DNA of 64,000 bases from Candidatus Jettenia sp. (GCA_021650895.1 CP091278.1:3377659-3441658); one strand, 5' to 3'. Numbered from the stretch's first letter, positions 1-64,000 are shown. Translations and numbers: made by a program. Notes: generated by a model from the sequence alone, not told the origin.

Positions 1-6835: not shown

Positions 6836-7264
6836 TTTTTGTGAGTTTAATTAAGCAACTGTCCTGCTAAAACACATTATAATGTCTATACGTTTGTTTG
6901 AGTTGATGTTGGTGTGATGATAAATATAAAGGCCTGGGTCTGCATCCCGAAAAGCCGTAATCTCCAACGACCTGCCTTTAATTCTTATCTGGAGAGTCAT
7001 TTTGAGGGATGATCTTGAATATAGATAGGACTTACGCATTTGTTAACAAATACTGAGTAATAGCATATCTGGCAGGAGAAGTTTTTGCTCATACCAGGAA
7101 ATTTGTTCTTTGATACGTCTTATTTTCAATTCGAATGTCAGCTATAAAAATATTGTTTAGCATATATCTATAGCGTTTCTTATGGCTTTTTCTTGACCGT
7201 AAACTCATTTCTCAGTAGTATACAGACCTGTATAGAATTACCGTTTCTTTGTACTGTTTATCCT
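6836..7264. other. Intergenic region without a recognised gene
   Basis: No frame with codon bias or a family match was found on either strand. A ggacttacgca motif near 7029 resembles the ends of some insertion sequences but has no partner nearby. The stretch probably holds the promoter of the NAD-synthesis genes, but no convincing -35/-10 pair could be chosen. Confidence 0.4.
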
Positions 7265-8638
7265 ATGAGAGAACCACAATCGCTATTCTTAACAGAGGAT
7301 TCACTGGGAATCGTTACTGATCTCTACCAGCTTACGATGGCTGCCGGATATTTTGAACATGGAATGCATGACATCACAACTTTTGAATTATTCGTTCGCC
7401 AATTGCCTGAGAATCGTTCTTATCTCATCACAGCAGGAATAGAACAAGCGATCCACTACCTCACTCATATTAAATTCTCAGAGGACAACATTCAGTTCTT
7501 AAGGCAGCTACCCGCATTTAAGCACGTAAGCTGTGAATTTTTTAAATATTTAAAAAACTTTACCTTCAGCGGCACTGTCTATGCTATGCCTGAAGGAACC
7601 ATTGCCTTTTCAGACGAACCTCTAATGCGGGTAACAGCCCCCATTATTGAGGCACAGCTTGTAGAAACATACCTGCTTTCAGTAATCAACTTCCAAACGT
7701 TAATTGCAACAAAATCATCAAGGATTGTATACGCAGCCAAAGGACGGGAGGTAATTGATTTTGGTATACGCCGTGCCCACGGTCCTCAGGCAGGTATCCT
7801 TGCCGCTAGATCAAGTTTTATCGGTGGATGCAGTAGCACCTCGAATGTATTTGCCGCCTATACATTAGGGATACCCGCGGTAGGAACCATTGCCCATTCA
7901 TGGGTCATGGCCTTTGAGAATGAACTGGATTCATTTCATAAATTCTATGAGACGTTTCCTGATTATACGGTTTTGCTTATCGATACTTACGATACCTTAG
8001 CCGGAGCGCAACACGCAGCTATGATCAGCAACAAAATCAAAGGAGTTCGCATTGATAGTGGCGATGTATTAAAACTCAGCAAAGAAGTACGGAAAATTTT
8101 AGATACCAAAGGATTACAACATGTCAAAATCATCGCTAGCGGCGATTTACATGAGAACCGTATCGATGATTTATTAAAAAATAATGCACCTATTGACTCT
8201 TTTGGGGTAGGTACCGAAATGGTAACCTCGAAAGATTCCCCAGCGCTGGGTGGTGTCTATAAATTAGTTGAACAAGAACATAAGAGAAAAATCATTCCGA
8301 AAATGAAGCTGAGTAAAGGAAAAGTTACCTATCCGGGTAAAAAACAAGTGTATCGTATTACTGATGCCGTTGGTAATTTTGTAAAGGATGTGATTGGACT
8401 TGAGGGTGAGAATATTGAAGGAACCCCTCTTTTAATACCTGTTATAAAAGATGGGAAGCCATGCTATAATTTACCCACAATTCATGATATTCAACGTACC
8501 GCATCAGAAAACCTTACACACTTACCAAACCCATTCAAACATTTAACAGATGCAGAAACATATCCGGTATATAAAAGTCACGGACTGGAGGTGAAAAAAC
8601 AAGAGGCTGAAAAAATAGTAAGGAATATGAATGTGTGA
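7265..8638 (+). CDS. pncB: Nicotinate phosphoribosyltransferase
   Basis: It joins nicotinate to PRPP, forming nicotinate mononucleotide in the NAD salvage (Preiss-Handler) route. Counted from ATG 7265 it has 457 residues. Family landmarks are TDLYQLTMAAGYFEHG near the N-terminus, the catalytic His in GTIAHSWV, the IDSGDVLKLS phosphate-binding segment and SFGVGTEMVTSKDSPALGG. A TTG at 7193 would add 24 residues that do not fit the family, so the ATG is preferred. The NAD synthetase gene follows 47 bp downstream, so the two steps are likely co-expressed. Confidence 0.93.
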   Translation: MREPQSLFLTEDSLGIVTDLYQLTMAAGYFEHGMHDITTFELFVRQLPENRSYLITAGIEQAIHYLTHIKFSEDNIQFLRQLPAFKHVSCEFFKYLKNFTFSGTVYAMPEGTIAFSDEPLMRVTAPIIEAQLVETYLLSVINFQTLIATKSSRIVYAAKGREVIDFGIRRAHGPQAGILAARSSFIGGCSSTSNVFAAYTLGIPAVGTIAHSWVMAFENELDSFHKFYETFPDYTVLLIDTYDTLAGAQHAAMISNKIKGVRIDSGDVLKLSKEVRKILDTKGLQHVKIIASGDLHENRIDDLLKNNAPIDSFGVGTEMVTSKDSPALGGVYKLVEQEHKRKIIPKMKLSKGKVTYPGKKQVYRITDAVGNFVKDVIGLEGENIEGTPLLIPVIKDGKPCYNLPTIHDIQRTASENLTHLPNPFKHLTDAETYPVYKSHGLEVKKQEAEKIVRNMNV

Positions 8639-8685
8639 TGCAAAATTTGTTTGCTAAATAGAAAATCACATATTACATTAAAGAT

Positions 8686-10323
8686 ATGAAAATTGCGTTG
8701 GCACAGATTAATCAAACCGTAGGCGACTTTCAAAAAAATACCGAAAAAATCTGCTCATATATTAACCGCGCTAAGAATCAGGGCGCCAATCTCGTTATTT
8801 TCCCGGAATTAGCCGTTACCGGTTATCCGCCAAAGGACCTCTTGGATATCCCTTCATTTATCGATAAAAATCTCCAGGCTTTAGATGAAATAACCCGTTG
8901 TACCTATGGTATCTCTGCCATTGTAGGCTTTGTTGATAAAAACAAACAACCCTACGGCAAGCTTGTTCATAATGCCGCGGCATTTATTCAAGATCAAAAG
9001 ATTGTTTCCGTCCATCATAAATCACTCCTGCCAACCTACGATGTATTTGACGAGTACCGTTACTTTGAACCAGCACATACTATTTTCCCTAGAGAATTTA
9101 TGGGTAATGCATTAGGGATATCTATCTGCGAGGATATATGGAATGATGAGGAATTTTGGACACGCCCTTTATATGAAGCAGATCCCATAGAAAGCCTGAT
9201 CTCTCAAAAAGCTACTATCATTATAAACATCTCCTCGTCACCCTTTGCGGTAGAGAAACACGAGAAAATACGATTGCCTATGCTTACCCATGATGCCAGA
9301 AAATATAGAGTTCCGCTTTTCTATGTAAATCAGGTTGGAGGCAATGATGAGCTTGTCTTTGATGGAAATAGCACCGTAATAAATGCCGAAGGCAAGCTTA
9401 TTGCCCAGGCAGCCGCTTTTGAAGAAGATTTGATGGTTATCGACATTGAAAATCCGGTACAACTGCAGGCCAAAGCTTATACCCCTATCGAAACTGTTCA
9501 TAAGGCCTTGATTGTAGGACTTCGGGATTATACAGCAAAATGTGGTTTTAAGAACGTAGTTATTGGCCTTAGCGGAGGCATTGATTCTGCTGTTACCGCT
9601 GCATTAGCTGTCGAATCGTTAGGGAGTGACAATGTTATTGGAGTACTCATGCCGTCTCAGTTCTCATCACAGAGTAGTATCGAAGATGCGGTAAAACTCT
9701 CCCAAAACCTCCTGATTCCCTACAAGATCATATCGATTGAAGGAATATTTGAAACGTATCAGAGTGTCCTGAAACCGGAATTCGAAGGGATGCCCTTTGA
9801 TATTACCGAAGAAAACCTGCAGGCGCGCATCCGCGGTAATATCATTATGGCACTTTCCAACAAATATGGATACCTCGTTTTGACAACTGGAAATAAATCG
9901 GAATTGGCTGTAGGTTATTGCACCTTATATGGGGATATGAGTGGCGGACTAGCGTTGCTATCCGATGTGCCAAAAACAATGGTATATGAACTAGCCAGGT
10001 ATATAAATCGGGAAAAAGAAATTATCCCACAAAATAGTATGAGCAAAGCCCCTTCGGCAGAATTAAAACCGAATCAATTCGATCAGGATACCTTGCCATC
10101 TTACGACATCTTGGATACTATCTTAAAGGCGTACATAGAAGATACGAAGTGCATTGCTGAAATTATTCAAATGGGATTTGATGAAAAAATCGTGCGTGAC
10201 GTTATCGGGAAGGTAAACAGAAATGAATACAAGAGGCGGCAAGCAGCTCCAGGTATAAAAGTAACTTCTAAGGCATTTGGATCTGGAAGGCGTATGCCGA
10301 TTGCTCATAAGTTTGTCTACTAA
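8686..10323 (+). CDS. nadE: Glutamine-dependent NAD+ synthetase
   Basis: It amidates nicotinate adenine dinucleotide to NAD+ using glutamine. The 545 residues comprise an N-terminal nitrilase-type amidase domain with the Glu-Lys-Cys triad (E41 in FPELAVTGY, K112 in HHKSLLPTYD, C148 in ISICEDIWND) and a C-terminal synthetase domain with the pyrophosphatase loop GLSGGIDSAVT near residue 296. Other synthetase motifs are TTGNKSELAVGYCTLYGD and the C-terminal KRRQAAPGIKVT. It follows pncB directly and completes the same pathway. Confidence 0.96.
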   Translation: MKIALAQINQTVGDFQKNTEKICSYINRAKNQGANLVIFPELAVTGYPPKDLLDIPSFIDKNLQALDEITRCTYGISAIVGFVDKNKQPYGKLVHNAAAFIQDQKIVSVHHKSLLPTYDVFDEYRYFEPAHTIFPREFMGNALGISICEDIWNDEEFWTRPLYEADPIESLISQKATIIINISSSPFAVEKHEKIRLPMLTHDARKYRVPLFYVNQVGGNDELVFDGNSTVINAEGKLIAQAAAFEEDLMVIDIENPVQLQAKAYTPIETVHKALIVGLRDYTAKCGFKNVVIGLSGGIDSAVTAALAVESLGSDNVIGVLMPSQFSSQSSIEDAVKLSQNLLIPYKIISIEGIFETYQSVLKPEFEGMPFDITEENLQARIRGNIIMALSNKYGYLVLTTGNKSELAVGYCTLYGDMSGGLALLSDVPKTMVYELARYINREKEIIPQNSMSKAPSAELKPNQFDQDTLPSYDILDTILKAYIEDTKCIAEIIQMGFDEKIVRDVIGKVNRNEYKRRQAAPGIKVTSKAFGSGRRMPIAHKFVY

Positions 10324-10378
10324 ATCTACAAATTTTTAGTACTTTGCGCTCTCGGTGCCTTTGTGGTAAATTTTTAAG

Positions 10379-11194
10379 ATGAAAAACTCAAAAGTAAAAT
10401 TGCCCATTGGAGTTTTCGATTCAGGTATCGGTGGAATATCTGTCCTGGCTGAAATACTAAAGCTGCTATCCCATGAAGAATTTATTTATTTTGCCGATAC
10501 GCTTCATTCTCCCTATGGGATCAAGCCGGAAAATATTGTTCAATCTTTATCGATAAAGGCTGCTGAGTTTCTATCCCTCCTCGGTATTAAATCTCTGGTT
10601 ATTGCATGTAACACAGCCACAAGCGCTGCAATTAGCAATATCCGAAAAATGCATACATTTCCTGTAATTGGAATGGAGCCTGCGGTGAAACTCGCTGTAG
10701 ATCTGAAGCCGAAAGGTAAGATTATTGTTATGGCAACACCTCTCACGCTAAAGAGTAAAAAATTTAATGAATTGATCTCTCATTATACACATCTTGCAGA
10801 AATTATTCTGATGCCTTGTGCAGGACTGGTAGAAATTATTGAGCAAGATTATTCTGATAGAAGGAAGATTGAAAATTATCTCGCAAACCTGTTTTTATCA
10901 AGAGAAAAAAAGGATATTTCGGTTGTTGTCCTCGGTTGTACTCACTATATTCTGATAAAAGAGGAAATTATGAAAATATTAGGAGGTGAAATTCATGTTA
11001 TAGACGGAAATTATGGAACAGCAAAACAGTTAAGGACCGTTCTCCAAAATGAGTGTCTGCTTAAAAATACCGTTATAGAAAAACCTTGTCTCCCTTTAAA
11101 AGCACAGGTGAAGTTTTATATATCTGGGAATGGAAATGGAGTAGAAGCAAGGTGTAAACAATTATTGCAACAGGAAGGAATTATCTGTGAATAA
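10379..11194 (+). CDS. murI: Glutamate racemase
   Basis: It supplies D-glutamate for peptidoglycan. The 271-residue protein has the two catalytic cysteines in standard contexts: C77 in VIACNTATSAA and C187 in VVLGCTHYILI. It also has the N-terminal GVFDSGIGGISVL loop with the conserved Asp-Ser. It is cytoplasmic. Its start lies 55 bp after nadE. Peptidoglycan synthesis is of interest if the host is a planctomycete, where a wall was long disputed. Confidence 0.95.
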   Translation: MKNSKVKLPIGVFDSGIGGISVLAEILKLLSHEEFIYFADTLHSPYGIKPENIVQSLSIKAAEFLSLLGIKSLVIACNTATSAAISNIRKMHTFPVIGMEPAVKLAVDLKPKGKIIVMATPLTLKSKKFNELISHYTHLAEIILMPCAGLVEIIEQDYSDRRKIENYLANLFLSREKKDISVVVLGCTHYILIKEEIMKILGGEIHVIDGNYGTAKQLRTVLQNECLLKNTVIEKPCLPLKAQVKFYISGNGNGVEARCKQLLQQEGIICE

Positions 11195-11226
11195 AAATTT
11201 TTTATTGGAATAAAGGAGAAAATCAC

Positions 11227-11718
11227 ATGTCAACAATAGATAATTTAAAAAATGCTTTTGCAGGTGAATCACAGGCCAACAGGAAATACTTAGCTTTTGC
11301 AAAAAAAGCGGATGCAGAGGGTTTCAAACAAGTAGCAAAGCTCTTTCGTGCAGCAGCTGAGGCTGAAACAGTACACGCCCATAATCATCTGCGAGTGCTT
11401 GGGGGTATCCGCAGCACAAAGGAAAATATCCAGGAGGCAATTGGAGGAGAAACGCATGAGTTTACAACTATGTATCCCCAGATGATTGAAGAGGCAAAAA
11501 AAGAAGGAAATAAACAAGCCTTACAGAGTTTTGAATTTGCCAACAAGGTAGAAAAAATCCATGCAGATCTTTATCAAAAAGCCTTAAATAATTTGGGCAA
11601 GAATGAGGCCGTAGATTACTATGTCTGTCAGGTCTGTGGCGACACGGTTGAAAAGGATGCACCGGATAAATGCCGTATCTGTGGAGCACCTAAGGATAAA
11701 TTTACAAAAATCAGTTAA
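11227..11718 (+). CDS. rbr: Rubrerythrin
   Basis: A non-haem di-iron peroxidase of anaerobes that reduces hydrogen peroxide. The N-terminal ferritin-like four-helix domain carries iron ligands in GESQANRKY (E14) and EAETVHAHNH. The C-terminal rubredoxin-like domain binds one iron through YVCQVCGD and CRICGAPKD. The 163-residue length is slightly short for the family but complete. The ribosome binding site aaaggag lies 8 bases before the ATG. It indicates an anaerobic or microaerophilic cell. It is followed by a hairpin that probably terminates transcription. Confidence 0.96.
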   Translation: MSTIDNLKNAFAGESQANRKYLAFAKKADAEGFKQVAKLFRAAAEAETVHAHNHLRVLGGIRSTKENIQEAIGGETHEFTTMYPQMIEEAKKEGNKQALQSFEFANKVEKIHADLYQKALNNLGKNEAVDYYVCQVCGDTVEKDAPDKCRICGAPKDKFTKIS

Positions 11719-11780
11719 ATTACTTTACCTTGTTTTAAGCATTATTCAAACATCAGAAATGAATTTCTATACATAGCCGT

Positions 11781-11803
11781 AGGGCGAAGATACTCTTCGC
11801 CCT
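11781..11803 (+). terminator. Perfect hairpin downstream of rubrerythrin
   Basis: Agggcgaaga and tcttcgccct form a 10-bp stem around TAC. There is no long T run, but it is the only strong hairpin between rubrerythrin and the intron relic. Group IIC introns are known to insert just behind such hairpins. Confidence 0.5.
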
Positions 11804-11804
11804 A

Positions 11805-11990
11805 GTGCGCCTGAGGGTGTGCGCTGCCAGGGAGGTGAGAGACCTCTTCAGGGAAAAACGCTTTCTGTCCTGTAACCGACCCCAACTGCGTCCCTGTCAA
11901 TCCCGATGGGGAAGCCACTGACCGGAGAGCCGTATGCGGGAGATCTGCCTGTACGGTTCAGAGGGAGGGGAGACGGAAGTCTTCCCTATC
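11805..11990 (+). ncRNA. Deleted group II intron relic with domains V and VI
   Basis: The right half is a clear domain V hairpin, gagccgtatgcgg paired with cctgtacggttc (11927-11959), including the catalytic AGC segment and its pairing partner. A domain VI-like hairpin (gggagac-ggaa-gtcttccc) follows and ends in ctatc at 11990. The left end gtgcgcc (11805) matches the intron 5' consensus, and ggaggtgagagacctc looks like a domain I hairpin. Only about 186 bases remain, so most of domains I-IV and any maturase gene are deleted. It starts one base after the hairpin at 11781-11803. Confidence 0.75.
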
Positions 11991-12276
11991 AAATACTCTG
12001 TAAACAAAAACCTTTCATGTTATGTAGTAAAGACGAATAATTTTTCATATCCAAGATCGAATAAAGTATGCTATAATACTTTATCTCTTTCCCCAATTAA
12101 ACGTTTAGGAATTTCAAATAGTAACCGCTTACTGCGACTGTTTTTCCCAAAACTTTGCCTGCTTCCCTCTACTTCTGCCCGTTCCCAAATACTTCCCTAT
12201 TTGCCGTACAGAGGAGATTGTACACAAAAGGAATTCTCGTTGTTATTATGCCTATCCGAATATAAGTAGGAGACTT

Positions 12277-12936
12277 TTAATTCTTTGCTATTTCTTCCTT
12301 CTTTGCCTGACGACGTCTAAGATATTCAAGAACCGCAGGTATCAGTGAAACAATGATAAGTGCAATAATCATAAGACTGAAATGTTGTTTAATAAAATGT
12401 ATATTACCAAGAAAATAACCTGCATAAATAAACATAGGCACCCAAAAAACAGCCCCCAGGATGTTGTAGAGGGCAAAACGGAGATATGGCATACGCCCAA
12501 TACCTGCAATGAAGGGTGCGAAGGTACGAATAATAGGTATAAATCGAGCAATAACAATCGTTTTACCGCCATGCTTTTCAAAGAATCGGTAGGTTCGCTC
12601 AAGATATTCAGGGTTAAAAAACAAAGATTTCTGTTTTCTAAATATTTTAGGGCCGATATAGTAACCAATCCAGTAGTTTACCGTATCGCCAAGGATCGCT
12701 GCAACAGCCAAAATCGCAATAAGCGCATATACATGCAAAGCCCCTGTAGCGGCTATTGCACCAGCAGCAAATAAGAGAGAATCTCCGGGTAAAAAGGGTG
12801 TAGCAACAAACCCAGTTTCTGCAAATACAATCAAAAACAAGAGTACATGCACCCAGATGCCGTACGTAGTAACTAATTCATATAAGTGCTTATCTAAATG
12901 TAAAACGAAATGTATGAGATATTCTAACCACTCCAT
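12277..12936 (-). CDS. DedA-family membrane protein
   Basis: A 219-residue inner-membrane protein of the DedA/SNARE-associated family, linked in other bacteria to undecaprenyl-phosphate or lipid flipping and proton-motive-force homeostasis. Family signatures are FLPGDSLLFAAGAIA, GYYIGPKIFRK and the stretch from FFEKHGGKTIVIARFIPIIR to TFAPFIAGIGRMPYLRF, which holds the conserved arginines and glycines. Four to five membrane segments are visible. The start has a good ribosome binding site (aaggaag). The substrate cannot be read from the sequence. Confidence 0.92.
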   Translation of the reverse strand: MEWLEYLIHFVLHLDKHLYELVTTYGIWVHVLLFLIVFAETGFVATPFLPGDSLLFAAGAIAATGALHVYALIAILAVAAILGDTVNYWIGYYIGPKIFRKQKSLFFNPEYLERTYRFFEKHGGKTIVIARFIPIIRTFAPFIAGIGRMPYLRFALYNILGAVFWVPMFIYAGYFLGNIHFIKQHFSLMIIALIIVSLIPAVLEYLRRRQAKKEEIAKN

Positions 12937-13012
12937 TACACTCTTCCTTTCATTGAAATTAAAGCGATAGATTCTTTTAAAAAATGATTGAGAAAAGGGG
13001 AAAATAAGGGAA

Positions 13013-14347
13013 TTAAAGTTTTATGATATAATATCGTAACCAAATATAAACATTTGACAAAACAATCATTTCAATCGTCAGGGGTATTGCATAGATAAGG
13101 TATCTTTTGAATGATATAGGATAGCCTGCCCTTTCTGCAAGACTTAGGGTAACAATATTCGCAGAAGCGCCGATAGGCGTTGCATTCCCTCCAAGGCAAG
13201 TTCCAAGCGCTAAAGACCACCATATGGGCATCAGTGTTGGATGTTGGACGACGGATGTAAAATCTAACCCTTTCGGCACTATTGAATGTGCCATATCAGT
13301 AACAAGGGGAATTATGCTGGCGATTAAAATGGTATTTTCAACAATGGTTGAGGAAAGAGCGGAAAACCATAAGATTACCATTGCAATGGGAAACATGCTT
13401 TCTGCATCTGGTTTTATGAATGAGACCATACCTTCTGAAAGCTTAGAAATCAGTCCAACTTTAATAACACCACCCACAACAATAAAAAGACCGATAAAGT
13501 ATAAAAGGGTTGACCATTCTAATTCTCTTAAGATATTATGTGATTTTTCCCTTGATATAATAAGCAAAAAGGCGGCTCCTAAAATAGCAATGGTTGCAGG
13601 TTCAAGATGAAGTTTATCATGAAAAATAAACCCTGGAATGACTAACCCTAATATACAGAGAGACTTTATTAACAAGCCATGATCTTTAATCATCTTATAT
13701 TCATTTATGGCCAGTATCTTTTGTCTTGTCTCTTCTTTGACCTGAAACCTCTTGCCAAAGAGGAGTTTTAAGGTCAGCAAAAAGAAGAAAAACACAAAGA
13801 GAATTGCGGGTGTTAAATTATAGATAAAGTCCATAAAGGTTAATTGTATTTTGCTGGCTATCAGAATATTGGGTGGGCCACCAATAAGTGTGGCTGTACC
13901 ACCGAGGCTAGAGGCCATAATTTCTGATAAGAGAAACGGGAAAGGATCCAACTTCAGCTCATCTGCAATAAATAAGGAGACGGGGACAAGAATCAGAACA
14001 GTGGTTAGATTATTAAGAAAAGTAGAAAAAAGCGCCGTAATACTGGTGAAAAGGATAAGGATCCATAAAGGCCTTCCTTTGGCAAGTTTTGCAGATTTTA
14101 TTGCCAGAAATTGAAATACACCTGTTTTACTCAGGATATTAACAATAATCATCATGCTGATAAGGAGAAATACAACGTTATAATCAATAGCGTATTTTTC
14201 TTCATAGAAGGCCTCACGTTGTGTAATTATTCTGAGCGCCATCATCAGGCCAGCGCCAACTAATGCAACCTTTGTTTTATCGAGCTTTTCAGAAATAATT
14301 AATCCGTAAGATACAGCAAAAATACCGGTAGCAATCCAAAAAAACAT
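13013..14347 (-). CDS. ArsB/NhaD/SLC13-superfamily ion transporter
   Basis: A 444-residue inner-membrane transporter with about eleven spans. It has the inverted-repeat organisation of the ion transporter superfamily: one pore motif SSLGGTATLIGGPPNILIAS near residue 150 and its counterpart CLGGNATPIGASANIVTLS near residue 390. This arrangement is shared by ArsB arsenite pumps, NhaD sodium/proton antiporters and plant and mammalian P-proteins; the substrate cannot be settled here. No arsenic genes are adjacent. A CBS protein is encoded 23 bp upstream and is likely its regulatory partner. Confidence 0.85.
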   Translation of the reverse strand: MFFWIATGIFAVSYGLIISEKLDKTKVALVGAGLMMALRIITQREAFYEEKYAIDYNVVFLLISMMIIVNILSKTGVFQFLAIKSAKLAKGRPLWILILFTSITALFSTFLNNLTTVLILVPVSLFIADELKLDPFPFLLSEIMASSLGGTATLIGGPPNILIASKIQLTFMDFIYNLTPAILFVFFFFLLTLKLLFGKRFQVKEETRQKILAINEYKMIKDHGLLIKSLCILGLVIPGFIFHDKLHLEPATIAILGAAFLLIISREKSHNILRELEWSTLLYFIGLFIVVGGVIKVGLISKLSEGMVSFIKPDAESMFPIAMVILWFSALSSTIVENTILIASIIPLVTDMAHSIVPKGLDFTSVVQHPTLMPIWWSLALGTCLGGNATPIGASANIVTLSLAERAGYPISFKRYLIYAIPLTIEMIVLSNVYIWLRYYIIKL

Positions 14348-14370
14348 AGGGAGTTCCTTATAGAGGTGAG

Positions 14371-14826
14371 CTATACTGACCCTTTTGCAAGGATATTCAT
14401 AATATGCCTTATCAAATTTATAAGATGCACGATTCCAACAACTTTACTATCTCTTACTACAGGGAGGTTATGGATCTTATTAACAACCATGAGGGCGGCA
14501 GCTTTAGTTACGGTATCATCTTCATGCACCGATAAAACTGTTTTTGTCATTATTTCTGTAATAGTTAAATTTCTGTTTTCTATACATTTTTTTTCAAGAT
14601 AACTCTCATCCATCGCAGAGATAAGAAATTCATCAAAAGTTATATACTTGGGAATAAGTACTTTTATAATGTCTGCTTCTGTTATGATCCCTGCGAGTCT
14701 ATCTTCCTTATCAACTACAAAGATAACACGATATTTGACCTCATTCAGCATCCTGATAAGACACTCAAAGGTATCTGAGGTCCGAATAAGATTTGGAGAT
14801 GCATCCATAATATCTTTTACTCTCAT
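14371..14826 (-). CDS. CBS-domain pair protein
   Basis: A 151-residue stand-alone tandem CBS (Bateman) module, beginning MRVKDIMDASPNLIRTSDTF, with the second repeat beginning ITEIMTKTVLSVHEDDTV. Such modules sense adenine nucleotides or ionic strength and often regulate transporters or enzymes. The ATG at 14826 has an upstream aggaat-type ribosome binding site. The alternative start at 14871 would add 15 residues outside the domain. The next gene, 23 bp downstream, is an ArsB/SLC13-type transporter, so gating of that transporter is a reasonable guess. Confidence 0.88.
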   Translation of the reverse strand: MRVKDIMDASPNLIRTSDTFECLIRMLNEVKYRVIFVVDKEDRLAGIITEADIIKVLIPKYITFDEFLISAMDESYLEKKCIENRNLTITEIMTKTVLSVHEDDTVTKAAALMVVNKIHNLPVVRDSKVVGIVHLINLIRHIMNILAKGSV

Positions 14827-14926
14827 AATCTTATATTCCTCATGTTTGATACGGATTATTTTTCGTAACAACAGGAAACAATAGTTTTATGATAACTATT
14901 CAAAATACGATGCAAAACCGGGGATA

Positions 14927-15013
14927 GGGGCAAACCTTGTGTTCACCCTGGTTATGGAAAGACGTACAGATTCTGGATTTGCACAAAGAGTGGGTGAACA
15001 CAAGGTTCGCCCC
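14927..15013. repeat. Inverted repeat with 22-base arms
   Basis: Left arm 14927-14948 (ggggcaaaccttgtgttcac plus cc) and right arm 14992-15013 are near-perfect reverse complements around 43 bases. A related arm sequence (ggcaaacacaaggttcgccc) occurs at 45208-45232. It is one of the dispersed palindromic families of this genome. Confidence 0.7.
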
Positions 15014-15185
15014 TACTATAATCCAAAATTCAACAGTATTTTGAGTGACTACGTTTTATAAATTTGAGTCATTATAATAGAATGCCTTATAGGTGTCAAT
15101 GCAGAGAAGTTAATGATCTATAGTATGGGTTAGAAAATTTATCATCTTTTTAATTATCAATAATTAAGGCACATCTCTAAATAAC

Positions 15186-15275
15186 TTAAAGCGAAACACT
15201 CCTGGTTATTGTTCTCTTACTCTGTAGTTACAGAGACCATAGGTAGGGGCTTTAGCCTTGCCAGGCAACCTTTAG
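15186..15275. repeat. Dispersed leader repeat plus short palindrome
   Basis: The motif gaaacactcctggttattgt at 15188-15207 recurs near 18985 and 26850, and in diverged form near 20700. Each copy stands just before a palindrome built on gggctttagccttgcc. The rest of 14872-15592 contains only repeats and no supported gene. Confidence 0.6.
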
Positions 15276-15490
15276 TTTTTTGGAATAACCCCATAGGGGT
15301 GAAATGTTTATAGAAACATGTGATATACAAAATCTTAGCTCCATCGGAGCGGTATGTGACCTTAACACAGAAACACCATGCCGCTTCGATGGAGCTTGAT
15401 TGTGGCAGAATGATTTGTCTATAAACATTTCACCCTCAACGGAGTTGTCACGGTTTTTTTCAAAAAACTACCATGTTACCATAATTCTGA
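15274..15490. repeat. MITE-like dispersed repeat, copy 1
   Basis: Terminal inverted sequences agttttttg (15274-15282) and caaaaaact (15461-15469) enclose inner arms ggggtgaaatgtttataga and tctataaacatttcaccc. Between them is a second palindrome, agctccatcggagcgg with its complement cgcttcgatggagct. A second copy with the same order lies at 32597-32835. No coding capacity is visible. Confidence 0.7.
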
Positions 15491-15592
15491 TAAAGTTTTC
15501 TGTCTATAATAACAGACTCTTAGCTATACGAGATGCTTTTAACAACGTATTATTTGTCTGTAAGAGGCTTACAGCATACACGTAGATTCTCA

Positions 15593-15621
15593 TTGACAAT
15601 AAAATTAGCATACGGTACACT
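15593..15621 (+). promoter_or_regulatory. Near-consensus sigma-70 promoter of the tonB-exbB-exbD operon
   Basis: TTGACA (15593-15598) and TACACT (15616-15621) are separated by 17 bp. The expected start point is near 15628, about 33 bases ahead of the first ATG. Confidence 0.75.
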
Positions 15622-15660
15622 TTAAAAGCTATTTGGGAATTTATTAACTTGCACAAAGAT

Positions 15661-25130: not shown

Positions 25131-25294
25131 TGATTACTATAGTTGAAATTAGGGATAGCTGCTCCTAAAATTATGAAAATACTGTTTTGTTTAAGGAATA
25201 AATAAACATCAGGAAGGGAGCAGTTAATGAGAAGGGTAGTAAATATTGAAGGGAAAAGCAAGGTAAAAAAGAGAAGTTTGTTTTGTATTTTCAT
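25097..25294 (-). CDS. Possible short exported peptide, probably truncated
   Basis: An ATG at 25294 with an upstream aggaa site opens a 65-residue frame with a signal-like start (MKIQNKLLFFTLLFPSIFTT, then a Cys in LLINCS). The 3' end runs into the repeat of the left arm, so the original C-terminus is probably lost. There is no family match; this may be chance. Confidence 0.25.
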   Translation of the reverse strand: MKIQNKLLFFTLLFPSIFTTLLINCSLPDVYLFLKQNSIFIILGAAIPNFNYSNQRLKPDSIWRR

Positions 25295-25356
25295 ATGCAA
25301 TTTCCTAATCGGGCAACGCTAACTTTATTTACCTTTTTTCCTATGAAAAGCGCATT

Positions 25357-25406
25357 AAAAAGTGTGACATGACACGCTTTTTGACGCATTCGTTTGAATG
25401 AATGCG
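25357..25406. terminator. Two adjacent hairpins
   Basis: Aaaaagtgtg with cacgcttttt (25357-25382, one mismatch) gives a stem flanked by T residues on the plus strand and by A residues on its left, so it could terminate in both directions. Acgcattc with gaatgcgt (25383-25406) forms a second perfect 8-bp stem. Confidence 0.45.
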
Positions 25407-25828
25407 TGGCCGTTTATTTTTTTAATAGGTATCTATTCCTAACTGTAATCATAACATAATATGAATTTTCTTAATACACTCGCTTTATTTTAATTTCTGG
25501 TATCTGTATTGCTCTTAATTTTTCAATTCTTCATGGTAAAATAAAAAAGTAATGACTCTTACTGACATTATGGGTTTCTCGGTAGTCTATCTCTTTATTG
25601 TTGAAGCATCTGAAATATAACGCCAGCTTTCCTAAGTTCCATTGCTGAATGCCGCACTACTCGTTTTTTTTATACTTTTTCAAAGAAGGAGGTGTAAAAA
25701 TATGATATGAAATACAATCAAGACTTCTTGCGGTGGTAAAAGATGCATGAGATGAAAAGTAGTGTGTATCGGAGTTATACCTGGAATAATTATAAATGTT
25801 AACAATTTTTATAACGGAGAGTAATATT

Positions 25829-26635
25829 ATGAGAATTGTTTCGAATTATTGGCGAGGTGCAACCGTTCTACTTGGAATTTTGTTTGTGCTTATAGTTCTT
25901 GCGACTCCAACACTTGTACAAGGCAGAACTATACAACGGCCAATTCAGGATTTTCTATCTCAACAAGGAACCCTTTGCATTGATGATGGCGCGGGCGGAT
26001 GTTTGCTCTTTGTCCCTCCCGACCCCAACTTCTTTGGCTGGTCAAATGATTTTGATAAAGGTAACGACGGCGTTCAGGATGCAGCAGCTCTATTCGCAGG
26101 GATAGATTACGCAGGTTTGGTAAATGCCTATCCTAATGGAGAAAAACCTAAAATAACGGGAACTGTTACCGAACGTAGATTAAAAGATGGTCGTGCAGAA
26201 GTTACTGTGTTACTCCATACGAAAAATGCAAATGCATGGGTAGTTGAATTAGATCTCTCTGGAGATGTTCCTGATCAGATTGCGAATAAAGCTACCCTGT
26301 TTGGCCATCGGCCTGCTGATATACTTAACGGTGAGGGGCAGGCTTTAGCCGATACATTTCTACATGTTGTCTTCATCAACACTGCACCGGGCGCTCCTCT
26401 GCCGGACTTGATCCGGTTCGCCGTCGGAGCTACCGAGCTTGGGCAGGAGCTGAAATTTCTTTCCTTCATCGCGCATGCAAAAGGTCCATTGACCGTAGAA
26501 TTTGGCGTCCCTGAGGGCACCTCGGGCAAATGTACGGTTATACAAACTGGTCTTTTCATGACGCATGGGCAAGGTCTTGGTATCCAGGATTCCTTCCCCG
26601 CAGAGGATATAAATCTTAATGTAACAGGACACTGA
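25829..26635 (+). CDS. Exported protein of unknown function
   Basis: A 268-residue protein with a classical signal peptide (MRIVSNYWRGATVLLGILFV through TLVQG, cleavage likely near residue 31). The mature part is beta-rich with CIDDGAGGCLLFVPPDPNF, then TVLLHTKNANAWVVELDLSG, and ends with a short TGKCTV-like strand and ITGH-type tail. Two cysteines at the mature N-terminus could form a disulfide. ATG 25829 is chosen because ggagag lies just ahead of it; ATG 25796 lacks such a site and would spoil the signal peptide. The gene is the only cargo between the arms of the large inverted repeat. I do not recognise the family. Confidence 0.8.
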   Translation: MRIVSNYWRGATVLLGILFVLIVLATPTLVQGRTIQRPIQDFLSQQGTLCIDDGAGGCLLFVPPDPNFFGWSNDFDKGNDGVQDAAALFAGIDYAGLVNAYPNGEKPKITGTVTERRLKDGRAEVTVLLHTKNANAWVVELDLSGDVPDQIANKATLFGHRPADILNGEGQALADTFLHVVFINTAPGAPLPDLIRFAVGATELGQELKFLSFIAHAKGPLTVEFGVPEGTSGKCTVIQTGLFMTHGQGLGIQDSFPAEDINLNVTGH

Positions 26636-26847
26636 ATAATAGCTGCTTCAGTCTTGTAGGTTGGAGTTGAGGAACGAAACCCAACGGTTCCTTAAATGCT
26701 ATGAATGGTTGATGTTAGCAAATTCTCGTGTCACAAGTCCCTTAACGTCAATACCTGATTTTTTGCATAAAGTTTTGTGTAGAAATTTGTGCAATAAGCA
26801 ATTGAGTATTTATAATACCTGTCTCATTTTTTTCTATAGATACCTTA

Positions 26848-27145
26848 CTATAGAAACACTCCTGGTCATTGTTTTGTTACTCTGTATTTACATGAATCAT
26901 CTATTGGCAGGAGAGACGTAAAATATTACGTCTCTCCTCATGAAAAAACGGAATCGATGTAGGGCAAGGCTTTAGCCTTGCAAGGCAACCCGAAAGGGTT
27001 GCCCTATGTACATGTATAGGAATTTCAATTCTGTAGGGCAACCCTTTAGGGTTGCTCTCCTCCATGTACGTTCATGCAGGGAAGCAAGGCTAAAGCCTTG
27101 CCCTACGTTTTGATTAAAAACAAAAGTAGCCGAAGGCCTATTTTA
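26848..27145. repeat. Repeat cluster: leader, two composite palindromes
   Basis: The leader gaaacactcctggtcattgt (near 26852) is followed by gtagggcaaggctttagcct (26958), a ggcaacccgaaagggttgcc palindrome and a third composite palindrome (27034-27108). The last is nearly identical to 41723-41800, including the shared spacer atgtacgttcatgcagggaa. Confidence 0.75.
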
Positions 27146-27149
27146 ATGT

Positions 27150-27803
27150 GTATATGCATAGGATCTCAAAGTTTCTCATTATTCCGTTAACACACCCCTA
27201 CCCCAATTGGAGAGACGCAAGATTTTGCGTCTCTCCAGGGGAATGAACCCACCCCTAACCCCTCCCAGGAGGGGAATAAAAGCCAGTCCTCGACCCGATC
27301 GGGGAAAGTCCCCTCTCGGGAGGGGATTGAGGGGTGGGTAAAAAGTCATTGGGTTTTGCCTTTTAAAAACCCAACCTACAGTGATCAACGATTGAAATCA
27401 GATGGCATATGGCAGAGACGAAGTTTTGTAAACCAAATGTTCTCCGGTATCGTGATTAATATTTACTATGGAAACACTCACGGAGTCAATGTAGGGCGAG
27501 GCTTTAGCCTTGCCCTACGGAATTGAATTTCTCAACGTTAAACGCAGAGATACACGATGTTGCAATGGTACCGGACGCAGGATTTTGAAGACGCAAGATG
27601 TTGTTTCTCTCCCTAATCCCGTAGGGATGTCATGATTATAGAAAAAGCAGAAAAAAGCCCTTTAACCCCGAAGGGGTGACATAGAATATCCGCATTGAGA
27701 TGTCATCACTTCGGGATTTGATGGTTAGGGTATATTGTATCTAGAATCATTTCACCCCTTCGGGGTTGAATGCGGTATGTTCGGTTTCATACAGAGGATA
27801 CTA
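27150..27803. repeat. Right arm of the large inverted repeat
   Basis: This is the reverse complement of 24332-24985. It keeps the full order: cacccct-type unit, segment with gttctccggtatcgtgatta, gtagggcgaggctttagcct palindrome, then the ccccgaaggggt unit ending in cggtttcatacagagga. It ends about 105 bp before the start codon of the giant secreted protein, so it may carry or replace that promoter. Confidence 0.85.
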
Positions 27804-27908
27804 TAACAATCACTCACGATACTACGAAAGATGAGTAATACATTCGGCTTATGTATGGTATGTGAAAAATCTTACAAGGATTTGGAAATGGAAAGGAAGG
27901 GCAGTGAA

Positions 27909-30900
27909 ATGAAAAAAGGAAGCAAGGTATTTACTTTACTCACCATTTTTTCGCTGGCACTGTTTTTATCGTCTTTTATTGTTAAAGGGGAGGATAAACT
28001 ATCAGAGGGAGAGATCAAACAGAAGATCAATACACTCCAGATTCCCTTTATTGCCAATGAAGGACAAACGGATGAAAAGGTAGGGTTTTATGCCCATATC
28101 TCCGGAGGGTCGGTATTTGTAACAAAAGACGGAGAAATCGTCTATTCACTGCCTGATTTAAGAGATACGAAAAGTAATTATTCCTCCGGGCATGGGTACC
28201 CATCACAAGACAATCCTTCCATAGCAGGATACATCCTTCACGGTACACCGTGCAATTTCAACATTCTGCATCGTACATCATATCAAAATTGCTCATGTTA
28301 TTATCTCAAAATGCCCGATACCCATTCTGAAGGCGAACCCTCTGGAAAGGGGCTGGCGCTCAAGGAAGAAATTATTGGGGGAAAGGTTGCTCAGGTAAAG
28401 GGTGAAGGCAGGGCGGTAACAAAGGTAAACTATTTTCAAGGGAAGGATGCATCTCAATGGAAGAGTAACATTCCTACCTATGAGGCGGTAAACCTTGGTG
28501 AGGTATATGAAGGGATAGAATTCAGACTGAAGGCATATGGGAATAATGTTGAGAAGCTCTTTTATGTGAAGCCAGGCGCTGATCCGGGGCAGATTAAGGT
28601 AAGGTTGAGTGGTGTTAAACTTCCTAATCCCCCCAACCCCCCTTTAGAAAAGGGGGGCTTCACTGTTCCTTCTTTACAAACGGAAGATAAAAGGAATTCT
28701 CCTCTTTTACAAGCGGTAAATCAAAGGAACTCTTCCTCTTTGTTAGATGGAAATCAAGGGAATTTTTCCCCTTTTCTAAAGGGGGATCAAGGGGGATTAC
28801 TTATCAACGAACACGGTGAGCTTGAAGTTGAAACAGAACTTGGCCCGGTGAAGTTTACCAAACCGGTAGCGTATCAGGAGATTGAGGGGAAGAGGGTTGA
28901 GGTTGCGGTGGAATATAGTATTCAGAATACAGAAGCCAGGAGTCAGAATAAAGAAGAAAAAACTTCTCAACTCACAACTCCTGACTCCCCAACTCCTCAC
29001 CTTACTTACGGTTTTACTGTGGCATCATACGATACATCAAAGGAACTCATTATCGATCCTCTCCTTGCATCTACATACTTAGGAGGATCCGGCTATGATA
29101 ATGTTCCATCCATAGCTATAGACTCAAGCGGGAATATCTATGTAGCTGGCCATACTACCTCGTTAAACTTTCCGACAACTGCTTATGTTCATAATACCCC
29201 TGGTAGTTACAATTTTACATTTGTATTAAAATTCAATAGTGACCTGACAACCATCCTTGTGTCTACATACATAGCAGGATCTGCCGATGATAATAAACCA
29301 TCCATAGCTATAGACTCAGACGGGAATATCTGTGTAGCCGGCACTACCAGTTTCCCTGAGGGCTACAATACATTTATATCAAAATTAAATAGTGACCTGA
29401 CAAGTCTCCTCGCGTTTACATACTTACCTGGTGGATATAAACCATCCATAGCTATAGATCCAGGCGGGAATATCTATGTAGCTGGCCATACCGGATCAAC
29501 AAACTTTCCGACAACTGCTGGTGCTTATGATACCTCTTACAATGGTAGCTACTTTGATATATATGTATCAAAGTTCAATAGTGAATTGACAAGCCTCCTT
29601 GCGTCTACATACTTAGGAGGATCAAGTTTTGATACTGATCCATCCATAGCTATAGACCCAGGCGGGAATATCTATGTAGCCGGCCATACCGAGTCAACAA
29701 ACTTTCCAACAACTCCTGGTGCTTATGATACCTCTTACAATAGTTACTATGATACATTTGTATCAAAATTCAATAGTGACCTGACAACCCTTCTTGCGTC
29801 TACATACATAGGAGAATCTGGCATTAGTACTGCTGATCTATCCATAGCTATAGACCCAGGCGGGAATATCTATGTAGCCGATTCTACCTGGTCATCAAAC
29901 TTTCCAACAACTCCTGGTGCTTATGATACCTCTTTCAATGGTTACCGTGATATATTTGTATCAAAATTCAATAGTGACCTGACAAGCCTCCTTGCGTCTA
30001 CATACCTAGGAGGACCTGGAGAAAATAATAATCCATCCATAGCTATAGACTCAGGCGGGAATATCTATGTGACTGGCTGGACTTACTCATCAGACTTTCC
30101 AATAACTGGTGGTGCTTATGATACCTCTTCCAACGGTGGCAGCGATATATTTGTATCAAAGCTCAATAGTGAATTGACAAGCCTCCTTGCTTCTACATAC
30201 TTAGGAGGAGCTATCCCTGATTATGCTTCATCCGTAGCTATAGACCCAGGCGGGAATATCTATGTAGCTGGCTATACCTGGTCATCAAACTTTCCAACAA
30301 CTGCAGATGCTTATGATACCTCTGTTGATACATCTCTCAACGGTGTCCCTGACATATTTATTGCAAAACTTGACAGTAATCTTTCTGCTCCAGATACAAT
30401 ACCACCAATAGTTGATGCTACAAATCCCATAAGCAACACAACTGATGTGGCTATAAATACGGTCATTACCGCTACCTTTAGCGAGATGATAAATGCCTCT
30501 ACTATTACACCAGCTACATTCACGGTCAATGATGGGAATAGTAACATCATCGGTACCGTATCCTATACAGGTACTACCGCCACATTTACCCCTTCCAATG
30601 ATTTAAGCTATTCTACTACCTACACGGCAACCATTACGACAGGGGTGAAGGATATAGCAGGTAATGCCTTATCTTCAAATTATAGCTGGAGTTTTGCTAC
30701 AGGGCAGAACCCGAATACCGCACCTGTTGCTAATGCCGGAAACGATCAATCGGTACATGTTGGGAATACGGTTACGCTGGACGGAAGCGAAAGCTCAGAC
30801 CTGGACGGTAATTTATTAACGTACAACTGGACATTTATCTCCAAACCCGGAGGAAGCTCAGCAACACTGAGCGATTCGACCCTGATGAATCCAACATTTA

Positions 30901-32156
30901 CTGTAGACAAGGCAGGGACATATAAAGTAAGCCTGGTAGTGAATGATGGTGTGGTAGACAGTATAGCTGATACGGTACTGGTCAGTACCATGAATGTTAA
31001 ACCCGTTGCCAATGCAGGGGCTGGCCAATCTGTATATGTGGGGAGTCTGGTTACGCTGGATGGAAGCGGCAGTACAGACCCGGACGGAGATCAACTGACG
31101 TACAACTGGACATTCCAGTCAAAACCACAGAATAGTACCGCAGCACTCGATAACCCTGCATCAACCAGTCCAACCTTTACCGTTGATAAAGCCGGTACCT
31201 ACGTGGTGAGCCTTACGGTTAATGATGGAGCGCTTGATAGTGATCCTGATACGGTAACGATCAGCAACATCAACGTTGCCCCGGTAGCCGATGCCGGCAT
31301 GGATCAGTCGATAACGATCATAGGGACTACCGTCCAGCTTGATGGTACTCAGAGTTACGACCCGGATGGTGACCCTCTTACCTGTCAGTGGGCATTTACT
31401 TCAAAACCCAATGGAAGTACTGCATCCCTTGCTAATGCCGATACTGACACACCAGCGTTTACTGCCGATGTGCATGGTGAGTACGTAGTGCAGTTAATAG
31501 TAAAAGATACTTCATTCCTGAGTTCTCACGATACGGTAGTGATAAGCTTTACCAACATAAAACCGGTAGCAAATGCCGGAACGAGCCAGTCGGCTGTTGT
31601 TGGTGATACGGTAACGATAAACGGGAGTGGAAGCACGGACGGGAATGGGGATTCCCTGTCCTATGCGTGGACATTTTCATCAGTTCCTGATGGAAGTAAT
31701 GCCGGGATAGCCGATCCAACGGCAATAACAACGACCTTTGTTCCTGATAAGGCAGGTACCTATATTGTACAGCTTGTGGTAAACGATGGTATTATTGATA
31801 GTGATCCAAACACGGTTCAGGTGCAAGTAATAGATGTACAGACAGCAGCAATACAGGCTATCCAGGATTGTGAAGGGGTAATTACATCACTCAATTCCAG
31901 TGTATTCAAAAATGTCAACATGCAAAACACCCTGATTAACAAGCTCAATGCAGTGATTGCAAATATAGAGGCGGGTAGTTATGAGGATGCCCTGGGGCAA
32001 CTCCGGAACGACATCTTCGGTAAGACAGATGGTTGTGCAGATACCAATAGTCCTGACAAGAATGACTGGATCAGGGACTGCACTGCACAGGGAACGGTGT
32101 ATTCGTACATCCAGCATGCTATTATGGTAGTGGAGGGACTGATAGCAAGTAATTGA
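27909..32156 (+). CDS. Giant secreted SBBP-repeat/PKD surface protein
   Basis: Counted from ATG 27909 (ribosome binding site ggaagg) this is a 1415-residue exported protein. After the signal peptide (SKVFTLLTIFSLALFLSSFI) comes a DUF7948-like beta domain (IPFIANEGQTDEKVGFYAHI). It is interrupted at about residues 239-297 by a translated palindromic repeat. From about residue 380 there are seven SBBP beta-propeller repeats (IAIDPGGNIYVAGHT, then NFPTTPGAYDTSYN). A bacterial Ig-like domain follows (NPISNTTDVAINTVITATFS), then four PKD/REJ-type domains (PVANAGNDQSVHVGNTVTLD). The C-terminal helical domain has three cysteines. The architecture suggests adhesion or an outer-layer function. No sorting signal is visible. 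Confidence 0.88.
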   Translation: MKKGSKVFTLLTIFSLALFLSSFIVKGEDKLSEGEIKQKINTLQIPFIANEGQTDEKVGFYAHISGGSVFVTKDGEIVYSLPDLRDTKSNYSSGHGYPSQDNPSIAGYILHGTPCNFNILHRTSYQNCSCYYLKMPDTHSEGEPSGKGLALKEEIIGGKVAQVKGEGRAVTKVNYFQGKDASQWKSNIPTYEAVNLGEVYEGIEFRLKAYGNNVEKLFYVKPGADPGQIKVRLSGVKLPNPPNPPLEKGGFTVPSLQTEDKRNSPLLQAVNQRNSSSLLDGNQGNFSPFLKGDQGGLLINEHGELEVETELGPVKFTKPVAYQEIEGKRVEVAVEYSIQNTEARSQNKEEKTSQLTTPDSPTPHLTYGFTVASYDTSKELIIDPLLASTYLGGSGYDNVPSIAIDSSGNIYVAGHTTSLNFPTTAYVHNTPGSYNFTFVLKFNSDLTTILVSTYIAGSADDNKPSIAIDSDGNICVAGTTSFPEGYNTFISKLNSDLTSLLAFTYLPGGYKPSIAIDPGGNIYVAGHTGSTNFPTTAGAYDTSYNGSYFDIYVSKFNSELTSLLASTYLGGSSFDTDPSIAIDPGGNIYVAGHTESTNFPTTPGAYDTSYNSYYDTFVSKFNSDLTTLLASTYIGESGISTADLSIAIDPGGNIYVADSTWSSNFPTTPGAYDTSFNGYRDIFVSKFNSDLTSLLASTYLGGPGENNNPSIAIDSGGNIYVTGWTYSSDFPITGGAYDTSSNGGSDIFVSKLNSELTSLLASTYLGGAIPDYASSVAIDPGGNIYVAGYTWSSNFPTTADAYDTSVDTSLNGVPDIFIAKLDSNLSAPDTIPPIVDATNPISNTTDVAINTVITATFSEMINASTITPATFTVNDGNSNIIGTVSYTGTTATFTPSNDLSYSTTYTATITTGVKDIAGNALSSNYSWSFATGQNPNTAPVANAGNDQSVHVGNTVTLDGSESSDLDGNLLTYNWTFISKPGGSSATLSDSTLMNPTFTVDKAGTYKVSLVVNDGVVDSIADTVLVSTMNVKPVANAGAGQSVYVGSLVTLDGSGSTDPDGDQLTYNWTFQSKPQNSTAALDNPASTSPTFTVDKAGTYVVSLTVNDGALDSDPDTVTISNINVAPVADAGMDQSITIIGTTVQLDGTQSYDPDGDPLTCQWAFTSKPNGSTASLANADTDTPAFTADVHGEYVVQLIVKDTSFLSSHDTVVISFTNIKPVANAGTSQSAVVGDTVTINGSGSTDGNGDSLSYAWTFSSVPDGSNAGIADPTAITTTFVPDKAGTYIVQLVVNDGIIDSDPNTVQVQVIDVQTAAIQAIQDCEGVITSLNSSVFKNVNMQNTLINKLNAVIANIEAGSYEDALGQLRNDIFGKTDGCADTNSPDKNDWIRDCTAQGTVYSYIQHAIMVVEGLIASN
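28623..28798. repeat. Palindromic element inserted in frame inside the giant gene
   Basis: The left end ccccccttt-agaaaagggggg and the right end ccccttttctaaagggggat form terminal palindromes around a degenerate internal repeat (aaggaattctcctctttta-like units). The same end sequence occurs between genes at 40355-40393 and 60270-60304. Inside the gene it is read as PNPPNPPLEKGGF to FLKGDQGGLL without breaking the frame. Confidence 0.8.
29056..30375 (+). repeat. Seven tandem coding repeats of about 180-200 bp
   Basis: These encode the SBBP propeller blades. The segment gacccaggcgggaatatcta and the segment tcaaaattcaatagtgacct recur almost unchanged in each unit. The low divergence at DNA level points to recent duplication or gene conversion. 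Confidence 0.85.
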
Positions 32157-32164
32157 GCGGAATA

Positions 32165-32530
32165 ATGAATTTCAGATTGTTTATGCTCAATGGATAAGAA
32201 ATCTCAAAGCGATTCTGTAGTGGCAAGGCACGCCTTGCCACTACACGTTACGCGTGTATAGTATGCAAAGGATAAAACCGGACATTATCTAACAAGGATG
32301 GTTTGTCCGTGCTTATAGAATCAAATCCTGGCTCATCGTGTTCGGCTTTATTTTTGGATTACTACAGGTTTTTGAAAAATAATCCCATAGGGGCATATTC
32401 ATGAAGCGGGTTTGCGGTAGGGCAGATGAAGCGATAGCGAATTCGCCTTTTCTGGAAATAGTATTGGTGGATTCGGCGTAAAAACCAATGCCTTAATCCA
32501 CCCTACTCATACCTTGTGACTATAACCGCA
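32165..32530. repeat. Intergenic repeat cluster
   Basis: It contains a gtagtggcaaggcacgcctt palindrome (32219-32247) and a roughly 108-bp unit (32405-32512) whose core is gcgatagcgaattcgccttt and ggtggattcggcgtaaaaac. The unit recurs at 60393-60500 with few changes. No gene is visible. Confidence 0.75.
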
Positions 32531-32596
32531 TCTCTCAGGTTGAACACGGACAAACAAGTTTGTCCGTGCCACCCCATAACTCGTAACACGGTAGTC

Positions 32597-32835
32597 TTTT
32601 AAAAAATAACCCCATAGGGGTGAATGTTTATAGAAAGATGTATATACAAGACATTAGCTCCATCGGAGCGGTATGTGACCTTAGCACAGAAACATCATGC
32701 CACTCCGATGGAGCTTGATTATTGTGGCGGAATGATTTATCTATAAACATTTCGCTCCCAACGGAGCTGCTTACGTTGCTCCCAATGGAGCCTTTCACGG
32801 TGTTTTTCAAAAAACGAAAGTGTTACCATAATTCT
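32597..32835. repeat. MITE-like dispersed repeat, copy 2
   Basis: Same order as 15274-15490: aataaccccataggggtgaa, then the agctccatcggagcggtatg palindrome, then tctataaacatttcgctccc, then caaaaaac and gttaccataattct. It carries an extra tandem of gctcccaa-ggagc near 32755-32790. It lies at the 3' end of the Hsp70 cluster and could act as its terminator. Confidence 0.7.
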
Positions 32836-32857
32836 CAAAGTTATTGATAAATACTTG

Positions 32858-33163
32858 TTAATCATTCTCTCTTTTTGTTCGCGTGGCACTATACCACGTA
32901 AGGGCTTCTTCGTATCTTTTTTCACTGATATGTGCCAGGAATGCCAGTTTTGCTGCCTCAGGGGAGTTTTTGAGATGCCATGACCTGAGCGCATGATTGA
33001 GCGCATCCAGAGGATTTCCCATCCGTAATTTATTCCTGCCGATTGAGATCTCAGACTCGGCAGCCTGCAGGATTGCCTGTAACGTTTGCAGCTCGCAGCC
33101 GCACCGGACACAGGTGGGGGAATCCGAATTTGTTTTTTTACACGAGGGACATTGAATTTCCAT
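32858..33163 (-). CDS. Small zinc-ribbon protein with a TPR-like tail
   Basis: A 101-residue protein. The N-terminal zinc ribbon has two CxxC knuckles (IQCPSCKKTN and CVRCGCEL, residues 5-8 and 19-24). The helical remainder, GNPLDALNHALRSWHLKNS then LAFLAHISEKRYEEALTWYS, is TPR-like. It is the last gene of the Hsp70 cluster, and its ATG overlaps the Hsp70 stop (TAATG), so translation is coupled. It may be a client-binding or adaptor subunit of this chaperone set. I know of no named family. Confidence 0.75.
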   Translation of the reverse strand: MEIQCPSCKKTNSDSPTCVRCGCELQTLQAILQAAESEISIGRNKLRMGNPLDALNHALRSWHLKNSPEAAKLAFLAHISEKRYEEALTWYSATRTKREND

Positions 33164-34923
33164 TAGTCCTCCAGATAAAAGATCATGTCTTCAAGGGATG
33201 TATTTATTTCACTCAAACGTTTTGTATCGCCGGCGTTTACCGCATCACGACTTTTACCCAGTAAATCGCGTATCTCTTGTGCATCTTCTTGTCCGATAGA
33301 ACTCAACAATTTCTCTGCCCGTTTGCGGAGGTCTTTTGCTTTCATAAGAAGCGGTTGTTTTTCTGTTTCTTCTCCTTCTACAATCTCAAAGTGAGCATCA
33401 GCGACCTCTGCTTCTTCATCTTCAGCCTCATCAGTCAAGAAAGAAGCTATATTCTTTTGAGCTGCTGCAATATCTAAGTGGGTTTTGATATTTTTGGTAT
33501 CCATCGTCACAACTTTTGAAAGTCCCGTACATTTTTCAATAGCAGTGACCTTCAAGATGCCATTAATATCAAGCTCAAGATTTAATACAATTTCATTTCC
33601 CCCCGGAACCTTGCTCAATCCTTTAACGAGAAAATTACCGATGAAGATATTGTCCTCCGCAAGAGGTTCCTCTCCCTGATAAATATTTACATCTACCTCC
33701 TCCTGATTATCAGCCACGGTATAAAAGACTTCTCCTTTGCTTACGGGTAAAGGGGTATTTCGCTTGATGATAGGAACAAAGACATCGAGGTGCGTCTGTC
33801 CATCGTATTCTCCTATGGCGCTGGTGCCAAAAGTATAGGGGGTAATATCTACCAGGATAGAATGTGTTTTGTAACCGGCAATAACACCACCTTGAATGGC
33901 AGCGCCCATAGAAACAATCAGGTCCGGGCTGATTTCATAATGGGGTTCAATCCCTATTTCGCTTTTGATGATTTCATGTACCAAAGGGGTTCGGGTCGCG
34001 CCGCCAACGAGAATGATCTTATCTATCTCTCTTGGCAGGATCGATGCATCCTTGAGACACATTTGGATACAATTCAAAGTCTTGTGCAAAAGAGGCCGGA
34101 TCATTTCTTCGTAGTTACTTCTGGATATCTCCATATCGAGATGCAGATCTTTATACAGGTACTCTTCCCGTATCCTTGCAAAAGGATGATCGGAAAGCTC
34201 TCGCTTGGCCTTTTCTGCGGATACCAGGAGCCGCCGCCGTGCCTGGAGATCTTCATTTAAATCAATACCGTGCCTGGTTTTGAAATCCTGTATGATATGG
34301 TTGATCAATAACTGGTCAAAATCATCTCCGCCAAGTTTGGTATCTCCATGGCTTGCCTTAACCTCCACAACACCGTTTTCAACTACCACAAGAGAGACAT
34401 CAAATGTACCGCCACCAAGATCATAAACCAGGAGTTTGTGGTTCTCTATATGTCCTGCATCATATGCAAGGGCAGCGGCAGTTGGTTCATTGATAATCCT
34501 GACTACGTCGAGTCCTGCCAATAAACCTGCATCTTTTGTTGCCTTTCTCTGGCGGTCATCAAAGTAAGCCGGAACGGTAATGACAGCTTTCTCTATTGTT
34601 TTCCCAAGATACCTTTCTGCGTGCTTCTTTAACTCCAGGAGAATGAAGGAGGATATTTCCTCCGGGGAAAATTCCTTATCACCCAACCTGACCCGGATGT
34701 GTTCTCCCATTTTTCGTTTTATGGATAACACGGTAGATTCAGGGTCTGAGATTATCTGATTTTTCGCTGTCCTTCCAACAATAAGTTTACCGCTTTTATC
34801 AATGCCAACACACGAGGGCATGATTGGATCGCCATCAATAGTAATGACCTTTGGTTTTTCATCCTCCAAGAGAGAAATTTCTGAGTTGGTGGTACCCAGA
34901 TCTATTCCGACAATTGTTTCCAT
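33163..34923 (-). CDS. Divergent Hsp70 (DnaK-like) chaperone
   Basis: A 586-residue Hsp70. The ATPase domain has the phosphate loops VGIDLGTTNSEISLLEDE and LVYDLGGGTFDVSLVVVE and the adenosine motif ILVGGATRTPLVHE. The substrate-binding domain follows (DITPYTFGTSAIGEYDGQTH, then NTPLPVSKGEVFYTVADNQE). The lid is short and ends FYLED, without a DnaK-type EEVD-like tail. It is smaller than housekeeping DnaK (about 640). It stands in a cluster with its own GrpE-like and J-like genes plus TPR and ParA genes, so it is probably a specialised chaperone and not the general heat-shock DnaK. Its start has the site agaggt. Confidence 0.92.
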   Translation of the reverse strand: METIVGIDLGTTNSEISLLEDEKPKVITIDGDPIMPSCVGIDKSGKLIVGRTAKNQIISDPESTVLSIKRKMGEHIRVRLGDKEFSPEEISSFILLELKKHAERYLGKTIEKAVITVPAYFDDRQRKATKDAGLLAGLDVVRIINEPTAAALAYDAGHIENHKLLVYDLGGGTFDVSLVVVENGVVEVKASHGDTKLGGDDFDQLLINHIIQDFKTRHGIDLNEDLQARRRLLVSAEKAKRELSDHPFARIREEYLYKDLHLDMEISRSNYEEMIRPLLHKTLNCIQMCLKDASILPREIDKIILVGGATRTPLVHEIIKSEIGIEPHYEISPDLIVSMGAAIQGGVIAGYKTHSILVDITPYTFGTSAIGEYDGQTHLDVFVPIIKRNTPLPVSKGEVFYTVADNQEEVDVNIYQGEEPLAEDNIFIGNFLVKGLSKVPGGNEIVLNLELDINGILKVTAIEKCTGLSKVVTMDTKNIKTHLDIAAAQKNIASFLTDEAEDEEAEVADAHFEIVEGEETEKQPLLMKAKDLRKRAEKLLSSIGQEDAQEIRDLLGKSRDAVNAGDTKRLSEINTSLEDMIFYLED

Positions 34924-35134
34924 TATTTAACCTCTTTCATTCATTTTCCGTTTGTGAAAATCTAACCACAGAGGGTACAGGGTATTTCTTTCGTGTATTC
35001 TGTGGTTTCCTGTGTATATATAGGGTAGACTTTTGGGTTTGCATCCTTGCAAGGCTAAAGCCTTGCCCTACATCAACGTTGTTTTTTCATGAGTAGAGGC
35101 TGGTTTCGAGCCTACTCCTGCTGTCAAAAGCAGC
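34924..35134. repeat. Short palindrome between the grpE-like and hsp70-like genes
   Basis: The sequence gcaaggctaaagccttgccc (around 35047-35070) belongs to the GTAGGGC family. The gap also contains the Hsp70 ribosome binding site. The repeat may attenuate transcription between the two genes. Confidence 0.55.
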
Positions 35135-35812
35135 CTAATTTTTTGCTATTCTAACCTCAGCCGGTTTTATACTATATCCTTTGTATAAAAAGCCAGGGGA
35201 TATTTCTTCTATGACCTGGTTAACTGGATACCTTTCTGTGTGTTCAACGGCAACGGCTGTCATGCATGTAGGATCAAAAGGCATCCCAACCGTTTCTATC
35301 CTCATAATTCCTTCCTTGTTTAATAAACTATCTAAATGAGAATAGGTAATATCAAATCCATCTTTAAAACTATTCCATGCATTCCTCCAATTGGTATCGT
35401 TTTTAAAGAATGTCTTTTTAGGAGGAGATGATAATCTCTTCTTTAATCTTTCCATTCTTTCCAATACATCAACCAATAGGATAAAAAGGTGCTTACGCGA
35501 AAGGAATTCGCTTTCCTCCTTTTCTTTATCCATCTGGTGTAGTCTATTTTGGAGACCAGTAATAGTCTTCTGGAAATCGGACAAGCTTTCTCCGAAACGC
35601 GTAAGAACTTCCTGATTCCGCCTTCCTCCCACGCGAAGTTCATTTCTGAAAACGCACAATTCCTGGTAAAATGAATATAAATCTGGTTCCTCAGGCAGGG
35701 GATTAACTTCCGGAATCGTGGTTAATTCGCTGAGCCATTGTTTAAATTCACGTTCAATATTGGATTTCCATGATTCCAGATTGCTGTCGGCGTTCACTAC
35801 TTCATCATACAT
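35135..35812 (-). CDS. GrpE-like nucleotide exchange factor
   Basis: A 225-residue protein. The last 60 residues form the GrpE beta domain (VGMPFDPTCMTAVAVEHTER, then EEISPGFLYKGYSIKPAEVR). The middle is a coiled coil (ITGLQNRLHQMDKEKEESEF), and the N-terminal third is a helical extension absent from ordinary GrpE. It would release ADP from the Hsp70 encoded next. Its ATG overlaps the J-like gene by 8 bp, with an aaggag site. Confidence 0.88.
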   Translation of the reverse strand: MYDEVVNADSNLESWKSNIEREFKQWLSELTTIPEVNPLPEEPDLYSFYQELCVFRNELRVGGRRNQEVLTRFGESLSDFQKTITGLQNRLHQMDKEKEESEFLSRKHLFILLVDVLERMERLKKRLSSPPKKTFFKNDTNWRNAWNSFKDGFDITYSHLDSLLNKEGIMRIETVGMPFDPTCMTAVAVEHTERYPVNQVIEEISPGFLYKGYSIKPAEVRIAKN

Positions 35813-36101
35813 TTCTGAGTAACTCCTTTAATGTGGTAAAGTCCGGTGGTTTTCTTTTGCCTGTCCTTTTCATTTGCAGCGATAATGCCTCGAAAGGATG
35901 GTTTATGGGGATATCTTTATTGAATAAATAAAATTCCAACCGCCTTTTTTCATCTTTTACCGACTCGTATGCATTTGCTATCTCTTTAAACCGCTCTGGT
36001 TCTCTATCAGGTGAATAGATCTTTATTAATTCCAAATATGCCCTGCGAATCGTTTTATCATCTGCAGTTGGATCGATACCTAATAATTCATACGGTGTCA
36101 T
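35805..36101 (-). CDS. J-domain protein with SPD in place of HPD
   Basis: A 98-residue protein starting MTPYELLGIDPTADDKTIRR, a clear J-domain helix I-II. The catalytic HPD tripeptide reads SPD (LIKIYSPDREPERFKEIANA). Helix III and a short tail (KDEKRRLEFYLF) follow. Loss of the His normally abolishes stimulation of Hsp70 ATPase, so it may be a regulatory or docking J-like protein. The start at 36101 is chosen for the aaggaat site and the family N-terminus; the upstream ATG 36158 adds an unrelated hydrophobic segment. It overlaps the GrpE-like gene by 8 bp. Confidence 0.85.
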   Translation of the reverse strand: MTPYELLGIDPTADDKTIRRAYLELIKIYSPDREPERFKEIANAYESVKDEKRRLEFYLFNKDIPINHPFEALSLQMKRTGKRKPPDFTTLKELLRNV

Positions 36102-36175
36102 AGGATATATTCCTTCATGAAAAAAGCTTATTGTAAAACATAAAAAGGTTAAAAACACAGAAAAAGAAAGGGTTG

Positions 36176-38614
36176 CTAACGTTTTCTCCTTCCACGCCCG
36201 CCCATTGTTCGGTGCATCTCTTCAAATAATTTTTCTAAAATTTCCATCTCCATATTCAGGTCCGTATCCGTACCGCTGGTGTCAAATGCACCACCATAAT
36301 TCAGTGTATCCTCTACCTTGAGTATTTCTTCCAACGCCTTGATTCTTTTTCTTAAATCCCGCACCAATTCTCTATTGTTTCTCTTTTCTGCAAGATGAAG
36401 AATGCGATTCAGTTCTTCGATGCCTTCTTTTCCTGGCAGGCGGAGACGGTTCATTATTTGTAATTGGTATTCCAAATAGTGAAATTGAGGATCGTCCCTG
36501 TCTTCCTGCAGCATTTTTTTGATATAGACATCGCCTAATTTGCATGCTTGTTTATCAGACAAGGCAAAAGAGACAATACCGAGGGCATCATTCCGGGAGC
36601 ATGGTTTGTCAGAAGCGTCAAGAGCATACTGGACAATTCTTTTCATTTCTGCTTTTAACCAGGCAAAACCCAAAGTATTGATATAGCTGTAAATCATCAA
36701 TAAAGCTACGGCGTTCTCCGGAGTCGGTGGAAGACTCCATTCCTGATAGACCTCTGCGTTTAGTTCTTGCAGAGAAGTATCAGGAAGCTCATAACATCGG
36801 GAAATTAATTGAGTGAAGTAAAGAAGAGGAAGTAATTTTTCTGTCTTTCTACGGGCAAGTTGTAGCTTTTCATTGGCTGCGTCCTTGTTTTCATTTTTTA
36901 ATTCAAGGACAGCCCATCGGGCATAAATATATGCGTATCCTCTATTGAAATCATGGGCATTCGATATTCCATTCTTTAATGCCTTTTCGAATATATTCCT
37001 TCCCTGGTCCATCTGCTTTTTATCAAAATAAACACGAGCAGCTTTTAGATAAGAGAAACCAAGATGATCTTTTATGGTGCTGTCCAAAGGATCCCTCTGA
37101 GCAGCCTGTTCAAGATATTTCATTCCCTTTATGTATGACTTGCGCTCAACACAACTGACGCCAGCCCGGGTCAGAATGGCAGAATCATCAGGGAAAAGCG
37201 GGATTAATCTGTCCAATAATTTATTTGCCTTTGATTGGTTATAGGTTTTTTCATATACTTGTAATAATCCCAGATATGCATCCTTGTTATTCTTATCCAT
37301 GCTTATACTTTTATTGAAATAGTGTTCAGCAAGATGCGCACTCCTTAGAAGGTCTTTATTTTTCCTAACGGGCAACCAGGGGAAAAGGGGAGGTTCTTGC
37401 GGTTTCTCAACAGCAAACAATGAACCAAGATGAAAGTAAACAAGGGATTCCAGTTTGTTATTACTACCAAAAACCTTTCTGTAGGTTTCTAAAAAATACT
37501 CCCATACCTGAGCGCAGTCACTGTCATCTTCATCATCATCTACCAGTTTATTTTCAAAAAACAGGCTTTCTGCTTTGCAAATGAGTACCTTCTCAAGATT
37601 GTATTCAGGAGAGGTCACCGTATCGTTTTTTAGTAAATCATCGAGATATTTCATTGCTGCTTTGCCGGGTAAATGGTGAATACTATTAAAATAGAACCGT
37701 GTGAGTGTACCCGGAATATCGGAACTTTCTTCAGGGAATGACTTCATGGTGTTACGGATATGGCAGTAAGAGTCGTAGTAACGCCCTGCCTTCCAGAGAG
37801 AATCGGCTCTTGGCAGAATGGATACAAGGTCTGGATATCCGGCTACTATACACATTTTTTTTACAAATGATTCATGTATGGTATTTCGATCAATAATTTT
37901 ACTGTTCAGGAGCGCCATATACGGTTGCGCAATATCCCGTAAGAGTGTATTTGAGGAGATACGTCCAAAGGCTTCAAGCGCCCTCTGATCCTCTTTTTTA
38001 TAAAAGGCAATGAGTCCCTTAATAAACAATTTCCAGTGGGAGAAAAGAGAATGTACCGCAATTTTCTTTGCCTTTAGCCATGCTTCTTCATATCTTTCTG
38101 CGGAAATGTCTTCCAACGCATGCTGTACAGTGCATAATTCTTCGTTTATTTCAGGACAGGCTGATTTTAGCTGAGGAAATTCCTGAAATGCGATAACAAG
38201 GGCATCGGCTACCTGCGGTAATTCTTGAATATTTGCTAGATCTTTTCCCCGGGATAAGAGATCGGCATATATCCTTGCAACTGCATCATAATCTTTCTTT
38301 TTTATGGCAATCGAAATATCCAGATACCCCTCATCCTTATCTCCTGTGAGCGCTTTTATATTATCAATAATTTGAGCTGCATCCAACAGTTGACCATTTT
38401 GGATCATTTGATTTGCCAGACCGTGGTAACATTCCAAAAGTTTGGGAAGATATTTTTCTTTGTCAAGCTTGCAGAGTTCCTTAAAACCGTCTTCCGCCTG
38501 ACGAAACTTTTTCTTTTCCAAATCATCTCTCGCCTGTTCTTCTATAATCTCAGAAGAGAAAAACGTTTTTTGATGAACAAAACTTTCCCTCCCTTTATTC
38601 TTTCCTTTTGACAT
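36176..38614 (-). CDS. Large TPR protein of the Hsp70 cluster
   Basis: An 812-residue, almost fully helical protein built of degenerate TPR units, for example AEHYFNKSISMDKNNKDAYL then GLLQVYEKTYNQSKANKLLD, and YIKGMKYLEQAAQRDPLDS. It ends in a low-complexity LFEEMHRTMGGRGRRKR tail. There is no signal peptide or membrane span. ATG 38614 has an aggaaa site; the alternative at 38665 adds a hydrophobic-looking stretch. TPR proteins commonly bind Hsp70 C-termini or large clients, so it may be the scaffold of this system. Confidence 0.85.
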   Translation of the reverse strand: MSKGKNKGRESFVHQKTFFSSEIIEEQARDDLEKKKFRQAEDGFKELCKLDKEKYLPKLLECYHGLANQMIQNGQLLDAAQIIDNIKALTGDKDEGYLDISIAIKKKDYDAVARIYADLLSRGKDLANIQELPQVADALVIAFQEFPQLKSACPEINEELCTVQHALEDISAERYEEAWLKAKKIAVHSLFSHWKLFIKGLIAFYKKEDQRALEAFGRISSNTLLRDIAQPYMALLNSKIIDRNTIHESFVKKMCIVAGYPDLVSILPRADSLWKAGRYYDSYCHIRNTMKSFPEESSDIPGTLTRFYFNSIHHLPGKAAMKYLDDLLKNDTVTSPEYNLEKVLICKAESLFFENKLVDDDEDDSDCAQVWEYFLETYRKVFGSNNKLESLVYFHLGSLFAVEKPQEPPLFPWLPVRKNKDLLRSAHLAEHYFNKSISMDKNNKDAYLGLLQVYEKTYNQSKANKLLDRLIPLFPDDSAILTRAGVSCVERKSYIKGMKYLEQAAQRDPLDSTIKDHLGFSYLKAARVYFDKKQMDQGRNIFEKALKNGISNAHDFNRGYAYIYARWAVLELKNENKDAANEKLQLARRKTEKLLPLLYFTQLISRCYELPDTSLQELNAEVYQEWSLPPTPENAVALLMIYSYINTLGFAWLKAEMKRIVQYALDASDKPCSRNDALGIVSFALSDKQACKLGDVYIKKMLQEDRDDPQFHYLEYQLQIMNRLRLPGKEGIEELNRILHLAEKRNNRELVRDLRKRIKALEEILKVEDTLNYGGAFDTSGTDTDLNMEMEILEKLFEEMHRTMGGRGRRKR

Positions 38615-38735
38615 AGTACTATTTCCTGCGATATACAAGTTGTTTAAAAATCGGATAGTAAACAAAGAAGATATACTTTACCTGGATCTTTGCTTGTTTT
38701 TGTAAACTGCTCATTGCTTCCGGAAGGCAGTATCT

Positions 38736-39251
38736 TTAACTTTTCAATAAATCATATCCTCTTTTATTTGCAAATCCCAGCTTAAAAATTCTATCAGCAA
38801 GGGCATCTTTTGTAAGTTTCTTGTTGGCTGTTATATTCATTTTTGAGGATAATTCAAGAAGGGTATCTTTTTTGTGTTTTGTGAGTTCTTCCGGAATCTG
38901 CTCTGTGGGTAGTTCCTCCAACTGTTGCTGTAATACAGCAATATCGATCGCTCTGCTTTTAGGCTTTTTGGCTTTTGCTTGTTTTGGGAAAAGGCTTTCG
39001 GCAAGAAGAGGCCTATCTTTTAAGGTTTCGAAAAATGATGCAAGGGTAGTAATGGCGCTGGATATTTGTTCCATCTCAGATGTATCGGGAAAATGATTAA
39101 TATTTTCCCGTAACGTCTCAAGTTCTTTTCGTATTTCAGTGATACTTTGCGCTATTCTTTGCCGATCTTCATTTCCTGGCAATAACAAAAGATATTCTTT
39201 TATTTGTAGTAATGCATCATTCAGGTTAAGTTTTTTTCTTATTTTTGCCAT
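38736..39251 (-). CDS. Coiled-coil protein coupled to ParA
   Basis: A 171-residue protein. Residues 10-60 are a charged coiled coil. A linker rich in Lys/Pro/Ala (KQAKAKKPKSRAID) follows. The C-terminal 40 residues (KDTLLELSSKMNITANKKLT, then KDALADRIFKLGF) resemble a SAP/HeH or Rho-N-like helical nucleic-acid-binding motif. It starts 2 bp after the ParA stop, so it may be the ParA partner in the way ParB-like or PomX-like proteins are. That role is inferred from position. Confidence 0.75.
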   Translation of the reverse strand: MAKIRKKLNLNDALLQIKEYLLLLPGNEDRQRIAQSITEIRKELETLRENINHFPDTSEMEQISSAITTLASFFETLKDRPLLAESLFPKQAKAKKPKSRAIDIAVLQQQLEELPTEQIPEELTKHKKDTLLELSSKMNITANKKLTKDALADRIFKLGFANKRGYDLLKS

Positions 39252-39253
39252 AG

Positions 39254-40261
39254 TTAGTTACCATCAACTTTTTGTAAAAACTCATTTGTTACTTCTTTAT
39301 ATTCCGATGCTACTCGAATTGAGTTGCTGTCGTTTGCTAAAAAAACAGGTAACGCAGATGCTGCAGCTTCTGTGTATCCAGTGCCCAACGATATATACTG
39401 TTCAAAACAGAGAGTATCGTAATCTTTACGGAGCGATTGCATTCTTTCTTTAAAGGTACTTACAATATTTGGGCCAGATTTACGAATCATCGTAAATAAT
39501 AATCCTTTCAAAATAACGGATTCTGCATTCGACCCTATAATGCGGTATTTTTGAGTAATAGTAGCATTCAAATCAGTAATTTTTTTTATGAGGATACTTA
39601 TTCCGATTGTTGATAGATGATCCGGGATTGTTGTTATCATATAATAATCACTGGTGAACACTGAATTCTGGGTTACAAGGTACAAATTTGGAGGGCAATC
39701 AATAAGTATGTAATCATAGATGTCTTTTATCCTATCAAGTGCTTTTCTGAGAATATGACGTTGTTCTATATAAAAAAAAGCATCCCGAAAATCACAGGAA
39801 GTATCGATACCCAATTCGTTTTTGATCCTCTTGACTGCCCGTCTGAGGATATGGATCTGTTCCTGATAAAATCCCTTTTCATTTTTCATTTTTGTTTTTG
39901 CAGCCAAATCAATATCGATGCCTAATAACTCAACATCGGATGGAATCAGGTCAAGGTTTGGCACGGCTTCCTTTGCTGCCTGTTTAATGGGTGACTTCCA
40001 TATGATTTTTTCAATGTCAAAAGAATTTGCGGTATCCTTTAAATAGGAGTTAAACAATTCTGAGATAGTCCCATGATTTCTTTTAAATATCTCCCATTGT
40101 TCTGGTATAGTACATAAAAAGGTTAAGTTTGCTTGAGGATCTGTGTCGATGAGTAAAATTTTCTTGTTATGATACAAGGCTAAGGCACATCCAATATGAT
40201 ACGTGGTGGTTGTTTTACCAACTCCGCCCTTATAGTTGATAAATGAGATAATCTTTCCCAT
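39254..40261 (-). CDS. ParA/MinD-type ATPase
   Basis: A 335-residue deviant-Walker ATPase. The N-terminal loop is SFINYKGGVGKTTTTYHIG with the signature Lys. Switch I contains LLIDTDPQANLT, and the Walker B-like strand is YILIDCPPNLYLVTQNS. ParA proteins position DNA, protein clusters or compartments by ATP-driven gradients. A stretch at about residues 130-190 contains a partial tandem duplication (YQEQIHILRRAVKRIK and YIEQRHILRKALDRIK). It is the first gene of the Hsp70 cluster and has a clear agagga site. It is not near an origin or a parB gene. Confidence 0.92.
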   Translation of the reverse strand: MGKIISFINYKGGVGKTTTTYHIGCALALYHNKKILLIDTDPQANLTFLCTIPEQWEIFKRNHGTISELFNSYLKDTANSFDIEKIIWKSPIKQAAKEAVPNLDLIPSDVELLGIDIDLAAKTKMKNEKGFYQEQIHILRRAVKRIKNELGIDTSCDFRDAFFYIEQRHILRKALDRIKDIYDYILIDCPPNLYLVTQNSVFTSDYYMITTIPDHLSTIGISILIKKITDLNATITQKYRIIGSNAESVILKGLLFTMIRKSGPNIVSTFKERMQSLRKDYDTLCFEQYISLGTGYTEAAASALPVFLANDSNSIRVASEYKEVTNEFLQKVDGN

Positions 40262-40717
40262 GATTGGTCCTCTTTATATTACTGATGATAAGGATTGATA
40301 AAATCCGGATATTGATTTTTTTGTACCACGTTACCTGTTTCTAAAATATAATAGAATCCCTCTTTTTTAAAGGGGGGACCAGGAGGGATTATTACCGGTA
40401 AACGAACGGGTATTGTAGCCATAACTATAGAGATGATAATTCAATAGAAATAATATGCCGAATATTACTACGGAATTGATGTGTGGTCAAGGGAAAATCG
40501 GGTTTCTATAATGAGAAAGATTCTGTATCCAGGTTCATAAGAACATTGAGGATACAGATGTGTTTTTAGAAAAAAGTTTGTTTTCAGTTCATGAGGGTCT
40601 TATAATTAAATAAAGGTATATCGTTAAAATGATTATGTATTTGTTTGGAGAAAGATCATCGAACACATCCATAGCATAGATTATTACAAGATAGAAGATG
40701 AGCATGGACATAGACAT
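40262..40717. other. Divergent intergenic region with one palindrome
   Basis: A copy of the cttttttaaaggggggacca element lies at 40355-40393. The rest is AT-rich and must hold the promoters of the ParA cluster (minus) and the CDF gene (plus). No box pair is strong enough to name. Confidence 0.5.
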
Positions 40718-41623
40718 GTGTATAGGGCTCATGAACGAAAAAAGCTCATTCTCACGAGTGTTATAACTGGTGGTATCTTTATCTTTGAAGTAATCGGTGG
40801 AATTATCACCAATAGTCTTGCCCTGATTAGCGATGCAGGTCATATGCTTACTCATATATTTGCTTTGCTGATAAGCTTATTTGCTTTATTATTTGCAGCA
40901 CGACCGCCTACGGTAAAAAAAACCTATGGTTTCTATCGTTTAGAGATATTAGCAGCGTTATTTAATGGTGTAATTCTTTTTGTAATCACCATGTGGATAT
41001 TTTACGAGGCCTATCACCGTTTTATGCATCCTGAAACTATCTCCAGCGGCAAGATGTTTATTGTTGCATGTGTGGGTTTGACTGCCAATGTAGCCTGTGC
41101 CTATATTCTTATGAAAGGTGGCCATGAGCACGGGGGGCACAGTCTGAATATCAAGTCTGCATTTATTCATATGATCGGTGATACCATTTCCTCTGTAGGT
41201 GTCATAGTCGGGGCTGTAATTATCTATTATACTCACTGGTTTATTATTGATCCCATTATCAGTATTATGCTCTGTGTGCTTATCCTTATCTGGTCTTATA
41301 AACTAGTGATGGAATCTGTGGATATCTTATTGGAGGCTACTCCGAGAGAGATTGATATTGATAAAGTAGCCGAGAGTCTCAAGCAGATTCCCGGAATTGA
41401 TGATGTGCATGATATTCATATCTGGACGATTACCTCCGGGATGTACTCTATGAGTGCCCATATCGATACAAAAGATATGATGATTAGTGAGACAACAAAA
41501 CTTTCTAAGATGATTAATTGCGTTTTGAGTGACAAATTCAGGATTGGGCATACGGTTATTCAATTTGGTTGTGAGTGCAAGGTTAACGATGGGCACAATA
41601 ATCACGACCATAATCATATATAA
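40718..41623 (+). CDS. Cation diffusion facilitator (CDF) metal exporter
   Basis: A 301-residue inner-membrane zinc/cobalt-type exporter with six spans. The metal site residues of the family are seen as SLALISDAGHMLTH (Asp/His pair in span 2) and SAFIHMIGDTISSVGV (HxxxD in span 5). Gly-His-rich KGGHEHGGHSLNI lies between spans 4 and 5. The C-terminal cytoplasmic domain ends in a His-rich tail (DGHNNHDHNHI). The best start is GTG 40718. The frame continues upstream as EDEHGHRHVYRAHERKK, like a natural CDF N-terminus, without an ATG, so the true start may be further left at a rare codon. Confidence 0.9.
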   Translation: MYRAHERKKLILTSVITGGIFIFEVIGGIITNSLALISDAGHMLTHIFALLISLFALLFAARPPTVKKTYGFYRLEILAALFNGVILFVITMWIFYEAYHRFMHPETISSGKMFIVACVGLTANVACAYILMKGGHEHGGHSLNIKSAFIHMIGDTISSVGVIVGAVIIYYTHWFIIDPIISIMLCVLILIWSYKLVMESVDILLEATPREIDIDKVAESLKQIPGIDDVHDIHIWTITSGMYSMSAHIDTKDMMISETTKLSKMINCVLSDKFRIGHTVIQFGCECKVNDGHNNHDHNHI

Positions 41624-41717
41624 CTTTGTAATTGCAAAATGGTAACTCATTCGTATAATCAAATGAGTTTGAAAGAAAAGTATAGAATAATTTTGTTCAT
41701 GTAACATCCCGGAATTT

Positions 41718-42062
41718 CAATTCTGTAGGGCAACCCTTTAGGGTTGCTCTCCCCCATGTACGTTCATGCAGGGAAGCAAGGCTAAAGCCTTGCCCTACGT
41801 TTTGATTAAAAACAAAAGTAGCCGAAGGCCTATTTTAATGTATAGGAAATTCAAAGTTTTTCATGATACCGTTAACACGTTAACACACCCCTAACCTAAT
41901 TGTAGAGACGCAAGATTTTGCGTCTCTACAGGGGAATGGACCCACCCCTAACCCCTCCCAAGAGGGGAATAAAAAAGTCCCCTCTCGGGAGGGGATTGAG
42001 GAGTGGATAAAGAAAGTCGTTGGGTTTTACCTTTTGAAACCTAACCTAATTTAAATGATATT
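41718..42062. repeat. Composite repeat, close copy of 27034-27385
   Basis: A gtagggcaaccctttagggt / ggctaaagccttgccctac palindrome is followed by gccgaaggcctattttaatg, then gagacgcaagattttgcgtc and the caccccta / ctctcgggaggggattgag unit. The order is that of 27034-27385 and 47300-47585, and the unit is reversed in 24745-24985. Confidence 0.8.
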
Positions 42063-42407
42063 TTCGGAGTTTAACCATGATCTGGGAGAAATGTATGTTA
42101 CTTAAATATGGGTGAGCACACCTACTGAGGTGGCGGCGCCATTCCCAGGTTTGGTGGATAAGGTAAAAGAACTCTCTACAATCTGCCTTTCGTGTATCTC
42201 TCAAAGCCTCAAGGATAATTGTATCGTGTAATTCACACTATTATTCAACGAGAGATTTAGCCTTCATTCATTTCCAGTACCATCCTCAAGGGAAAGATAC
42301 CGCCCTTCTTCCAATAGTTAATTGGATAATTCTTTTGTACTTCGTGTTAAACACTCACCGAAGACCTATTTTTCAACGTCTATAATTCTACAGGGAGAAT
42401 ATAACTT
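42063..42407. other. Region upstream of formate dehydrogenase
   Basis: A GTG-initiated 39-codon frame (near 42112, STPTEVAAPFPGLVDKVKEL) is visible but has no recognised family. No structured RNA or clear promoter could be assigned. The ribosome binding site agggag of the next gene ends it. Confidence 0.35.
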
Positions 42408-45098
42408 ATGGTATCTTTATTCATTGATGGAAAGAGGGTAGATGCGGAACCTTCTCAAACAATTCTACAAGCAGCTCAAAAAATGGGGATTCATATCCCT
42501 ACTTTGTGTCATGATCCGCGTTTAGCCCCTACCGGGGCTTGCCGCATGTGTGTGGTAGAGGTAGAGGGCGCACGGCCTCTGGTAGCATCGTGTGCAACTC
42601 CTGTATCCCAAAACATGAAGATCTCTACCCGCAGTGAATCAGTCATGCGTGCACGTAAGCTTAATTTAGAACTTATCTGGTCTCACCACCCCAATGATTG
42701 TCTCACCTGTGATAAAACAGGAGAATGCCAGCTTCAGAAACTCATGTATGAATATGAGGTAAAGACCTCAAGGTTTGTAGATTGTAATCCACCACCCAGA
42801 CCGGATGATTCAAATCCGGCAATTTACCGGGATATGAATAAATGTATCCTCTGTGGAAAATGCGTTAGGATTTGCGATGAGGTACAGGACCAGCATACCT
42901 GGGCATTCTCAAACCGTGGAATGCAGACCTCAATTGCAACTGCTTTTGAGAAACCGCTAAAAGACTCTAGCTGCGTATTTTGCGGGCACTGTGTTTCCGT
43001 CTGTCCGGTTGGTGCCCTTATGGATAAACCCGCTATGAAAAAAGGCCGTCCCTGGGAGACCAAAAAGGTTCGTTCGGTTTGTTGTTACTGCGGCGTAGGA
43101 TGTAGTCTTGTGCTTCATGTAAAACAGGGGGAAATTATTAAGGTAACGGCAGACATGCAGTCCCCGCCTAATTACGGAAGCCTGTGTGTTAAAGGACGCT
43201 ATGGATTCGAATTCTATAAAAATCATGATCGCCTAAGATCCCCGCTGATCCGTGATCATATTGACCAACCCTTTCGGGAAGCAACCTGGGAGGAGGCAAT
43301 AAATCTGATAGCAAAAAAGTTCATGGAAATGAAACAGCACTATGGTCCTGATGCCTTTGGATGTCTCAGTTCCTCCCGGGGTACGAACGAAGAAAATTAT
43401 TTAGCCCAGAAATTTACCCGTGCCGTAATGGGAACGAATAACATGGATAATTGTGCCCGTGTATGTCATGCACCTTCTGTTACTGGACTCAGGGCTGCGC
43501 TGGGAAGCGGAGCAGCTACCAATTCTCTGGCAGATATTGAAGGTGCGGAAGTACTGATTGTAAGCGGTTCAAATACCACAGAAGCACATCCGGTGGCAGC
43601 CTTAAAGATTAAAAAGGCGGTACGGCAGAACGGAGCCAAATTGATTGTAATCGACCCACGTGAAATAGAACTCGTCCAATACGCAACGGTATGGCTACGT
43701 TTGAAACCGGGCACTAATGTGGCCATTCTTAATGGTCTGCTCCATGTCATTTTAAAAGAAGGATTAGAGAACAAAGAGTTTATTCAGCAGCGTACAGAAA
43801 ATATCGATATGCTGAGACAAGTAGTTGCACAGTATACACCTGAGAGAGTAGAAGAAATTACGGGGGTTCCTAAGGATGATATTATTAAGGCTGCCAGGAT
43901 CTATGCGGGCACAAAGAAGGGTATGATTGTTTATGGATTAGGAATGACCGAGCATAAGGCCGGATCCCATGGTGTTATGTCTCTTGCAAATTTAGCACTG
44001 ATTACCGGCAATATTGGTCGGCCCAATACAGGCATCAATCCTCTCCGCGGACAAAACAACGTTCAGGGATCTTGTGATATGGGTGCCTTGCCAGATGTTT
44101 ATCCCTGCTATCAAAAAGTAGATGATCCTGTTGCTCATAAAAAGTTTTCTGAAGCGTGGGGTTGCCAGCTTCCTACAAAACCAGGTTTGAAGGAACCTCA
44201 AATGTACAGAGAAGCCCTGGCTGGAAAGTTAAAGGCAATGTATATCATTGGATATGATCCTGCGGCAACACAGGCAAATATACATCATGTAGTTTCCGCC
44301 ATGAAAAAGCTTGAATTACTTGTGGTACAAGAGATCTTCATGACAGAGACTGCCAAATTAGCCCATGTAATCCTTCCTGCTAGTTGTTTTTTTGAGAAGG
44401 ACGGCACTTTCACCAATGCAGAGAGAAGGATTAGACGATTAAACCAGGCCATACCACCACCAAAAGAGACGAGGCATGATTGGGAGATTATATGCTCAAT
44501 TGCCAACGCTATGGGATATCCGATGTATTATAATCATCCAGGCGAAATTATGGAGGAAATTGCGAGTCTTACTCCAGAGTTTGCAGGGATTGATTACGGA
44601 CGACTCGAGGGAGATGGATTGGTATGGCCCGTATGGAACGAGAGACATCCTGGTACGCCCATTTTGCATAAAGATACCTTTACGAGGGGAAAGGGAAGGC
44701 TCAATGACCTCTTGTATACCCCGTCAGAAGAGTTACCCGATAATGACTATCCTTTGTATTTAACAACAGGCCGTCGTCTCTATCATTATAATAACGGTTC
44801 GATGTCACTTCGGAATCCAGAGATTCGTTCGATTAGTTCCGAAGAATTTGTAGAGATACATCCGCATGATGCCGGGCTGCTTGGTATAAAAACAGGGGAT
44901 AACGTGAGAGTAACATCAAGACGGGGTTCGCTGGAAGTGAAAGCATGTGTTACAACAAAATCCAGACCGGGGAGCGTATTCCTATCCTTTCATTTTCCAG
45001 AAACTCCAACAAATGTTTTGACGGGTCCCGGGGAGGATCTATTGGCGCTTACTCCTGAATATAAGGTGTGTGCTGTAAAGGTGGAGTCAGTTTCATAA
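42408..45098 (+). CDS. fdhA: Formate dehydrogenase catalytic subunit (NAD-type, cysteine form)
   Basis: An 896-residue molybdo/tungstopterin enzyme interconverting formate and CO2. Domain order: N-terminal [2Fe-2S] domain (CHDPRLAPTGACRMCVVEVE), His-Cys [4Fe-4S] (HHPNDCLTCDKTGECQLQ), two ferredoxin-type clusters (CILCGKCVRICDE, CVFCGHCVSVCPVGAL), the MopB [4Fe-4S] (CCYCGVGCSLVLHV) and the pterin domain. The active-site residue is Cys in NCARVCHAPSV, so no selenocysteine is needed. The last 120 residues are a molydopterin dinucleotide-binding domain (YPLYLTTGRRLYHYNNGSMS). No NuoE/F-like partner is adjacent. In an acetyl-CoA-pathway organism it would supply formate to the methyl branch. Confidence 0.94.
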   Translation: MVSLFIDGKRVDAEPSQTILQAAQKMGIHIPTLCHDPRLAPTGACRMCVVEVEGARPLVASCATPVSQNMKISTRSESVMRARKLNLELIWSHHPNDCLTCDKTGECQLQKLMYEYEVKTSRFVDCNPPPRPDDSNPAIYRDMNKCILCGKCVRICDEVQDQHTWAFSNRGMQTSIATAFEKPLKDSSCVFCGHCVSVCPVGALMDKPAMKKGRPWETKKVRSVCCYCGVGCSLVLHVKQGEIIKVTADMQSPPNYGSLCVKGRYGFEFYKNHDRLRSPLIRDHIDQPFREATWEEAINLIAKKFMEMKQHYGPDAFGCLSSSRGTNEENYLAQKFTRAVMGTNNMDNCARVCHAPSVTGLRAALGSGAATNSLADIEGAEVLIVSGSNTTEAHPVAALKIKKAVRQNGAKLIVIDPREIELVQYATVWLRLKPGTNVAILNGLLHVILKEGLENKEFIQQRTENIDMLRQVVAQYTPERVEEITGVPKDDIIKAARIYAGTKKGMIVYGLGMTEHKAGSHGVMSLANLALITGNIGRPNTGINPLRGQNNVQGSCDMGALPDVYPCYQKVDDPVAHKKFSEAWGCQLPTKPGLKEPQMYREALAGKLKAMYIIGYDPAATQANIHHVVSAMKKLELLVVQEIFMTETAKLAHVILPASCFFEKDGTFTNAERRIRRLNQAIPPPKETRHDWEIICSIANAMGYPMYYNHPGEIMEEIASLTPEFAGIDYGRLEGDGLVWPVWNERHPGTPILHKDTFTRGKGRLNDLLYTPSEELPDNDYPLYLTTGRRLYHYNNGSMSLRNPEIRSISSEEFVEIHPHDAGLLGIKTGDNVRVTSRRGSLEVKACVTTKSRPGSVFLSFHFPETPTNVLTGPGEDLLALTPEYKVCAVKVESVS

Positions 45099-45119
45099 TT
45101 TAACGTTTAGGAATTTCAG

Positions 45120-45235
45120 TATTTGTTGTAGGGGCAGGTTTTAAACCTGCCCCTACTTGTGTTCTCCCAAACGGAAACAAGCAGAAACGTTTTGAATCGT
45201 ACGGGGCAAGGGCAAACACAAGGTTCGCCCCTACA
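45120..45235. repeat. Short palindromes after formate dehydrogenase
   Basis: Gtaggggcaggttttaaacc paired with its complement (45127-45155) makes a 13-bp stem with a TTT-type loop and could terminate the fdhA transcript. A ggcaaacacaaggttcgccc arm (45208-45232) matches one arm of the 14927 repeat. Confidence 0.6.
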
Positions 45236-45319
45236 CCGGTGTTATAAAAAAGTCGCCGAATGCCTATTTATTATAAAACAATAAGCTTCATATTTGGGGC
45301 TTGCCATTAGGAGGTGTTT

Positions 45320-46036
45320 ATGCAAAGGGAAAAATCAGATATTTTATATACCTTAGCTCAGGCGGTAATTGATATGGACATAGACCGCGCCAAGGAAGCA
45401 GCTGCTGAGGTGATACGATGCAAAGTCGATCCTTATACGGCAATAATGGATGGGCTTGCAAAAGGAATGGATAAGGTCAATGAGTTATTCGAAAATGAGG
45501 AATATTTTGTTCCGGAGATACTCCTCTGTGCCGATGCCATGTATGCAGGGATTGAGGTACTCAAACCTTATTTGCCAAAGGAAACTGCATGGAGTAAGAA
45601 AAAGGCTGTAATTGGTGTTGTTAAAGGTGATACCCACGATATTGGGAAGAATCTGGTTAAGATAATGCTGGATAATGCCGGATTCGAGATGCATGATTTA
45701 GGCAGGAATGTACCATATGCAAAGTTTGTTGATACAGCCGGAGAGTTACAGGCAGACCTTGTTTGCCTTTCTACTCTTATGACTACAACTATGGATGGTA
45801 TGCAGGTGGTTATTGAAGACCTTAAGAAGGCTGGTATAGCCTCTAAGGTTATGGTTGGTGGTGGACCAATATCTCAAGGGTTTGCAAGAAATATAGGTGC
45901 AGATGGGTATGCAAAGAATGCTGCCGAGGCGGTTAAGGTTGCCAATGATATAGTGCAGCGTATTCCTTTCAGTCCTCTCATACTTAAAACACCAGAGCTT
46001 GTAAGTGTTAAACGAGGGCAGGGAGGGACGCGATGA
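45320..46036 (+). CDS. Methyltransferase cognate corrinoid protein
   Basis: A 238-residue B12-binding methyl carrier of the MtaC/MtbC/MtvC type. The N-terminal 85 residues form the helical cap (MDGLAKGMDKVNELFENEEY). The Rossmann B12 domain has the ligand motif VKGDTHDIGKNLVKIML (DxHxxG, His axial ligand near residue 107), LSTLMTTTMDGM and VMVGGGPISQGFA. ATG 45320 is chosen because aggaggtg is 5-7 bases upstream. The stop overlaps the next gene (ATGA), so a 1:1 partner is expected. Confidence 0.93.
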   Translation: MQREKSDILYTLAQAVIDMDIDRAKEAAAEVIRCKVDPYTAIMDGLAKGMDKVNELFENEEYFVPEILLCADAMYAGIEVLKPYLPKETAWSKKKAVIGVVKGDTHDIGKNLVKIMLDNAGFEMHDLGRNVPYAKFVDTAGELQADLVCLSTLMTTTMDGMQVVIEDLKKAGIASKVMVGGGPISQGFARNIGADGYAKNAAEAVKVANDIVQRIPFSPLILKTPELVSVKRGQGGTR

Positions 46037-47085
46037 ATTCTCGGGATGAAATGAAACCTAAGGAGAGATTACTGGCAGCTATACAGGGAAAGGAGATTGA
46101 CAGGCTTTTGGTAAGCCCCCTGATCCTCAATTTTGCATCAAGGAGCTTAAATCTGAAAGTCAGTGATTTCTGTACGAACGGTAAAAATATGGGGGATGCG
46201 AATATTGCATGTTTTAAAAAATACCGGCATGATATTGTCTATATCTTTTCTACCACTTCTACACTGGCAGAAGCTATGGGTACCAGGATGTATTTTCCAG
46301 AAGATGACGCACCACAGGTAGAAACTCCGTTTATACAAGTAAGGGAAGATCTGAAAAAGCTTAGACCTGTGGACCCGGAGAAGGACGGCAGAATCCCTGT
46401 ATACCTGGAAGCAGTAAAACGATGTGTGGATGCTATCGGGAATGATGTTTTTATCGTACCCGTTATTGGTGCGCCATTTACAACCTCGGCAGCTTTACGA
46501 GGAACAGAGAGATTTATCAAAGAACTCTATACAGACCCTGAATTGATACATACCCTGATGAAGGTTGCCACTCAATCGGTCAAAAACCTTATCGATGCTT
46601 ATGTAAAAGTCGGCGGTGTACCAGTTACTGTTGAGCCTATAGCTACCGGCTCGATGATAAGCGAAAAACATTTTAGAGAATTTGTCTTGCCCTATCTTAA
46701 AGAGGTGTATTCACATATCCATTCTTACAAACTTCCGGGTGTACTCCATATCTGTGGAAAGACAAAAAGGGTAATACAATGCATGGCTGAAAGCGGAGCA
46801 GACATCCTGAGTATTGATAATATCAATCTTTTAGAAGCTAAGGAATTAGTAGGAGAGCAGGTTTGTTTAATGGGAAACTTAAGTCCTGCTGATGGCATGC
46901 TGAAGGGAAATCCGGAGATCATAACTGCTATGGTTAAGGATTGCGTAGCAAAGGCAGCGGATAATCCGAAGGGATATGTGGTGGCTACAGGATGCGAGGT
47001 TCCCATAAAAACACCCCATGAGAATATGATTGCATTTCTCGAGGCAGGAAGAAGGTTTGCTCGACTTCCAATTAACTTGAATTAG
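46033..47085 (+). CDS. MtaA/UroD-family corrinoid methyltransferase 1
   Basis: A 350-residue TIM-barrel protein of the uroporphyrinogen decarboxylase-like methyltransferase group (MtaA, MtbA, CmuA). It retains the zinc ligands of methyltransferases: VLHICGKTKRVIQ (HxC) and a second Cys in VATGCEVPIKTP. It lacks true UroD features. It is translationally coupled to the corrinoid protein, so it either loads a methyl group onto it or moves it to a pterin or thiol acceptor. The substrate cannot be told from sequence. Confidence 0.88.
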   Translation: MNSRDEMKPKERLLAAIQGKEIDRLLVSPLILNFASRSLNLKVSDFCTNGKNMGDANIACFKKYRHDIVYIFSTTSTLAEAMGTRMYFPEDDAPQVETPFIQVREDLKKLRPVDPEKDGRIPVYLEAVKRCVDAIGNDVFIVPVIGAPFTTSAALRGTERFIKELYTDPELIHTLMKVATQSVKNLIDAYVKVGGVPVTVEPIATGSMISEKHFREFVLPYLKEVYSHIHSYKLPGVLHICGKTKRVIQCMAESGADILSIDNINLLEAKELVGEQVCLMGNLSPADGMLKGNPEIITAMVKDCVAKAADNPKGYVVATGCEVPIKTPHENMIAFLEAGRRFARLPINLN

Positions 47086-47099
47086 ATATTCATAAATAG

Positions 47100-47600
47100 A
47101 TGTACAGGAATTTCAATTCCGTAGGGCAAACCTTTAGGTTTGCACCTTTGCAAGGCTGAAGAGTCTGTGCAAAAAGTATGATTATTTTTAGTCACGATAC
47201 ACTATACGGCGTTTTTTCATTTAGATCAACACGGTAGATGATATTATATGACATCACTTAGGACTTTTTGCACAGACTCTTCAGGGTTGCTATCCCCACG
47301 CACTCGTTCCGGCGGGGGGGCAAGGTTAAAGCCTTGCCTTACATCTTATGAAGAAATAAAAGTCGCCGAAGGCCTAATTAAATGTATAGGAATTTCAAAG
47401 TTTTTCATTATACCGTTAACCCATCCCTATCCCAATTGTAGAGACGCAAGATTTTGCGTCTCTACAGGGGAATAAACCCACCCCTAACCTCCCAAGAGGG
47501 GAATAAAAAGTCCCCTCTTGGGAGGGGATTTAGGGGTGGGTAAAGAAAGTCGTTGGATTTTGTTTTTTAAAATCCAACCTAATTTATTTCCAAATTTTAT
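47100..47600. repeat. Composite repeat interrupted by a MITE-like insertion
   Basis: A gtagggcaaacctttaggtt palindrome begins at 47120, is interrupted by the element at 47157-47283, and resumes as cagggttgctatcccc and ggttaaagccttgccttac. It then passes into gccgaaggcctaatta, gagacgcaagattttgcgtc and the cacccct/aggggtggg unit (to about 47585). No gene is present. Confidence 0.8.
47157..47283. mobile_element. 127-bp MITE-like element with perfect 21-bp terminal inverted repeats
   Basis: The termini tgaagagtctgtgcaaaaag (47157, plus t) and its exact reverse complement (ending 47283) enclose about 85 AT-rich bases with no ORF. It sits inside a palindromic repeat whose two halves can be joined across it. 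The terminal sequence looks like an insertion sequence end, but no transposase of that type is in this window. Confidence 0.75.
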
Positions 47601-47648
47601 TTAGGAACGTTATTGATAAGAAACTCTGTTTCGAATCTCTTAATAACT

Positions 47649-48665
47649 ATGATAGAAAAAGAAAGACTTCTTAAAGTTCTTCAAGGTAAGCATGTCGATA
47701 GAACCCCCGTTATTTGTCCGGGTGGTATGATGACTATGGCTAGCAGAGAGGTTATGGTAAAAACAGGTTGCCAATGGCCAGCAGTCCATAGGGATGCAAA
47801 AAAAATGGCAGAACTTTCGATTGCTATGCGCAGTGAAACGGGAATGGAGAATCTGGGCATCCCTTTTTGTATGACTGTGGAAGCCGAGGCTTTCGGTGGA
47901 GAGGTGGAGGATGGTGATGAGACCACGGAACCTAACATAGTTCATTATCCATTAAAGTCGGTAAAGCAGTGGAAGAATCTAAAGGAACTTGATCCTTATA
48001 AAGATGGACGTCTTCCAACAATTCTTGAATGTACAGCAATAGTAAGCCGAAAGGTTCCAGATACTCCTGTCATAGGTAATTTAGTTGGTCCTTTCAGTCT
48101 TGCTACCTCGTTGATTGAGGCAATGACACTGTTTAAAGCACTCCTGCGGGAACCTGATGATGTCCACGGTTTACTTTCGTTCTTAATAAAGAATAGTATC
48201 AAATATGGTAAGGCACTTATCAATAACGGTGCTGACCTCATTGTGATATCCGATCCTTCTGCAACTGGTGAGATACTCGGACCAAAACTATTCAAAGAGT
48301 TTGCAATTCCGTATTTGAATAGAATGATAAACCATATCCATATGTTTGAGAAACTCGTTATCGTACATATATGTGGAGATATAAGCGCTATTTACGGCCC
48401 TCTCAATGAGCTTGACGCTGAATGCATAAGTGTAGACTCTGCAGTAAACATAAAAGAGGCAAGGGCTATGATTCCAGGAAAAAAGCTTATGGGTAATGTA
48501 AGTACTATACTCCTACAAAAGGGCCCTATTCTCCATATACAAAAGATCTCAAAAAATCTTTTAGATCTTGGTGTCGATATCCTTGCCCCGGCATGTGGTC
48601 TCAGTGCTAAGACACCCGTTAGACATATAAAAGCTATGACGGAAGCAGCAATATTAGACTCTTGA
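47649..48665 (+). CDS. MtaA/UroD-family corrinoid methyltransferase 2
   Basis: A 338-residue second member of the family, only distantly similar to the first. Zinc ligands are again present: VHICGDISAIYG (HxC) and LAPACGLSAKTPVRH. It starts at ATG 47649 (MIEKERLLKVLQGKHVDRTP); the upstream alternative would add 12 unrelated residues. Two UroD-type enzymes with one corrinoid protein fit a methyltransferase I plus methyltransferase II pair, in which one demethylates the donor and one methylates the acceptor (tetrahydrofolate or a thiol). Confidence 0.87.
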   Translation: MIEKERLLKVLQGKHVDRTPVICPGGMMTMASREVMVKTGCQWPAVHRDAKKMAELSIAMRSETGMENLGIPFCMTVEAEAFGGEVEDGDETTEPNIVHYPLKSVKQWKNLKELDPYKDGRLPTILECTAIVSRKVPDTPVIGNLVGPFSLATSLIEAMTLFKALLREPDDVHGLLSFLIKNSIKYGKALINNGADLIVISDPSATGEILGPKLFKEFAIPYLNRMINHIHMFEKLVIVHICGDISAIYGPLNELDAECISVDSAVNIKEARAMIPGKKLMGNVSTILLQKGPILHIQKISKNLLDLGVDILAPACGLSAKTPVRHIKAMTEAAILDS

Positions 48666-48689
48666 AAAAATTACTGAGGGTTTCTATAA

Positions 48690-48760
48690 CGTTTAGGAAT
48701 TTCAATTCCGTAGGGCAACCCTTTAGGGTTGCCTGGCAAGGCTAAAGCCTTGCCCTACAT
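48690..48760. repeat. GTAGGGC composite palindrome
   Basis: Gtagggcaaccctttagggt joined to gcaaggctaaagccttgccc between the second methyltransferase and the activator gene. It may reduce read-through between them. Confidence 0.7.
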
Positions 48761-48842
48761 CTTAATCTGCAAGTAGAGTTACGGTGTTCCGTGTTCCTAC
48801 AATATGAAATTTATGTTTATTGATATTTAAGGTAAATAGATA

Positions 48843-50531
48843 ATGTATAGTGTAAAACTGACTTTTTATCCCTCTAGAATAACGGGGTCTGTACCAAAAG
48901 GAATTACGATCCTTGAGGCAGCAAGAAAGCTTGGTGTTACTATTGAAGGTCCGTGCGGCGGTACCGGAAAGTGCGGGAAGGATCTTGTGCAGGTAAGAGT
49001 AAATAAGACCCTTACTACAGTGCTTGCCTGTAGAACTGCTGCAGAAACTGACATGGAAATTATCATCCCTTGTCATGAAAAGAAAACCACGAAGATTGTT
49101 GATGGCTTCTATACAGAGAATACAAGGAAACGAAATATCAATCCTTCTGTATGGAAAGATATATTTTATAATGATCAGGGTGCTTGTTTTACAAAGGTAT
49201 ACATGAACGATAGACCCGTGGCTATTGAAGAGGGTGATACGAGATCTCAGATGTATGGAATTGCTTTAGACATCGGTACAACGACATTAGTAGCATCACT
49301 CGTTAACCTTATCAATGGCGAAATAGTAGGCGCTACTTCAACACTGAATCCCCTCGTATATTATGGTCATGATGTTATGTCGCGAATAAAGTATTCAACA
49401 TCACATCATGATGGTCTTCTTAGAATGCACAAAGAGCTTATATCCGCTATTAATCTTTTAATTTTCCTTGTATCATCTGAAAAAGGTGTAAAGCCAGAAA
49501 ATATCTATCAAACCGTAGCGGCTGGTAATACTACGATGCAGCATATCTTTTTACATAAGGAAATCAAGGGAATTGGTGAGTATCCATATAAGGCCGAGAT
49601 ACTTAATACCTTTACCACTACAGCGAAAGAGCTTTCTATTTCAACAGCGGTATATGCCACAGTAACAATCCTTCCCTGTATTTCAGCCTATGTTGGTGGA
49701 GATACAGTCTCTGGACTTGTAGCTATTGACCATATGGTACACGGGCAGGCAAACCCGTGTACCATATCCGGAAAATTTGAAGCTGGTAAATTACCAGCCC
49801 TTTTTGTTGATATTGGTACCAACGGCGAAATGGTTCTTTTGCTGGAGGATAGAATGGTAGCGACATCCACTGCTGCGGGACCGTGTTTTGAGGGGATGAC
49901 CATAAGTTCCGGCATGAGGGCCGGAGAAGGTGCAATCGAGCATGTTTGTCTGGGAGATAAACTTCTCCTGGAAGTAATAGGGAATAGCCAGCCAAGGGGT
50001 ATCTGTGGAAGCGGGCTTTTAGATATCGTTTCAGAACTTATACGGGTTGGACTTGTGAATTCTAAAGGGCGATTGCAGGGTAAGGAAGGCAATGGGCTAC
50101 CTGAAGAGTATAAAAAATGTCTGTTCGAGAAAAATGGGAAACGGCATTTTCAATTATCAGATGATGTCGCAATATCCCAGGAGGATATAAGGCAGGTTCA
50201 GCTAGCGAAAGCGGCTATCAGGACCGGCGTTGAGATGTTGTTAGCTATCTGTAATTGTAAGCCGGAGGGATTGAGAATGGTTATCATTGCAGGCGCATTT
50301 GGGTATCATCTGAAACAAGAGAGTCTTTTCAGGGTCGGTTTTTTCCCGGAACTTAAAAATGCAAGGCTTTCTTTTGTAGGTAATTCAAGTCTGGAAGGTG
50401 CTGTAATGGTAATGCTGAATAAGGACATTGTTCATAGTGCAGCTCATATTGCCAGAAATACCCAGGTTATAGAGCTCTCTCAGCTTGCAGAATTTGAAAG
50501 TATTTATATTAGAGAAATGCATTTTCCCTAG
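48843..50531 (+). CDS. Corrinoid reductive activator, RACo-type (2Fe-2S plus ASKHA)
   Basis: A 562-residue ATP-dependent activator that reduces Co(II) corrinoid back to Co(I). The N-terminal ferredoxin domain has ligands GPCGGTGKCGKD and LACRT (residues about 38-62). A linker region follows. The ASKHA ATPase (DUF4445) domain has GIALDIGTTTLVASLVNL (phosphate loop), AAGNTTMQHIFL, LFVDIGTNGEMVLLLEDR and a C-terminal MVIIAGAFGYHL. It completes the corrinoid methyl-transfer cluster at 45.3-50.5 kb, where it would service the corrinoid protein. Confidence 0.93.
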   Translation: MYSVKLTFYPSRITGSVPKGITILEAARKLGVTIEGPCGGTGKCGKDLVQVRVNKTLTTVLACRTAAETDMEIIIPCHEKKTTKIVDGFYTENTRKRNINPSVWKDIFYNDQGACFTKVYMNDRPVAIEEGDTRSQMYGIALDIGTTTLVASLVNLINGEIVGATSTLNPLVYYGHDVMSRIKYSTSHHDGLLRMHKELISAINLLIFLVSSEKGVKPENIYQTVAAGNTTMQHIFLHKEIKGIGEYPYKAEILNTFTTTAKELSISTAVYATVTILPCISAYVGGDTVSGLVAIDHMVHGQANPCTISGKFEAGKLPALFVDIGTNGEMVLLLEDRMVATSTAAGPCFEGMTISSGMRAGEGAIEHVCLGDKLLLEVIGNSQPRGICGSGLLDIVSELIRVGLVNSKGRLQGKEGNGLPEEYKKCLFEKNGKRHFQLSDDVAISQEDIRQVQLAKAAIRTGVEMLLAICNCKPEGLRMVIIAGAFGYHLKQESLFRVGFFPELKNARLSFVGNSSLEGAVMVMLNKDIVHSAAHIARNTQVIELSQLAEFESIYIREMHFP

Positions 50532-50548
50532 AAAATAGAAACGTGAAT

Positions 50549-51286
50549 TTATTGTGGAGCTTGTTCAAAAACCTCTCTGAGAAGTCTCGTTACTCTTGCT
50601 GCTGGGTCTTTACGGATTTTACTTTCTTCTTCACCTAATACATGAAATAATCCATCAAGAGCCTTTTGTAATACATAGCGGTCCAAATCAAGCGCCATAA
50701 ATTTATTTACAAACGGGATAGATTCATATTTATCTACGATCTCGTTGTATTTCTTGGTAACATCATATTTAGTTAATGCCTCTTTTACTGTTGGTTGGTA
50801 CTTCTCTACAAGTTTGCTATACGTCTTTTCTTTAAGATAATCAGTGGCAGCTGTATCGCCGCCTTTATAAACTTTTATTACATTATCAAATGTCATATCA
50901 AAAATTGCATCGAGGAATATATCTTTGGCTTCCGGAGCTGCCTTTTCTGCCGCTCTATTCATACTTAAAATAAACTCGTCGAGTTTCTCTCCTGCGCCTA
51001 TCGTACGCAGAGTTTTATCAAGAATTTCGAATTTTTCAGGTAGTGATATCTTAATCGATTCATTGTCAAAATATCCATTAGGTTTACCCGTTGTTTTAAT
51101 TGCATTTTGAATACCAACCTTGAGGGCTTCTTTTAATCCGGAGACGATCTTTTTATCACTGAGGTTTTTTTGAGAGTTGAAAATTTCAGAAAGCCAATCA
51201 AATTGAGCAGAAGCCTTGAATGTCGTAATGAGAATAAAAAAGAGAATGATTAAGAATTGAAAAATTTTTTTTTGTAGTAATTTCAT
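50549..51286 (-). CDS. DUF4197 exported protein
   Basis: A 245-residue protein with an N-terminal signal sequence (FQFLIILFFILITTFKASA, cleavage near residue 28). The DUF4197 domain follows, mostly helical, with KIVSGLKEALKVGIQNAI, EKFEILDKTLRTIGAGEKLD and the typical end ALDGLFHVLGEEESKIRKDP then ARVTRLLREVF. It is probably periplasmic or outer-membrane associated. Its function is unknown. It converges with the activator gene, leaving 17 bp. Confidence 0.9.
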   Translation of the reverse strand: MKLLQKKIFQFLIILFFILITTFKASAQFDWLSEIFNSQKNLSDKKIVSGLKEALKVGIQNAIKTTGKPNGYFDNESIKISLPEKFEILDKTLRTIGAGEKLDEFILSMNRAAEKAAPEAKDIFLDAIFDMTFDNVIKVYKGGDTAATDYLKEKTYSKLVEKYQPTVKEALTKYDVTKKYNEIVDKYESIPFVNKFMALDLDRYVLQKALDGLFHVLGEEESKIRKDPAARVTRLLREVFEQAPQ

Positions 51287-51758
51287 ATGAATCCCTTACT
51301 GTAATGAAAAGAATGGTTAACAAATTCGAGATTATTAACTCATTTTTACTATAACTTTTTTACATCGAGCATTCAATAGGTAAGAATAACTAAATAAGAA
51401 TTTATTCCCATTTTTTTACAGGTTTATAGAATAATTTTCTAAAGCTTTAGAAAAATTTTAATCATAGAGGAAAAAGTCATTCAAGATATAGATACTCTGA
51501 AAGTTATTTAAATCTGATAGTAATCTTAAAGGTTTAGATGTTACAACTTTTGAATTTTTAAATATTTAGATACTAATGCTTTATTGGTTCCAAATATGTT
51601 TTGAAAATGTATTTTGCCAGTTAGAAATTTGTAAATATAAAGATGGTATAGTGTTTGCTAATTATGACAATTGCATGAATCTTGAGTGTAAAGGAGCCAG
51701 TCCTTTTTAGAGAGGAAATTATTTTATAGGGGAATTTTAGAAAGGGAGGGGTATAGTT
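51287..51758. other. AT-rich divergent intergenic region
   Basis: No ORF or repeat family is visible. A weak promoter (ttgcca, 16 bp, tataaa, around 51614-51641) could serve the DUF11 gene. A strong gaaagggaggggt site lies just before its ATG. Confidence 0.4.
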
Positions 51759-53357
51759 ATGAAGTGGTTTGAATTGAATAAGTCGTATCTGGTTTTATTT
51801 GTAATATTTTTGTCAGGAATTTATGGATGTAGCTATAAAGGAACTGAGGTTGAAGAAAAACCGCCTTATGCACATGGGCATATCGAAGAAGAACCGCCAC
51901 CCAGGCATCATCAGGCAATGCATAAACAGAAAGAGCCGGCTAAGGCAGAATCAGATATGCTGGTAATTATGGGGGCATTTCCCACAGGGGATCCGCACAG
52001 TAGTGTAATCCTTGTGGAAACAATGGTTCCTAGAATGGGTCAGGTTAATCAGCCATATGAATATCTTATCAAGGTTACCAATCTTACACAAGTACCCGTT
52101 AGAGATGTTGAAGTTGTTCAAACACTTTCAGAAAAATTTCAAATTAAGAAATCTGATCCTGAGATGCAAAAACCTCTCAAAGAGGGTGTTGCTAAATGGT
52201 TAATAGGGGATATTAAATCGAAAGAGACTAAGGTAATAAGGGTCACCGGTGTACCTACGACAGAAGGTGAAATACCGTTTTGCACGACCGCAACGTACAA
52301 CTTACCGGAATTTTGTGTAACCCCGGTGATTGTTCAGCCAAAATTAAGCCTTGCCAAACGTATGCCGTCTGAAGTTTTAATCTGTGATCCCATTCCTGTA
52401 ACTCTTATCATAAGCAATACCGGTACTGGAGTTGCCCAAGATGTTCAGATTAAGGAATCTTTGCCTTCAGGATTAACAACTGCGGATGGTAAGGCGAGTA
52501 TAATGCAGACAATTGGCTCGTTGCAGCCAAAAGAGTCACGTGAAGTTTCATTAACCCTTAAGGCAGAAAAGACCGGTCAGTATACCAATGTTGCAACAGC
52601 GTCTGGTGTGGGTGGATTAAGTGCCGAATCTAATTCTACTACAGTTATCGTGAAACAGCCGATATTGGCAATTGAGAAAACAGGTCCTGAAAAGAGGTAT
52701 GTAGGCCGAAAAATTACTTACGATATTGAAGTTAGTAACGAAGGTGATGGCCAAGCAGCATCAACAGTTATTGAAGACACTATACCTGCCAATGCATCAT
52801 TTGTAAGTGCAAGCAATGGAGGTACATTTGCTGGCAATACTGTTAAATGGAATGTAGGGACTCTGCAACCTAAAGATTCTGAAAAAGTAAGTGTAACACT
52901 TCGTGCCGAAAGTATAGGAAAGGCAGAAAACAAAGCGGTTGCAAAGGCCGTTTGTGCCGAGGCTGTATCTACATCGGCTGTGACTCAGATATTAGGTATA
53001 CCCGCGATCTTACTTGAGGTAATAGATGTTGAAGATCCAGTTGCCGTTGGCGATTCTGTAACCTATGTGATAACGGTAACCAACCAGGGTTCTGATACAA
53101 GCACAAACACGGAGATTACCTGCACATTAGAAGATACCATGCAATACGTATCATCAACTGGACCTACAAAGGCAATCGTAGAAGGGAAAGAGGTAAGTTT
53201 TGGTCCACTACCAACGTTAGCCCCGAAAGCACAAGCAAGCTGGAAGCTTATCGTCAAGGCTGTGGATGAAGGCGATGTTAGACTTAAGGTTAGTTTGATG
53301 GAGGATTGTTTAGAGAGACCGGTTGAAGAAACAGAAGCTACTAACTTCTATCAATAA
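51759..53357 (+). CDS. DUF11-repeat envelope lipoprotein 1
   Basis: A 532-residue exported lipoprotein. The signal peptide ends in GIYGCS, a lipobox with the acylated Cys near residue 24. A proline/histidine-rich linker is followed by four DUF11 (OmcB-like) beta domains. Examples are ETMVPRMGQVNQPYEYLIKV, DPIPVTLIISNTGTGVAQDV, KRYVGRKITYDIEVSNEGDG and DSVTYVITVTNQGSDTSTNT. Cys pairs in IPFCTTATYNLPEFCV and EITCTLED could form disulfides. Such proteins reinforce the cell envelope in chlamydiae and related groups. A close paralogue follows. Confidence 0.88.
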   Translation: MKWFELNKSYLVLFVIFLSGIYGCSYKGTEVEEKPPYAHGHIEEEPPPRHHQAMHKQKEPAKAESDMLVIMGAFPTGDPHSSVILVETMVPRMGQVNQPYEYLIKVTNLTQVPVRDVEVVQTLSEKFQIKKSDPEMQKPLKEGVAKWLIGDIKSKETKVIRVTGVPTTEGEIPFCTTATYNLPEFCVTPVIVQPKLSLAKRMPSEVLICDPIPVTLIISNTGTGVAQDVQIKESLPSGLTTADGKASIMQTIGSLQPKESREVSLTLKAEKTGQYTNVATASGVGGLSAESNSTTVIVKQPILAIEKTGPEKRYVGRKITYDIEVSNEGDGQAASTVIEDTIPANASFVSASNGGTFAGNTVKWNVGTLQPKDSEKVSVTLRAESIGKAENKAVAKAVCAEAVSTSAVTQILGIPAILLEVIDVEDPVAVGDSVTYVITVTNQGSDTSTNTEITCTLEDTMQYVSSTGPTKAIVEGKEVSFGPLPTLAPKAQASWKLIVKAVDEGDVRLKVSLMEDCLERPVEETEATNFYQ

Positions 53358-53427
53358 TACTGCCGAATTTGGCGTATAGGTAGCTTAGGATTAAAGTTTG
53401 ATTTTTCATAAATGTATATTTTATTAA

Positions 53428-53468
53428 TAAAAAGCCGGGGCGTTTTTTAACGCAACGGCTTTTTTTAT
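53428..53468 (+). terminator. Rho-independent terminator after DUF11 protein 1
   Basis: Agccg-gggcgtt and aacgc-aacggct pair around TTTT and are followed by TTTTTTTATTT. It is also A-rich on the left side, so the two DUF11 genes are separately transcribed. Confidence 0.85.
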
Positions 53469-53533
53469 TTATAAAAGATATATCAATGCTATATGTTTAC
53501 ATTTTTAAATTTTTTAATAAAAGGATTATATGT

Positions 53534-55123
53534 ATGAATAGAGGGTATGGAGTAAATTCTTTACTATTTTTATTACTTATCTTAACAACCAGTATCTGTA
53601 GTTGTGGATATCAAAGAAGTAGTATTAGAGAAGATACGAAAACGTATGCATATGGCCGTTCGGAAGATACCGTATCCTCATCTGCAAACCGTAAATATCT
53701 ATCTACGGAAAGAGATACGAAAAAACGTGGAATTTACGGCACATTTACTACTGGCAATAAAAGTCATGGTGTTATCTTTATAGAGAAAGATATTCCAACA
53801 GAAGTCCTGGCCGGACAACTTTTTAATTACAGTATTAATGTTACGAATGTTACTGATATGAATATAAAAGACGTTGAGTTGATTGAGACAATTTCCCATA
53901 AATTTAAGGTAAAAAACTCAATTCCTAAAATGAAAGATAATATAAGGGAAGGCTCCGCGCGATGGTTTGTAGGAAATTTAGGTCCCAGAGAGACCAAAGT
54001 AATTCGTATTACGGGAGTTGCTATGGAAACAGGGGAGATACCTTTTTGCACAGACGTTGTATATAAATTACCACCATTTTGTGTTACTACAACTGTAGTA
54101 CAACCAAAACTGAATCTCACCAAACGCATGCCTGCTGAGGTTATGATGTGTGATACAATACCAGTAACTTTTGTTGTAAGCAATACTGGTACAGGTGTTG
54201 CCCGGGATGTTCAGATTAAGGAAACTTTGCCATCAGGGTTAAATACGGTAACTGGTGAAACTAACGTAATGCAGGAGATTGGTGCGTTACAATCGGGCGA
54301 ATCACGTGAGATTTCTTTAACCCTTAAGCCGGTTAAAACTGGTAAATATACCAATACTGCAGTGGCTACTGCAGAAGGTGGATTAAGCGCAAAATCTAAC
54401 GCAGCTACCGTCACGGTAAGAAAACCAGTGTTAGCAATTACGAAAACAGGTCCCGACAAGAGATACATTGGTCGAAAAATTACCTATGATATTATTGTGA
54501 GCAACAAGGGTGATGGACCTGCACTTTCAACAGTTATTGAGGATACCATACCTGTTAATATAGCATTTGTGAGTGCAAGTAGTGGGGGCTTATTAACAGG
54601 AAGAAGTGTTGTCTGGAACTTAGGAACTTTACAACCACAGGATTCTAAAAAAGTTAGATTGACGCTTCGTGCCGATGGTATAGGAAGGGCAATAAATAAA
54701 GCGACTGCAAAAGCAGTTTGCTCGGAGCCTGTGTCTGCATCGGCTGTAACAGAGATATTAGGTATTCCAGCAATCCTTCTTGAAGTAATAGATACTCTGG
54801 ATCCAACAGAGGTTGGTGAAGCCGAAACCTATGTTATCACGGTAACTAATCAGGGTTCAGATGTTAGTACCAACATCAAAATTGCCTGCTTGTTAGAGGA
54901 TTCAATGCAATATGTATCATCCTCAGGACCGACAACAGGAGTACTAGATGGTAAAACCTTGAATTTTAGTCCTCTGGCAAGCCTGGCGCCAAAAGCAAAA
55001 GTGAGTTGGAAGGTTGTTATTAAAGCAATGAGTTCTGGAGACGCCCGGTTTAAGGTCAGTATGATTGAGGATTGTCTTGCCAGACCGGTTGAAGAGACGG
55101 AAGCAACGAATTTCTATAAATAA
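53534..55123 (+). CDS. DUF11-repeat envelope lipoprotein 2
   Basis: A 529-residue paralogue of the preceding protein with the same domain order (four DUF11 domains) and many identical stretches, such as SNTGTGVARDVQIKE and ITYDIIVSNKGDGPA. The N-terminal linker is different. The signal peptide ends in TSICSCGYQ, a likely lipobox. ATG 53534 is chosen over 53486 because it gives a normal signal peptide and has an aaagga site. The pair clearly arose by tandem duplication. Confidence 0.87.
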   Translation: MNRGYGVNSLLFLLLILTTSICSCGYQRSSIREDTKTYAYGRSEDTVSSSANRKYLSTERDTKKRGIYGTFTTGNKSHGVIFIEKDIPTEVLAGQLFNYSINVTNVTDMNIKDVELIETISHKFKVKNSIPKMKDNIREGSARWFVGNLGPRETKVIRITGVAMETGEIPFCTDVVYKLPPFCVTTTVVQPKLNLTKRMPAEVMMCDTIPVTFVVSNTGTGVARDVQIKETLPSGLNTVTGETNVMQEIGALQSGESREISLTLKPVKTGKYTNTAVATAEGGLSAKSNAATVTVRKPVLAITKTGPDKRYIGRKITYDIIVSNKGDGPALSTVIEDTIPVNIAFVSASSGGLLTGRSVVWNLGTLQPQDSKKVRLTLRADGIGRAINKATAKAVCSEPVSASAVTEILGIPAILLEVIDTLDPTEVGEAETYVITVTNQGSDVSTNIKIACLLEDSMQYVSSSGPTTGVLDGKTLNFSPLASLAPKAKVSWKVVIKAMSSGDARFKVSMIEDCLARPVEETEATNFYK

Positions 55124-55183
55124 TTTTTGTTTTGCTTAAAGGATACGGATATTCTCCTTGCGGGTTCAATTTTGTAAATTGGC

Positions 55184-55525
55184 GTGCCCAGCGAAGAGTA
55201 GTACTTACTAACGGGTGAAAGTCCTGTCATGGTAAAAGCCAGAAGCCATGTAGCCAGGATGGCAGGGGGTGAGGGAAACGTTACCTTCTGAAGCCCATCG
55301 ACAAAGACCGCTCTAAGGCGGGTGAGCAACTCTCCGGGTTGTAACGAATGTGAACGGAGAAGTATCCTCGTAACAAATGAGAACCACTGGCCGAGCCTGT
55401 CAATTTAAGGTGAAGGCAAGATTCTTATCCAAGAACTGGCAAAAAGGGAGAAGGACAGTGGCGGGGTATTAGCGGCGACACGGGGAGAAACGGGGAACAC
55501 AAACCTCAGCCTGTTGCCACTACGC
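55184..55525 (+). ncRNA. Group II intron 5' fragment (domain I)
   Basis: It begins gtgcccagcg, like the GUGYG intron 5' end. Conserved domain I hairpins of the class that includes ML/B introns follow: gggtgaaagtcctgtc, agccagaagccatgtagcc, gaaacgttaccttctgaagc, cgaatgtgaacggagaagt and ccgagcctgtcaatttaag. No maturase and no domain V are found downstream, so only the 5' portion remains. It differs in sequence from the relic at 11805-11990, so it comes from another intron. Confidence 0.7.
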
Positions 55526-55616
55526 CAGTGTTTTACTCTACAATCCCTATATTTTGCATGGTCGATAGCTTATAGCATTTTCATGGTTAAACACATAGGA
55601 AATATTCCAAATTGAG

Positions 55617-55641
55617 GGTTCAGGTTATAAACCTGAACCCG
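55617..55641. terminator. Palindrome at the 3' end of the lipoprotein gene
   Basis: Gggttcaggtt and aacctgaaccc form a perfect 11-bp stem just downstream of the minus-strand lipoprotein gene. It probably terminates that gene. Confidence 0.5.
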
Positions 55642-55651
55642 CCCAGGGATT

Positions 55652-56617
55652 TCAAAATAATGGTTCGGTACCTATCCAGATTTCTCCTCCTACAACTTTG
55701 CCATTAGGTTCTTTTACAGAAATATTTTGCCTTAATTGAGGAATAAACGAGGTTCCGTTCCTGGTTATTTCTTCTCTCGTATTCTTGTACATGATCTTCA
55801 TTAAGATATTGTATTTTAACTTTGTTCTTTGCTCCGTAGATAAGATAATATCTTCTAAATTGCTCATAACCTTTGATTTGTCCCATAAAAAAATAAAATC
55901 CTGAGAGGAAGAAAATTCTTTATCTAAGGTATCTAAAAGTTCCTCGCATTCATCGATAAGTCTGGCTTCTTTTAGCAGGGAAGGATCTATAACTATATGT
56001 ATCTCATCCCATTCCTCATTAATTACTTTAGATTCAATTTTCAAAGATTGCTTGATCTCATGCGTCTTTAAAAATGTTGCTGTATAAGGCTCGAATAGCT
56101 CAGCCTCAGGGCATGAGAAAAGGCCGGTTTTCAACTGTGGTTGTCTGCCATAAAGAAGACCAGCTTCGATTTGGCCAATAGCTTTAGCCTTAAGTTCAAA
56201 AAGATAACTTTTGTTTCTTTCTATGAATCTTGCCTGATCGATAAAAAGATATCCGTGTATTAATGAGTCCCGATGTTTAATTCCCAATCTCAATATATAA
56301 TAGCCAGGCAATCCGTTAACCTCCTGTGCCCGGAAAGCTATATACAGCTCATTTCGATCATTCCTGTCTTCTGTGTTTTTGATTTCATCGATACGGATAA
56401 ATTGCTCGTCTCCATGCTGTATCAGATCTGTAGCATCTTCCTTAATCCCTTGTTTACGAATACATCCCCAGATTTCATAGGTAACTACAAGGGAAGCGTT
56501 CTTCAGGGTAATTTCTTGCTCTTTAAGCTGAGAACTATCGTCTGCTTCAATAGTCACGCAACTACCCAGTACCATAAAACATATTATGATGTAACAAGAT
56601 CTTGTTCTTACATTCAT
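55652..56617 (-). CDS. Putative lipoprotein, unknown function
   Basis: A 321-residue protein with a lipoprotein signal ending MVLGSC (Cys near residue 20). The mature part is mixed alpha/beta with TYEIWGCIRKQGIKEDATDL, YYILRLGIKHRDSLIHGYLF and NEEWDEIHIVIDPSLLKEAR. No family is recognised. It lies 16 bp after the M20 peptidase gene on the same strand and may be co-transcribed with it. Confidence 0.75.
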   Translation of the reverse strand: MNVRTRSCYIIICFMVLGSCVTIEADDSSQLKEQEITLKNASLVVTYEIWGCIRKQGIKEDATDLIQHGDEQFIRIDEIKNTEDRNDRNELYIAFRAQEVNGLPGYYILRLGIKHRDSLIHGYLFIDQARFIERNKSYLFELKAKAIGQIEAGLLYGRQPQLKTGLFSCPEAELFEPYTATFLKTHEIKQSLKIESKVINEEWDEIHIVIDPSLLKEARLIDECEELLDTLDKEFSSSQDFIFLWDKSKVMSNLEDIILSTEQRTKLKYNILMKIMYKNTREEITRNGTSFIPQLRQNISVKEPNGKVVGGEIWIGTEPLF

Positions 56618-56633
56618 GAGGTATCTGATAATC

Positions 56634-57842
56634 TTATTTAGCTAATATATCAAGGGAAATTAGGGCCATGATTTTTGCGAAGTCAACGAGTTCTTTAATA
56701 CTGATTGATTCATTTGTGGCATGTGCTTCGGCTACATCGCCGGGGCCAAATCCAACGGCTATTATACCCTTTTGGATAAGCTGTTTTGTTACAGTAGCGC
56801 CAGATAATCCTTTTGGTTGTGGACAAGTACCCAAAATGGATTGCGCATGTTTTGAGATTAATTCTACGAGTAAATTATCGGTGGGGACAGCAGTGGGAGG
56901 TTGATCAGAAATGATTTTTACATCAAATCGTGCAGGGCATAGTGCCTCAACTTCCTTAATAATATTTTTTATATCGTTAACAATAATATCTGATGAATCT
57001 CCGGGTAAATAACGAATATCCATCTGTACTTTACAGAGAGCAGGTACAATATTGGGCACTGTTCCACTATGGATAGAGCCAAGATTCAAGGTAGGTGGCG
57101 AGTGGAGTGGATGCGAGGTTTGCCTGAACTTTAATTGTTTTATCCTATCGAGCAAGATGATCATGTTCCATATCGCATTTATTCCCATCTCTGGTCTTGA
57201 ACCATGCGCCTGCTTACCATGAGAGGCGATCTCTAAGAACAACGTACCTTTTTCAGTTACATCGATTATCTGCATATTGTGTGCGACATCAGGAATGATG
57301 GCAAAGTCTGCACTAATGCCGCATTCATTCAATAAATATTCTAATCCTAGCGTGGAGCCTCGTTCCTCATCAGCAACACCGATTAATAAAAATTGGCCTT
57401 TCAGTTTAGATTCGTTCTCTTTAAGGAATCGTGCAACAGCCATCATGGCAGCCATCTGTCCTTTATTATCAGAGGCTCCTCTACCGTAGATTCGTCCGTT
57501 TTCTATCCATGCTTCAAAGGGATCCTTCTTCCAATCATCACCGGCTGGTACAACATCTAAATGACATGCAACAAGCAAAGTAGGGGTGGAGGATGTGATT
57601 TCCTTGCGACCTATGTATCCAATGATGTTTGCTCTGTGTTTTACCTTTTCAAAAATGGTATATGGAATTTGTAATGATTTAAAAAAATCCTCAACAACTT
57701 CGACAGCGAGGACTTCATTCCCAGGAGGATTTTCGGTCTTTTTATTGATTAATTTAACGGCGAGTTCAACGATCTTATTTTCCTCATTTTGCATATATTC
57801 CTTCACATAATGTATAGAATTATCTGAAGCATATTTTCCCAT
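56634..57842 (-). CDS. M20-family metallopeptidase (ArgE/DapE-like)
   Basis: A 402-residue zinc-dependent amidohydrolase of the ArgE/DapE/CPG2 group. The metal-site motifs are LVACHLDVVPAGDDWKKDPF (HxD), GRGASDNKGQM (bridging Asp) and GVADEERGSTLG (Glu-Glu pair). The dimerisation domain lies in the middle (LNLGSIHSGTVPNIVPALCK). The final metal His is in DVAEAHATNES. The substrate could be an N-acyl amino acid or a dipeptide; ArgE versus DapE cannot be decided here. The start is supported by agaggaaa. Confidence 0.9.
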   Translation of the reverse strand: MGKYASDNSIHYVKEYMQNEENKIVELAVKLINKKTENPPGNEVLAVEVVEDFFKSLQIPYTIFEKVKHRANIIGYIGRKEITSSTPTLLVACHLDVVPAGDDWKKDPFEAWIENGRIYGRGASDNKGQMAAMMAVARFLKENESKLKGQFLLIGVADEERGSTLGLEYLLNECGISADFAIIPDVAHNMQIIDVTEKGTLFLEIASHGKQAHGSRPEMGINAIWNMIILLDRIKQLKFRQTSHPLHSPPTLNLGSIHSGTVPNIVPALCKVQMDIRYLPGDSSDIIVNDIKNIIKEVEALCPARFDVKIISDQPPTAVPTDNLLVELISKHAQSILGTCPQPKGLSGATVTKQLIQKGIIAVGFGPGDVAEAHATNESISIKELVDFAKIMALISLDILAK

Positions 57843-57905
57843 AACAGTATTTCCTCTGGCAATAGTAGACTTTAAGGATTTTAAAACGTTGTATTGTAAA
57901 CAGAA

Positions 57906-58067
57906 TTATTCAAGTTTATCAAATAAGTTTTTCTTTAATTCACAGATTGGGCATACCCAGTCCGCTGGTAAATCCTCAAATTCTGTTCCGGATTTGATGT
58001 CCTTCTTTGGATCTCCCCTTTTAGGATCATAGGTGTAACGGCATATTATGCACTCTGCTTTTGACAT
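57906..58067 (-). CDS. Rubredoxin
   Basis: A 53-residue electron carrier with one iron bound by two knuckles: AECIICRYTYDPKRGDP and DWVCPICELKK. The spacing and GTEFEDLPADW are those of rubredoxin. The normal CGY of the first knuckle is CRY. The shorter start (MSKAEC) is taken; a start at 58088 would add 7 residues. Rubredoxin serves as donor to rubrerythrin-like enzymes, but it is not in the rubrerythrin operon here. Confidence 0.88.
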   Translation of the reverse strand: MSKAECIICRYTYDPKRGDPKKDIKSGTEFEDLPADWVCPICELKKNLFDKLE

Positions 58068-58474
58068 ATTTCTTATTCTCTGGATCATTTGAATTTGGGA
58101 TTTTAATATGTTGTATCGGTCAAGGACATTGTTCTCTACACATATTTAATACAGTACAGTTCTATTGATACAGTATTACAATGTAAAACACTTCCTTTTG
58201 CAAGCTTTTTATACCTGCCATATATCTTTGTATAGACTTAAATATGAGATAACAGTAATCATTGCGGATGAAAGAGATATGAAAAAAAAGTATGAAGAAA
58301 TTTATGAAATTTGTGTTTGACAAGTATCAGCAAATAAAGGATTATAAAAGTAATGGATGAAATGATGGAGAAAAGAGGTAATTCCTTTAGCCTTGTCTTT
58401 GAGTAAGCTATATACGATATTTCATGTGGATGTATAAAAGAAGATTATTATGAATAAGCGTGAGCCGACAAATT
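58068..58474. other. Intergenic region, nothing recognised
   Basis: AT-rich sequence with no supported ORF, hairpin or repeat copy. It presumably contains promoters of rubredoxin (minus) and of the next gene (plus). Confidence 0.4.
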
Positions 58475-59008
58475 ATGGATTTTAAGAAATATAAATTAGG
58501 GGAAAAGAGTAGATCATTACGTGACACTATAAAGGGTCTCATAAAGGGAGAATTCTGCTTAAGCGAGAACTTCCTCAATAAGTGCATGAAAGATTTTACA
58601 CAAGTTCAGTCAATTAAATTGCTCAATGGATATTTCATACTAAACGTATCAAATATTGAAGCTGTACTTAACTACGATTCATGTGAATTCAATGCAAATA
58701 CAAGATCGGTAACATTTAAAGTACTTAATCTTAAGCCGTTTTACTACAAACCGTTTCTGAATCTCATTCACTTGAAATTTCCATTCCTGAAGTTTGATAA
58801 AGATGCAGAAAAGACAAGATTACTTACTTGCCACTTAAATAAAATCCCTGCGCTTAAGGATAACAAGATTGTAAATAGTCGTTATTTATCATATCTTACC
58901 GTAAAATATATAAAATGCACAGAAGGTAAGGTTGCTGTGAAGTTAAAGATACCATTAAAAGCCTTGAAAGATAAGCTATTTAAGGGTTCTGTACCAAAAT
59001 CTAACTAG
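58475..59008 (+). CDS. Hypothetical protein
   Basis: A 177-residue basic protein with no signal peptide, starting MDFKKYKLGEKSRSLRDTIK. It alternates beta-like segments (SIKLLNGYFILNVSNIEAVL) with lysine-rich stretches (VNSRYLSYLTVKYIKCTEGK) and ends KLFKGSVPKSN. The start is uncertain: GTG 58460 adds five residues, and neither start has a strong ribosome binding site. I do not recognise the family. Confidence 0.6.
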   Translation: MDFKKYKLGEKSRSLRDTIKGLIKGEFCLSENFLNKCMKDFTQVQSIKLLNGYFILNVSNIEAVLNYDSCEFNANTRSVTFKVLNLKPFYYKPFLNLIHLKFPFLKFDKDAEKTRLLTCHLNKIPALKDNKIVNSRYLSYLTVKYIKCTEGKVAVKLKIPLKALKDKLFKGSVPKSN

Positions 59009-59174
59009 CAGCTTTTGTCGTGAAGAAAATAAATAATTATGGAAAAAACACACGGAGTCTATTACAGGTTGAGTTATAAGTTCTCAATCTAAAGAGAAAC
59101 AAACTAATTCAATACCATATTAACATATTTGGATGTGGGGTGGATTAGGCGAGGTGAATCCACTATTTCTCTGA

Positions 59175-60200
59175 TCATGCATGGGGTTCTATAATGACTT
59201 TTATGGAATCCTTTGCCCCGGCAACCAGTTTAAAGCCTGTAGCTGTTTCAGAAAGACTTAGCCTATGGGTAATTAAGTCTCGTACTGCTACCCTGCCTGC
59301 ACGGATTAGTTCAATGGCTGTAGCCATATCATCCGGTGGTCCGGCATAAGACATGATAAAAGAGTTACAATTGCGCCAGAGGTCCCAAAGGTTTACAGGA
59401 GTTGAGACATTTGGTTCTGTTGGGGCAAAAAAAAGAATCGTCCCGCCCCGTTCCACAGAGTTTAATGCCTGTCCTATGGCTGCAGCGGCCCCTGTACATA
59501 CGACAACCAGGTCAGCCAGGCGTCCGTTATTGGTTTTACGCAGATAGGCGGGAACATCTTCCTTTGCGTGAATTACATGGTCAGCTCCGGATTGTTGTGC
59601 CATTTTTAATCGATATTCAGTAATATCGACTGCAAAAATTCGTCCGGCCCCCAGCGCGCGTGCTAATTGAATGTGAAGGAGTCCGGATATGCCGCTGCCG
59701 ATAACGAGTACACTCTGTCCTGCACGTAATTTTGCCTTTCTTTGCCCAAGGAGGGTGCAGGCTAAAGGCTCAACAAAGGTTCCTTCCTCAAAAGAAACTT
59801 CATCCGGCAAAACAAAGGTACCCCGATCAACATTGATGTGCGGAATACGAATATATTCAGAAAAACCACCAGGATAAAAATTTGTAGTGCGCAAGGTATC
59901 ACATACCGAATAATGGCCATTCAGGCAGTAATGGCACGTATTGCAGGGGACATGATGGGCCACGGTTACCCGATCACCTGCTTTATAACGCTTCACTCCT
60001 TCTCCAACGGACACTACTTCACCGGCAATCTCATGCCCCAGTACGAGAGGTGCCTTTTTAATACGGTACCATTCCATTACGTCACTTCCGCAAACACCAC
60101 TGGCTATTACCTTCACTAATAATTCACCCGGGCCAATGTGAGGGATTTGCATCTCTTCAATTCGAACATCTCTGTTGTTGTAATACATTGCTACGCGCAT
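59175..60200 (-). CDS. Zinc-dependent alcohol/polyol dehydrogenase
   Basis: A 341-residue medium-chain dehydrogenase of the threonine/sorbitol dehydrogenase group. The catalytic zinc ligands are in ASGVCGSDVMEW and VLGHEIAGEV. The structural zinc loop is CNTCHYCLNGHYSVC. The NAD(P) Rossmann motif is VLVIGSGISGLLHIQLARAL, ending in AVD, which favours NAD+. ATG 60200 is preferred (agggaaac site and family start); the upstream frame is translated palindrome. An LsrF-like aldolase gene follows it upstream on the same strand, so the two may act on the same phosphorylated substrate. Confidence 0.88.
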   Translation of the reverse strand: MRVAMYYNNRDVRIEEMQIPHIGPGELLVKVIASGVCGSDVMEWYRIKKAPLVLGHEIAGEVVSVGEGVKRYKAGDRVTVAHHVPCNTCHYCLNGHYSVCDTLRTTNFYPGGFSEYIRIPHINVDRGTFVLPDEVSFEEGTFVEPLACTLLGQRKAKLRAGQSVLVIGSGISGLLHIQLARALGAGRIFAVDITEYRLKMAQQSGADHVIHAKEDVPAYLRKTNNGRLADLVVVCTGAAAAIGQALNSVERGGTILFFAPTEPNVSTPVNLWDLWRNCNSFIMSYAGPPDDMATAIELIRAGRVAVRDLITHRLSLSETATGFKLVAGAKDSIKVIIEPHA

Positions 60201-60209
60201 ATTGTTTCC

Positions 60210-60590
60210 CTTTAGAAAAGCTTTTCTAAAACACTCGTATATTTCCCCCTCTTTTAAAGCATTCACCATTTCCCCCTTTTCTAAAGGGGGACTAAGGGGG
60301 ATTATGGGTGGTTATTCTTCACCGTTTCCACATTTTAGCTTGATGCATATGGGCTAGCCTTGCCCTACATCACTCTGTTTTTCATGTTAATTAAGCGGGT
60401 TTACGGTAGGGCGGATTAAGCGATAGCGAATCCGCCTTTTCTGGAAATAGTAGTGGTGGATTCGGCGTAAAAACCAACGCCTTAATCCACCCTACTCATA
60501 ACTTGATGTATAGGAATCTCACCGTAGGGCAACCCTTCAGGGTCGCCTGGCAAGGCTAAAGCCTCGCCCTACATCGACACCGTTTTTTCA
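60210..60590. repeat. Repeat cluster between dehydrogenase and aldolase genes
   Basis: It contains copies of the cccccttttctaaaggggga element (60244-60304), the gcgatagcgaatccgccttt / ggtggattcggcgtaaaaac unit (60393-60500, second copy at 32405) and a gtagggcaacccttcagggt palindrome (60519-60574). No gene is supported. Confidence 0.8.
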
Positions 60591-60732
60591 TGATCCGCTG
60601 CCAAAGGCAGCTTAATTTAATTAATAGATTCTATTAGTGAACAATGACAATGAGCAGTATCAGTAAACAACGTCTTAACCGACACTATCCAGTAACACTT
60701 ACCAGACTTTCCCATACTCTATAAGATATTCA

Positions 60733-61527
60733 CTATTTCTTTTTATTCTTCTCTGCATTAAAGATGTCATTTGCTTGTTTTGCCGTTGCATCCTCGTGGA
60801 TGATAGCGCGTAAAGCCTTGATCATGGCTATGGGGTACTCATTTTGCCAGATGTTCCTTCCTAAATTCACACCAATAGCTCCCTTTTGCATTCCATCATG
60901 AACAAACTCAAATACCTCAAGGTCTGAGTTTACCTTCGGTCCACCTGCCATGACGACAGGTACAGGGCATCCATTCGTAACTTTTTCAAAATTCTCGCAC
61001 CAGTAAGTTTTTACGACCCGAGCGCCCAATTCTGCTGCAATACGGCAACAGAGTGCGAGGTAACGGGCGTCACGCTTTTCCATTTCCCTTCCAACAGCCG
61101 TAACTGCCATTACGGGAATACCATACCTTTCCGCTTCATTTACTAATGTTGATAGATTTAACAGAGTTTGGTGTTCATATTTACTGCCGATAAAGACGGA
61201 AATACCTACACCAGAGGCGTTTAGACGAATAGCCTCTTCTATGGAAGTGGTAAGACTTTCGTTTGCCAGGTCTTCACCAACCATACTTGTGCATCCGGAT
61301 ACTCTAAGGATAATGGGTTTGCTATTTACCGGATCTATGCACGAACGTAATACCCCGCGGGTACAAAAAAGGGCGTCGCTGTATTCAAGAATGGGTTGAA
61401 TAGTCTTGCCCGGCTTTTCCAGGTTAGTAGTGGGACCCTGGAAATATCCATGGTCAATTGGTAAAAACATACATCGGCCGTTTGGTTTTATAAGTTGAGA
61501 TAAACGATTCTTCATTCCCCAAGGCAT
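60733..61527 (-). CDS. LsrF-like class I aldolase/thiolase
   Basis: A 264-residue TIM-barrel enzyme of the DeoC/FbaB/LsrF group that uses a lysine Schiff base. It matches E. coli LsrF in long stretches: WGMKNRLSQ, LPIDHGYFQGPTTNLE, TRGVLRS, IEEAIRLNASGV, FIGSKYEHQTLLNL, VVKTYWCENFEKV (Lys of the active site) and GCPVPVVMAGG. LsrF cleaves the phosphorylated autoinducer-2 derivative. No lsr transport or lsrK/lsrG genes are nearby, so the substrate may differ. The start has a strong gggagg site. A dehydrogenase gene lies downstream on the same strand. Confidence 0.85.
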   Translation of the reverse strand: MPWGMKNRLSQLIKPNGRCMFLPIDHGYFQGPTTNLEKPGKTIQPILEYSDALFCTRGVLRSCIDPVNSKPIILRVSGCTSMVGEDLANESLTTSIEEAIRLNASGVGISVFIGSKYEHQTLLNLSTLVNEAERYGIPVMAVTAVGREMEKRDARYLALCCRIAAELGARVVKTYWCENFEKVTNGCPVPVVMAGGPKVNSDLEVFEFVHDGMQKGAIGVNLGRNIWQNEYPIAMIKALRAIIHEDATAKQANDIFNAEKNKKK

Positions 61528-61543
61528 TATTTCATTCCTCCCT

Positions 61544-61780
61544 TTAACAGTGTGAACAATTTTTATGTGTCTTTTCAGGTCTCACAATTAAATATCCTTT
61601 TCCTATCAGCCAATGATGGAACTGATAGGTGGTATATTTGCAATGTGTTTTACAAATATCCCTAATCTTTTCATATTCAGAAGAACCTTCCTTTTGTGCA
61701 TTCAGGTCCATTTGCACTGAACATTTTATATCATTACAGAATTCCCGCCGTTTATAATCTACATATCCTTTGATTGACAT
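61544..61780 (-). CDS. Small Cys/His-containing hypothetical protein
   Basis: A 78-residue protein starting MSIKGYVDYKRREFCNDIKC. Six cysteines plus several histidines occur (ICKTHCKYTTYQFHHWLIGK and a C-terminal KNCSHC), suggesting a metal-binding fold. The second of two close ATGs is used because aagga lies 7 bases before it. It ends 17 bp ahead of the LsrF-like gene and is likely co-transcribed. Not recognised. Confidence 0.6.
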   Translation of the reverse strand: MSIKGYVDYKRREFCNDIKCSVQMDLNAQKEGSSEYEKIRDICKTHCKYTTYQFHHWLIGKGYLIVRPEKTHKNCSHC

Positions 61781-61857
61781 AGGCATATCCTTTACAGAGG
61801 AGAACTAAGAAAAAAATATATGTAACAAAAAGTACTGGTGTATCAAATAAAAATTTA

Positions 61858-62631
61858 CTATGTGTTAGAATTACTATTCCTCTCGATATCTTTTTGTATC
61901 AGTTTTGAAAGGGTGATAGCGTTATTTACTGCATAGCCAGCCTCGTCATTGTTAAAGTAGACAAATACATCTTTCCCTTCTTTCAACCATGCTTTTATTC
62001 TTTTGGAATCAGTTTGTAGTTCATCATCGGAATAGCAGTTCTTATGAGAATATTGCTTTGCCCTGTGATGCCGGAGGTATACAAAATCAGTTACTATGGG
62101 GGTATATCCGGTAAATTTTGGAAAATCAGCAATGCATATGGCTATATGAGCATTTTCCAATATACGATATACATCCTTACAAAACCAACTCTTATTCCGA
62201 AATTCAAATACAAAGGGGATGGTACTCAATTTTCTCAATAATGATACAAAATTGAATAACCTATCGATATGTACCGTGAACGTAGGCGGCAATTGCCATA
62301 ATACTATTGATAATTTTTCTTTAAGAAACTTTGTTCTACCCAAAAATAATTTTAATGGCGCTTCTACTTCATTGAGTCTTTTAATATGGGTAATAAATCG
62401 GCTCCCTTTTACCGCAAATGAAAAATCATCTGGTGTTTGCCGGTACCAGTTTTTGAAGGCATTTTCAGAAGGCAAGTGATAAAAGGAGACATTCAGTTCC
62501 ACGCTTTTAAGAAATTGTGAATAATATTCCAGCCACTTGCTTTTAGATAGTTCCCCCGGATAAAATACTCCATTCCCCCAGTGTTTATAAGTAAAGCCAC
62601 TGGTACCTATATATACCTTGTCTTTCTTCAT
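61858..62631 (-). CDS. DUF72 protein
   Basis: A 257-residue TIM-barrel protein of family DUF72 (YecE-like). Its start VYIGTSGFTYKHWGNGVFYP and the segments VELNVSFYHLPSENAFKNWY, FSFAVKGSRFITHIKRL, FVFEFRNKSWF and VFVYFNNDEAGYAVNNA are all diagnostic. Its function is unknown, although structures look like xylose-isomerase-type barrels. It stands alone between AT-rich gaps. ATG 62631 is chosen over TTG 62649. Confidence 0.9.
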   Translation of the reverse strand: MKKDKVYIGTSGFTYKHWGNGVFYPGELSKSKWLEYYSQFLKSVELNVSFYHLPSENAFKNWYRQTPDDFSFAVKGSRFITHIKRLNEVEAPLKLFLGRTKFLKEKLSIVLWQLPPTFTVHIDRLFNFVSLLRKLSTIPFVFEFRNKSWFCKDVYRILENAHIAICIADFPKFTGYTPIVTDFVYLRHHRAKQYSHKNCYSDDELQTDSKRIKAWLKEGKDVFVYFNNDEAGYAVNNAITLSKLIQKDIERNSNSNT

Positions 62632-62696
62632 AACATCGAAAATTACCAAATCGTAATTTTTTGTTACAGAATTATCAAGATTGAACGGGTAACATA

Positions 62697-63431
62697 TTAT
62701 ATTCCTTCCCCGTCTTTGTAATTTTTCATAAATATAGTCATTAGTTTTGATTCTGTTTCAGAAACGTAATCGTCTTCTTTTGTTGAAATATGTAAATTTT
62801 CTTCTAGTTTTTTTATCCGCTCTTTGAGTTTACGGTTTTCAACCAATACGATTTTAAGCGCCTCGGCGATAGGGTCCGGTAATTGTCCATGGTCTAATGT
62901 TGCATCATGTTCTTTCTTTTTCTGTTCAATAATTCTCCCTGGTACTCCAACCACAGTTGCATACGGTGGTACATTTTTAACAACAACAGAGCCTGATCCG
63001 ATACGTACATGATCTCCCACCGTTATATTGCCCAATATACACGCATTTGAGCCTACGATAACTTTTTTCCCCAGTTCCGGATGTCTTTTTGTCCTTTCTG
63101 TAGTTGTACCTCCGAGGACAACTCCTTTATAGATAAGACATCCATCTCCGACTACTGCGGTTTCGCCAATAACCACGCCCATACCGTGATCGATAAATAC
63201 ACCGTGTCCGATTGTGGCGGCCGGGTGTATTTCAACTCCTGTTAAGAATCTGCTGATATGAGAGATAAAACGGGATAATACAATCCATCTTTTTTTCCAA
63301 AGATAATGCGATATTCGATACAGCCATAAGGCATGTACACCTGGGTAGCATAAAACTACTTCAAGTTTGCTTCTTGCGGCCGGATCATTTTGGAAGGCAG
63401 CATTAATGTCCTCTTTCATGCGATTGAGCAT
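62697..63431 (-). CDS. cysE: Serine O-acetyltransferase
   Basis: It makes O-acetylserine from serine and acetyl-CoA, the first step of cysteine synthesis. The 244 residues contain the N-terminal helical domain ([20 protein letters not shown]) and a left-handed beta-helix of hexapeptides ([40 protein letters not shown]) with the active-site His-Asp pair. The C-terminal tail is a charged coil rather than the short Ile-ending tail that docks into CysK in enterobacteria, so the cysteine synthase complex may not form. The start overlaps the cysK stop by one base. Confidence 0.93.
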
Positions 63432-64000
63432 TAAAATTCCTTAAACAAAACGGTAGATAAATATCTCTCACCGGTGTCAGGAAATACGACAACCGTTAGT
63501 TTCCCTTTATTTTCAGGTCTTGCTGCTACCTGTAATGCTGCATGGGCGGCGGCTCCGGAAGAGATACCTACTAAAATTCCCTCCTCTCGTGCGAGTTGAC
63601 GGGCCAAAGCAAATGCCTCCTCGTTTTTGACCGTGATAATTTCATCGATTACTTTCCTGTCAAGGATTTCAGGTATAAACCCTGCGCCAATCCCCTGAAT
63701 TTTATGCGGGCCTGGCTTTCCACCCGAGAGCACTGATGAATCAGTGGGTTCTACGGCGATTACTTTCAATGAGGGTTTTCGTTTCTTAATAATCTCGCCG
63801 ACTCCGGTAATTGTTCCACCGGTTCCTACGCCCCCCACAAAGATATCAATCTTGCCATCGGTGTCATTCCATATTTCTTCTGCTGTTGTCTTTCTGTGAA
63901 TTTCCGGGTTAGCCGGATTTTTAAATTGCTGCGGCATAAAAGAGTTCGGGGTATCTTTTACCAATTCTTCTGCCTTACTGACAGCGCCCTTCATCCCCTC
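63431..64000 (-). CDS. cysK: Cysteine synthase, C-terminal part (gene runs off the window)
   Basis: A pyridoxal-phosphate enzyme that joins O-acetylserine and sulfide. The visible 190 residues include the end of the substrate domain ([20 protein letters not shown]), the phosphate cradle [14 protein letters not shown], and the family segments [20 protein letters not shown] and [15 protein letters not shown]. The N-terminal part with the PLP lysine lies beyond position 64000. The ATG at 63994 is internal, since the frame continues upstream as EGM. It forms an operon with cysE (TAATG overlap). Confidence 0.93.

Follow-up and report, generated by a model that had tools for sequence, protein, structure and literature searches.

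The four-gene, same-strand operon at positions 45,320 to 50,531 of the window (the whole stretch of 64,000 nucleotides from Candidatus Jettenia sp. that was analysed) is likely to be a type 1 mlp gene cluster (MGC), that is, a corrinoid-dependent system for the transfer of sulfur- or selenium-bound methyl groups, serving here as a methyl-selenide demethylase for selenoprotein synthesis. The operon encodes a corrinoid protein, two zinc methyltransferases (MT-A and MT-B) and a reductive activase, with a gene for a Cys-type formate dehydrogenase (FDH) upstream. MGCs as such are an already described family; what is novel here is the anammox setting and the testable physiology.

Genes of the locus and their conservation

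The genome is a single contig of 3.82 Mb, and its nearest named relative is Ca. Jettenia ecosi, with 90-98% protein identity. The first gene of the operon (45,320 to 46,036; PF02607 and PF02310), directly preceded by an AGGAGG ribosome-binding site, encodes a methyl-carrier protein with two B12-binding domains, in which the DxHxxG motif is present as GDTHDIG; its best NCBIfam model, TIGR02370, scores below the cut-off of that model. The stop codon of this gene overlaps the start of the MT-A gene (46,033 to 47,085) as ATGA. MT-A and MT-B (47,649 to 48,665) both belong to the UroD superfamily (PF01208, 271 and 286 bits, respectively) and are predicted to be of the Mlp2 and Mlp3 types. The MT-B reading frame could begin at 47,613, but a start at 47,649, which matches that of its relatives, is more likely. 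Between the two methyltransferase genes lies a spacer of repeat-like sequence with no conserved gene (47,086 to 47,648), and the last gene (48,843 to 50,531; PF14574 and PF17651) encodes a RACo/Ram-type reductive activase of the corrinoid protein. All of the genes are on the plus strand with no divergent gene in between, and the largest intergenic gap is about 0.56 kb.

Both methyltransferases carry an intact HxC...C zinc site, as first annotated, and in alignments the residues of both sites coincide with the zinc-site residues of M. mazei MtaA (4ay7). In MT-A, H239 and C241 (HxC) together with C321 are invariant across 13 sequences, and the zinc-site motifs of MT-B, HICG and PACG, are invariant in the aligned relatives. 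An identity as HemE was rejected for the two proteins, which score 102 and 77 bits against TIGR01464 (cut-off 303). By profile, MT-B is closest to the methanogen methylcobamide:CoM methyltransferases MtaA and MtbA, with which it shares identical zinc ligands; its match to 4ay7 has an E-value of 6e-73, and it exceeds the cut-offs of the MtaA/CmuA subfamily models NF004889 (387 bits, cut-off 244) and TIGR01463 (244 bits, cut-off 235). However, it reaches only 267 and 229 bits against the equivalog models NF040654 (cut-off 400) and NF041608 (cut-off 600), and it was not placed as MtaA in our tree.

The activase contains the RACo middle and C-terminal domains. In its N-terminal [2Fe-2S] motif, CGGTGKCGKD, the third Cys is replaced by Asp; in a motif comparison of 71 activases, this Asp was present in all of the anammox MGC activases seen, whereas the Cys was kept in all other activases with a readable motif, including the AcsV of the same genome. 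Compared with J. ecosi and four other relatives, the operon genes show dN/dS values of 0.03-0.26 (0.03-0.07 for MT-A alone), which reflects purifying selection. All four, like the FDH gene upstream, are intact. The corrinoid protein, the two UroD-type methyltransferases and the RACo-type activator named in the first-pass annotation are all borne out by domain matches.

The cluster, whose presence in other Brocadiales had been left to be checked, was found with its four genes in unchanged order in about 22 of the 33 Brocadiaceae genomes, a few copies being cut by contig ends. Within this family, protein identities are 76-98% for the corrinoid protein, 81-97% for MT-A, 67-91% for MT-B and 58-90% for the activase; outside it, the corrinoid protein reaches up to 63% identity among the matches listed. 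Because the gene order recurs across the Brocadiaceae and the dN/dS values stay within the range given above, the locus is not a product of chance. The four genes are kept together while the flanking genes vary, and the functional unit therefore consists of these four genes. A gene for the alpha subunit of a Cys-type FDH with a NuoG-like N-terminus does lie just upstream (42,408 to 45,098, plus strand; TIGR01591, 860 bits, cut-off 666), as annotated before, but the adjacency is not general among the relatives: FDH adjoins the operon only in three genera, Jettenia (g1), g4 and g5, and an FDH remnant stands beside it in one Brocadia genome (G019). A functional link to FDH in the form of a conserved operon was therefore rejected as a general feature, and the link was kept as a hypothesis. 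The Cys-FDH stands outside the conserved set of four genes; it is a possible candidate for a selenium-free partner of the locus.

Comparison with mlp gene clusters and O-demethylase systems

MGCs have been defined by criteria that include genes in one direction, gaps of less than 2 kb and a distance of more than 20 kb to any H4folate methylase, and a type 1 MGC contains one or more of each of Mlp2 and Mlp3 (Kountz & Balskus 2023, PMC10418091). All four of these published features are present in the operon. The nearest PF00809 gene is about 185 kb away, and an Mlp2 and an Mlp3 are indicated by our tree, which splits MT-A and MT-B into distinct clades, together with gene positions as in C. ljungdahlii; the reference sequences of this species and of M. 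voltae are not among the proteins in the tree. The 170 proteins of the tree form three lineages. The anammox MT-A sequences are monophyletic with full support, as are the anammox MT-B sequences, and the two fall into different lineages. The grouping of the MT-A clade with Geobacterales, Nitrosomonadales and two planctomycetes (G062 and G065) is fully supported, while the equivalent support for MT-B is only 80, and the MT-A and MT-B clades each hold one copy per MGC-bearing relative from the Clostridia, Geobacterales and Nitrosomonadales. From the gene position, the similarity of MT-B to MtaA and the published description, we take MT-A to be an Mlp2 and MT-B an Mlp3, an assignment predicted from sequence.

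MT-B was also used as a query against the genomes of 84,980 species, and the best 80 of the 448 related places were used. Among these 80, practically all of the non-anammox places are accompanied by genes for a corrinoid protein, another UroD-type protein and an activase, contig ends excepted; the MGC-bearing relatives include Clostridia (among them Clostridioides difficile), Selenomonas, Geobacterales, Nitrosomonadales and others. All of the named relatives among the matches listed that could be typed have clusters of the MGC kind, and none has an O-demethylase operon. The anammox operon resembles type 1 MGCs in its MtaA-like proteins of the putative Mlp2 and Mlp3 types, its corrinoid protein and Ram/RACE activase, its single direction and short gaps, the lack of an H4folate methylase nearby, its His-Cys-Cys zinc sites and the selenocysteine synthesis of its host. 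It differs from them in its anammox (Planctomycetota) host, in having no Mlp1, in the Asp at the third [2Fe-2S] Cys of the activase and in the Cys-FDH alongside. Neither anammox bacteria nor Planctomycetota are named in the text of PMC10418091, and no title or abstract in the open-access literature was found to treat anammox bacteria with selenoproteins. An MGC in anammox bacteria is apparently unreported so far.

The first-pass annotation had matched the four parts to an acetogen O-demethylase system, by which methyl groups of methanol, methoxylated aromatics, methylamines or methylthiols would enter the acetyl-CoA pathway via H4folate and serve as an electron donor. The corrinoid protein, methyltransferases and RACo do occur together, as such a catabolic role would have it, the methyltransferases are not of the heme type, and an AcsE/AcsV region, representing a methyl-acceptor pathway, is present elsewhere in the genome; neither of the two refuting conditions attached to that annotation therefore applies, and it fails on other grounds. 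In O-demethylase systems, the methyl group reaches H4folate via a pterin-binding second methyltransferase (MTII). Acetogen O-demethylases (Mtv, Odm and Vdm) and Cdm share a corrinoid protein, a UroD-type enzyme and a RACo-type activase with the anammox operon. Their pterin-type MTII has no counterpart there, however, and their zinc ligands are carboxylates or are missing, unlike those of MT-A and MT-B. No methyl-H4folate methyltransferase is encoded in or near it: the whole genome has only two PF00809 proteins, one DHPS-like (at 3.613 Mb, about 185 kb from the operon; a probable DHPS by score only) and one AcsE-like, which lies in the AcsV region 1.8 Mb away. The His-Cys-Cys zinc set favours sulfur or selenium substrates, whereas in the O-methyltransferases and O-demethylases of the superfamily a Cys has changed to an Asp or Glu carboxylate, or zinc ligands are lost (PMC10418091); both enzymes of the operon keep His-Cys-Cys. 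In addition, no MtaB-, MttB- or MtmB-type gene lies within the cluster, and its distribution (see below) tracks selenium use and not lifestyle. Since no MTII lies nearby, the zinc ligands are of the wrong kind, the relatives are of the MGC kind and the distribution is linked to selenocysteine, an O-demethylase or methanol system was rejected, and we consider a catabolic demethylase highly unlikely. Of the earlier reading, methyl transfer via a corrinoid, by MtaA-like enzymes and with RACo as the activator, is supported; the O-demethylase and methylotrophic part is not.

Co-occurrence with selenocysteine synthesis

The selenocysteine machinery of the host, a feature of selenium-type MGCs, is present as selA, selB, selD and a Sec-FDH. 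In this genome, selA is followed directly by selB, and SelD has an in-frame TGA in the sequence CGG-U-AGKI, which is the UxxK site of SelD selenoproteins; a SelD with one in-frame TGA also occurs in most of the operon-bearing genomes. A second FDH has a TGA exactly at the position of the Cys in the window FDH (NNVDQCART-U-HAPSV vs NNMDNCARV-C-HAPSV), with 50% identity between the two enzymes overall. SECIS folding at the Sec-FDH site gave a stem with a GGUCU loop, with a z-score that is not significant, and folding of SelD gave nothing clear; ARAGORN found no tRNASec in the stretches scanned, which make up part of the genome.

The markers selD and selA were searched across the class, and FDH across the family. 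Among the 33 Brocadiaceae genomes, the operon and selD are found together in 21 and are both absent from seven, with one genome having the operon only and four having selD only (Fisher p = 5e-4, kinship ignored); these four are all incomplete or very fragmented MAGs. In the high-quality set of 23 genomes (completeness at least 90%, contamination at most 5%), with machinery counted as selA or selD, 16 have both operon and machinery, one the operon only, none the machinery only and six neither (p = 7e-5, again ignoring kinship). The operon and the Sec markers are jointly absent from three genomes of g6, which we take to be a Kuenenia-like genus, from G035 and from two of the 11 genomes of the Brocadia-type genus g3, all of which have a Cys-FDH only; perhaps two to three of these joint absences are independent. 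Two exceptions were found. One fragmented genome (G024) has the operon and lacks selA, selD and Sec-FDH, and three separate chance losses from this assembly are not very likely; the other is family f3 of the same order, in which the Sec machinery is present but the operon is not. The selenium link has its strongest single genomic context in the class-level planctomycete relative G062, in which selD, tRNASec, the corrinoid, MT-A and MT-B genes, a gene for a 4Fe-4S membrane protein, selA and selB are arranged on one strand.

Previous reports on related proteins concern selenium as well. The Mlp2 of C. ljungdahlii (ClMlp2) methylates selenide in vitro (PMC10418091), and a mutant in sdmC, the Mlp2 of M. 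voltae, loses dimethylselenide use, according to the account in the same paper; in M. maripaludis, the matching UroD operon is up 5.6-7.8 log2-fold on selenium depletion, and Cys isoforms replace Sec enzymes (PMC11097638). An alternative hypothesis, also proposed in PMC10418091, is detoxification only, in which methylselenol from a side reaction of selenide with SAM would be demethylated and the operon would have no role in acquiring outside selenium. Retention of the operon in genomes with Sec synthesis is consistent with this, but the M. voltae and M. maripaludis data indicate scavenging under selenium shortage, and we regard a purely detoxifying role as unlikely.

A further hypothesis is that the operon demethylates a methyl-sulfur compound and that MT-B methylates homocysteine or sulfide, serving either to salvage methionine or to synthesize it independently of folate. 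The genome search revealed no MetH homocysteine domain (PF02574), MetE/Mes core (PF01717) or HcyBio (PF01837), and the anammox methionine pathway has been reported to be incomplete (PMC9909701, PMC6714388); moreover, a salvage role has been proposed for MGCs of a non-selenium clade (PMC10418091), and at one Nitrosomonadales locus (L178) the MGC has a MetE-core gene about 3 kb away. An identity of the operon as the anammox methionine synthase was first favoured, but was weakened by the Kuenenia-like genomes and G035, which have neither the operon nor any known methionine synthase; because the Kuenenia-like genomes lack both, the operon is not a general anammox answer to methionine synthesis. 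In addition, the MetE core and the operon occur together in six Brocadia-type genomes, and the operon co-occurs with selenium genes. A methyl-sulfur or methionine function therefore appears improbable.

Possible mechanism and biological meaning

Selenium salvage, rather than the use of methanol or methoxy-aromatics, is probably the role of the operon. A mechanism for it can be built on the gene content, the zinc ligands, the protein family, the co-occurrence with selenocysteine synthesis and the paired Sec/Cys FDHs, as observed above. What we infer is the direction in which the methyl group moves, the substrates and the acceptor, as well as co-regulation with FDH, as follows. RACo would reduce the corrinoid of the carrier protein to Co(I). 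MT-A would bind methylselenol or dimethylselenide via its His-Cys-Cys zinc, transfer the methyl group to Co(I) and free selenide, the selenium substrate being proposed by analogy with published work on other Mlp2 proteins; MT-B would then use CH3-Co(III) to methylate a thiol such as sulfide or homocysteine. Through SelD, SelA and SelB, the selenide released by MT-A would enter the Sec-FDH and Sec-SelD, and the adjacent Cys-FDH would be the selenium-free isozyme, useful in the same selenium shortage.

By its description, the SdmABC dimethylselenide system of Methanococcus (M. voltae, with a homologous locus in M. maripaludis, PMC11097638) is similar in combining a corrinoid protein with UroD-type methyltransferases, in hosts with paired Sec/Cys enzymes. 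It differs in being archaeal, in using a coenzyme M methyltransferase and in that induction by selenium depletion is known there. Comparison with M. maripaludis suggests that the Cys-FDH of the window and the operon may form a selenium-shortage locus, which would give the FDH neighbourhood noted in the first-pass annotation another possible meaning. It is also conceivable, since the genome lacks PF02574, PF01717 and PF01837, that MT-B acts on homocysteine; a selenium-shortage switch of carbon fixation, in which the Cys-FDH and the methyl-selenide demethylase are produced together and MT-B serves as a UroD-type, folate-independent methionine synthase, is nevertheless quite unlikely.

Taken together, the tempting claim of methylotrophy in anammox bacteria is unsupported, and a testable selenium claim stands in its place: many anammox bacteria would use selenocysteine, possess two FDHs, with and without selenium, and have a system for the salvage of methylated selenium. 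That operon and Sec machinery are present or absent together within one family, and that G062 has a selD-tRNASec-MGC-selA-selB operon, provides independent support for the proposed selenium role of MGCs. If this is true, selenium supply could influence CO2 fixation in anammox reactors, and it might separate the genera that keep these genes (Jettenia and most Brocadia) from the Kuenenia-like genus without them.

Activase and surroundings of the mlp gene cluster

In a motif comparison, the RACo-type activases of the anammox mlp gene cluster (MGC), that at 48843-50531 and 16 others, were found to carry the N-terminal ferredoxin motif CGGTGKCGKD, in which Asp replaces the third Cys; one anammox MGC activase has a CRKD variant. 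The Cys is kept (CGKC or similar) in the other activases compared, among those with a readable motif. The Asp in the anammox enzymes could alter the iron-sulfur cluster or shift its potential.

The MGCs of Geobacterales and Nitrosomonadales (L169, L178, L185, L197 and L200) have extra neighbors encoding a CobW-type GTPase, a hydantoinase-like ASKHA protein and a DUF1638 protein, whereas the anammox unit lacks all three. Beside the Jettenia operon, at 51759-53357 and 53486-55123, two paralogs that encode secreted repeat proteins stand in tandem; the two other Jettenia genomes have this pair as well. By eye, imperfect palindromes, e.g. GTAGGGGCAGGTTTTAAACCTGCCCCTAC, recur in the intergenic stretches 45120-45230, 47100-47560 and 48690-48760. 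In addition, a contig binned under Ca. Brocadia sp. MAG_8 (G020:C15; L105, L128) is identical to this Jettenia locus, and is probably a contamination of that MAG.

Selenocysteine genes and other UroD-domain proteins

The Jettenia genome (G000, contig C1), an anammox genome, encodes a selenocysteine-type formate dehydrogenase (3552697-3554694; L215), a selenocysteine-type SelD (2198205-2199131; L116) and selA-selB at about 0.92 Mb (L214). In the MAG of a class-level planctomycete relative (G062:C123; L098), selD, tRNASec, the MGC, selA and selB form a single run at 4289-14750.

Elsewhere on C1, in the region of 1966188-1967183 (L003, L110), a UroD domain is fused to a B12-binding domain; this protein, which lacks the MtaA zinc motif and adjoins a PAS-type sensor protein, is perhaps a corrinoid-based sensor. 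A different fusion, of a RACo-type activase with a UroD domain (~970 aa), occurs in two genomes, G030 (L036, L100) and G025 (L101). It differs from the MGC, its first zinc Cys is missing, and in G030 a separate corrinoid protein adjoins it.

Methionine and heme synthesis in Brocadiaceae

Neither the MetH homocysteine domain nor HcyBio was detected in any of the 33 Brocadiaceae genomes, and the MetE core was found in six of the 33, all of them Brocadia-type. A MetE-core (Meth_synt_2) gene, similar to that of some Brocadia-type genomes, is also present in a Nitrosomonadales MAG (L178, 2477-3658), where it lies upstream of the MGC at a distance of ~3 kb.

In G029 and G031, both of them Kuenenia-like genomes that are nearly complete, no member of the UroD family is present, and therefore no HemE; heme in these two organisms must be obtained via a different route.
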